Below, in pieces: positions 1 to 30,722 of a stretch of 30,722 nt of DNA. A model generated the notes under the pieces. That model searched no databases. It saw only the letters and a program-made list of their open reading frames with translations, and was not told the DNA's origin. Numbering within the stretch: the stretch's first letter is position 1; every line of letters begins with the position of its first letter. The stretch comes from a virus. The translations under genes were made by a program, and so were the position numbers. The stretch is taken from positions 1 through 30,722 of the IMG/VR virus record IMGVR_UViG_3300030419_002340; one strand, written 5' to 3'.

Positions 1-335
1 ATGTTCTTGAGATGCTGCACGCTCTGGAGATCCCCTGAGTCATGCCACCTGAACCAGCTGTGCCCGTGCCTGAGTTTTGAATTAATTTGTACAGTCATAG
101 CCGCCGTCCACTGTGGATGAACCAGACTGTCCAGCCTGCGTTGCATTGCGTCTTTCACATTCTGGAACCTGTACCGGCCCTTCAACGCGTAACAGCCAGC
201 GCATGTGCTGCCTGGTATCTGGGCCAGCTTAGCGCCTGTCTGACAGCGAGCCGCGGGCAGGTTGTAACTGAACCCCGGCATCTTAGAAGGCTTAGACAGG
301 CCCCCGGTTATTGCTTCAGCTTCTGAGACTTTCAT
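1..335 (-). CDS. Gp88-family phage protein, partial (runs off left edge)
   Basis: This leftward frame stays open from an ATG at 335 to the window edge, giving 111 residues of the N-terminal part. By eye it matches the mycobacteriophage Gp88-like family. The opening has MPGFSYNLPA (19-28), then Cys31, then a CAGCYALKGRYRF block (45-57) with a C-x2-C pair, a QRRL helix (65-68), and FRWHDSGDLQS (95-105). I know no biochemical function for the family; the spaced cysteines suggest metal or cluster binding, which is inference. The ATG overlaps the stop of the upstream 29-aa gene in a TAATG, so the two are translationally coupled and share the promoter at 450-478. Codons are richer in G and C (CTG, GGC, GCG) than in the late genes, which may indicate a different origin. 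The C-terminal part is outside the window. Confidence 0.8.
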   Translation of the reverse strand, partial: MKVSEAEAITGGLSKPSKMPGFSYNLPAARCQTGAKLAQIPGSTCAGCYALKGRYRFQNVKDAMQRRLDSLVHPQWTAAMTVQINSKLRHGHSWFRWHDSGDLQSVQHLKN

Positions 336-424
336 TATTTCTTTCTAGGCTTCATGTCTTCTTTCACCAGAGCTATTAATTCTTCTAATGCTTTAGCGAT
401 TCTTTTTAATGTTTTAGTATCCAT
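335..424 (-). CDS. 29-aa amphipathic helical peptide, coupled to Gp88-family gene
   Basis: This is a short leftward frame of 29 codons plus stop, beginning MDTKTLKRIAKALEELIALV and ending in KPRKK. It is preceded by AGAAAGGAAAA, the same ribosome-binding leader seen before the other early genes in this window. It has a strong sigma70-type promoter 26 bases upstream, and its stop overlaps the start of the Gp88-family gene by one base. The sequence predicts a single amphipathic helix with a basic tail. I do not recognise the family. The promoter, ribosome-binding site and overlap together argue that it is translated, either for its own function or as a leader that loads ribosomes onto the next gene. 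Confidence 0.65.
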   Translation of the reverse strand: MDTKTLKRIAKALEELIALVKEDMKPRKK

Positions 425-443
425 ATTTTTCCTTTCTGATTTA

Positions 444-478
444 TATCCCATATTACCCCAGATTAACTAAGCTGTCAA
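444..478 (-). promoter_or_regulatory. Leftward promoter P1 with TATGGGATA box
   Basis: Read on the minus strand, TTGACA (478-473) is followed by a 17-base spacer and TAATAT (455-450). TATGGGATA (452-444) overlaps the -10 and runs downstream. The arrangement matches four other promoters in the window. It points at the 29-aa and Gp88-family genes. A protein on the box would overlap the RNA polymerase footprint, so repression is the simplest inference. Confidence 0.75.
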
Positions 479-490
479 CAGCCCTGTTCC

Positions 491-539
491 ACTTGTTGCT
501 TGCGGCTTGTCGCTTGTAGCTTGTAGCTTTTAGCTTCTT
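491..539. repeat. Seven-copy degenerate heptanucleotide repeat
   Basis: Seven consecutive 7-base units occur: acttgtt, gcttgcg, gcttgtc, gcttgta, gcttgta, gctttta, gcttctt. The consensus on the plus strand is GCTTGTA. The array lies 13 bases upstream of the -35 of P1 (minus-strand view) and downstream of the 68-aa gene. Because 7 is not a multiple of 3, it encodes no peptide repeat. Its role is unknown; possibilities are slipped-strand growth, a protein-binding array or a curved upstream element. Confidence 0.8.
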
Positions 540-546
540 TTTTTTA

Positions 547-582
547 CCGGAGCTCGCGGTCCTTCGGACCGCTCGCTCTCGG
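547..582. terminator. Long GC-rich hairpin downstream of the 68-aa gene
   Basis: The core stem GCGGTCC (556-562) pairs with GGACCGC (566-572) around TTC. GAGC (550-553) with GCTC (575-578) extends it past a 2x2 internal loop, and CCG/CGG closes the base. It lies 26 bases beyond the stop of the leftward 68-aa gene. On that strand it is followed by A residues instead of T, so it is not a canonical intrinsic terminator. It may act as a transcript-end or processing structure. Confidence 0.4.
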
Positions 583-607
583 TTCATAACAGACATAGAT
601 TTATGAA

Positions 608-814
608 TCATTTATTTTCTTTCATGTGTTTTACATAATCAATAAGGCTAATTCTTGGCGCCTGCAGCTTGAAGCTTTTCTTTCCTTTAAAAATTTTCAT
701 TTTAACATACCTGTCCCAGGGCTTTAAGCTTAAGGCCAGATCTATACAAAGCGCTTGCAGCTGTCCACTGTTAGCTCCGTCGACCTTCAATGTTATCGTA
801 TCTTCTTTTTTCAT
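608..814 (-). CDS. 68-aa basic protein of unknown function, downstream of structured array
   Basis: This is a leftward gene of 68 residues starting MKKEDTITLKVDG and ending YVKHMKENK. I chose the start at 814 because AAGGAAAGG lies four bases upstream. The in-frame ATG seven codons earlier falls across that ribosome-binding site and has none of its own. The protein is lysine-rich with a mixed alternating pattern (TITLKVDGA, KMKIFKGKKSFKLQ) that suggests a small alpha/beta domain. It has no signal peptide or membrane segment, and I do not recognise a family. The array of stems at 830-1261 ends three bases before its ribosome-binding site, so translation could be controlled by that RNA. The probable promoter is the leftward one at 1482-1510, with the 24-aa peptide gene first in the unit. 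Confidence 0.7.
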   Translation of the reverse strand: MKKEDTITLKVDGANSGQLQALCIDLALSLKPWDRYVKMKIFKGKKSFKLQAPRISLIDYVKHMKENK

Positions 815-829
815 ATTTCCTTTCCTTAT

Positions 830-1261
830 GGTCAAGCGGAATGCGTCTCATGCCAAAAGGCGGGCCGCACCCAGCACTCGACCCCAGATCGGCGGTGGCC
901 ACTCCCTTCCGTCTACTCTAATGAAGCTTTCGCTCTTCAAGTGAGAGTTTGGTTGTTCTTGTCGCCGATCAGGGCTCAAGTGGTCAAGCATCTTATGGCA
1001 AACAGATTTCTCTGGCTGGACATTCCAACGCCATTTACAACATACTTGACCTCAGGTCTCCCTGTCGCGCAACTTTTGTTCGCTACGACACACGCCTGCA
1101 GGTTAGCAGGGAGACCCAAGCTCAAGTTTGGTCAAGCACGATTTATGCTACACGAACCTACGCGTATAGGCTGGTGGTGTAGCCACGAAACTTGACCCCA
1201 GGTCAGAGCTGGAACTTTTTTACCTTGGCATTTTTCATCCAAACCAGGTCTCTAACCAGGG
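830..1261 (-). ncRNA. Tandem array of six alternating stems, three ~146-nt units (candidate leader RNA)
   Basis: No convincing gene lies here. Three copies of GGTCAAG (830, 982, 1130) alternate with three of CTTGACC or CTCGACC (877, 1045, 1191) and pair as 7-bp stems. Between them lie longer stems: 883-894 with 963-974 (11 of 12 paired), 1055-1064 with 1107-1116 (10 of 10), and 1197-1212 with 1244-1261 (14 pairs, imperfect). Nested inner stems include GCTACAC (1147) with GTGTAGC (1177), and ATGGC (995) with GCCAT (1030). GGGCTCAAGT or GCTCAAGT recurs at 972, 1120 and 1259. Two plus-strand A-C mismatches (834/879 and 1204/1254) become G-U pairs on the minus strand, which favours a leftward RNA. 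The array ends just before the ribosome-binding site of the 68-aa gene. The repeated architecture is seen directly; a functional RNA is inferred. Confidence 0.55.
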
Positions 1262-1294
1262 CTCAAGTTTGCTGTCGTAGGCGAGGATTTTATT

Positions 1295-1316
1295 GTAATT
1301 TGATGCATCAAGTTAC
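1295..1316. promoter_or_regulatory. 22-bp near-perfect palindrome
   Basis: TTGATGCATCAA (1300-1311) is a perfect 12-bp palindrome. It is flanked by GTAA and TTAC arms with a single non-complementary pair between them, so the full symmetric element spans 22 bp. It lies between the array and the 24-aa peptide gene. It may be a protein-binding site or a replication element; nothing in the sequence decides between them. Confidence 0.5.
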
Positions 1317-1377
1317 AAGCCCAGCTATATCAAGCTCACGACCTAGGATTTAGTCCCTCAAGGAGACCAGCAAAAAC

Positions 1378-1452
1378 TTATTCCCAAGGACACATAAATA
1401 AGAACCCAATATGGACTAATATTAACATTACAATCCAAAATGTGAAACTCAT
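1378..1452 (-). CDS. 24-aa single-pass membrane peptide
   Basis: This leftward frame encodes 24 residues: MSFTFWIVMLILVHIGF followed by LFMCPWE. Nearly the whole peptide is a hydrophobic helix (about residues 3-20), so it would sit in the host inner membrane. It is preceded by AAGAAAGGAAAT, the leader of the other early genes, though the spacing to the ATG is on the long side. A perfect TTGACA-N17-TATATT promoter lies 30 bases upstream on the same strand. I do not recognise a family. Peptides like this can be small membrane regulators, toxins or leader peptides. Its position ahead of the structured array and the 68-aa gene makes a leader role possible. The promoter and composition argue that it is real. 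Confidence 0.5.
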   Translation of the reverse strand: MSFTFWIVMLILVHIGFLFMCPWE

Positions 1453-1476
1453 TAAAATATTTCCTTTCTTTTCATA

Positions 1477-1505
1477 TTGACAATATAATCACTATGGGAT
1501 ATTAT
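1477..1505 (+). promoter_or_regulatory. Rightward promoter P3 with TATGGGATA box
   Basis: TTGACA (1477-1482), a 17-base spacer and TATTAT (1500-1505) match the sigma70 consensus closely. TATGGGATA (1493-1501) overlaps the -10. The promoter drives the 328-aa gene at 1542. It faces P2 across the same box, an arrangement that suits an exclusive directional switch. Confidence 0.78.
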
Positions 1506-1510
1506 GTCAA
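1482..1510 (-). promoter_or_regulatory. Leftward promoter P2, overlapping P3
   Basis: On the minus strand TTGACA (1510-1505) is followed by a 17-base spacer and TATATT (1487-1482). The TATCCCATA box (1501-1493) sits inside the spacer. It occupies almost the same DNA as the rightward promoter P3, so polymerase can bind in only one direction at a time. It would transcribe the 24-aa peptide, the array and the 68-aa gene. Confidence 0.7.
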
Positions 1511-1541
1511 GTAATAAAAACAACAAACATAGAAAGGATAT

Positions 1542-2528
1542 ATGGCAAGGATAAGACTAAATCAAGAGTATCGTAATAAGATAGCAAATAAATTGCGAGT
1601 ACACTTGGAACAAGAAAACACGCAAGAGAAAGAGAAGTATCTACAAAGTAGAGAAGCTCTTAAACCTCTACAAGATAAGACTTGGCAATTAGCTAGTGAA
1701 ATCATTAGACGACACTACACGCCTGAAGATGTAGAGATGGCAAGACACTTACAGAATAAATTTGATAATGTGCAGACTATTGCAAAAGATAGTTGTTTTC
1801 ATTTTTATTATGATGGTGTTAATGAGAAAGGCGAACCAACACAAATTACCAAACACTTTGACTTCAAACTAGATGGTAGAGTTGATGGTACTGATGATGG
1901 TGGTTATCATAGAACAAGTAGTGATAGCAAACACGAATTTGCTTACGCTTACTATCGTGATGAGCTGAAAGGACAAGAGGGTTGTAATCCTGATATAAAT
2001 ATAGAAATGGAAAACAAAGACCAAAATCCTCATTGGACTAAAATGTCAGACGCAAATAATAAGTATTTAGGATTTACTAAATACGATAATACCAAAGACA
2101 ATCTTACTTCCCACGCAAGACAATGGGACAAAGACTTTGAGATTGATCTAATTGGTAGAGAGTATTGTAGAGATAGAGCAATCGCTTGTGATAAAAGAGA
2201 ATACGATATTCTTATTGCGTGGCAATCAGCAAAAGGTCAGTTGATACAATGTCATTATGCGTGGATTAAATCTGTACTTAACCAAGTGAAAGAAATTAAA
2301 CTTGGATTAAAAGGATATAAATACCTAGACGAGGCAATAGAATTGTCTAACGAACTAGGTTGTCCTATTACAGACGCAGAAATCATTAGAGTAAATTCTA
2401 GTGGCTTAACGATCTATAATCCTAAAAATCTTGCTGAAAGAGTTAAATCAATGAAGAATAAATCTATCAGTAGAGAAGATAAGATCGCTATGTGGAAGAA
2501 AGAAATGGCAGAAAGAAATCAAGTTTAA
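1542..2528 (+). CDS. 328-aa early protein of unknown function
   Basis: This is the first rightward gene, preceded by AGAAAGGATAT placed ideally for the ATG, about 25 bases beyond the predicted start site of P3. It is a soluble, charged protein with no signal peptide or membrane segment. The N-terminal ~75 residues are a long charged helix (RNKIANKLRVHLEQENTQEK). The middle is polar and rich in Asp, Tyr and His, with a DGRVDGTDDGGYHRTSSDS stretch. The C-terminal region looks helical and ends in a basic tail. The opening RIRLNQEYRNKI loosely recalls proteins annotated as nucleotide-modification-associated (Nmad5-like); I hold that weakly. Expression from an early-type promoter suggests host takeover or DNA metabolism, not virion structure. 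Confidence 0.75.
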   Translation: MARIRLNQEYRNKIANKLRVHLEQENTQEKEKYLQSREALKPLQDKTWQLASEIIRRHYTPEDVEMARHLQNKFDNVQTIAKDSCFHFYYDGVNEKGEPTQITKHFDFKLDGRVDGTDDGGYHRTSSDSKHEFAYAYYRDELKGQEGCNPDINIEMENKDQNPHWTKMSDANNKYLGFTKYDNTKDNLTSHARQWDKDFEIDLIGREYCRDRAIACDKREYDILIAWQSAKGQLIQCHYAWIKSVLNQVKEIKLGLKGYKYLDEAIELSNELGCPITDAEIIRVNSSGLTIYNPKNLAERVKSMKNKSISREDKIAMWKKEMAERNQV

Positions 2529-2532
2529 ACAC

Positions 2533-2561
2533 TTGACAATATGTATGGGATAGTATAATAT
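2533..2561 (+). promoter_or_regulatory. Rightward promoter P4
   Basis: TTGACA (2533-2538), a 17-base spacer and TAATAT (2556-2561) form the promoter; a consensus TATAAT at 2554-2559 with 15-base spacing is an alternative. The shared box is present here as a complete inverted repeat covering the -10. It serves the coupled pair at 2586 and 2837. Confidence 0.78.
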
Positions 2562-2568
2562 CCCATAC
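2543..2568. promoter_or_regulatory. Perfect 10-bp inverted-repeat operator in P4
   Basis: GTATGGGATA (2543-2552) and its exact reverse complement TATCCCATAC (2559-2568) are separated by GTATAA. This is the full symmetric form of the half-site found at the other early promoters. The half-site centres lie 16 bp apart, about one and a half helical turns. A dimeric repressor here would cover the -10 and block transcription; the protein itself is not visible in this window. Confidence 0.7.
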
Positions 2569-2585
2569 ATAACAGAAAGGATAAT

Positions 2586-2837
2586 ATGACACACGAAACA
2601 CAATTAAGTAAAATACCAAGTAGGTTTAAAATAACTTATTACGCAGACAAGTACGCAAAATTTATAGAGAGACGAGGTGCGTGGTTCAAACCAAATACAG
2701 ATATAACTGGAAAATGTTTTATGTCTAACAAAGGACAAATTTGTTTTGTCTATTGGGATATGGACGCAACACCTGACGCAAATGGCAATCAATGGCGTAT
2801 GGCTAAAAACCCATTTAGAGTAGAGGCAATAATTTAA
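2586..2837 (+). CDS. 83-aa early protein of unknown function
   Basis: This small soluble protein has 83 residues and a clear AGAAAGGATAAT leader. It is rich in aromatic residues (FKITYYADKYAKFIERRGAWF, ICFVYWDMDA, QWRMAKNPF) with a probable mostly-beta core around residues 40-80. I do not recognise a family. It is the first gene after promoter P4. Its stop overlaps the start of the 111-aa gene by one base (TAATG), so the two are co-translated and may act together. A cysteine pair (residues 44 and 53) is too sparse to call a metal site. Confidence 0.72.
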   Translation: MTHETQLSKIPSRFKITYYADKYAKFIERRGAWFKPNTDITGKCFMSNKGQICFVYWDMDATPDANGNQWRMAKNPFRVEAII

Positions 2838-3172
2838 TGTATTGTCAGAATAGATTATGTCATTACAATAATACTATTGATAGGTTAAGGGCGAAAAAAT
2901 CGCCCAAACCTTATTATGTAAATAGAACCGCGAAAAGATATTTCCATATGTTTTGTAGTCAAGGTTGTTTATATGAATACTTTGAAATGTACAAAGACAG
3001 AATATTACGAGCGATTGGCGAACAAGGTAAAAGAACAAGATTTGAAACAGACCCAACGCCTAGCGAGGCTTTTATAAACTCCCCTGAATATAATCTTACT
3101 GTGGACCAAGGTTATTACGAGGCACGACAAAGGTTCTATGAAACGTGGATAAGTAACAACATTGGGGATTGA
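2837..3172 (+). CDS. 111-aa putative zinc-binding protein
   Basis: The protein has a C-x4-C pair at the extreme N terminus (Cys3 and Cys8) and a second pair in FCSQGCLYEYFEMY at about residues 39-44. This arrangement resembles FCS/MYM-type small zinc fingers, in which the phrase FCS precedes the second pair. The intervening residues are basic (RLRAKKSPKPYYVNRTAKRYF), compatible with nucleic-acid binding. The C-terminal half is charged and helical, ending in WISNNIGD. It is translationally coupled to the 83-aa gene and ends just before promoter P5, whose -35 overlaps its last codons. The zinc fold is inferred from the cysteine pattern; the target is unknown. Confidence 0.7.
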   Translation: MYCQNRLCHYNNTIDRLRAKKSPKPYYVNRTAKRYFHMFCSQGCLYEYFEMYKDRILRAIGEQGKRTRFETDPTPSEAFINSPEYNLTVDQGYYEARQRFYETWISNNIGD

Positions 3173-3205
3173 CAAGACAGAATAAATTTAATAGAATATC
3201 CCATA
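3169..3205 (+). promoter_or_regulatory. Rightward promoter P5 with TATCCCATA box
   Basis: TTGACA (3169-3174), a 17-base spacer and TAGAAT (3192-3197) are followed by the half-site TATCCCATA (3197-3205), which covers the expected start-site region. The promoter serves the 84-aa gene at 3221. Its -35 lies inside the end of the preceding coding region. Confidence 0.73.
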
Positions 3206-3220
3206 TAACAGAAAGGATAT

Positions 3221-3475
3221 ATGAAACCAAAAAACCTAGCAGAGACAATAGACAACCAGGACTATACAAGAAGAAATAGATTTACAGGTGAAGCTATTGA
3301 ACTAACAAAAGAGGAAGCAAAGAAGCACGATGAGATCTTCTACCACGAGGCATTGGCTACACTAGAAGATAAACAATTAGGAACTGGTGCCAGCAAGCAT
3401 TGGCAAGAGATGAGAAATAGATTGAGCTGGTTTATGAAACATAATGCGAAAGCATATATGGTTTTATTAGATTAA
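3221..3475 (+). CDS. 84-aa conserved-looking early protein of unknown function
   Basis: The gene has its own promoter and an ideal AGAAAGGATAT leader, and a strong hairpin follows nine bases after its stop. It is therefore a complete single-gene transcription unit. The product is soluble and helical. It opens NLAETIDNQDYTRRNRFTGE, continues with a charged helix rich in Glu and Lys (about residues 29-50), and ends NAKAYMVLLD. It resembles small hypothetical proteins I associate with marine phages, but I cannot name a function. Being transcribed alone from an operator-bearing promoter suggests a regulatory or host-interaction role; this is inference. Confidence 0.72.
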   Translation: MKPKNLAETIDNQDYTRRNRFTGEAIELTKEEAKKHDEIFYHEALATLEDKQLGTGASKHWQEMRNRLSWFMKHNAKAYMVLLD

Positions 3476-3483
3476 ATAGTTAA

Positions 3484-3514
3484 ACAATAAGCGCCCCTTC
3501 GGGGCGCTTATTGT
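3484..3514 (+). terminator. Strong hairpin terminator closing the early block
   Basis: A perfect 14-bp stem (3484-3497 with 3501-3514) has a GC-rich top, GCGCCCC around TTC, and an AT-rich base. No long T-run follows on the plus strand, only TTATTGTG within and after the stem. Symmetry would allow action in both directions. It separates the early unit from the terminase region. Confidence 0.72.
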
Positions 3515-3566
3515 GTGTCAAGAATAATCATACATTGTGGTAATTATATCACGACCAAAATGGGTC

Positions 3567-3609
3567 GCGGCCTTCGGCCGCTAAGCTTGCCTCCCGCCCT
3601 AGGGTGGGA
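3567..3609. other. Two further GC-rich hairpins before terminase
   Basis: GCGGCC (3567-3572) pairs with GGCCGC (3576-3581) around TTC. A second hairpin pairs 3592-3598 with 3603-3609 with one G-T pair. They stand out from the AT-rich surroundings. With the 14-bp hairpin upstream they give three stems in the 277 bases between the 84-aa gene and terminase. I see no gene in this gap. Confidence 0.5.
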
Positions 3610-3679
3610 ATTAATAGAGGTACCAAGACCATTTATGAATTTGAAATCACATATACATTGATAATACTTAAACAGAAAA

Positions 3680-3909
3680 GGGGTCCCACTGCTTTCCCCC
3701 TGTATACCTTGATTTACACTTAAACATGCTATAAATTCATTATGGGTCCCATATGAACATAGAAGAGATAAAAAAATTACCACCAGACGCCAGACGTGAG
3801 TACATGAAGTACGCTATTAAGTTAGCGGAAAAGAAAAAGGGGTCCCGAGTTAAATCTGATTTTCTAGCTTTTGTAAAACATGTTTGGCCAGAATTTATAG
3901 AGGGGTCCC
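3680..3909. repeat. Four copies of GGGTCCC around the terminase start
   Basis: GGGGTCCC occurs at 3680-3687, 3839-3846 and 3902-3909, and GGGTCCC at 3744-3750. The spacing is about 64, 95 and 63 bases. Two copies lie inside the terminase coding region and two upstream. The repeat is GC-rich in an AT-rich background and I did not notice it elsewhere in the window. A packaging-initiation (pac) or regulatory site is possible. Confidence 0.55.
3741..3753. promoter_or_regulatory. Compact TATGGG-T-CCCATA palindrome at the terminase start codon
   Basis: TATGGG and CCCATA flank a single T, and the last A is the first base of the terminase ATG. The halves share TATGGG/CCCATA with the early operator box, but without the GTATAA spacer. 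No good ribosome-binding site precedes this ATG, so the element may also shape translation. Whether the early regulator recognises it is unknown. Confidence 0.45.
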
Positions 3910-5216
3910 ATCATAAGATTGTAGCAGATAAATTTAATAAAATTGCAGATGGCAAAATTAAAAGAATGATTATTAATATGCCACCTAGGCATACTAAATC
4001 TGAATTTGCCTCCACGCTCCTTCCTGCTTGGATGATTGGCAGAAGACCCAACTTAAAGATAATCCAGACTACCCATACCACGGAGCTCGCTGTGAGATTC
4101 GGTAGAAAAGCTAAGACACTTATGGATACCGAAGAATATAAAAAAGTTTTTAAAACTAGATTAAGAGAAGATTCGCAAGCCGCGGGTAAATGGGAAACGG
4201 AACAAGGTGGTGAGTATTACGCCGCTGGTGTTGGTTCAGCCATCACTGGTCGTGGTGCTGATTTGTTAATCATTGATGACCCACACTCGGAGCAAGACGC
4301 AATGAATCCAGAAGCGTTGGAACGTGCTTACGAATGGTATACTTCAGGACCTAGACAACGTCTACAACCAGGAGGATCTATTGTTTTAGTAATGACAAGA
4401 TGGTCTTTAAAAGATTTAACAGCAGCTTTAATGAAAGCTCAAAAAGAAGTTAAGTCTGACAAATGGGAAGTCATAGAGTTCCCGGCGATTATGCCATCAG
4501 GTAAACCGGTTTGGCCTCAGTATTGGAAACTAGAAGAATTAGAAGCAGTTAAAGCATCTTTGTCTATTCCTAAATGGAACGCGCAATGGATGCAAAATCC
4601 AACTTCAGAAGAAGGAGCTATTATTAAAAAGGAATGGTGGAGAACCTGGAGAAGAGCAACTATTCCACCTTTACAACATGTTATTCAATCTTATGATACA
4701 GCTTATCTTAAAAAGGAAACTGCTGATTATTCGGCAATAACTACCTGGGGTGTATTTTACCCTAACGAAGACTCCTCAGCTAACTTGATATTACTAGATG
4801 CTGTCAAAGGAAGGTATGAATTCCCTGAATTAAGAAGACGTGCTTTACATCAATTCGACTATTGGAAACCAGAGACAGTTGTGATAGAATCTAAAGCTTC
4901 TGGACTACCTTTAGCAGCTGAACTGCGTCAAATGGGTATTCCAGTCGTGAATTTCACTCCTAGTAAAGGGAATGATAAACACGCTCGAGTCAATTCGGTA
5001 GCGCCTTTATTTGAATCAGGTATGATATGGGCACCTGAGAAAAAATTTGCAGAGGAAGTAATAGAGGAATGCGCTGCTTTTCCATATGGGGATTATGACG
5101 ATTTAGTTGACTCAATGACTCAAGCAGTCATGAGATTTAGACAGGGAGGTTTTGTAAGCCACCCTGAAGATTATAAGGATAAACCACTGATACATCAGGA
5201 GTATAAATACTATTAA
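3753..5216 (+). CDS. terL: Terminase large subunit
   Basis: This is the DNA-packaging motor: it pumps phage DNA into the prohead and cuts the concatemer. The 487 residues show the expected order. The ATPase domain comes first, with a Walker A-type NMPPRHTKSE (about 75-84) and Walker B LLIIDDP (171-177). A C-terminal RNase H-like nuclease follows, with acidic residues in QSYDTAY (Asp315), VIESKASG (Glu379) and YGDYDDLVDSM (Asp450 or Asp453). The length is typical. I kept the first ATG, although it lacks a clear ribosome-binding site and overlaps a palindrome; an alternative ATG lies at codon 18. No small-subunit gene is evident beside it. The stop overlaps the next start by one base. Confidence 0.95.
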   Translation: MNIEEIKKLPPDARREYMKYAIKLAEKKKGSRVKSDFLAFVKHVWPEFIEGSHHKIVADKFNKIADGKIKRMIINMPPRHTKSEFASTLLPAWMIGRRPNLKIIQTTHTTELAVRFGRKAKTLMDTEEYKKVFKTRLREDSQAAGKWETEQGGEYYAAGVGSAITGRGADLLIIDDPHSEQDAMNPEALERAYEWYTSGPRQRLQPGGSIVLVMTRWSLKDLTAALMKAQKEVKSDKWEVIEFPAIMPSGKPVWPQYWKLEELEAVKASLSIPKWNAQWMQNPTSEEGAIIKKEWWRTWRRATIPPLQHVIQSYDTAYLKKETADYSAITTWGVFYPNEDSSANLILLDAVKGRYEFPELRRRALHQFDYWKPETVVIESKASGLPLAAELRQMGIPVVNFTPSKGNDKHARVNSVAPLFESGMIWAPEKKFAEEVIEECAAFPYGDYDDLVDSMTQAVMRFRQGGFVSHPEDYKDKPLIHQEYKYY

Positions 5217-7876
5217 TGAGTTGGTCTAAAGGAATAGATATAGTTAGTAAGCTTTTAATTAAGAATGCTGCCAAAAATCCTACAGCAGGCGGAATACATA
5301 CTATTAGAAATAAGAGAGATTTTTTTAATCAAGCTTTTGAAGTTATCAAGCAAATGGATAACAAGGGTTTTGATATTGATAAAATTACCGAAAGAGATGT
5401 TAAAGTATTTTTAGGGAATCCTAAAAAATCTGGTGTTGATTCTCTAATGCAACGTAGAACTGAAACTTTTGGAGATATGAATCAACTAGAAAACCAACAA
5501 TGGTATCAAGATGCAGTTAAAAGAAATAGAAATCAAAACACAAGAGAAACTTTAAAAGTTATAGAAGGTGGTGGATTAGATAATATAGAATTTGCTGAGT
5601 TTAAAGATAAATACTTTACAAAGCTAATTGCTAATACTGATGAAGATATTCAAGCTTTTATTAAAAGAGTTATAAATAGAAAACAAGGTGATGAGTTTGA
5701 TAGATTATCTAAAGATCAAATGAAAGAGTTTTTAAAGATAGCTGATGATCGAATAAGAATGGGTCATGAAAAATTTATAGATAAATACAGAAACGTAGAT
5801 TGGGAAGACTCTCAAATGAATTTTAGAGTGGGTGGCCCGGTAAGATATGGTTATAAAATTGGTAAAGGTGTTAAAAGCATTAAAGGAGTTACAGACTTTA
5901 TTAATAAAAAATTTGGAAAAGGAACTATTAGTCAAGGCGTTGATAACTTTAGTTTTAAGAATCAAGATTATTTAGATACTAGGGAAATGTTTAAACGACT
6001 TACAAGAAAATTAGATCAGAAACAAGATTATAAAAATGCTTTAGAATTAGTTCAAGAAATAGATAAAAAACCTTTGAGTACTGATGAGATTGTTCAAAGA
6101 TATACAACACTATCTAAATTTCCTGAAGGAAAAGCTGTTATTAGAGATGACCTCTATGAAATTGAAAGAGGTGAAATGATTCCAAATATTGGAAATCAAA
6201 CTAGATCTAAACTTATAGACGACATAAGAGCAACTTTATCTACATCAAATAAACCAGCGGGTTGGAGTAATCCATATGATCACATGATTAAAAAATTTGG
6301 ACAATTTCGAAAGAAAAAACAACCTAATCCTTTTGATGATTTTAAAGAAACCGAAAAAGGTCAGATAGAAATGGATTTTGAAGATTGGGATCCTAAAGGT
6401 ATGGCTTCTGGAGGAAGGATTGGTTTTGCGGGAGGAAAAGGACCTACTCACTCTCAATTAGTTATTATGTATATGGAACAAGGCATGAGTTATGAAGATG
6501 CCGTTCAAGCAGCTAATGCTTCTACTAATCTACCTTGGGATATTTTAAAAGCTGAAGGTGGAAGAGTTCCATTTTTATATGGTGGTGGAACTGGAATAAA
6601 AAACATGTTGAACTATTTGTTAAAAAGAGGACAAATACAACCTAAAAGAGCTTCCGGTTTTGCAAAGAAAGTATCACCAAGATTAAATGAGAAAATGAAA
6701 GCGTGGATGAAAGAAACCTACCCAAAAGAATCTAAAAATTTAGAAAATATGAGAACAGAACAATATGGAAATATACTAGGAATGTTAAAAGCTGATAAAG
6801 GTCTTTTAGAGTTAATTTCTAAAGCAAAACAACTTCATCCAAATTTTTCAGATAAAGAATTAATGAATATACTGAGATCAGCCGGTACTGTTCCAGAACA
6901 TATGGCAAAAGATAATGCTTTTTGGGAAAAACTGATGAAATATACAGATATAGATCAAGCTATTATAGATATGGAAATGATTCTTAAAAATCAGGCTACC
7001 AAAGGAGAAGGACGTAAATTAAATGCCGATGGTGGTATTCAAAGAATTGGTTTTAAATATGGTAAAGGTGTTGATTTAGCTAGAAGAACTTTTCTTAAAT
7101 TATTAGGTGCGGTTATGGCTTTACCTATTGCTGCGCCTCTTCTTAAAAAAGCTGCTCCTAAAGTAGCTCCTAAAGTTGTACCTAAAACTCAATTTCCTGG
7201 AGTAGATGGAATGCCAGATTGGTTTCCAACTTTAGTTAGTAAATTTAGAGATAAAGGTAAACTTGTTGATTTAAGAGATAAAGATTTTGTTCACGGTAAT
7301 ATTTATGAACTTAATGTTCCAATTAAAGGAAAAGGAAACGTTAAAGTACAAATGGAACACAACGAACGAACAGGAGAAATTACAATTGATTGGAGAGGTA
7401 CTGATGATGTACCAAGAGGAATGTCATTTAAACCAGGAGAAACAGGTTGGCAAAAATATGGAAGCGATCCTGAATTTCCTCAAGCAACTGAAAATGTGAA
7501 AGTTGAAGTAGAAAGACCTGAATTTGATTATACAGAACCTGATTTCAGTAGTCAGGGTCCTGAAGATACTTCTCCTGATTCTGCAAACCCTTTAGATATT
7601 TTTGAAGAAGAAGATGAAGTGGTAGAATATTTAAGAAAATGGGCTACTAAAGATTTAGGTTCAGAAGGAAGTAATCCTTTAAGAGAAGCTTTAAAGAAGC
7701 ATCAAAAAAACTTTAAAACTCACAATGAAAACATGGAACAATTTCCAGATGCGACCGGACATGTAAATGATGCTGGAGATCTTGTAGAAGGCGAAGAAAA
7801 TATAGATATTTTTATGCCTGATAAATATACTCCTAAAAAATCCGGTGGCCTCGCTACAATGTTCAAGAAAAAATAA
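5216..7876 (+). CDS. 886-aa modular virion-type protein with internal twin-arginine-like segment
   Basis: This large lysine-rich protein is coupled to terminase by a TAATG overlap. It looks built of modules separated by glycine motifs: GGPVRYGYKIGKG (about 206), GGRIGFAGG (399), GGRVPFLYGGG (448), GGIQRIGFKYGKG (606) and a C-terminal SGGLATMFKKK. Such motifs are familiar to me from uncultured marine phage proteins. The first 200 residues are charged and helical. Residues 623-645 contain RRTFLKLLGAVMALPIAAPL, which resembles a twin-arginine signal followed by a hydrophobic segment but lies far inside the chain. An Ala/Lys/Pro linker follows, then an acidic C-terminal part. Its place between terminase and portal suggests a virion, ejection or packaging accessory role. 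I cannot assign a function. Confidence 0.75.
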   Translation: MSWSKGIDIVSKLLIKNAAKNPTAGGIHTIRNKRDFFNQAFEVIKQMDNKGFDIDKITERDVKVFLGNPKKSGVDSLMQRRTETFGDMNQLENQQWYQDAVKRNRNQNTRETLKVIEGGGLDNIEFAEFKDKYFTKLIANTDEDIQAFIKRVINRKQGDEFDRLSKDQMKEFLKIADDRIRMGHEKFIDKYRNVDWEDSQMNFRVGGPVRYGYKIGKGVKSIKGVTDFINKKFGKGTISQGVDNFSFKNQDYLDTREMFKRLTRKLDQKQDYKNALELVQEIDKKPLSTDEIVQRYTTLSKFPEGKAVIRDDLYEIERGEMIPNIGNQTRSKLIDDIRATLSTSNKPAGWSNPYDHMIKKFGQFRKKKQPNPFDDFKETEKGQIEMDFEDWDPKGMASGGRIGFAGGKGPTHSQLVIMYMEQGMSYEDAVQAANASTNLPWDILKAEGGRVPFLYGGGTGIKNMLNYLLKRGQIQPKRASGFAKKVSPRLNEKMKAWMKETYPKESKNLENMRTEQYGNILGMLKADKGLLELISKAKQLHPNFSDKELMNILRSAGTVPEHMAKDNAFWEKLMKYTDIDQAIIDMEMILKNQATKGEGRKLNADGGIQRIGFKYGKGVDLARRTFLKLLGAVMALPIAAPLLKKAAPKVAPKVVPKTQFPGVDGMPDWFPTLVSKFRDKGKLVDLRDKDFVHGNIYELNVPIKGKGNVKVQMEHNERTGEITIDWRGTDDVPRGMSFKPGETGWQKYGSDPEFPQATENVKVEVERPEFDYTEPDFSSQGPEDTSPDSANPLDIFEEEDEVVEYLRKWATKDLGSEGSNPLREALKKHQKNFKTHNENMEQFPDATGHVNDAGDLVEGEENIDIFMPDKYTPKKSGGLATMFKKK

Positions 7877-10815
7877 TGTTTGAATCATACTTAGATAAAA
7901 AAATAAACGCGGCACGTGGATTAATGCCAAAGAGAAAACCACAACAAGCCGTGAAAGAATTTAAAGAAGAACGTCTTAGAGAAAACGTAGACTACTTAAA
8001 CTCAAGAGGTATCCTTGAACAGGGGACCGTGGATTACATTCAAAAAGATATTCTTAAAGACAAAGCTCCAACAAGTTTTGCTTATGGTGGTTTGACAACA
8101 CCTAAACGTGGCTTGGTTGATGAACCAGGAAGTTATAGTGGTAAAGTTATAACACAATCTCAATTTGAAAAATTGTGGAATAAGTTTGAAGGAAGAAATA
8201 AAGAATTTGCTGATCTTTTAAATAATAAAAATTTTGTAACAGCCACAGGTAAAAAATTTACTGACAGAAATGTTTCTGAGTATGTTGGTTATTATGAATT
8301 AGACAGAAAACCTAGAAGCGGTAAAGTATTTCCAAAGACACAAAAAAAATTAGATAACTTAGATAAGTTAATTGTAGAGGCAAATAATTCTTATACAAAA
8401 ACCCCTAATATCGGAGAGCTAGTAAAAAAATCTGGATTTGTTAAATCTGGAAAACTATCTGATCTAAAACACGGCCCTTTACAATCTTTAATAAGAGAAA
8501 AGTTAAAAAAACTTTTAACAACCAATCAAAAAATGGAAAACTATATTAATAATGTAATGTTATCTGAAGATGCTTTAGTAAAAGATTTTTATTCCCCTGG
8601 AGCACATTTAAGAAAAAAATTTAACATAAGTTCGGCAACATATGCAAAATTTATGAAAAATAGTAAAGCTATTGCAAATAATAAAGAATTGTTTTTAAAT
8701 TTAGGTAGAGTACAGTCTTTTAATAAATATGGTTTTAACCCAGACGGTTCTTCAAAAACAGTTTCTGAATTTAGTAAGACTATTACAAACAGAGTTCCTT
8801 TTAGTGCTGGACATGGTGCACTAAGAGAGGATAATGCGACTAGTCAGATATTAAAATCAGCCATTAGAAATTATGAAAAATCAAAAGCTGCTGGAAAAAC
8901 ACCCAAAGTTACTTTCATAACTGATCCGGCCATAACTCCTACTAAAGATCTACAATTTATAGATAATGAAACTGGTAGATTATTCTCAGTAGATCCTTCG
9001 GTAGAAAACGTTGAGTTTAGAGGAAAGAACTATAAAAATAATTATTTAAACCATGTTGATGCAAGTAAACTATATGCAAAAGAATTTGGAAACGTTTATA
9101 GGATTTACGATAATGACATTCCAAAATATATGGATGCTACTATTTCAGATGGAAAAGGCGGTCAAATTAAATTAGACACAGCTCTTAGACGAAAACTTTT
9201 TGAGAGAACTGGAAGTAAAAATTATTTAACTAGAAGAGCAGTAGAGTTTGATCATCTTGATATAGTTGATGATCCTTTTGGACGAAAACCAGGAAATATA
9301 AGATTAATTGATAGGCTTACAAACAATCAAGCGGGTGGTATTAAACAAGCGGGCGACGTAGCAAGAGGTAAAAACCCTAAACTTTTAAAAGAACGTTTAG
9401 ATGCTATCGGTTATAACGTTAAAGATAAAAATGTTGAAGGATTAATAACACGTTTGTCAGATAATTATAAAAAACCAATTAAATTTGTAAGTCCACGAAC
9501 TGAACAAAATATATTAAAAAGAAAATCAAAAACTGAAATGTTTGAACAGGCAATGAATAAAAGAGGGGCAAAAATAAAAGCCCAAACAGTATCAAAATTA
9601 GCTAAAGATATGAATGTAAAGATTTGTTCTACACAAATCGCTAAAAAATCAGGAGGGGGAAGAATTGGTTTTAAAGGAAAAAGTTGTGGAGAAGAATTTG
9701 CTAAAAAACAACCAGAACAATTTTTAGAACAAGCAGAAAAAAGTTCTCTTCAAGAAAAACTTGTTAATTTAAAAGATAAGAATCCAGCTAGATTTAAAAC
9801 TCTTATGAAAAATACAGGTAAGGTTGCTAAAGTGCTAGGACGTTCCACTTTTGGTCCTTTGGGTTTAGTAGGAGGTGAAGCAATAGCTTATGGACTAACT
9901 GATTGGGCTGGAGGTAAAATGGGACTGTCTTCAGAAACTTCTTCCGATGTAGCTGCTTGGTGGAATAATAAGGATAGTGCTAGAGAAGATATTTATAAAG
10001 CCATGGATAAATTAGGATATACTGATGGAGAACAGGCAGCAGTAAATAAATTTTTAGACGCAACTAATTCTCAAGCATTATACGAAAGATCCAAAGTAGC
10101 CGGAGAAAGTGATTTAGCACAAAACTATGAACCTATAACTGGTATATCTCAGGAAAAGATGCGAGAAATGGTAGAGTTTAGAATAGGTCAAGCAAAACAA
10201 AAATACGACAACGATGTTGAGAGTATGTTTAATAATATGTTTATAGGAACTGGTATAAATCCTAATGAGGCTACCGAAGAACAGTTTGATAAACAAATTG
10301 ATATTACATCTGAACAAGCAATGGGTGGTCTAAGACAAGCCACAAGAACATCTATGCAAGATGTAGATCCAAAAAGATATGAAGCTATGACTACACAGGT
10401 AAATCCTTATGCTGGACCTATTTGGAATTTATTTACAGGAAGTAAACCACTAAGAAGCATATTCGGTAATGAAAGAGCTCAAAATCTTTGGGAGGCGGAA
10501 AAACTTCAAAAACAAGGCAAATATGATGAGGCTAATGAAATCATTAGAAGAGAAAATGAGAAAATTAATTTTCCAATGTCACAAGCAACGTGGCATGATC
10601 AAACTTTTAAAGTTCCTATGCAAGCTATGCAGGGATGGCTAGATAATACAGTGGGTGGTTTTGGAAAAGATACTTCTACTGCTTATGGAACATATCTTAT
10701 GCCTCAAACGATGGCAGGCGGTGGAATAGCTAGTATTAGAAGACCAAATGCAATACCCCCTGAAAAAGGACCTTTACCTCAGGGCTTGGAAAATCTTCGA
10801 TATTATGTTACATAG
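7876..10815 (+). CDS. 979-aa modular protein with HNH-like motif and glycine-rich marine-phage motifs
   Basis: This gene is coupled to the 886-aa gene by another TAATG. Residues 456-490 contain EFDHL, then GNIRLIDRLTNNQAGG ending in Lys. That gives Asp459-His460, Asn474, Asn483/484 and Lys490, a spacing that resembles the His-Me finger (HNH) nuclease core. Regions before it look like DNA-binding or homing-endonuclease accessory helices. The glycine motifs FAYGGL (68), SGGGRIGF (592-599) and a C-terminal AGGGIASIRRPNAIPP recall the neighbouring protein. A glycine-rich hydrophobic stretch follows residue 640. HNH proteins beside terminases are known to assist packaging in other phages, but here the motif sits in a giant modular protein. 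The nuclease call is inference from pattern only. Confidence 0.7.
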   Translation: MFESYLDKKINAARGLMPKRKPQQAVKEFKEERLRENVDYLNSRGILEQGTVDYIQKDILKDKAPTSFAYGGLTTPKRGLVDEPGSYSGKVITQSQFEKLWNKFEGRNKEFADLLNNKNFVTATGKKFTDRNVSEYVGYYELDRKPRSGKVFPKTQKKLDNLDKLIVEANNSYTKTPNIGELVKKSGFVKSGKLSDLKHGPLQSLIREKLKKLLTTNQKMENYINNVMLSEDALVKDFYSPGAHLRKKFNISSATYAKFMKNSKAIANNKELFLNLGRVQSFNKYGFNPDGSSKTVSEFSKTITNRVPFSAGHGALREDNATSQILKSAIRNYEKSKAAGKTPKVTFITDPAITPTKDLQFIDNETGRLFSVDPSVENVEFRGKNYKNNYLNHVDASKLYAKEFGNVYRIYDNDIPKYMDATISDGKGGQIKLDTALRRKLFERTGSKNYLTRRAVEFDHLDIVDDPFGRKPGNIRLIDRLTNNQAGGIKQAGDVARGKNPKLLKERLDAIGYNVKDKNVEGLITRLSDNYKKPIKFVSPRTEQNILKRKSKTEMFEQAMNKRGAKIKAQTVSKLAKDMNVKICSTQIAKKSGGGRIGFKGKSCGEEFAKKQPEQFLEQAEKSSLQEKLVNLKDKNPARFKTLMKNTGKVAKVLGRSTFGPLGLVGGEAIAYGLTDWAGGKMGLSSETSSDVAAWWNNKDSAREDIYKAMDKLGYTDGEQAAVNKFLDATNSQALYERSKVAGESDLAQNYEPITGISQEKMREMVEFRIGQAKQKYDNDVESMFNNMFIGTGINPNEATEEQFDKQIDITSEQAMGGLRQATRTSMQDVDPKRYEAMTTQVNPYAGPIWNLFTGSKPLRSIFGNERAQNLWEAEKLQKQGKYDEANEIIRRENEKINFPMSQATWHDQTFKVPMQAMQGWLDNTVGGFGKDTSTAYGTYLMPQTMAGGGIASIRRPNAIPPEKGPLPQGLENLRYYVT

Positions 10816-10830
10816 TCAAGGGGAGAAATA

Positions 10831-13296
10831 ATGGCAGATATAGATAAATCATTACCTAATCAACCGGAATTAACTGTTGAGGACTTAAAAGAAGTTGAAG
10901 TCGAAGCTGGAGCTCCAGCTGCGCCACAAAAAGATATTGAAGTTACAGAAACTTTAGATGGTGGAGCAGAAATTTCTTTTGATCCAAATGCTATTATTCC
11001 ACAAGCTTCAAATACACATTTTCAAAATTTAGCAGAGCTTTTAGATAACTCAATTTTAGATCCAATTGGTGCACAATTAATTAGTGATTATTTAGACTAT
11101 AAACAATCTAGAAAAGAGTGGGAAAATACTTATAGAAATGGATTAGATCTTTTAGGATTTAAATACACTCCAAGAACAGAACCTTTTAAAGGTGCTGCAG
11201 GTGTTACTCACCCAGTTCTTGCAGAAGCTGTTACACAATTTCAAGCTCAAGCATACAAAGAATTATTACCAGCTGATGGTCCAGTTAGAACACAAATTTT
11301 AGGATTACAAACACCACAAAAACAAGAACAATCCCTTCGAGTAAAAGATTTTATGAATTACCAAATCATGGACCAGATGAAGGAATATGAACCGGAGTTT
11401 GACCAAATGCTATTTTACCTCCCTCTAAGCGGGTCAACTTTTAAGAAAGTCTACTATGATGATCTTTTGGGTAGGGCGGTATCGAAATTCATACCTGCCG
11501 ACGATTTGGTAGTACCCTACTCAGCAACTAGCCTAGATGATGCAGAAGCAGTAATGCATATTATCAAAATGGGAAAAAATGATTTGAGAAAACAACAGGT
11601 TTCAGGTTTTTATAAAGATATAGATCTAACACCTCCTCAAATGCAAAATGATGAAATAACTAAAAAAGAACAAGAGTTAGAAGGAATTAAACAACTAAAA
11701 CAAGATGATATTTATACTTTAATTGAGTGTCATGTTAATTTAGATCTAGAAGGTTTCGAAGATATGAAAGATGGTGAAACTACAGGAATTAAACTTCCTT
11801 ATGTTGTTACTATTGATGAAAGTTCTAGAAAAGTTTTAGCCATTAGAAGAAATTACAAAGAAAACGACGTAAGAAAAAGAAAAATTAATTACTTTGTGCA
11901 ATTTAAATTTTTACCTGGCACAGGTTTTTATGGTTTTGGTCTTATCCACATGATAGGTGGACTGTCAAGAACAGCGACCACAGCTTTAAGACAGCTCTTA
12001 GATGCAGGAACGCTATCTAATCTGCCAGCTGGTTTTAAATCAAGAGGGATAAGAGTAAGAGATGATGCACAACCATTACAACCTGGAGAATTTAGAGATG
12101 TAGATGCACCGGGAGGAAACATAAAAGATTCTTTTATGACTCTTCCTTACAAAGAGCCTTCAGTTGTTTTATTACAATTATTAGGTACCGTTGTAGGAGC
12201 AGGTCAACGTTTCGCGGCAATTGCAGATATGCAAGTGGGCGACGGTAATCAAAGAGCTGCAGTAGGTACAACAGTTGCATTACTTGAAAGAGGAAGCAGA
12301 ACAATGTCTGCTATTCACAAAAGATTATATGTAGGTTTAAAACAAGAATTTAAATTACTAGCTGATGTGTTCAAAACTTATTTACCACCTGAATATCCTT
12401 ATGATGTTGCTGGTGGAGCAAAAACAGTTAAGGTACAAGATTTTGATGACAGAGTAGATATTTTACCGGTCGCAGACCCTAATATTTTCTCTCAAACGCA
12501 AAGAATATCGATGGCTCAGACACAGTTGCAGTTGGCTACCTCAAATCCAACAATGCACAATATGTATCAGGCGTATCGCTCAATGTATGAAGCCATCGGT
12601 GTGAAAAATATTAATGGAATTTTACCACCACCAGTACAACCACAACCAATTGACCCAAGTATGGAACATATTATGGCAATGGGGATGAAACCTTTCCAAG
12701 CCTTTCCTGGTCAAGACCATCAAGCTCACATAGATGCTCACTTAGCATTTATGGGTTTAAATATGGTTAGAAATAATCCATCAATGATGGCTGCAATTCA
12801 AAAGAATATACTTGAGCACATAACTTTGATGGCTTCAGAACAAGTTCAAATGGAATTTGCAGCTGAATTAATGCAAATTCAACAAATGACTATGATGGCA
12901 GCACAGAACCCACAAATCTTACAACAGATTAACGCTATTAATCAAAAGATTGAAGCAAGAAAAGCTGTTTTAGTGGCTGAATTAACTGCTGATTATACTG
13001 TGGAAGAAAATAGAATTACCTCTCAACTTGATGGAGACCCTCTATTGAAATTAAAAGCAAGAGAAGTTGACTTAAGAGCTATGGAAAATGAGAGAAAAAG
13101 TGCATATGATAAGGCACGTGTGGATATAGATACATCTAAATTAATGATGAATCAGGATATTCATGATGATAAACTTGACCAAAATGAAGAATTAGCGGAA
13201 TTAAGAGCCGATACTTCACTTGAAAAGCAAGAAATGGCTAATGAATCAAGAGAAAAATTAGCTAGAATGAAACCAAAAGGGTCGCAAAATAGATAA
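10831..13296 (+). CDS. Portal protein
   Basis: This 821-residue portal forms the dodecameric ring at the capsid vertex through which DNA enters and leaves. The start follows a good GGGGAG site. The first ~60 residues are acidic. The core has features I know from large podovirus-type and marine phage portals: TPRTEPFKGAAGVTHP, QAYKELLPADGPVRT, a DQMLFYLPLSGSTFKKVYYD block and ADDLVVPYSATSL (about residues 110-240). The C-terminal ~220 residues are rich in Met and Gln and then form a charged coiled coil, likely inside the capsid. The length exceeds that of tailed siphovirus portals and fits short-tailed phages. It lies downstream of terminase and the two giant proteins and upstream of the holin and capsid genes, as expected for a head module. 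Confidence 0.88.
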   Translation: MADIDKSLPNQPELTVEDLKEVEVEAGAPAAPQKDIEVTETLDGGAEISFDPNAIIPQASNTHFQNLAELLDNSILDPIGAQLISDYLDYKQSRKEWENTYRNGLDLLGFKYTPRTEPFKGAAGVTHPVLAEAVTQFQAQAYKELLPADGPVRTQILGLQTPQKQEQSLRVKDFMNYQIMDQMKEYEPEFDQMLFYLPLSGSTFKKVYYDDLLGRAVSKFIPADDLVVPYSATSLDDAEAVMHIIKMGKNDLRKQQVSGFYKDIDLTPPQMQNDEITKKEQELEGIKQLKQDDIYTLIECHVNLDLEGFEDMKDGETTGIKLPYVVTIDESSRKVLAIRRNYKENDVRKRKINYFVQFKFLPGTGFYGFGLIHMIGGLSRTATTALRQLLDAGTLSNLPAGFKSRGIRVRDDAQPLQPGEFRDVDAPGGNIKDSFMTLPYKEPSVVLLQLLGTVVGAGQRFAAIADMQVGDGNQRAAVGTTVALLERGSRTMSAIHKRLYVGLKQEFKLLADVFKTYLPPEYPYDVAGGAKTVKVQDFDDRVDILPVADPNIFSQTQRISMAQTQLQLATSNPTMHNMYQAYRSMYEAIGVKNINGILPPPVQPQPIDPSMEHIMAMGMKPFQAFPGQDHQAHIDAHLAFMGLNMVRNNPSMMAAIQKNILEHITLMASEQVQMEFAAELMQIQQMTMMAAQNPQILQQINAINQKIEARKAVLVAELTADYTVEENRITSQLDGDPLLKLKAREVDLRAMENERKSAYDKARVDIDTSKLMMNQDIHDDKLDQNEELAELRADTSLEKQEMANESREKLARMKPKGSQNR

Positions 13297-13325
13297 TTTT
13301 GTGGTACTAATTAATAGGAGCAAAT

Positions 13326-13505
13326 ATGAAAAATAAAGATGGCAAAGTGGTAATAAAGCACTCCCAGTTTTTAAATAAAGATGGTTATTTAAAAGGTGGA
13401 GTGGATATTACACCTCCTAACATTGCAGAATCACAAACTGTAATTGTTAAAGGAACAAAAGCCTTAAGAAAAGACAAGAAGCCAGTTAAAGCTACTTGGT
13501 ACTAA
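13326..13505 (+). CDS. 59-aa small protein of unknown function
   Basis: This short frame is preceded by AATAGGAGCAAAT, a strong ribosome-binding site. The product opens MKNKDGKVVIKHSQFLNKDG, contains DITPPNIAESQTVIVKGTKA and ends KPVKATWY. It is basic and soluble, probably a small beta-rich domain with two predicted strands near HSQFLNKDGYLKGG and SQTVIVKG. I do not recognise a family. It sits between the portal and holin genes with only a 29-base gap before it and one base after, so it belongs to the head operon. A small virion or assembly protein is possible but unproven. Confidence 0.68.
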   Translation: MKNKDGKVVIKHSQFLNKDGYLKGGVDITPPNIAESQTVIVKGTKALRKDKKPVKATWY

Positions 13506-13506
13506 T

Positions 13507-13896
13507 ATGGCCTGGTTCAGTTTAGCAAAAATTGCTATGCAAGCTGGTGCGAAGATTTATTCTAACCGCCAGAAAACTAAAATGGCTATGTCTGATGCAC
13601 AATTAATGCACGCAGAGCGTATGGCTCGAGGTGAGGAATCTTACCAGGGCAAACTTTTAGAAGCTAGGCAATCCGACTGGAAAGACGAATTCGTATTGGT
13701 CATAATTTCGGCGCCGATAATTGTTTTAATGTGGGCGGTGATAAGCGACGATCCGGCAGCTATGGAAAAAGTAAAACTTTTCTTTGAGTATTTTTCAAGT
13801 CTTCCAAGCTGGTTCACGAATTTATGGATCCTTGTCGTGGCGAGTATTTTTGGTATAAAAGGTACACAAATATTTAGAAACGGAGGAAAAAAATAA
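13507..13896 (+). CDS. 3TM-type holin (gene-transfer-agent holin family)
   Basis: Holins open the inner membrane at lysis and release endolysin or virions. This 129-residue protein has an N-terminal amphipathic region, a conserved-looking RQSDWKDEFVLVIISAP junction leading into a membrane helix (about 62-79), a short loop, and a second helix at about 102-117 followed by FGIKGTQIF. This layout matches the 3TM holin family described for gene transfer agents and common in alphaproteobacterial phages. Only two strong membrane helices are obvious; the third could be the weaker N-terminal helix. Its stop overlaps the next start by one base. I see no endolysin gene in the window. Confidence 0.75.
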   Translation: MAWFSLAKIAMQAGAKIYSNRQKTKMAMSDAQLMHAERMARGEESYQGKLLEARQSDWKDEFVLVIISAPIIVLMWAVISDDPAAMEKVKLFFEYFSSLPSWFTNLWILVVASIFGIKGTQIFRNGGKK

Positions 13897-14066
13897 TGGC
13901 AAACACAAGTAAAATGAACGAACTAGAAGAACTAGGTCGTGTAGATGCTGAAAAAGCGTATACTAAAAAAGGAAAAGAAAATCTTAAAGCTGAAAAGAAA
14001 AGAGTTGTAAAGGAAATTACATCTAGAGGAAAAGCTAAAAAAGGTTTCGGCTGCGAAGTTGCATAA
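13896..14066 (+). CDS. 56-aa lysine-rich peptide
   Basis: The start overlaps the holin stop by one base and is preceded by a good CGGAGG site. The product opens MANTSKMNELEELGRVDAEK and is a highly charged helix with about 12 Lys, 3 Arg and 9 acidic residues. It ends in KAKKGFGCEVA, including its only cysteine. I do not recognise a family. It starts a run of four or five small basic proteins between the holin and the co-chaperonin. DNA binding inside the head or an assembly role is possible; nothing in the sequence settles this. Confidence 0.65.
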   Translation: MANTSKMNELEELGRVDAEKAYTKKGKENLKAEKKRVVKEITSRGKAKKGFGCEVA

Positions 14067-14069
14067 ACA

Positions 14070-14417
14070 ATGAGTAAAGTAAAAGCCTTAACTGGTTGGG
14101 GAAAAGCTTTTTTAAAAAGCCCTAAAACAGAAACGGTTTATAGATTAAAAGATCCTAAACAACTGATAAAAGGAAAAATTAATCAATGGTCCTCAACGGC
14201 AGTAACAGAAGCTGCTTCTGGAGTTACCCCTAAATATACAAAAAGTGGAAAACCTTTGATTACTAAAAAAGAAGCTAATAAAAGTGATACAAAGAAGGCT
14301 TTGACTAAAGCTACAGGATATCTTAAAGTAACATCGCCGGTCGCAACTTATGGGGCTGGTAAAAGTTTACTTACTAAAGATAAAGAGGACAAAAAAAATA
14401 AGGAGGACAAAAAATGA
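14070..14417 (+). CDS. 115-aa very lysine-rich protein
   Basis: About 27 of 115 residues are lysine against about 10 acidic residues, so the protein is strongly positive. The N terminus (VKALTGWGKAFLKS) is an amphipathic helix. The centre is Ser/Thr/Ala-rich and the tail is a run of DKEDKK-type repeats. No ribosome-binding site of note precedes it, but it begins three bases after the previous stop, so coupling is likely. Its final codons overlap the start of the next gene by four bases (ATGA), and the ribosome-binding site of that gene (AAGGAGG) lies in its coding tail. It may be an internal head or DNA-condensing protein; the function is not recognised. Confidence 0.65.
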   Translation: MSKVKALTGWGKAFLKSPKTETVYRLKDPKQLIKGKINQWSSTAVTEAASGVTPKYTKSGKPLITKKEANKSDTKKALTKATGYLKVTSPVATYGAGKSLLTKDKEDKKNKEDKK

Positions 14418-14641
14418 GACAAAACGGAGTAAGATCTAATGTTCGTTTTCCATATGCGTCTGCAACTGAAAAGAAAAAACAAGGCTATGATGATAGACTT
14501 GATGAATCTTTAGGTGCAAGAGATGGTGCTGAATCTACTAAATCTCAAAGCTACAAAGCTAGAAGAGATGAGTCTAAAGGCATGGAAAAAGCTATGGGTA
14601 AAAGAGCATATTCTTCAGTTTCAACAATGGATAAATCCTAA
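14414..14641 (+). CDS. 75-aa charged protein of unknown function
   Basis: The gene is preceded by AAGGAGG and overlaps the previous gene by four bases. The product is short, polar and rich in Arg, Lys, Ser and Asp. It opens MRQNGVRSNVRFPYASATEK and contains RDGAESTKSQSYKARRDES. It lacks membrane or signal features and looks partly disordered. I do not recognise a family. Its stop overlaps the next start in a TAATG. It belongs with the neighbouring small proteins, which are likely virion or assembly components by position. Confidence 0.65.
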   Translation: MRQNGVRSNVRFPYASATEKKKQGYDDRLDESLGARDGAESTKSQSYKARRDESKGMEKAMGKRAYSSVSTMDKS

Positions 14642-14892
14642 TGGGTTGGAAAAACTTATTACTTAATCCAAAAACAGCTGGAAAAGTTATTGATAGAGTT
14701 AAACCTCTTAAAAAAATTAAAGGCTCAATGACTACTGGTGAGGTTAAGATGAAAGCAGGTCTGTCTAAAATGAAAGCTGCTGCATTTGATTTAAAACAAA
14801 CACTTAAAAAAACTGACGATAACCTAAAAGAAACAGTTAAAAAAGCTAGGAAAAATTTGGAAACTGCAAAAAAAATATTTGGTGATAAATAA
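14641..14892 (+). CDS. 83-aa lysine-rich helical protein
   Basis: About 21 of 83 residues are lysine against about 8 acidic residues. From residue 35 onward the chain is a single long amphipathic helix (GLSKMKAAAFDLKQTLKKTD and onward), of the kind found in histone-like or scaffold-associated phage proteins. The N terminus (WKNLLLNPKTAGKVIDRVKP) is also helical. One-base overlaps join it to both neighbours. No family is recognised. A DNA-associated internal protein is a reasonable guess based only on composition. Confidence 0.65.
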   Translation: MGWKNLLLNPKTAGKVIDRVKPLKKIKGSMTTGEVKMKAGLSKMKAAAFDLKQTLKKTDDNLKETVKKARKNLETAKKIFGDK

Positions 14893-15104
14893 TGCCTTTT
14901 AAATCAGAAAAACAACGAAGATATATGCATGCTAATCTTCCCAAAATTGCAAAAGAATGGGAAAGAAAGTATAATAAAGGTGGTAGAGTAAAAAAATCTT
15001 TAGGTGGATATGTAGGACCTAACATACAGGGTGAATATGATGGGGTAAATTTATCTAATCCTACCTATAGAAAATATTACAAAGATAAAGGATTTAAACC
15101 CTAA
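14892..15104 (+). CDS. 70-aa conserved small phage protein (SEKQRRYM motif)
   Basis: The N terminus, MPFKSEKQRRYMHANLPKIA followed by KEWERKY, is a motif I recognise from many small hypothetical phage proteins, where SEKQRRY is followed by a helix with a conserved Trp. A GGRVKKSLGGY stretch follows, echoing the glycine motif of the two giant proteins. The tail is polar with several tyrosines. No function is known to me. The gene overlaps its predecessor by one base and is followed by a 23-base gap to the next start, which has its own ribosome-binding site. Confidence 0.72.
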   Translation: MPFKSEKQRRYMHANLPKIAKEWERKYNKGGRVKKSLGGYVGPNIQGEYDGVNLSNPTYRKYYKDKGFKP

Positions 15105-15127
15105 ACAAAAGAAAAGAGGAGAAGAGA

Positions 15128-15364
15128 ATGGATACTTTTGAAATAATAACTACATTAAGAAAGAGACTTCATGGTCAATTACAAACTATCGGGGATAGTT
15201 TAATGGATGGGGTTGACAATATGGAAAAATACAAGTATTTAGTAGGACAAGCACATGCTATACAAATAGCATTACAGGAAATCTCTAACCTGCTTAAAGA
15301 TAAGGAGCAAAAAAATGAAAAAGGAACAATCGTCGACATCTCAGGGAGAAATCCCAAAAAATAA
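15128..15364 (+). CDS. 78-aa small helical protein overlapping the co-chaperonin gene
   Basis: The gene is preceded by AGAGGAGAAGAG. The product is mostly helical: ITTLRKRLHGQLQTIGDSLM, then YKYLVGQAHAIQIALQEISN. The middle is heptad-like and could form a coiled coil. The last 50 bases overlap the start of the GroES-like gene in another frame, and the ribosome-binding site of that gene (AAGGAG at 15302) lies inside this one. This small protein just before scaffold genes is typical of marine phage head operons as I know them, but its function is unknown to me. Confidence 0.72.
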   Translation: MDTFEIITTLRKRLHGQLQTIGDSLMDGVDNMEKYKYLVGQAHAIQIALQEISNLLKDKEQKNEKGTIVDISGRNPKK

Positions 15365-15776
15365 ATCAGCTTTATTAGATAAATATAATTCAGAACCAAA
15401 AGAAGAAACTAAAAGGCTTGATCCAGAAGATGTTGAAAATCAAAAAGACCAATTACCAAATCCAACAGGATATAGACTTTTAGTTTTACCTTTTACTCCA
15501 AAAGAGAAAACTAAAGGTGGAATAATTTTTTCCCAAGAATCTTTAGACAAAGCAAGAATAGCTACAAATTGTGGTTATGTTTTAAAGATGGGAGATCTTG
15601 CATACAAGGATAAAGAAAAATTTAATGAACCTTGGTGCAAATTAGGAGATTGGGTGATTTTTGCAAGATATGCAGGATCACGATTACCAATAGAAGGTGG
15701 AGAAGTGCGAATACTAAACGATGATGAAGTGTTAGGGACTATAAAAGATCCCGAATCAATTCTTCATTACATATAA
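15315..15776 (+). CDS. groES: Phage GroES-like co-chaperonin
   Basis: The 153-residue protein has a GroES (Cpn10) beta-barrel domain from about residue 49 to the end: NPTGYRLLVLPFTP, then KTKGGIIFSQES in the position of the mobile loop that docks on GroEL, then GYVLKMGDLAYKD, LGDWVIFARYAGSRL and VRILNDDEVLGTI. The first ~48 residues are a polar, lysine/glutamate-rich extension absent from bacterial GroES. By analogy with T4 Gp31, it would cap host GroEL and help fold the capsid protein, and it lies just upstream of the scaffold and capsid genes. The start was chosen for its AAGGAG seven bases upstream; it overlaps the previous gene by 50 bases. An internal start nearer the domain is possible. 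Confidence 0.85.
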   Translation: MKKEQSSTSQGEIPKNKSALLDKYNSEPKEETKRLDPEDVENQKDQLPNPTGYRLLVLPFTPKEKTKGGIIFSQESLDKARIATNCGYVLKMGDLAYKDKEKFNEPWCKLGDWVIFARYAGSRLPIEGGEVRILNDDEVLGTIKDPESILHYI

Positions 15777-15791
15777 ACATAGGAAGGAACT

Positions 15792-16775
15792 ATGCAAGAA
15801 GAAGACATAAAAAAAGAACCTATGGTTGATGTAGGGGACACTAACGAAAGTGAAACTGAAGTCGATCTAGAAAAGAAGCCGGCAGAGCAGACAAATACTG
15901 CTGAGAAGGAAGAGATCAAAGTTGAACAGGTGGAGGATACGCCTGTTAAGACTGAGACTCCGAAAGAGGAAGAGAAGAAAGAAGAAACAAAGGTAGAAGA
16001 GAAAGACGAGTTAAAACAATATAGCGAAGGCGTTCAAAAACGTATTGCTAAATTAACTCGAAAAATGCGTGAAGCAGAAAGACAAAGAGAAGAAGCTATT
16101 GCTTTTGCAAAAACAGCTAAAAGTGAAAGAGATTTATTACAAGATAGATTCTCTAAACTTGATAAGTCTTATGTTTCTGAGTTTGAAACTAGAGTTAAAA
16201 CCAATATGGATGCTGCGAGAATTGCTTTAAAATCAGCAATTGAAACAGGAGACGTTGATGGTCAAGTTAAAGCTCAAGAACAAATGGCTAGTTTAACTGC
16301 AGATGCAGCTAGATTATCTTCTTTGAAAACATTGAAGGAAGAAACTGCTAAACAACAGGACAAAGAGGTAAAAGTTACACCTCAAGGTACTGAAACAGCT
16401 AAAACTGATCCTAAAGCGGAAGCTTGGGCATCTAAAAACAGCTGGTTTGGCAATGATACTGCAATGACTTATACTGCATTTGACATGCATAAAACACTCG
16501 TAGAGAAGGAAGGTTTCGACCCTCAATCTGACGAATATTATACGGAAATTGATAAAAGAATGAGACTTGAATTTCCGCAGAAATTTGATAAGATAGAAGG
16601 TACTTCTATAGAAAGAGCAAATAAACCTGCTCAGACTGTAGCATCAGCTAAACGTCCAAGCGTAACAGGACGCAGAAAAACTGTGAAACTCACACCATCA
16701 CAAACGGCAATCGCTAAAAGATTAGGTGTGCCACTTGAAGAGTACGCAAAACAATTAATCGCGAAGGAGGCGTAA
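15792..16775 (+). CDS. Capsid scaffolding protein
   Basis: The 327-residue protein begins with an extremely acidic Glu/Lys-rich region of about 75 residues. A long coiled coil follows (YSEGVQKRIAKLTRKMREAE onward to about residue 190). A conserved-looking C-terminal domain includes WASKNSWFGNDTAMTYTAF and YYTEIDKRMRLEFP, and the tail is basic, with a final helix that may bind the capsid protein. This order is that of phage scaffold proteins, which template the prohead and are later removed or degraded. It lies directly before the capsid genes and after the co-chaperonin, with GAAGGAACT as ribosome-binding site. No protease motif is visible in it. Confidence 0.78.
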   Translation: MQEEDIKKEPMVDVGDTNESETEVDLEKKPAEQTNTAEKEEIKVEQVEDTPVKTETPKEEEKKEETKVEEKDELKQYSEGVQKRIAKLTRKMREAERQREEAIAFAKTAKSERDLLQDRFSKLDKSYVSEFETRVKTNMDAARIALKSAIETGDVDGQVKAQEQMASLTADAARLSSLKTLKEETAKQQDKEVKVTPQGTETAKTDPKAEAWASKNSWFGNDTAMTYTAFDMHKTLVEKEGFDPQSDEYYTEIDKRMRLEFPQKFDKIEGTSIERANKPAQTVASAKRPSVTGRRKTVKLTPSQTAIAKRLGVPLEEYAKQLIAKEA

Positions 16776-16776
16776 C

Positions 16777-17238
16777 ATGAAAAACGAAAACATAAAAACT
16801 CATCGCGCGAGTCAGACAAGAGATAAGGTTAAAAGACCTACCACTTGGACTCCCCCGTCATCTTTAGATGCACCACCTGCGCCAGACGGCTTTCGGCACA
16901 GATGGATAAGAGCTGAGACTATGGGCTTTGATGATGCCCAGAATATGTCAGGCAAAGTTAGATCTGGATGGGAACTCGTGAGAGCAGACCAATACCCAGG
17001 TTCTGATTATCCAACTGTTAAAGAAGGCAAATATGCAGGAGTCATTGGGGTTGGCGGCCTATTGCTGGCTAGGATACCAGAAGAGGTTGCGAAAGCTCGT
17101 GAAGAGTACTTCAGAAAACAAACTGAAGCTAAAAACGAAGCATTAGACAACGACCTTATGAAGGAACAGCATCCAAGTATGCCGATCGATAGTGAAAGGC
17201 AAACTCGTGTAACCTTCGGTGGTACTAAGAAAAGTTAA
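16777..17238 (+). CDS. 153-aa head-module protein of unknown function
   Basis: The gene starts one base after the scaffold stop with a strong AAGGAGG site inside the end of the scaffold gene. The product opens with a basic region and RPTTWTPPSSLDAPPAPDGF, then RHRWIRAETMGFDDAQNMSG and SGWELVRADQYPGSDYP, then a GVIGVGGLLLARIPEEVAKA helix. The combination of a Pro-rich linker and Trp-containing short strands recalls small proteins that sit between scaffold and capsid genes in marine phages. I do not know its function. A head assembly or completion role is inferred from position. Confidence 0.72.
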   Translation: MKNENIKTHRASQTRDKVKRPTTWTPPSSLDAPPAPDGFRHRWIRAETMGFDDAQNMSGKVRSGWELVRADQYPGSDYPTVKEGKYAGVIGVGGLLLARIPEEVAKAREEYFRKQTEAKNEALDNDLMKEQHPSMPIDSERQTRVTFGGTKKS

Positions 17239-17275
17239 TCTTTTAACGATTCTAACCAACGAATTAACATAAACC

Positions 17276-17298
17276 GTTTACGACATTGTGTCGTAAAC
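17276..17298 (+). promoter_or_regulatory. Perfect 10-bp hairpin in the leader of the capsid gene pair
   Basis: GTTTACGACA (17276-17285) pairs exactly with TGTCGTAAAC (17289-17298) around TTG. It stands two bases before the AAGGAG of the decoration gene. There is no T-run. It could stabilise a processed 5' end or tune translation of the abundant virion genes that follow. Confidence 0.55.
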
Positions 17299-17313
17299 AT
17301 AAGGAGATAAACT

Positions 17314-17931
17314 ATGGCAAACAACAACACGCAAGGTTTCGGTTTGCGACCGATCATGAGAGTTGGTAATACACCTTCTATTCAAGGTCAGTCTAAATAC
17401 GAAATCGCTAGTGCTCAAGCTGGGACGCTATATAATGGAACACCTGTTAAAGTAGACATAAATGCCGCTACAGGTGGGTACATTGTTGAAGCTGCTCAAG
17501 GTACTGCTATGGTTGGAACTTTGAATGGTGTGTACTACACAGATGGTACAACTTCAAAACCAACATGGAAAAACTGGTACGTTGGCGGAACAACACCTGC
17601 GAACAGTGAGACCACTAAAGCGTTTGTAATCGATGATCCTTTTCAGGAATTCATGATTGCAACAAACGCAACACTAGGCGGAACGGTTGCTTTAAGACAA
17701 GCTAAAGTAGGCTTAACTTTTGCAACGACAGCAGCCGCTGGTGATGACACTAACGGAAGATCTTCTATAACATTGGATATTGCTTCTGCAGCAACAACTG
17801 CAAAACAATTGAGAATGGTTAGAGTAGGAGAAAATCCAGAAAACCAAGATGAGACAGCTGCATATTGCTCGGTTGTAGTTAAATGTAACTTACACCAGTA
17901 CTTAGTTGGCTCATTAGCAACAGGCATATAA
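17314..17931 (+). CDS. Probable capsid decoration or accessory head protein
   Basis: The 205-residue protein is beta-rich, small-residue-rich and low in charge. It opens MANNNTQGFGLRPIMRVGNT and contains IASAQAGTLYNGTPVKVD and FVIDDPFQEFMIATN. Composition and position immediately before the major capsid gene match head decoration or stabilising proteins of marine phages. The strong AAGGAGATAAACT leader nearly repeats that of the capsid gene, suggesting similarly high translation. A structured hairpin precedes the ribosome-binding site. I do not claim a specific family; a head fibre base or minor capsid protein would also fit. Confidence 0.68.
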   Translation: MANNNTQGFGLRPIMRVGNTPSIQGQSKYEIASAQAGTLYNGTPVKVDINAATGGYIVEAAQGTAMVGTLNGVYYTDGTTSKPTWKNWYVGGTTPANSETTKAFVIDDPFQEFMIATNATLGGTVALRQAKVGLTFATTAAAGDDTNGRSSITLDIASAATTAKQLRMVRVGENPENQDETAAYCSVVVKCNLHQYLVGSLATGI

Positions 17932-17945
17932 TAAGGAGATAAATT

Positions 17946-18851
17946 ATGGCAATATCACGATCACAGCTAGTTAAAGAACTAGAGCCAGGATTGAATGCTT
18001 TATTCGGCCTGGAATATAAAAGATATGAGAATCAGCACGCTGAAATCTTTGAAACAGAAAATTCAGACAGAGCTTTTGAAGAAGAAGTTATGTTATCTGG
18101 ATTCGGAAACGCACAGGTTAAAGCGGAAGGTCAAGGCGTATCATTTGATGATGCACAAGAGACTTTCACAGCTAGATACACTCATGAAACGATAGCACTT
18201 GCTTTCGCAATCACTGAAGAAGCGGTTGAAGATAACTTGTATGACAGACTTGCGTCTAGATATACAAAAGCATTAGCTAGATCTATGTCGAACACTAAAC
18301 AAGTGAAAGCGGCAAACGTTCTAAACAATGCATTCGACAACACTTACAAAGGTGGCGACGGAAAAGAACTATGTGCTACGGACCACCCGATATTAGCGGG
18401 ATCTTTCAAAAACGAGTTGACTACTTCAGCCGACTTGAATGAAACTTCCTTGGAGCAAGCTTTAATAGACATTGCTGCAATGGTTGATGAAAGAGGTCTT
18501 AAAATTGCTGCTAAGGGGAATAAAATGATTATTCCTTCTGCGCTTCAATTTACTGCTGAAAGACTGATGAAGTCTGCAGGTAGAGTTGGAACAGCTGATA
18601 ATGATATCAACGCTGTCAAATCAATGGGAATGGTTCCACAAGGTTATGTGGTTAACAATTTCTTAACTGATACTGACGCTTGGTTCATTAAAACAGATGT
18701 ACCTAACGGAATGAAAATGTTCGTTAGAGCACCAATTAAGACAGCTATGGAAGGTGACTTCGATACTGGTAACGTAAGATACAAAGCTAGAGAAAGATAC
18801 AGCTTCGGCTGGTCTGACCCTAGAGGTATTTTCGGCTCACCAGGAGCGTAA
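17946..18851 (+). CDS. Major capsid protein (Mu gpT-like HK97 fold)
   Basis: The 301-residue shell protein opens MAISRSQLVKELEPGLNALF and shows the features I associate with the Mu gpT-type capsid family: a FEEEVMLSGFGNAQVKAEGQ segment, an acidic-helix region EEAVEDNLYDRLASRYTKAL, CATDHPI at about residue 142, MIIPSALQFTAERL, and the C-terminal end YSFGWSDPRGIFGSPG. The length is typical for the family. No propeptide or protease gene is obvious, consistent with a separate scaffold protein upstream. The leader AAGGAGATAAATT is strong, and a hairpin follows the gene. Confidence 0.9.
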   Translation: MAISRSQLVKELEPGLNALFGLEYKRYENQHAEIFETENSDRAFEEEVMLSGFGNAQVKAEGQGVSFDDAQETFTARYTHETIALAFAITEEAVEDNLYDRLASRYTKALARSMSNTKQVKAANVLNNAFDNTYKGGDGKELCATDHPILAGSFKNELTTSADLNETSLEQALIDIAAMVDERGLKIAAKGNKMIIPSALQFTAERLMKSAGRVGTADNDINAVKSMGMVPQGYVVNNFLTDTDAWFIKTDVPNGMKMFVRAPIKTAMEGDFDTGNVRYKARERYSFGWSDPRGIFGSPGA

Positions 18852-18863
18852 TCTTAATTAATT

Positions 18864-18892
18864 AATGTGGCGGGACATAGTTCCGCCACATT
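18864..18892 (+). terminator. Hairpin after the capsid gene
   Basis: AATGTGGCGG (18864-18873) pairs perfectly with CCGCCACATT (18883-18892), and two more inner pairs are possible. It begins 12 bases after the capsid stop. Only a short T-run lies at the 3' side, so it is likely a partial terminator or a 3'-end stabiliser that keeps capsid mRNA high relative to downstream genes. Confidence 0.6.
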
Positions 18893-18911
18893 TACAGAAT
18901 AAAAGGTGGAA

Positions 18912-19166
18912 ATGGAAAAAGACTTCAAGGTAAGAATTATTGCATACGGCTATAAGACAGAATTTAATATTAGAGCCCAAGATAGTGTAGAAAGTATAGA
19001 ACAATCTATAGTTGACAAGCTGGGAGAAAATAGTGTAAAGTGGGACGAATCAGGATTTTATGACAAAGGTCGTAAATGGATAACCTATGAGGAGGTTAAT
19101 GATGGTACAAGACCTGTACAAACAGAAAAAGTCCTTGGAGTTGAGTTGGGAGCAGGAACACCTTAA
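18912..19166 (+). CDS. 84-aa small acidic protein of unknown function
   Basis: I chose the ATG at 18912 (AAGG five bases upstream) over the in-frame GTG two codons earlier. The product opens MEKDFKVRIIAYGYKTEFNI, continues with a helix (SVESIEQSIVDKL), then WDESGFYDKGRKWITYEEVN, and has a glycine-containing end. It is soluble, with a likely small alpha/beta fold. I do not recognise a family. It overlaps the next gene by 65 bases and holds the ribosome-binding site of that gene. It follows the capsid hairpin, so it is probably expressed at a lower level. Confidence 0.65.
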   Translation: MEKDFKVRIIAYGYKTEFNIRAQDSVESIEQSIVDKLGENSVKWDESGFYDKGRKWITYEEVNDGTRPVQTEKVLGVELGAGTP

Positions 19167-19311
19167 AGAAGGTAGATATACTCTCAATATGGTCAGAATC
19201 GATAGCGCTATAAGAGACGTTATTGGTCAGATTAAGCTGGAAGAAGCTAAAATTGCAGATAGAGAAAACTCTATTAATAATTCAGCTCCAGAAGTGTCAA
19301 TAGCCACTTAA
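19102..19311 (+). CDS. 69-aa helical protein of unknown function
   Basis: The AGGAGG at 19090-19095 decides the start at the ATG at 19102, six bases downstream. The upstream in-frame ATG at 19087 would place the ribosome-binding site inside the coding sequence. The product opens MVQDLYKQKKSLELSWEQEH and forms a long charged helix with a heptad pattern through VRIDSAIRDVIGQIKLEEAK, then a short polar tail. It overlaps the preceding gene in another frame. No family is recognised; a small coiled-coil assembly or chaperone-type protein is possible. Confidence 0.6.
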   Translation: MVQDLYKQKKSLELSWEQEHLKEGRYTLNMVRIDSAIRDVIGQIKLEEAKIADRENSINNSAPEVSIAT

Positions 19312-19407
19312 TAAAAAAAGCTATATATTCAGAAAGCATACTTTCAATACGGAACCTCTTGCGCTCTACTAAAAATAAGAGTATATTTAAAGCACTATAC
19401 AATAAAA

Positions 19408-19448
19408 GAATACTGACGAGTATAGTCGACGGCCTAGAGACAGTATTC
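19408..19448 (+). promoter_or_regulatory. Structured leader before the 130-aa virion gene
   Basis: GAATACTG (19408-19415) pairs with CAGTATTC (19441-19448), enclosing a GTCGAC-containing loop. It lies in the 161-base gap between 19311 and 19473, in which I see no gene. The AGGAGG of the next gene follows 13 bases later. A leader structure or RNase-processing site is possible. Confidence 0.4.
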
Positions 19449-19472
19449 GCAAATAACTAGGAGGATAATAAC

Positions 19473-19865
19473 ATGGCAACAACACTATTTAGAGGACCAG
19501 TTCTGCAAGGTAAATTTAACGAAGCAGGTGTAACTGGATTCAATCTAGAAGAAAAATCAGCTGCGTACACAGTTGCAAACGGAGACAGTGGAAAAACATT
19601 TACGTCAAAATCTGGCGATGTAACTTTCACTTTACCAGCAATAACAGAAGGCAGAGTATTTACATTTGTAAATACTGGTGCTGACTCAACAAATCAAATT
19701 AACTTTGCATGTAATGGTGCAGAAGTTATTAGATATGCTGGAGCGAACAATGCTACTTTAGCAAACACTAAAGCAACTTCTAAAGTTGGTGATTTCATCA
19801 CTATTGGAAGTTTAGAAGGTGGAACTAAATGGGCAGTTCTTAATGTACAAGGAATCTTCGCATAA
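19473..19865 (+). CDS. 130-aa probable virion surface or decoration protein
   Basis: This small beta-rich protein has a strong CTAGGAGGATAATAAC leader. It opens MATTLFRGPVLQGKFNEAGV, followed by repeats of Thr/Gly-rich strands (TFTSKSGDVTFTLPAITEGR) and VGDFITIGSLEGGTKWAVLN near the end, a pattern I know from trimeric or surface-exposed phage proteins. No signal peptide or catalytic motif is present. It has its own structured leader and trailing hairpin, so it appears to be a separately tuned unit. A decoration, head-fibre or capsid-associated role is inferred. Confidence 0.68.
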   Translation: MATTLFRGPVLQGKFNEAGVTGFNLEEKSAAYTVANGDSGKTFTSKSGDVTFTLPAITEGRVFTFVNTGADSTNQINFACNGAEVIRYAGANNATLANTKATSKVGDFITIGSLEGGTKWAVLNVQGIFA

Positions 19866-19873
19866 TTTTAATT

Positions 19874-19893
19874 GGAGCTCCTTCGGGAGCTCC
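19874..19893 (+). terminator. TTCG-loop hairpin after the 130-aa gene
   Basis: GGAGCTCC (19874-19881) pairs with a second GGAGCTCC (19886-19893) around the stable TTCG tetraloop. It begins eight bases after the stop and sits before the AAGGAG of the next gene. There is no strong T-run, so partial termination or mRNA stabilisation is likely. Confidence 0.6.
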
Positions 19894-19910
19894 ATTATTA
19901 AGGAGCACTA

Positions 19911-20228
19911 ATGGCAGGCGGAGGATCTTTTTCAAGTGATCAGGGGTTTACAACTCTAACGGCTGACGGAAATTTTAAAAGAATTACTGGAGGCACAACA
20001 GACATTGGACCTTGCAGAATTACATATATACAAGCTAATGGCAGTGCAGCAAACTGTACTGTAAAACTTTATGATGGAACTTCGGCAACAGGTAATCCAA
20101 CATTTCAAGCTAAATTTGGGACAGAAGGATTAGATATGTTTATACCAGGAAGTGGTATAAGATTTATTACAGGAGTTTATTTAGATTTGGATACAACTGA
20201 TTCAGTAACTATAGGATACACAGGATAA
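19911..20228 (+). CDS. 105-aa small virion protein, paralogue of the next gene
   Basis: This small beta-sandwich-like protein has a GTAAGGAG-type leader. It shares a motif order with the product of the next gene: GPCRITYIQANGSAANCTVK, then LYDGTS, FQAKF, DMFIPGSGIRF and a final Thr/Val-rich strand. It has no catalytic residues or membrane segments. Position after the head genes and before the adaptor proteins suggests a neck, connector or decoration role. The matching layout of the two proteins implies an old tandem duplication. No family is named with confidence. Confidence 0.68.
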   Translation: MAGGGSFSSDQGFTTLTADGNFKRITGGTTDIGPCRITYIQANGSAANCTVKLYDGTSATGNPTFQAKFGTEGLDMFIPGSGIRFITGVYLDLDTTDSVTIGYTG

Positions 20229-20500
20229 TGAGACCAACAGATGTAAAATCAGTTCGAATGACGGGAACAGGAAGTGTCTTTGCAGGACCAACAAGACTAA
20301 GAGGAATAATTTTAGCTTCAGATGGTTCAGCAGGTTCAGTTCAATTACAAGACGGGGACTCTGTGACACAATTTCAAGCAGACGTACCGGCTGGGGATAT
20401 TTTTAGTTTAAATATTCCACAAAACGGAATCTATTTTAAAGGTGGTATGACAGTATCAGCAATTTCAAATGCTACTGCTACTATTATTTTAGATAAGTAA
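20228..20500 (+). CDS. 90-aa small virion protein, paralogue of the preceding gene
   Basis: The product opens MRPTDVKSVRMTGTGSVFAG, then shows GPTRLRGIILASDGSAGSVQ, LQDGDS, FQADV, FSLNIPQNGIYFKGG and a final strand. The order and spacing of these elements parallel the preceding 105-aa protein. The start overlaps the previous stop by one base (TAATG). I regard it as a virion structural protein near the head-tail junction, inferred from context and composition. Confidence 0.68.
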   Translation: MRPTDVKSVRMTGTGSVFAGPTRLRGIILASDGSAGSVQLQDGDSVTQFQADVPAGDIFSLNIPQNGIYFKGGMTVSAISNATATIILDK

Positions 20501-20508
20501 GGAGTAAA

Positions 20509-21261
20509 ATGCCTACGTCAGGAACTACAGCGTTCGATTTACCAATCGACGAAATAGTCGAAGAAGCATTCGAAAGAACAGGAATGCGTGGTAATAGAAC
20601 AGGATATCAATTAAAAAGCGCTAGACGTTCTTTAAATATTCTTTTGACCGAATGGAATAATAGAGGAATTAATCTTTGGAAGATTAAATTGGCTACTATT
20701 CCTTTAGTTGAAGGACAAGCACAATATACTTATGCTAATGATAACACTAATTTTCCAACAGATATTAGTGATGTATTAGAAGCATATGTTAGAAATAATA
20801 CAACAGCGACAGCTCCGGTAGATACAACTTTATCAAAAATAGATAGGTCAGCATACGCAGCTTTAGCTAATAAACTTTCAAAAGGAACACCTTCTCAATA
20901 TTGGGTAGACAAAACTAGATATGTAAGAAATGCTGCTGGAGCAGTAACTGCATCACCTAGTGTATATTTATATCAAACACCAAGCTCTTCTTTTTCAGGA
21001 GCAAATTATCATTTAAAGTTTTATTATGTTGCTAAAATAGAAGATGCAGGAGCATACACATTAAATGCTGATGTTATTCATGGCTTTATTCCACCTATGT
21101 GTTCAGGTTTAGCTTATTACTTAAGTTTAAAATATTCACCAGATACAGCTCAAGCAAATAAATTAATTTATGAAGATGAAATGGCTAGAGCAGTAGCAGC
21201 AGATGGTTCACGATCATCTACTTACATAACACCACAAACATTCTATGGAGACGGAGTATAA
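20509..21261 (+). CDS. Head-tail adaptor (gp4-like)
   Basis: The 250-residue protein opens MPTSGTTAFDLPIDEIVEEA, continues FERTGMRGNRTGYQLKSARR, then SLNILLTEWNNRGINLWKI. This helical start followed by FPTDISDVLEAYVRN and a C-terminal domain with YYLSLKYSPD matches the tail accessory or head-tail adaptor proteins of short-tailed phages (P22 gp4-like family). It would extend the portal channel towards the tail. GTAAGGAGT lies seven bases upstream. The stop overlaps the next start. A second adaptor-type gene lies 0.8 kb downstream. Confidence 0.72.
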   Translation: MPTSGTTAFDLPIDEIVEEAFERTGMRGNRTGYQLKSARRSLNILLTEWNNRGINLWKIKLATIPLVEGQAQYTYANDNTNFPTDISDVLEAYVRNNTTATAPVDTTLSKIDRSAYAALANKLSKGTPSQYWVDKTRYVRNAAGAVTASPSVYLYQTPSSSFSGANYHLKFYYVAKIEDAGAYTLNADVIHGFIPPMCSGLAYYLSLKYSPDTAQANKLIYEDEMARAVAADGSRSSTYITPQTFYGDGV

Positions 21262-22088
21262 TGGGAACATGGTCAAAAGGCAGATGGTCAAAAGCAATTT
21301 CTGATAGATCAGGAATGCAATTTCCATATAATGAAATGGTAAAAGAATGGACAGGAGCTTTAGTTCATACTTCTGAATATGAACCTAAACAACCTCAACT
21401 ACAACCACCTTATCATCATGCAGATCCTCAAGCTTTATTAAATCCAAGACCTGATAGAACAGAATTTAATACCGCAACTCAAATGCCACCAAATCCTTTT
21501 TCAACTGCGGGCACAACTACTATAACAGTATTTCAACCAGCTCATGGTTATTCAGCAAATGACATTGTAAGATTTAGTAATGTTAATGTTCCATCTATTG
21601 GTGGATTAGACAGAAATGTTTTTAATTTAGAAACTACTCTAAATGGAGCTCTTACTGCAAATGCAACAACTGTTCCTTTAGCAGATACTTCTGATTTTCC
21701 AACTTCTGGATATATTTTTATAAAAGAAATTCAACCTGACTCTAATCCAGATGCAGTTGATAATAGTTTATTATATTATTATGAAGTTATTAAATATACA
21801 GGAATAGCTGGAGGAGCTTTAACTGGTTTAACAAGAGGAACTTCTGCTCAATTTTTTGGAGTAAGCCCGGCAACAACTTCTGCTCAAGCTTTTAGTTCTG
21901 GAACTAAAGTTTATGGTGGAAGAGCAGTTACTCCTATAACTCAACAAAGATATAATCAAATGGGAGTATTAGAAAATTTTAGTGATAAATATACTTTTAC
22001 AGTTCCAAACGCTGCAAGTTCAACTACTAGCGGTGGAGACTACCCTGTTTTTGCAGGACCTGTAAGTAATACAAGAACGTTAACATAA
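21261..22088 (+). CDS. 275-aa tail or neck protein of unknown fold
   Basis: The gene is coupled by a TAATG to the preceding adaptor gene. The N terminus, WSKGRWSKAISDRSGMQFPY followed by NEMVKEWTG and HTSEYEPKQPQLQPP, is a sequence I recognise as a recurring element of marine phage neck or tail proteins. The rest is beta-rich with ITVFQPAHGYSANDIVRFSN and Ser/Thr-rich linkers, consistent with a surface-exposed tail component. I do not know its exact function. It lies between two adaptor-type genes, which supports a place at the head-tail interface. Confidence 0.7.
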   Translation: MGTWSKGRWSKAISDRSGMQFPYNEMVKEWTGALVHTSEYEPKQPQLQPPYHHADPQALLNPRPDRTEFNTATQMPPNPFSTAGTTTITVFQPAHGYSANDIVRFSNVNVPSIGGLDRNVFNLETTLNGALTANATTVPLADTSDFPTSGYIFIKEIQPDSNPDAVDNSLLYYYEVIKYTGIAGGALTGLTRGTSAQFFGVSPATTSAQAFSSGTKVYGGRAVTPITQQRYNQMGVLENFSDKYTFTVPNAASSTTSGGDYPVFAGPVSNTRTLT

Positions 22089-22771
22089 TGGCATATACTT
22101 TAACAAATTTACAAGATGATATTAAAAACTACACAGAAGTAGATAGTTCTGTTTTTTCAACTTCTGTATTAAATAAATTAATACAAAATGCAGAAAATAA
22201 AATATATAGATCTGTGGATTCCGACGCAGATAGATATTATGCAACATCTAATACAGTTAATGGTAATAGATATGTGACTATTCCATCAGATTTAAGGATT
22301 ATTAGATATGTTCAAGTAAAAGATTCTACAGATGGTAATAAACAAAAATTTTTAGAACAAAGAGATACTAGTTTTATGGCAGAATATTATAATACGCCGG
22401 GAACAGCTGATGGAGTTCCTAAATATTATGCTAACTGGGACTCTAGTTATTGGGTAGTTGCTCCTACTCCAAATGGAACATATGAGATTACAATGGCTTA
22501 TATTAAACAGCCTGTTAGCTTAACTGATTCTTCAGTGAGCGGTAGTGGAACGTATTTATCCAATAAATATCAGGATTTACTTTTATATGCGACTCTTGTA
22601 GAAGCATATGGGTACTTGAAAGGCCCAGCAGATATGGTACAATACTATACTCAGGCTTACAATCAAGCTTTAGAAACGTACGCGATTGAACAACAAGGTC
22701 GTAGACGCAGAGGCGAATATGAAGATGGCGTTATTCGAACTCCTCTCAAGTCAATTAATCCATCACAATAA
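22088..22771 (+). CDS. Second head-tail adaptor (SU10 adaptor-like family)
   Basis: The 227-residue protein opens MAYTLTNLQDDIKNYTEVDS, with a helix LNKLIQNAENKIYRSVDSDA and then VTIPSDLRIIRYVQVKDSTD and WVVAPTPNGTYEITMAYIK. The C-terminal half has YQDLLLYATLVEAYGYLKGP, a pattern I associate with phage adaptor proteins related to the SU10 type. It ends with a basic RRRRGEYEDG tail. The one-base overlap couples it to the upstream gene. With the 250-aa gene it gives two adaptor-like proteins for one virion. Confidence 0.72.
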   Translation: MAYTLTNLQDDIKNYTEVDSSVFSTSVLNKLIQNAENKIYRSVDSDADRYYATSNTVNGNRYVTIPSDLRIIRYVQVKDSTDGNKQKFLEQRDTSFMAEYYNTPGTADGVPKYYANWDSSYWVVAPTPNGTYEITMAYIKQPVSLTDSSVSGSGTYLSNKYQDLLLYATLVEAYGYLKGPADMVQYYTQAYNQALETYAIEQQGRRRRGEYEDGVIRTPLKSINPSQ

Positions 22772-22785
22772 ATAGGAGATAAAAT

Positions 22786-23238
22786 ATGGCAAACATAGTA
22801 CCTGACTCGTTTAAAACTGGACTGTTAAAAGGAACTTTTAATTTTGACACAGCTGGTAATGGTGGAAACGCTTTTAAACTTGCTTTGTACACTAGCATCT
22901 CTTCTTACAGCACAGCGTCAACTGTTTATTTAGCAGGCACAGGAAATGGTGAAGTTAGTTCTTCTGGAACAAGCTACACTGCCGGCGGTAATGCATTGAC
23001 AAACAGTGGAGTATCAGTTTCATCAAATATCGCGTTTATAGATTTTTCTGATTTAACTTTCTCTTCTGTTACTTTAACTGCTGCAGGAGCTGCTATTTAC
23101 AAAACTACTGGCGGTGGTAACGAATTAGTTATGGTGTTAGATTTTGGTGGAAATAAAACGGCAACGAATGGCGATTTTGTTATTCAGTTCCCTACTAATG
23201 ATTCATCAAACGCAATTCTAAGAATTGGCGACGCGTAA
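22786..23238 (+). CDS. 150-aa tail surface protein
   Basis: The gene is preceded by AATAGGAGATAAAAT. The product opens MANIVPDSFKTGLLKGTFNF, followed by FKLALYTSISSYSTAST, GTSYTAGGNALTNSGVSVSS and IAFIDFSDLTFSSVTLTAAG. This is a layout I know from recurring marine phage tail proteins. The protein is almost entirely beta strand and low in charge. It has no signal peptide or enzyme motif. It starts the run of fibre-type genes, so a tail spike or fibre base role is likely; no reaction is claimed. Confidence 0.68.
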   Translation: MANIVPDSFKTGLLKGTFNFDTAGNGGNAFKLALYTSISSYSTASTVYLAGTGNGEVSSSGTSYTAGGNALTNSGVSVSSNIAFIDFSDLTFSSVTLTAAGAAIYKTTGGGNELVMVLDFGGNKTATNGDFVIQFPTNDSSNAILRIGDA

Positions 23239-23256
23239 CAGTAAGGATAAATAGAG

Positions 23257-23712
23257 ATGGCTTTTGTACTTAACGATAGAGTTAAACAGACTAGTACTAC
23301 GACTGGTACAGGCACATTTAGTTTAACAGGAACTGAAACAGGTTTCGAAACTTTTGTAACTGGTATCGGAAACAGTAATAATACATTCTATGCAATAGCA
23401 AACGATGGTACTTCTGAATGGGAAGTCGGTATTGGAACAGTAACTGACGCAGCTACTGATACACTTTCAAGAGATACCGTAATCTCCTCTTCTAATTCAG
23501 ATAGCTTAGTTGACTTTGCTGCAGGAACAAAAACTGTATTATGTACTTATCCTGCATCTAGAGCCCCTTCGGCTTCAATGACAGCTACATCTTACATTAA
23601 CACGCACAATTCAACTATATCAGATACACAAACAATTGATTCTGGAGTTTTAGCAGGACCAGTAAGTGTATCAGGTACGGTAACAGTAACAGGAAATTTA
23701 GTAATTATATAA
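23257..23712 (+). CDS. 151-aa tail-fibre-type protein
   Basis: The gene is preceded by GTAAGGATAAATAG. The product opens MAFVLNDRVKQTSTTTGTGT, then FSLTGTETGFETFVTGIGNS, YAIANDGTSEWEVGIGTVTD, LSRDTVISSSNSDSLVDFAA and TVLCTYPASRAP. These are elements I recognise from phage tail fibres and baseplate-proximal beta proteins. The C terminus is a low-complexity strand region (VSVSGTVTVTGNLVI). It is followed immediately by the first IPT/Ig gene. A role in host attachment is inferred from context. Confidence 0.7.
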   Translation: MAFVLNDRVKQTSTTTGTGTFSLTGTETGFETFVTGIGNSNNTFYAIANDGTSEWEVGIGTVTDAATDTLSRDTVISSSNSDSLVDFAAGTKTVLCTYPASRAPSASMTATSYINTHNSTISDTQTIDSGVLAGPVSVSGTVTVTGNLVII

Positions 23713-23713
23713 A

Positions 23714-24538
23714 ATGAGTACAATAGAAGTAGATAAAATAAAACCACAATCAGGAACAGCATTACAAGTTGGTGAATCCGGCGATACAATGACTGTACCT
23801 TCAGGTGCAACTTTAACTACTACAAACGCAACAGTAAATTTACCAAACACTTCAGTTACAAATGATAACTTAGCTGGGTCAATTGCAAATGCTAAACTTG
23901 CTAATTCAGCAATTACAATTAATGGAAGTGCTGTATCTTTAGGGGGTTCAGTTACTGTTGGGGAAACCAAACCTACCATTTCATCTATTAGTCCAAGTGT
24001 AGTTGAAAATACACAAACAGCGATAACAATAACAGGTACTAACTACGTTTCGATACCTTACGTTGATGCTATTAACTCTTCAACAGGTGCAATTGTAACA
24101 GCTGATAGTGTTGCATTTACTTCAGCTACAACAATTGTAGCTACATTTACATTGTCAGTTGATGGTACATACTTTCTTAGAATTGAAAATAATGATGGTA
24201 ATGCTGTAAGAAGCTCAACCGCATTATTAACAGTTTCAGATGCTCCTGCTTGGGTAACTGGTTCCGGAAGTTTAGGAGAAACAGACGCTGGAGGAACATT
24301 AAACTATACAGTATCAGCAACAAGTGCTACAAGTTATACAATTCAATCTGGAGCTTTACCAGGTGGGGGTTCACTTAACACCTCAACTGGTGTAATATCT
24401 GGAACGGAAACTGGCTCTACTACGTCAACAACATACAATTTTACTATTAGAGCAACAGACGCTGAAGCTCAAACAGCCGACAGAGCTTTCAGTATAACAA
24501 TATCTCACGGCGCAACTGGCGGCGGAGGTTTTAACTAG
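23714..24538 (+). CDS. IPT/Ig-domain adhesin, cassette copy 1
   Basis: The 274-residue protein has three parts. The first is an N-terminal fibre-type region (about 1-82) with SGDTMTVPSGATL and SITNG-type repeats, ending NGSAVSLGGSVTV. The second is an IPT/TIG-like Ig domain (about 84-165), KPTISSISPSVVENTQTAIT and onward. The third is a second Ig-like domain of the He_PIG kind (about 170-265), IQSGALPGGGSLNTSTGVIS then FTIRATDAEAQTADRAF. Such modules extend tail fibres and bind surfaces. The gene begins a three-gene set that recurs at 26955 and starts again at 30231. The ribosome-binding site is weak, so coupling from the upstream gene (one-base gap) is likely. Confidence 0.78.
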   Translation: MSTIEVDKIKPQSGTALQVGESGDTMTVPSGATLTTTNATVNLPNTSVTNDNLAGSIANAKLANSAITINGSAVSLGGSVTVGETKPTISSISPSVVENTQTAITITGTNYVSIPYVDAINSSTGAIVTADSVAFTSATTIVATFTLSVDGTYFLRIENNDGNAVRSSTALLTVSDAPAWVTGSGSLGETDAGGTLNYTVSATSATSYTIQSGALPGGGSLNTSTGVISGTETGSTTSTTYNFTIRATDAEAQTADRAFSITISHGATGGGGFN

Positions 24539-24547
24539 GATAATATT

Positions 24548-25906
24548 ATGGCAGGTACATGGCTTTCAAAATCAGGAATTGACCCCACATCATCAACAAC
24601 TACAGCAACTTGGAGTTTTTGGTTTAAAACTGATTCCCATACTGATGGTTCAACAGAACATTTTTTATTTTCAACTTACTCAGATGGTAATAGTAGAATG
24701 CATATTAAATTAGATGCTAACAACTGTGTTGATGTAAACAGTCGAATGAGTAGTACTGTTCATTTAAGTAAAATAACAAATAGACGATTAAATGACCCAA
24801 CTGCTTGGTATCATCTAGTAGTGACAATTGATACAACAGATGCAACAGCTGACGATAGATGTAAAATTTATGTCAATGGGGTAAGAGAAACAAGTTTTAG
24901 TTCTAGTACTAACCCATCACAAAACCAAGATATACAAAGTTTACAAGGTAATCAGACTCATTATGTAGCTACTTATGGTGGAAATACTGGTAATGCTTCC
25001 TACACATTTGGGGGATGTATGAGTTGTTTAAACTTTATTGATGGTACTGCTTATCAAGCTAGTACATTTGGAAGTACTGATTCGAGTACAGGCGAGTGGA
25101 AGATTAACGTCACACCGACGGTGACCTATGGAAATAACGGTTGGTTTATTCTTAAAAATGGAAGTGGAATAACTAACTTAGCTGGTAATTCTGCTGGAAA
25201 CTTTACTTTAGGAGGAGGTACACTTACAACAACCGTGGATAATCCGAGCAATAATTTCTGTTCCTTAAATCCTAGAGGATATGCAGCGAACAGTTTTACT
25301 TTGATTGAATTAAACAATTATTCAGGAGGAGCAGATAACAACTGGAGAAGTATTTTTGGAACTTTAGGAGCTAAAGCCGGAAAATATTATTATGAAATGA
25401 AATGTATAGGTACAAGTGGTAATGAAAGATTTGGAGCATGTACTGTAGACCAAGCTAATAAATGTACAGGTAGTACAGGAAGATATGATGATTCGGCCTC
25501 TGGTTCCGAAGGATATGGGTATGCTTCTGATGGACAAAAAACAAATAATGGTGGTGCAGCTTCTTATGGTAACACTTGGACAACTAATGATATTTTATCT
25601 TGTGCTATAGATTTAGATAATAATAAAATTTATTTTGGAAAAAATGGAACATGGCAAGATTCAGGAGACCCAACCTCAGGTTCTACTGGTACTGGTGCTG
25701 CATATACAATAGCATCAGATAAGTTTTATATCCCAGCTTTTGCAAGTTATGGTGCTGCAGCTAATTTAGCATTTAATTTTGGAAATGGCTTATTTAGAAC
25801 AACCGCTATAAGTAGTGAGGGAACAAATGCAAGTGGAGTTGGAAAATTTGAATATGATGTTCCAACGGGATATACTGCTTGGTCAACTAAAGGATTAAAT
25901 AAATAA
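24548..25906 (+). CDS. LamG plus SPRY-domain adhesin, cassette copy 1
   Basis: The 452-residue protein starts with a concanavalin A-like LamG-type domain (about 1-185). Evidence includes WYHLVVTIDTTDATADDRCK, IYVNGVRETSF and FIDGTAYQASTFG. The C-terminal part is SPRY-like (about 279-430), with GKYYYEMKCIGTSG, then IDLDNNKIYFGKNGTWQDSG and LAFNFGNGLF. Both folds bind sugars or proteins on cell surfaces. The gene follows the IPT/Ig gene with an AACTAGGATAATATT leader and overlaps the next gene by one base. The strongest parallel is the paralogue at 27761. Receptor binding is inferred. Confidence 0.8.
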   Translation: MAGTWLSKSGIDPTSSTTTATWSFWFKTDSHTDGSTEHFLFSTYSDGNSRMHIKLDANNCVDVNSRMSSTVHLSKITNRRLNDPTAWYHLVVTIDTTDATADDRCKIYVNGVRETSFSSSTNPSQNQDIQSLQGNQTHYVATYGGNTGNASYTFGGCMSCLNFIDGTAYQASTFGSTDSSTGEWKINVTPTVTYGNNGWFILKNGSGITNLAGNSAGNFTLGGGTLTTTVDNPSNNFCSLNPRGYAANSFTLIELNNYSGGADNNWRSIFGTLGAKAGKYYYEMKCIGTSGNERFGACTVDQANKCTGSTGRYDDSASGSEGYGYASDGQKTNNGGAASYGNTWTTNDILSCAIDLDNNKIYFGKNGTWQDSGDPTSGSTGTGAAYTIASDKFYIPAFASYGAAANLAFNFGNGLFRTTAISSEGTNASGVGKFEYDVPTGYTAWSTKGLNK

Positions 25907-26952
25907 TGGCTAATTATACAACAGTTAATAAATCTACAGACTATTTTAATACTAAACTATGGACAGGAACAGGTTCAGAATTAGCTATTACAGGAATTAA
26001 TTACCAGCCAGATATGGTCTGGGTAAAACGTAAAGAAATAAAAGATCATAATTTGTATGATGCAGTAAGAGCTGCAACAAAAATAATTTATCCTAACGAT
26101 TCTTCAGGGGAAGATACAGATGCACAATCTTTAAAAAGTTTTGACTCTGATGGATTTACATTAGGGACAGCCACAAATGTAAATGCTAGTGGAGGAACTT
26201 ATGTTTCTTGGAATTGGAAAGCCAACGGAGCTGGCTCCTCAAATACCGATGGATCTATAAGCGCGACAGTTTCTGTTGATACAACAGCAAAACAATCGAT
26301 AGTCAAATGGACTGGGACAGGAGCAAATGCTACAGTGGGGCATGGACTTGGAACAGCTCCAGCATTAATATTAATGAAAAATTTAGTAGATAGTGAACAT
26401 TGGGTTGTCTATCATGAATCACTAGGAAATACTCAGATAGTACAATTAAATACGACTAGTGGTTTTAAAGTTAATTCTAAATATTTTAACGATACGTCTC
26501 CAACTAATTCAGTCTTTACAGTAGGAGATGGTGGCGAAGTAAATGGCTCAGGAGATGGAATGATTGCTTATTGTTTTGCTAATAACCCTGGGTACTTTCA
26601 AACTGGAGAATATTATGGCAACGGAAATAATGATGGCCCCTTCATTGTGACAGGCTTTCGCCCTGCTCTTGTGCTAATTAAGAACTATGCAGATAGTAGT
26701 GGTGCAAGTAATAATGGTGGTAATTGGGGAATGTGGGACAACAAAAGAGAGGGATATAACCCTGAAAATGAAGTTCTTTATGCCAATTTAAACAATGCCC
26801 AAGGAACTACTAACTTTTTAGATTTCTGTGGTAGTGGTTTTAAAATAACTAACAGTGATAGTGATTTTAATAATAATAATAATAGATATATCTATTTTGC
26901 TGTTGGCCAAACTATGAGTGGTACCAACAATGTACCATGTAACGCGTTTTAA
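25906..26952 (+). CDS. Third cassette gene: conserved phage surface protein, copy 1
   Basis: The 348-residue protein opens MANYTTVNKSTDYFNTKLWT. Recognisable elements are PDMVWVKRKEIKDHNLYDAV, VSWNWKANG, VGHGLGTAPALILMKN (about 143-158), MIAYCFANNPGYFQTGEY, GPFIVTGFRPALVLIKN and RYIYFAVGQTM. I know this layout from marine phage surface proteins that accompany SPRY or LamG genes; the fold is unnamed to me (a DUF7483-type domain is possible). Duplicated GFxPxLVLIKN-like lines suggest internal repeats. The gene is coupled to the LamG+SPRY gene by a TAATG overlap and parallels the protein at 29137. Confidence 0.75.
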   Translation: MANYTTVNKSTDYFNTKLWTGTGSELAITGINYQPDMVWVKRKEIKDHNLYDAVRAATKIIYPNDSSGEDTDAQSLKSFDSDGFTLGTATNVNASGGTYVSWNWKANGAGSSNTDGSISATVSVDTTAKQSIVKWTGTGANATVGHGLGTAPALILMKNLVDSEHWVVYHESLGNTQIVQLNTTSGFKVNSKYFNDTSPTNSVFTVGDGGEVNGSGDGMIAYCFANNPGYFQTGEYYGNGNNDGPFIVTGFRPALVLIKNYADSSGASNNGGNWGMWDNKREGYNPENEVLYANLNNAQGTTNFLDFCGSGFKITNSDSDFNNNNNRYIYFAVGQTMSGTNNVPCNAF

Positions 26953-26954
26953 TT

Positions 26955-27761
26955 ATGACTAGTACAGTAAAAGTAAATACAATAACAACAGAATCAGGTA
27001 ATACTATTACCGTTGGTGAAGCGGGGAAAACTATTGCTCTTAACACTAATACTGCTGTTAATTTACCTACTGGATCAGTAACTAATGCAGAGTTAGCTGG
27101 ATCAATTGCAAATGCAAAATTAACTAATAGTAGTATTACTATAAATGGTTCGCCTGTTTCTTTAGGTGGAAGTGTAACTGTGGGAGAAACCAAACCTACA
27201 ATTTCATCTATTTCACCCAGTGTAATAGAAAACACTCAAACAGCTGTAACAATTACAGGAAGTAACTTTGTTTCTCTTCCTTATGTAGATGCAATTAATT
27301 CTTCTACAGGTGCTATTACGACAGCTGATTCAGTTAGTTTTACAAGTTCAACAACATTAGTTTGTAATTTTACATTATCTGTAGATGGCACTTATTATCT
27401 AAGAATAGAAAATAACGACGGGAATGCTGTAAGATCCAGTACTGCATTATTAACCGTCTCTGATGCTCCAGCATGGGTAACAGCTGCTGGAAGTTTAGGA
27501 ACAACAGCTGCGGCAACTTCAATAAGTTATACCGTAAATGCTACCGATGCGACTTCATACGCAATTCAATCAGGTTCCCTTCCAGGTGGAGGTTCATTAA
27601 ACACAGCTACTGGTGCAATAACTGGTACTGAAACTGGTTCTACAGCTACAACTACATACAATTTTACGATTAGGGCTACTGATGCTGAAGCACAAACGGC
27701 AGATAGGGCCTTCTCAATTACAATTTCTCATGGTATACAAAATGGAGGACAATTCAATTAA
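26955..27761 (+). CDS. IPT/Ig-domain adhesin, cassette copy 2
   Basis: The 268-residue protein has the same domain order as the 23714 gene. Its N terminus (MTSTVKVNTITTESGNTITV) is shorter and different, lacking the PSGATL element shared by copies 1 and 3. From GETKPTISSISPSV onward it follows copy 1 almost residue for residue, including IENNDGNAVRSSTALLTVSD and RATDAEAQTADRAFSITISH. Codon choice differs at many positions between these stretches, so the similarity is kept by selection at the protein level. It begins two bases after the previous stop. Confidence 0.78.
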   Translation: MTSTVKVNTITTESGNTITVGEAGKTIALNTNTAVNLPTGSVTNAELAGSIANAKLTNSSITINGSPVSLGGSVTVGETKPTISSISPSVIENTQTAVTITGSNFVSLPYVDAINSSTGAITTADSVSFTSSTTLVCNFTLSVDGTYYLRIENNDGNAVRSSTALLTVSDAPAWVTAAGSLGTTAAATSISYTVNATDATSYAIQSGSLPGGGSLNTATGAITGTETGSTATTTYNFTIRATDAEAQTADRAFSITISHGIQNGGQFN

Positions 27762-29125
27762 TGGCTGCTTATATTGATTTAGGAACAGGATTTGGAGATA
27801 GTAAAACTTACACTATATCTACGTGGGTTAAAGGTTATAACCAATTTAGAGTACAAGAAGACAATCCAATTATGTCTGCAGGTAGTGGTGGTAATGGTGC
27901 TGAATTTAGATTTAATGATGGAAATTTAGAATTTTATAATTATCCAGGTTCATACAATGCAAGAGTTCAAACTAATGCTCGATTAGATGATGTAAATGCT
28001 TGGTATCATGTTATGGCAGCAATTGATACTACACAAGCTAGTTCATCTGATAGAATAAAACTTTATATAAATGGAGTTCAAGAAACTTCATTAGCTCAAA
28101 GCACTTATCCCTCACAAAACACACAACTGTATATAGGGGACGCCTCATCTACTCATTATGTTGCAAATAATTATAGTAGTGGACAACAATTTTTAGGACT
28201 AATGACACACTTTGCTTTTGTTAATGGAAGTGCATTAACACCTACTTCATTTGGGGAAACAGATACAGATACAGGTATCTGGAAGCCTAAATCCGATTTA
28301 TCTAGTCTTACTTGGGGCACAAAAGGTTTTTGGCTTAAATTTGAAAATTCAGCAAACCTGGATTTAGATAGTTCTTCTAATGCTAATACTTTTACAACTA
28401 GTGGGACTATTACACAGACTAATGATACTCCTTCGAACAATTTTGCCGTCTTAAATGTAATGGGCTATAAAAATGGTGGCCCAGAAATAGCTAACGGTTT
28501 AACAACAGTTACAAGTGATGGTAGTACAAAATTTTGTTATGCTAGTTCACTTGGGGTTAATAAAGGTAAATACTACGCTGAATTTAAAATAGTTGGTAAT
28601 GAAGATAGCGCTACCCATCATATCGGTATTACAAGTGATCCAGCTACTAACGCTTCATACAATCAATTTCCAGGAGAAGATAATATAAGTTATTCTTATG
28701 GTCAGTTTGGAAGCACTTGGTATAATGGTACTGGAACAGCTCAAGGAACTACTTATACAACAGGTGATATCGTAGGAGTAGCATTGGACTGCGATAATTC
28801 AAAATTGTATTTTAGTAAAAATGGAACTTGGATTTCAATAGGTGGAGTTACTGGAGTTCCAACTTCAGGGGCAAGTGGAACTGGAGCTATAAGTATAAAT
28901 TCCCCAACTGCAAATACTGGAAATGGTTTTTGGCATTTTGCTATTGGTGATAATTCTGGAAGTTATGGTGGAGCAAATGTTGTAGCATGTAACTTTGGGA
29001 ACGGTTATTTTCAAACAACCGCAGTGGCTTCAGCAGGTACATCACCATCAGAAGGTGGAGTATTTGAATATGATTGTCCTAGTGGATATCAAGCATTATG
29101 TACTAAAGGAATGAATAGTTTTTAA
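27761..29125 (+). CDS. LamG plus SPRY-domain adhesin, cassette copy 2
   Basis: The 454-residue protein parallels the 452-residue protein at 24548. The LamG-type half includes NAWYHVMAAIDTTQASSSDR, IKLYINGVQETSL and FAFVNGSALTPTSFGETD. The SPRY-like half (about 268-440) has GKYYAEFKIVGNEDSATHHI, then LDCDNSKLYFSKNGTWI and VACNFGNGYF. It ends FEYDCPSGYQALCTKGMNSF, against FEYDVPTGYTAWSTKGLNK in copy 1. The sequences share architecture but differ widely, as expected for receptor-binding paralogues. It overlaps the IPT/Ig gene by one base. Confidence 0.8.
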   Translation: MAAYIDLGTGFGDSKTYTISTWVKGYNQFRVQEDNPIMSAGSGGNGAEFRFNDGNLEFYNYPGSYNARVQTNARLDDVNAWYHVMAAIDTTQASSSDRIKLYINGVQETSLAQSTYPSQNTQLYIGDASSTHYVANNYSSGQQFLGLMTHFAFVNGSALTPTSFGETDTDTGIWKPKSDLSSLTWGTKGFWLKFENSANLDLDSSSNANTFTTSGTITQTNDTPSNNFAVLNVMGYKNGGPEIANGLTTVTSDGSTKFCYASSLGVNKGKYYAEFKIVGNEDSATHHIGITSDPATNASYNQFPGEDNISYSYGQFGSTWYNGTGTAQGTTYTTGDIVGVALDCDNSKLYFSKNGTWISIGGVTGVPTSGASGTGAISINSPTANTGNGFWHFAIGDNSGSYGGANVVACNFGNGYFQTTAVASAGTSPSEGGVFEYDCPSGYQALCTKGMNSF

Positions 29126-29136
29126 GGAGAAAAAAT

Positions 29137-30225
29137 ATGGCATACGGCACAGTTAATAAATCACAAACAATCGTTACTCCCAATATCTACACAGGGACAG
29201 GATCAGAACCAAGAGCTTTAACAGGATTTGGTCATCAAACAGATCTACTCTGGGTATTTAGGAGAGACAGCACAATGCATCCAACAATTAATGATAGTGT
29301 TCAAGGAGCAACTCAATGGATATATTCTGACTTAGACCAAGGAGCAGATACATCAACACAAGCCATAACTTATGGAACAGATGGTATAACTTGGAATGGT
29401 GGAAACTATGATCGAAATGATAATGGTGCAAATTATTTAGCATTATCTTGGAAAGCCGGCACAACAACTGGAATATCTGCTGGTTCACAAACTATAACTC
29501 CTGCTTCTTATAGTATTAATGTTGATGCGGGTTTTGGAATTTATAAATACACTGGAAATGGAAGTAGTACACAAACTATATCTCATGGTTTAGGTGCTGC
29601 ACCAACTTTTATGATGATTAAAAGAATAAATGGAGGAAATAGTTATTGGGCAGTTTACCACAAAAATTCAGGAGCTGATAAAAGATTAACTTTAAACACA
29701 ACTGCTGCATCTGCAACTAATGCTAATACATGGCAAGACACAGACCCAACATCAACTGTTTTTACAATTGGAAGTAATTCAAGAGTTAATGAAAATGGTC
29801 AAGAATATATTGCTTATGTTTGGGCTAACAAAAATGGTAGTTTTCATGCAGGACAATACAGGGGTAATGGAGATAGTGCAGACGGCCCCTTTGTTTACAC
29901 CGGCTTTAAACCAGGAATTATTTTGTTTAAAGACAATAATGCTACTACAAACTGGACAATTAGAAATGTTGCTACAGACACATTTAACTATATACGAAAT
30001 TACAATTTTCCAAATACCAATACCGCAGGAACAGACATAGGTCCTCCGGCAACAAGTGGTGGTGAAACAAGTACTATATGTGCTACAGGATTTAAATTAA
30101 GAGGAACTAACGATGCCTATTGGAACCAAAGTAGCCAAACATATGTTTATGCTGCTTGGCCAATAGAAAATTTAGTAGGAGGAACAAATAATATTCCTAA
30201 TGTAGCGGGATTAACTAGTAATTAA
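29137..30225 (+). CDS. Third cassette gene: conserved phage surface protein, copy 2
   Basis: The 362-residue protein parallels the 348-residue protein at 25906. Matching lines include the opening MAYGTVNKSQTIVTPNIYTG, YLALSWKAGTTTG, ISHGLGAAPTFMMIKRINGG (about 148-167), YIAYVWANKNGSFHAGQYRG and GPFVYTGFKPGIILFKD, and the tail has YVYAAWPIENLVGG. Unlike copy 1 it has its own strong TAAGGAGAAAAAAT leader and does not overlap its predecessor. The function is unknown; a virion surface or fibre-tip part is inferred from the cassette. Confidence 0.74.
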   Translation: MAYGTVNKSQTIVTPNIYTGTGSEPRALTGFGHQTDLLWVFRRDSTMHPTINDSVQGATQWIYSDLDQGADTSTQAITYGTDGITWNGGNYDRNDNGANYLALSWKAGTTTGISAGSQTITPASYSINVDAGFGIYKYTGNGSSTQTISHGLGAAPTFMMIKRINGGNSYWAVYHKNSGADKRLTLNTTAASATNANTWQDTDPTSTVFTIGSNSRVNENGQEYIAYVWANKNGSFHAGQYRGNGDSADGPFVYTGFKPGIILFKDNNATTNWTIRNVATDTFNYIRNYNFPNTNTAGTDIGPPATSGGETSTICATGFKLRGTNDAYWNQSSQTYVYAAWPIENLVGGTNNIPNVAGLTSN

Positions 30226-30230
30226 TAATT

Positions 30231-30722
30231 ATGAGTGAAGTAAAAGTAAATAAAGTAACACCAAGATCAGGAACCGCAGTACAACTGGGGGATTCCGGCG
30301 ATACATTTACTGTACCAAGTGGAGCAACATTAACCACTACTAATGCTACAGTTAATTTACCCAATACTTCAGTCACAAATGCGAATTTAGCTGGCTCTAT
30401 AGAAAATGCAAAACTGACTAACAGTGCTATTACTATAAATGGATCAGCTGTTTCTTTAGGGGGATCAGTTACAGTAGGAGAAACTAAACCTACTATTTCT
30501 TCAATTAGTCCTTCGGTAATTGAAAATACACAAACAGCGGTAACGATTACAGGAACTAATTATGTTTCAGTGCCTTATGTTGATGCTATTAATGCTTCAA
30601 CAGGAGCTATTACAGCTGCTGATAGTGTGACTTTTACAAGCGCTACCTCATTAACTTGCAATTTTACATTGTCTGTTGATGGAACATATTATATAAGAAT
30701 AGAGAACAATGATGGTAATGCA
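30231..30722 (+). CDS. IPT/Ig-domain adhesin, cassette copy 3, partial
   Basis: The frame is open to the right edge, giving 164 residues of the N-terminal part. It starts MSEVKVNKVTPRSGTAVQLG and contains SGDTFTVPSGATLTTTNATV, closer to copy 1 than to copy 2. The IPT/TIG-like domain begins GETKPTISSISPSVIENTQT and continues to IENNDGNA at the edge. It begins five bases after the stop of the preceding gene, with no strong ribosome-binding site, and implies a third three-gene cassette beyond the window. Confidence 0.8.
   Translation, partial: MSEVKVNKVTPRSGTAVQLGDSGDTFTVPSGATLTTTNATVNLPNTSVTNANLAGSIENAKLTNSAITINGSAVSLGGSVTVGETKPTISSISPSVIENTQTAVTITGTNYVSVPYVDAINASTGAITAADSVTFTSATSLTCNFTLSVDGTYYIRIENNDGNA

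Follow-up and report, generated by a model that had tools for sequence, protein, structure and literature searches.

Arrays of exchangeable hairpin modules with self-complementary loops in the terminase region of pelagiphages: a candidate system of RNA self-recognition

Phages related to HTVC027P, which infects SAR11, the most abundant bacteria in the ocean, carry tandem arrays of paired hairpins in which a conserved scaffold encloses interchangeable modules. Sequence comparison shows that many module families contain a palindromic 6-mer whose letters change but whose self-complementarity is kept. We consider it fairly probable that the array is a modular RNA transcribed leftward and that its loop palindromes mediate multivalent, genotype-specific homodimerization. 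The array family is large and apparently has not been described previously.

The window analyzed here is the whole 30.7-kb IMG/VR virus record IMGVR_UViG_3300030419_002340. The closest isolate terminase to the large terminase subunit (TerL) of the window is that of HTVC027P (74% identity), and the window is assigned to the genome of an HTVC027P-like pelagiphage. The array occupies a divergent region, with terL (3753..5216, plus strand), the marker of the fixed neighborhood of the array, pointing rightward and a run of small genes, leading to terS in relatives, pointing leftward. On the minus strand, the order is a promoter-like site TTGACA-N17-TATATT (1482..1510), an ORF for a 24-aa small membrane peptide (MSFTFWIVMLILVHIGFLFMCPWE; 1378..1452) on the upstream side of the array, with similar peptides in other phages, the array itself (830..1267), and a 68-aa gene (608..814) that has homologs in about 21 array loci. 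Two claims of the original prediction, made from the sequence of the window, hold here: the minus-strand promoter scores 11/12, and the array directly precedes a small gene, ending at the ribosome-binding site (RBS) of the 68-aa gene. The GC content of the array is 0.52 compared to 0.36 in the rest of the window phage. Pfam searches with the five small genes adjoining the array and PHROGs searches with the neighboring small genes yielded no matches, and no tRNA or tmRNA was detected in the window. The impression, gained by eye from locus L098, that a promoter lies directly 5' of every first unit was rejected as a rule because this is the case in only 3 of 207 arrays.

Several features of the surrounding sequence were recorded along the way. 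In various phages, small Zn-finger-like peptides (CIDCGVEE immediately before the stop) or membrane peptides (MxFWIxxLILVH...) terminate just 5' of the first A hairpin; given that peptides of different kinds are found at the array site in different phages, small genes, like the RNA modules, turn over there. Runs of CAAGCNN-type heptad repeats (AAGCTTCAAGC...) follow the array (496-545 and 659-680 in the window), are also present on the minus strand of L298 near 7730-7770 and 7400-7470, and flank intergenic hairpins repeatedly in HTVC027P and many others of these phages. In translation, these heptads yield KLQAPSFKLQA-type ORFs, and CAAG/CTTG is common to the heptads and the scaffold. A strong GC-rich hairpin (ACCGGAGCTCGCGGTCCTTCGGACCGCTCGCTCTCGGT) lies 3' of the 68-aa gene (547-588) and is nearly identical in the sister phage L001. 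Downstream of terL (5216-10815), the window encodes an 886-aa and a 979-aa protein with several scattered glycine-rich motifs of the GG-R-IGF type (ASGGRIGFAGG, GGIQRIGFKYG, and GGGRIGFKG). A two-gene tail/adhesin unit is apparently duplicated (23714-25906 and 26955-29125), the 274-aa and 268-aa ORFs being near-paralogs and the 452-aa and 454-aa ORFs being alike.

The array consists of three repeats, each comprising two hairpins, A (s1 CUUGAGCCC...GGGGUCAAG s2) and B (s2 GGUCAAG...CUUGACC s3), that have the strand s2 in common. In the RNA, 5' to 3', the A half reads s1 CUUGAG-CCC-U-GAUC, module A, GAUC-U-GGG-s2 GGUCAAG, and the B half reads s2 GGUCAAG-y, module B, r-s3 CUUGACC-AAA, followed by the next s1. 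The GGTCAAG elements at 830, 982, and 1130 and the CTCGACC or CTTGACC elements at 877, 1045, and 1191, on which the original prediction was built, are present at these positions, and the long stems assigned between them are borne out by folding. The prediction of one structured unit per repeat has to be replaced by the A and B pair, and what was taken for divergence of a tandem repeat with its pairing preserved turns out to be a conserved scaffold whose interiors are unrelated, exchangeable modules recombined between phages. The recurring spacing is indeed nearly constant in the window, as a result of similar module sizes; other arrays contain one to six A units at variable spacing.

All parts of the array are on the minus strand. 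A hairpin 1, the first in the RNA (1191..1267; CUUGAGCCCUG...CUGGGGUCAAG), contains a module common to L098. B hairpin 1 (1130..1197), closed by GGUCAAG/CUUGACC, contains a module also present in L103, L153, L173, L175, and the scaffold 2 locus L469; in its palindromic loop UACGCGUA (1159..1166), the core ACGCGT (1160-1165) is replaced by GTGCAC or ACTAGT in homologs. A hairpin 2 (1045..1126; CUUGAGCUU..GAGGUCAAG) has a 10-bp upper stem and again a module common to L098; no swap of its palindrome CCUGCAGG (1095..1102) for another palindrome was seen. The module of B hairpin 2 (982..1051), closed by GGUCAAG/CUUGACC, is also common to L098, and similar modules are present in L427, L405, and L393. 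A hairpin 3 (877..980; CGACAAGAACAAYCA...GAGUGNNCACCG) belongs to family M5, which includes eight members with a replaced inner hairpin. Its palindrome GUGGCCAC (895..902) corresponds in homologs to GUGCGCAC, also palindromic, or to GUGUGCAC, with TGGCCA at 896-901 giving way to TGCGCA. Finally, B hairpin 3 (830..883), closed by GGUCGAG/CUUGACC, adjoins the RBS of the 68-aa gene and has a 90% identical homolog in L295.

The minimum free energy (MFE) fold of the minus strand of region 820-1280 reaches -179.8 kcal/mol (z = -6.25, with none of 100 shuffles as good) compared to -151.9 kcal/mol (z = -2.54) for the plus strand, which supports the minus strand as the RNA strand, in agreement with the original prediction. 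That prediction had named compensatory changes among homologs as support for a functional RNA, and many were found. Covariation of the A stem was assessed in 190 units that were anchored by their constant ends only, with 200 partner shuffles as the control: the variable positions 14-17 are paired at frequencies of 0.99, 0.96, 0.91, and 0.81 compared to 0.53, 0.52, 0.59, and 0.51 in the best shuffle. At position 16, G-U accounts for 0.23 and A-C for 0.01, an asymmetry that marks the RNA strand. Two mismatches in the A stem are themselves kept, G.G in 192 and U.U in 165 of 195 units. The A stem of scaffold 2 (see below) shows the same covariation, and in the B stem, positions 1-3 are paired at 0.81, 0.71, and 0.63, with shuffle maxima of 0.73, 0.53, and 0.48. 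The strand s2 pairs with either s1 (in A) or s3 (in B), never with both at once. In the isolate HTVC027P, all three strands are changed in concert (ACTGAT / ATCAGTCA / TGACTGAT), so that both the A and the B pairing of s2 appear to be under selection.

The family was delineated by scanning IMG/VR with a degenerate pattern for the junction CTTGACC..CTTGAGC and with a pattern for the A stem. The A/B architecture was found in at least 120 IMG/VR matches for each of these two scaffold 1 patterns (those of the junction pattern including chance matches), and at least 120 matches were also obtained for a second scaffold (CTGATCCC/GGGATCAG) first encountered in the isolate HTVC027P and in L063/L079; these contig counts are minimum values, and contigs from metagenomes do not constitute independent samples. 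A third scaffold, TGTGCCA/TGGCACA, is present in phage 023Pt_psg01 (L299) and in L036, which are terminase-related phages; in this scaffold, the strands CTGTGCCA and TGGCACAG recur and pair alternately, in L299 on the minus strand at about 8190-8480 (reverse-complement coordinates). Among the matches listed, nearly all array loci of both scaffolds lie between terL and terS of HTVC027P-like pelagiphages, and 119 of the 122 non-redundant loci have syntenic neighbor genes. For scaffold 2, again among the matches listed, terL precedes the array by about 2.9 kb and has the opposite orientation in 50 of 52 cases, and terS follows it by about 2.7 kb in the orientation of the array in 71 of 71; for scaffold 1, terS is on the array strand in 72 of 72 listed cases. 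Recognizable units are absent from 24 of 30 terL relatives with enough flanking sequence, so the array either is not essential to the clade or is represented there by other scaffolds.

In the genome collection, three contigs contain units: one from a metagenome-assembled genome (L300) and two from Pelagibacteraceae assemblies (L301 and L302). A host origin of the arrays was ruled against given that only these 2 of the 297 sampled Pelagibacteraceae genomes carry units and that one of the two contigs (L301) encodes a phage TerL. DNA similarity searches with the array against phage records gave no match, which we attribute to the shortness of the constant parts and to the different scaffold carried by the isolate HTVC027P.

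The interiors of the hairpins are exchanged as modules. Among the matches listed, the two scaffolds together provide 342 A interiors, which sort into about 250 families; 190 of these families were seen once, and 19 are found in both scaffolds; the Chao1 estimate is about 430-570 module families per scaffold. The sister phage L001/L111 has a TerL 99% identical to that of the window: the two match at about 92% up to position 824 and from position 1257, and the array between these points is entirely different. The boundaries of the whole array match this replaced segment, and a reading of the repeat as protein coding was rejected because the segment as a whole is swapped for an unrelated one. The window and L098 have two A modules and one B module in common, in another combination.

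Two module cores, module 1 and module 2, were scanned for everywhere by sequence. Module 2 (GGCAAAGUMGGACG..GCCCACGC) is present in A hairpins of scaffold 1, scaffold 2, and a GAACC/GGUUC variant, as well as at a B position in L447 and, in L441, on its own stem, and module 1 also occurs on a plain UUGAGGGGGG/CCCCCCUCAA stem (GGGGGG/CCCCCC). Alignment folding of the two scanned modules revealed pair-keeping double changes at 11 of 21 and 10 of 24 pairs; the loops are nearly invariant while the stems change, an invariance of the cores that is partly built into the scan. Solitary modules are intergenic in phages of the same clade. Single modules were observed as intercistronic hairpins on their own stems in L424, L425, L430, L437, and L438, in L465, L467, and L468, and in L494 and L521; in related phages, several are located 15-50 nt after a stop codon.

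Palindromes are in excess in the modules (282 6-mers vs 184 +/- 12, and 104 8-mers vs 46 +/- 7). In MFE folds, only about 45% of the palindromic hexamers are mostly in loops, and chance alone would account for about 185 of the 282; module 2 is an example of the modules that have no clear palindrome. Within families, one palindrome is replaced by another inside otherwise fixed sequence. In family M3, 26 of 27 distinct contexts have a palindrome at the N6 segment, and five different sequences are represented; the single exception, CUCGGG, can still self-pair with a U-G. In family M4, all array-type copies have a palindromic loop, and six sequences occupy this position of a small hairpin, a count that leaves out five unrelated pattern matches outside any array-type stem. 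The palindromic helix of M3 and M4 consists entirely of standard pairs (100%), each of its three pairs having changed on both sides, and the covariation score of the whole structure is above those of all 500 shuffles and all slid versions. Across all families, both members are palindromic in 63 of 219 differing aligned hexamers compared to 3 of 128 in the mirror control and 3 of 96 in the direct-repeat control; for hexamers that differ at four bases, the figures are 29 of 38 and, in the mirror control, 0 of 6. Across 54 sequence contexts, palindromic hexamers change their letters and remain palindromes. The two neighboring bases at the center keep their complementarity in 77 of 91 double changes, and among single changes, G-U weakly exceeds A-C (25 vs 17); these palindrome counts are of de-duplicated events and were made without a phylogeny. 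Because the central bases of a palindrome are adjacent and unable to pair within the molecule, the loop palindromes are probably pairing sites at which identical RNA copies interact by kissing loops. Modules of one array have palindromes in common in 8.0% of cases and modules of different arrays in 5.9%. Intramolecular kissing between modules of one array was rejected for want of a clear excess, and the pairing is probably between transcripts rather than within an array.

Under the reading that we favor, the array would be transcribed leftward, toward the small-gene and terS run, and identical transcripts would pair through palindromic kissing loops in the manner known from the HIV-1 dimer initiation site. 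With several different palindromes per array, this would amount to a multivalent, genotype-specific RNA self-recognition tag by which the accumulating transcripts of a phage are brought together with their own kind in dimers or clusters. Such assembly could shift the choice between A and B and, with it, the timing of downstream gene expression; alternatively, genomes might be clustered through nascent RNA. The structure, the covariation, the potential for mutually exclusive pairing, the exchange of modules, the kept self-complementarity, and the fixed location and orientation can be read directly from the genomes; transcription of the array and kissing of identical transcripts are what we infer, and the role could be in transcript clustering, operon timing, packaging, or as a decoy. 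The genes for gp30, gp33, and gp34 of HTVC027P, which show unusual timing in infection RNA-seq (PMC12753301), lie just downstream of the HTVC027P array. This timing fits a regulatory or assembly role and is no proof of one.

The strongest competitor, to which we give only slightly less than an even chance, is a cis-acting leader or intercistronic regulator, in which the A/B switch would determine how the small genes downstream are translated or how fast their RNA decays and the loops would bind a ligand, a protein, or an sRNA, so that RNA-RNA assembly is not needed. The original prediction had offered a tandem leader, a regulatory RNA, or a replication origin, and the array is indeed placed where a leader or intercistronic region of the leftward terS run would be. 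The invariable position before a co-oriented terS in both scaffolds (among the matches listed), the end of the array at the RBS of the 68-aa gene, the mutually exclusive pairing of s1, s2, and s3 conserved through a triple change, and the intergenic location of solitary modules all accord with such a regulator, which nevertheless leaves unexplained the turnover of palindromes with kept self-complementarity and the hundreds of swapped modules. Swapping would be natural if the modules were decoys or aptamers for a host factor, exchanged in an arms race. Replacement of the whole array between sister phages, the huge module diversity, and the conservation of loop sequences within modules are all compatible with such an anti-defense or host-takeover RNA, but no target is known, Rfam recognized no RNA mimic, and the covariation of adjacent bases in the palindromes points to self-pairing; we regard this explanation as unlikely, if worth keeping in mind.

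Alternatively, the array could act as DNA, that is, as a pac site, a recombination cassette, or a set of protein-binding dyads between terS and terL, with incidental RNA structure. Palindromes are natural dyad sites, those of the array could equally be sites for proteins on double-stranded DNA, and the modules recombine in cassette-like fashion between the two terminase genes. Against this, the stems show the strand asymmetry of G-U over A-C, the mismatches are strand specific, one strand folds far better than the other, the unpaired module loops are invariant, and there is no single recognition sequence, which makes a purely DNA-level element improbable. The same location, together with the putative loop-loop pairing, brings to mind a packaging RNA that, like the phi29 pRNA, would build a ring on the terminase or portal; considering that no pRNA was matched in Rfam, that arrays differ freely in how many modules they have and of which kind, whereas a motor has a fixed stoichiometry, and that many relatives have no array, we consider this very improbable. 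Template switching is able to perfect quasi-palindromes, so the palindromes could in principle be a functionless mutational by-product; however, invariant unpaired loops common to different phages and scaffolds, tolerated G-U pairs, and the swapping of 6-nt palindromes for different ones inside otherwise fixed sequence leave this scarcely credible.

Consistent with the original prediction, the arrays belong to no named RNA family. A search of the window against Rfam 15, including pRNA, GOLLD, ROOL, and riboswitches, gave no match at the gathering threshold; a relaxed search of 300-1560 produced nothing better than E>4; and Rfam searches of ten array loci returned three weak matches, none credible for the arrays. 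One of the nearest parallels is the HIV-1 dimer initiation site, where the loop of a short hairpin displays a 6-nt palindrome that varies in sequence from one virus type to another while self-complementarity is kept. By sequence, the hexamers of the arrays behave alike, and M4 presents such a palindrome in a 7-nt loop; the arrays differ in belonging to DNA phages, in comprising many different modules in tandem on several scaffolds, and in having no retroviral context. The phi29 pRNA is a phage RNA that multimerizes by loop-loop pairing and is linked to packaging genes. The array, likewise phage-borne, near packaging genes, and possibly multimerizing, lacks the pRNA consensus in Rfam, changes its module composition, and resides in phages with a classical TerS/TerL pair. 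GOLLD and ROOL are phage-associated structured RNAs that form homo-oligomers, and the array, too, is a phage-borne structured RNA that may multimerize, but each of them is a single large fold, the array has no Rfam match, and we know of no module exchange or palindrome turnover in either.

Like integron attC sites and CRISPR, the arrays have a fixed place with exchangeable parts between conserved ones; here, however, both parts are short non-coding RNA hairpins, and there are no cassette genes. Unlike CRISPR spacers, the variable parts are structured, covarying, and common to different phages, and no cas-like recurring neighbor was recognized by eye among the array neighbor sequences. Unlike integron cassettes, the units span 60-150 nt without ORFs of cassette size, and no integrase-like recurring neighbor was recognized by eye. 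The imperfect inverted-repeat hairpins with variable interiors resemble REPIN/BIME elements, which differ in that the array occupies one syntenic site per phage and its interiors are covarying, conserved modules. Instead of the dispersed copies and RAYT transposase of REP/REPIN elements, synteny was found at nearly all listed loci, with units in just two of the sampled host-family genomes. Type III toxin-antitoxin systems combine identical tandem pseudoknot repeats with a ToxN-like toxin, whereas the array units are non-identical and the five neighboring small genes have no Pfam match. We know of no other system in which structured RNA modules recombine on common scaffolds, stems with a shared strand exclude each other, and palindromes in loops turn over. 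No earlier report of such arrays was found in the open-licence literature, and we assign the arrangement neither to Rfam nor to CRISPR, integrons, or REP elements.

The arrays appear to be abundant among phages whose hosts are the sea's most numerous bacteria, and they lie outside Rfam. The turnover of palindromes with self-complementarity kept across dozens of contexts is evidence, from evolution, that phage RNAs pair with copies of themselves, and the arrays would offer a testable system for natural RNA self-recognition, with cultured HTVC027P on HTCC1062 and published infection RNA-seq under PRJNA1253180 at hand. They also bear on the role of multimeric RNAs carried by phages and constitute a large natural catalog of candidate orthogonal kissing-loop modules. 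A more speculative possibility, which we put forward tentatively, is that pelagiphages share and shuffle hundreds of small RNA modules, every one bearing a self-complementary loop that can evolve, and combine them into arrays that serve as genotype barcodes such that only transcripts of the same genotype zip together. If this is true, RNA assemblies would organize or time the infection by one phage or insulate it from co-infecting relatives.

Follow-up and report, generated by a model that had tools for sequence, protein, structure and literature searches.

A candidate three-address tail-fibre array with exchangeable adhesin tips in an HTVC023P/HTVC027P-like pelagiphage

Multi-fibre complexes with conserved N-termini are already known from the Ackermannviridae, whose branched tail-spike complex TSP1-TSP4 brings together several receptor-binding proteins whose N-terminal docking parts are conserved and whose tips vary, and in which the exchange of whole units changes host recognition (PMC11414711). 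Marine host-recognition islands are known as well, the metaviromic islands and host-recognition clusters of marine phages having been described as variable islands of host-recognition genes (PMC3909814, PMC7029224). Single modules of three genes, here called A, B and C, occur in HTVC011P, Skadi, HTVC021P and others, where a tail-fibre gene with an A-like C-terminus is followed by B and C, and the variability of Skadi-1 is also on record. HTVC023P and 023Pt_psg01 carry an array of Gly-rich fibre units.

We analysed a tandem array of A-B-C units in a 30,722-base stretch of viral DNA (the window), which is the whole of IMG/VR record IMGVR_UViG_3300030419_002340. As in the Ackermannviridae complex, there are several units with conserved N-termini and variable candidate tips; unlike in that complex, the unit comprises three genes and the presumed tip is a separate B-C pair. 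HTVC011P, Skadi and HTVC021P have one module behind a long tail-fibre gene, whereas the window has three short A genes, each beginning with an N-terminal tag. The array shares with those of HTVC023P and 023Pt_psg01 its slot after a 151-aa gene and the same three kinds of start (alpha, beta and gamma), but in the latter each unit is one gene with a Gly_rich_2 tip, and HTVC023P has four units. The accessible portions of the marine island papers mention neither cassettes in tandem nor tags nor an exchange of paired tips. In the literature searched, which was of partial coverage, we found no description of a tandem A-B-C array, of the three tags or of paired tip exchange, no mention of DUF7483, and nothing that combined pelagiphage with tail fiber and SPRY.

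Layout of the array and its phage

The right end of the window reads A1-B1-C1-A2-B2-C2-A3, with every gene on the + strand and hardly any gaps between them. The features are as follows (An, N-terminal attachment-like region).

23257..23712, +, 151-aa gene, left border of the fibre-array slot
23714..24538, +, A1: An, TIG and He_PIG, with tag alpha MSTIEVDKIKPQSG (Pfam He_PIG 4e-10; TIG assigned via homology to A2)
23714..23755, +, tag alpha, first 14 codons of A1 (profile trained on Gly-rich arrays only: 38 bits, margin 18)
23990..30225, +, block that differs between the window and its sister contig L084, from the end of the A1 tag region to the start of A3
24548..25906, +, B1: LamG and SPRY lectin-like protein (Pfam SPRY 4e-12, Laminin_G_3 6e-10)
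25906..26952, +, C1: DUF7483 tail-fibre-family protein (Pfam about 1e-105 to 2e-105; phrog_24898 tail fiber 3e-86)
26955..27761, +, A2: An, TIG and He_PIG, with the beta-like tag MTSTVKVN (Pfam He_PIG 6e-11, TIG 2e-6)
26955..26996, +, beta-like tag, first 14 codons of A2 (beta by motif; profile alpha 20.7 with a margin of just 2.9 bits, hence ambiguous)
27761..29125, +, B2: LamG and SPRY (Pfam Laminin_G_3 4e-14, SPRY 1e-9)
29137..30225, +, C2: DUF7483 (Pfam 6e-72; phrog_24898 2e-60)
30231..30722, +, A3: An and TIG, with tag gamma MSEVKVNKVTPRSG, open at the contig end (98% nucleotide identity to A3 of L084)
30231..30272, +, tag gamma, first 14 codons of A3 (profile gamma, 52.9 bits, margin 33; gamma by motif too)

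The initial annotation had placed an ordered three-gene set at 23714, its recurrence at 26955 and a third start at 30231, with a period of about 3.25 kb. Open reading frames, Pfam matches and homology between the copies bore out both coordinates and order, and the start-to-start distances were 3241 and 3276 bp. Its IPT/Ig and LamG+SPRY calls agreed with Pfam (TIG and He_PIG on A, Laminin_G_3 and SPRY on B), and its conserved surface protein proved to be DUF7483, matched over its full length above the curated Pfam cutoff of 27 bits (C1 353 bits, C2 243 bits). The C proteins fall in PHROGs annotated as tail fiber and virion structural; the sole match of a C profile to solved structures was marginal (the cannula protein CanA, E 0.005) and was not used. 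Phage C72C1 and Synechococcus phage S-B68 (L166:249-4673, L168:12670-17004) encode single proteins of 1444-1474 aa in which LamG is accompanied by several consecutive DUF7483 domains, so that the same domains are multiplied within one protein and not across genes.

Searches for N-terminal domains of other fibre systems were negative: the Gp10-like XD and TD1 domains of the Ackermannviridae type had no Pfam or PHROG match on A1-A3, and the T7-type domain PF03906 had no Pfam match on them. No depolymerase domain was found in the fibre units of the window.

By the closeness of its TerL and major capsid proteins, the window belongs with the HTVC023P-type pelagiphages. TerL identity was 74% to HTVC027P and 60% to HTVC023P, capsid identity was 78% to both, and the 151-aa border gene was 66% identical to its HTVC023P counterpart. 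As TerL and capsid are closest to these two cultured Pelagibacter phages, and the border gene is related as well, the host is probably SAR11. The record is incomplete in size, at 30.7 kb versus 57-61 kb for the HTVC023P and HTVC027P genomes. Elsewhere in the window we observed a 153-aa protein (15315-15776) that by eye resembles a GroES/Cpn10-type co-chaperonin (TGYRLLVLPF...KTKGGI...), a pair of very large proteins (886 and 979 aa; 5216-10815) that lie between terminase and portal and contain repeated GGRIGF-like motifs, and, upstream of the tail genes, adjoining short proteins (105 and 90 aa; 19911-20500) whose small beta-rich patterns are alike. The border gene was present in 95 fetched loci, most of which continue with fibre units, both A-B-C and Gly-rich.

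The window ends within A3, a region that resembles A1 and A2, and this is the one point in favour of regarding the third unit, or the tandem itself, as an assembly artefact. The initial annotation had named such an artefact, and a third copy ending at its first gene, as the outcomes that would undo the cassette repeat. Neither was found. The sister contig L084 (IMGVR_UViG_3300030098_003709), 96% identical to the window over 13247-24557 and 98% over A3, continues from the same A3 into a complete B3 and C3. Three complete units were present in nine distinct contigs, L084 and eight more, and two in 14, the window counted among the 14; the record of isolate HTVC103P also holds two A-B-C units. A mis-joined copy is moreover incompatible with identities of 40% between B1 and B2 and 35% between C1 and C2. 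An artefact is thus very unlikely, to the point of being scarcely credible.

Age of the repeat and exchange of the B-C pair

The copies are homologous far beyond chance. A1 shares 75% amino acid identity with A2 (E 1e-134) and 83% with A3, and the E values for the B1/B2 and C1/C2 matches were 3e-68 and 3e-54. The long repeat at the DNA level (300 nt, 73-78% identity) sits in A, and B and C repeat mainly as protein. Among array-carrying genomes, C identity was about 45% in the same genome or another and at the same position or another, B identity was 37-41% in every such class, and A identity was 58-65% at matching position versus 49-56% within one genome. As two copies from one genome resemble each other no more than two from different genomes, the repeat units are old. 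The tandem repeat of the initial annotation is therefore not a recent duplication, which these identities rule out. General within-genome homogenisation of A was likewise ruled out, since A sorts by position; the window/L084 lineage, whose A copies are more similar, is an exception.

Position changes were counted on trees for nine three-unit arrays, the window and the two-unit L060. A needed 4 (shuffled mean 15.6), B 8 (15.0) and C 12 (15.0), a count for C that was equally low in 7 of 200 shuffles. Together with the class identities, these counts indicate that the units are old, that A is kept in place and that B and especially C are mobile.

Comparison of close relatives pointed in the same direction. 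Identity between the window and L084 was approximately 98% up to about position 23990, 72-74% in the TIG/PIG part of A1, fell from 58% to 37% into B1, and was back at 98% from 30225. At the protein level, B1, C1, B2 and C2 had best matches of just 32-48% in L084. Since the break falls within A1 here, A is not spared in every case. L061 and L120 share 86% identity over 9.2 kb and 99% in the 1.5 kb preceding A1, and each A gene of one corresponds to the A gene at the same position in the other; B3-C3 of L061, however, corresponds to B1-C1 of L120 (71% and 76% amino acid identity). An intact B-C pair thus stands at position 3 in one phage and at position 1 in the other, and has changed position between them. 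A near-identical relative of these two (L119:6677-16673) has fragmented A, B and C genes, possibly through sequencing indels. When B was measured in 16 pairs of loci with upstream DNA identity of 93-100% (at least 93% in each), it differed in 14 (48-75% nucleotide identity) and was near-identical in the other two. A remained at 95-98% in L061/L120, L029/L041 and L049/L111.

B and C also vary together. Their distances were correlated (rho 0.41, with 0 of 1000 permutations as high), whereas A-C distances were uncorrelated (rho -0.05) and A-B distances weakly so (0.17), and B and C are fused as one ORF in L037, L069 and L083. In Skadi-1, where B lies at 14408-15730 and C at 13353-14408, the hypervariable region mapped from read data to 13,646-15,713 (PMC10504331) falls inside B plus C, and the adjoining tail-fibre gene with its A-like C-terminus lies outside. 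Because of the evidence from L084, L061/L120, the 16 pairs, covariation, fusion and Skadi-1 together, the B-C pair is taken as the exchange unit, which is the best-supported part of this report. The swapping by recombination proposed in the initial annotation is accordingly strongly supported by relatives that are near-identical upstream yet usually carry another B, and by the pair that moved between two phages; the whole cassette is not the usual unit of exchange, as A holds its position while B-C moves. As regards a diversity-generating retroelement, no RVT_1 (reverse transcriptase) match was present in the window, an incomplete record of 30.7 kb.

A variable chaperone gene is a common neighbour downstream of fibre genes, and B, C or both might accordingly be assembly chaperones of fibre A, replaced along with it and forming no part of the tip. 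We consider this distinctly improbable: Pfam assigns lectin-type folds to B, the B and C domains occur inside large single proteins such as those of C72C1 and S-B68 and in PHROG virion structural families, and B and C vary without A.

N-terminal tags of the A proteins

The first 10 or so residues of the units sort into three tags, with the consensus MSKIEVDKIIPQSG for alpha, MSEVKVNKISPRSG for gamma and MSSILKVDTIQDQ or MTSTIKVDNIQDQ for beta. The motifs were defined after inspection of the sequences and the arrays are related, so that the following counts are not independent: one of each tag was present in 21 of 22 arrays with at least three motif-tagged units, in the orders alpha-gamma-beta (10), alpha-beta-gamma (10) and gamma-alpha-beta (1). 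The 22nd array, that of HTVC023P, reads alpha-beta-gamma-gamma and so has two gammas. In HTVC023P and 023Pt_psg01 the same tags precede Gly_rich_2 fibres in the same slot. Profiles built from Gly-rich arrays only recovered alpha-gamma-beta in nine other arrays, seven of them purely A-B-C and two mixed with a Gly-rich unit; L091 and L117 combine both tip types. By profile, the middle tags were ambiguous, with margins of 2.9 bits in the window and 4.7 bits in L084, and two arrays deviated (L007, gamma-beta-beta; L133, alpha-gamma-gamma).

The main rival to an address function is that the tags are simply inherited termini, left from three fibre genes that are ancient paralogues, serving as homology anchors for recombination; they would then confer no docking specificity, and the units would share equivalent sites or alternate. 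One of each tag would be retained simply through allelic recombination between homologous starts of A, and alpha has no clear excess of diversity at third codon positions, such that its conservation at the protein level is not clearly supported. Such conservation is clearly supported for gamma, where diversity was 0.22 at the third position versus 0.10 and 0.08 at the others, and the tags are shared by unrelated tips and arranged in three orders; these observations speak against mere anchors. We therefore regard tags without docking specificity as unlikely.

Working model and its meaning

Our preferred reading, to which we give a probability of about 60%, is that the window carries a three-address tail-fibre array of an HTVC023P/HTVC027P-like pelagiphage with exchangeable adhesin tips. 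A would be the fibre stem, attached by its N-terminus to the virion or an adjacent fibre, with its TIG/Ig-like domains forming a short shaft. B (LamG and SPRY) and C (DUF7483) would together make up the adhesin tip and move as matched partners. The tags alpha, beta and gamma would act as addresses, assigning every unit a separate docking place, and three different tips would be present on one virion. Through recombination anchored in conserved A sequence, the B-C pair, or a longer block, would be replaced while the addresses stayed undisturbed, shifting host recognition stepwise. The sequences themselves show the units, their tags, the keeping of A, the replacement of B-C and the kinship of terminase and capsid with cultured SAR11 phages; from these we infer the docking by tags, the display of three units on one virion, the binding of receptors by B-C and the SAR11 host. 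The simultaneous display of several receptor-binding assemblies, as the initial annotation envisaged, is plausible, and replacement of B-C between related viruses probably changes what the virus can stick to. More tentatively, abundant marine phages may possess a three-address tail in which each tag docks one unit at a fixed place, with an A-B-C or Gly-rich tip pluggable at any address and one of each address per virion.

SAR11 is among the most abundant bacterial groups in the sea and the commonest in the ocean, and to our knowledge little is known of how its phages recognize cells. If each unit does consist of an address and an exchangeable tip pair, variable islands would become readable: addresses could be counted, tip pairs listed and each tip matched to a host. 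The B-C pair would then offer defined protein targets for receptor work.
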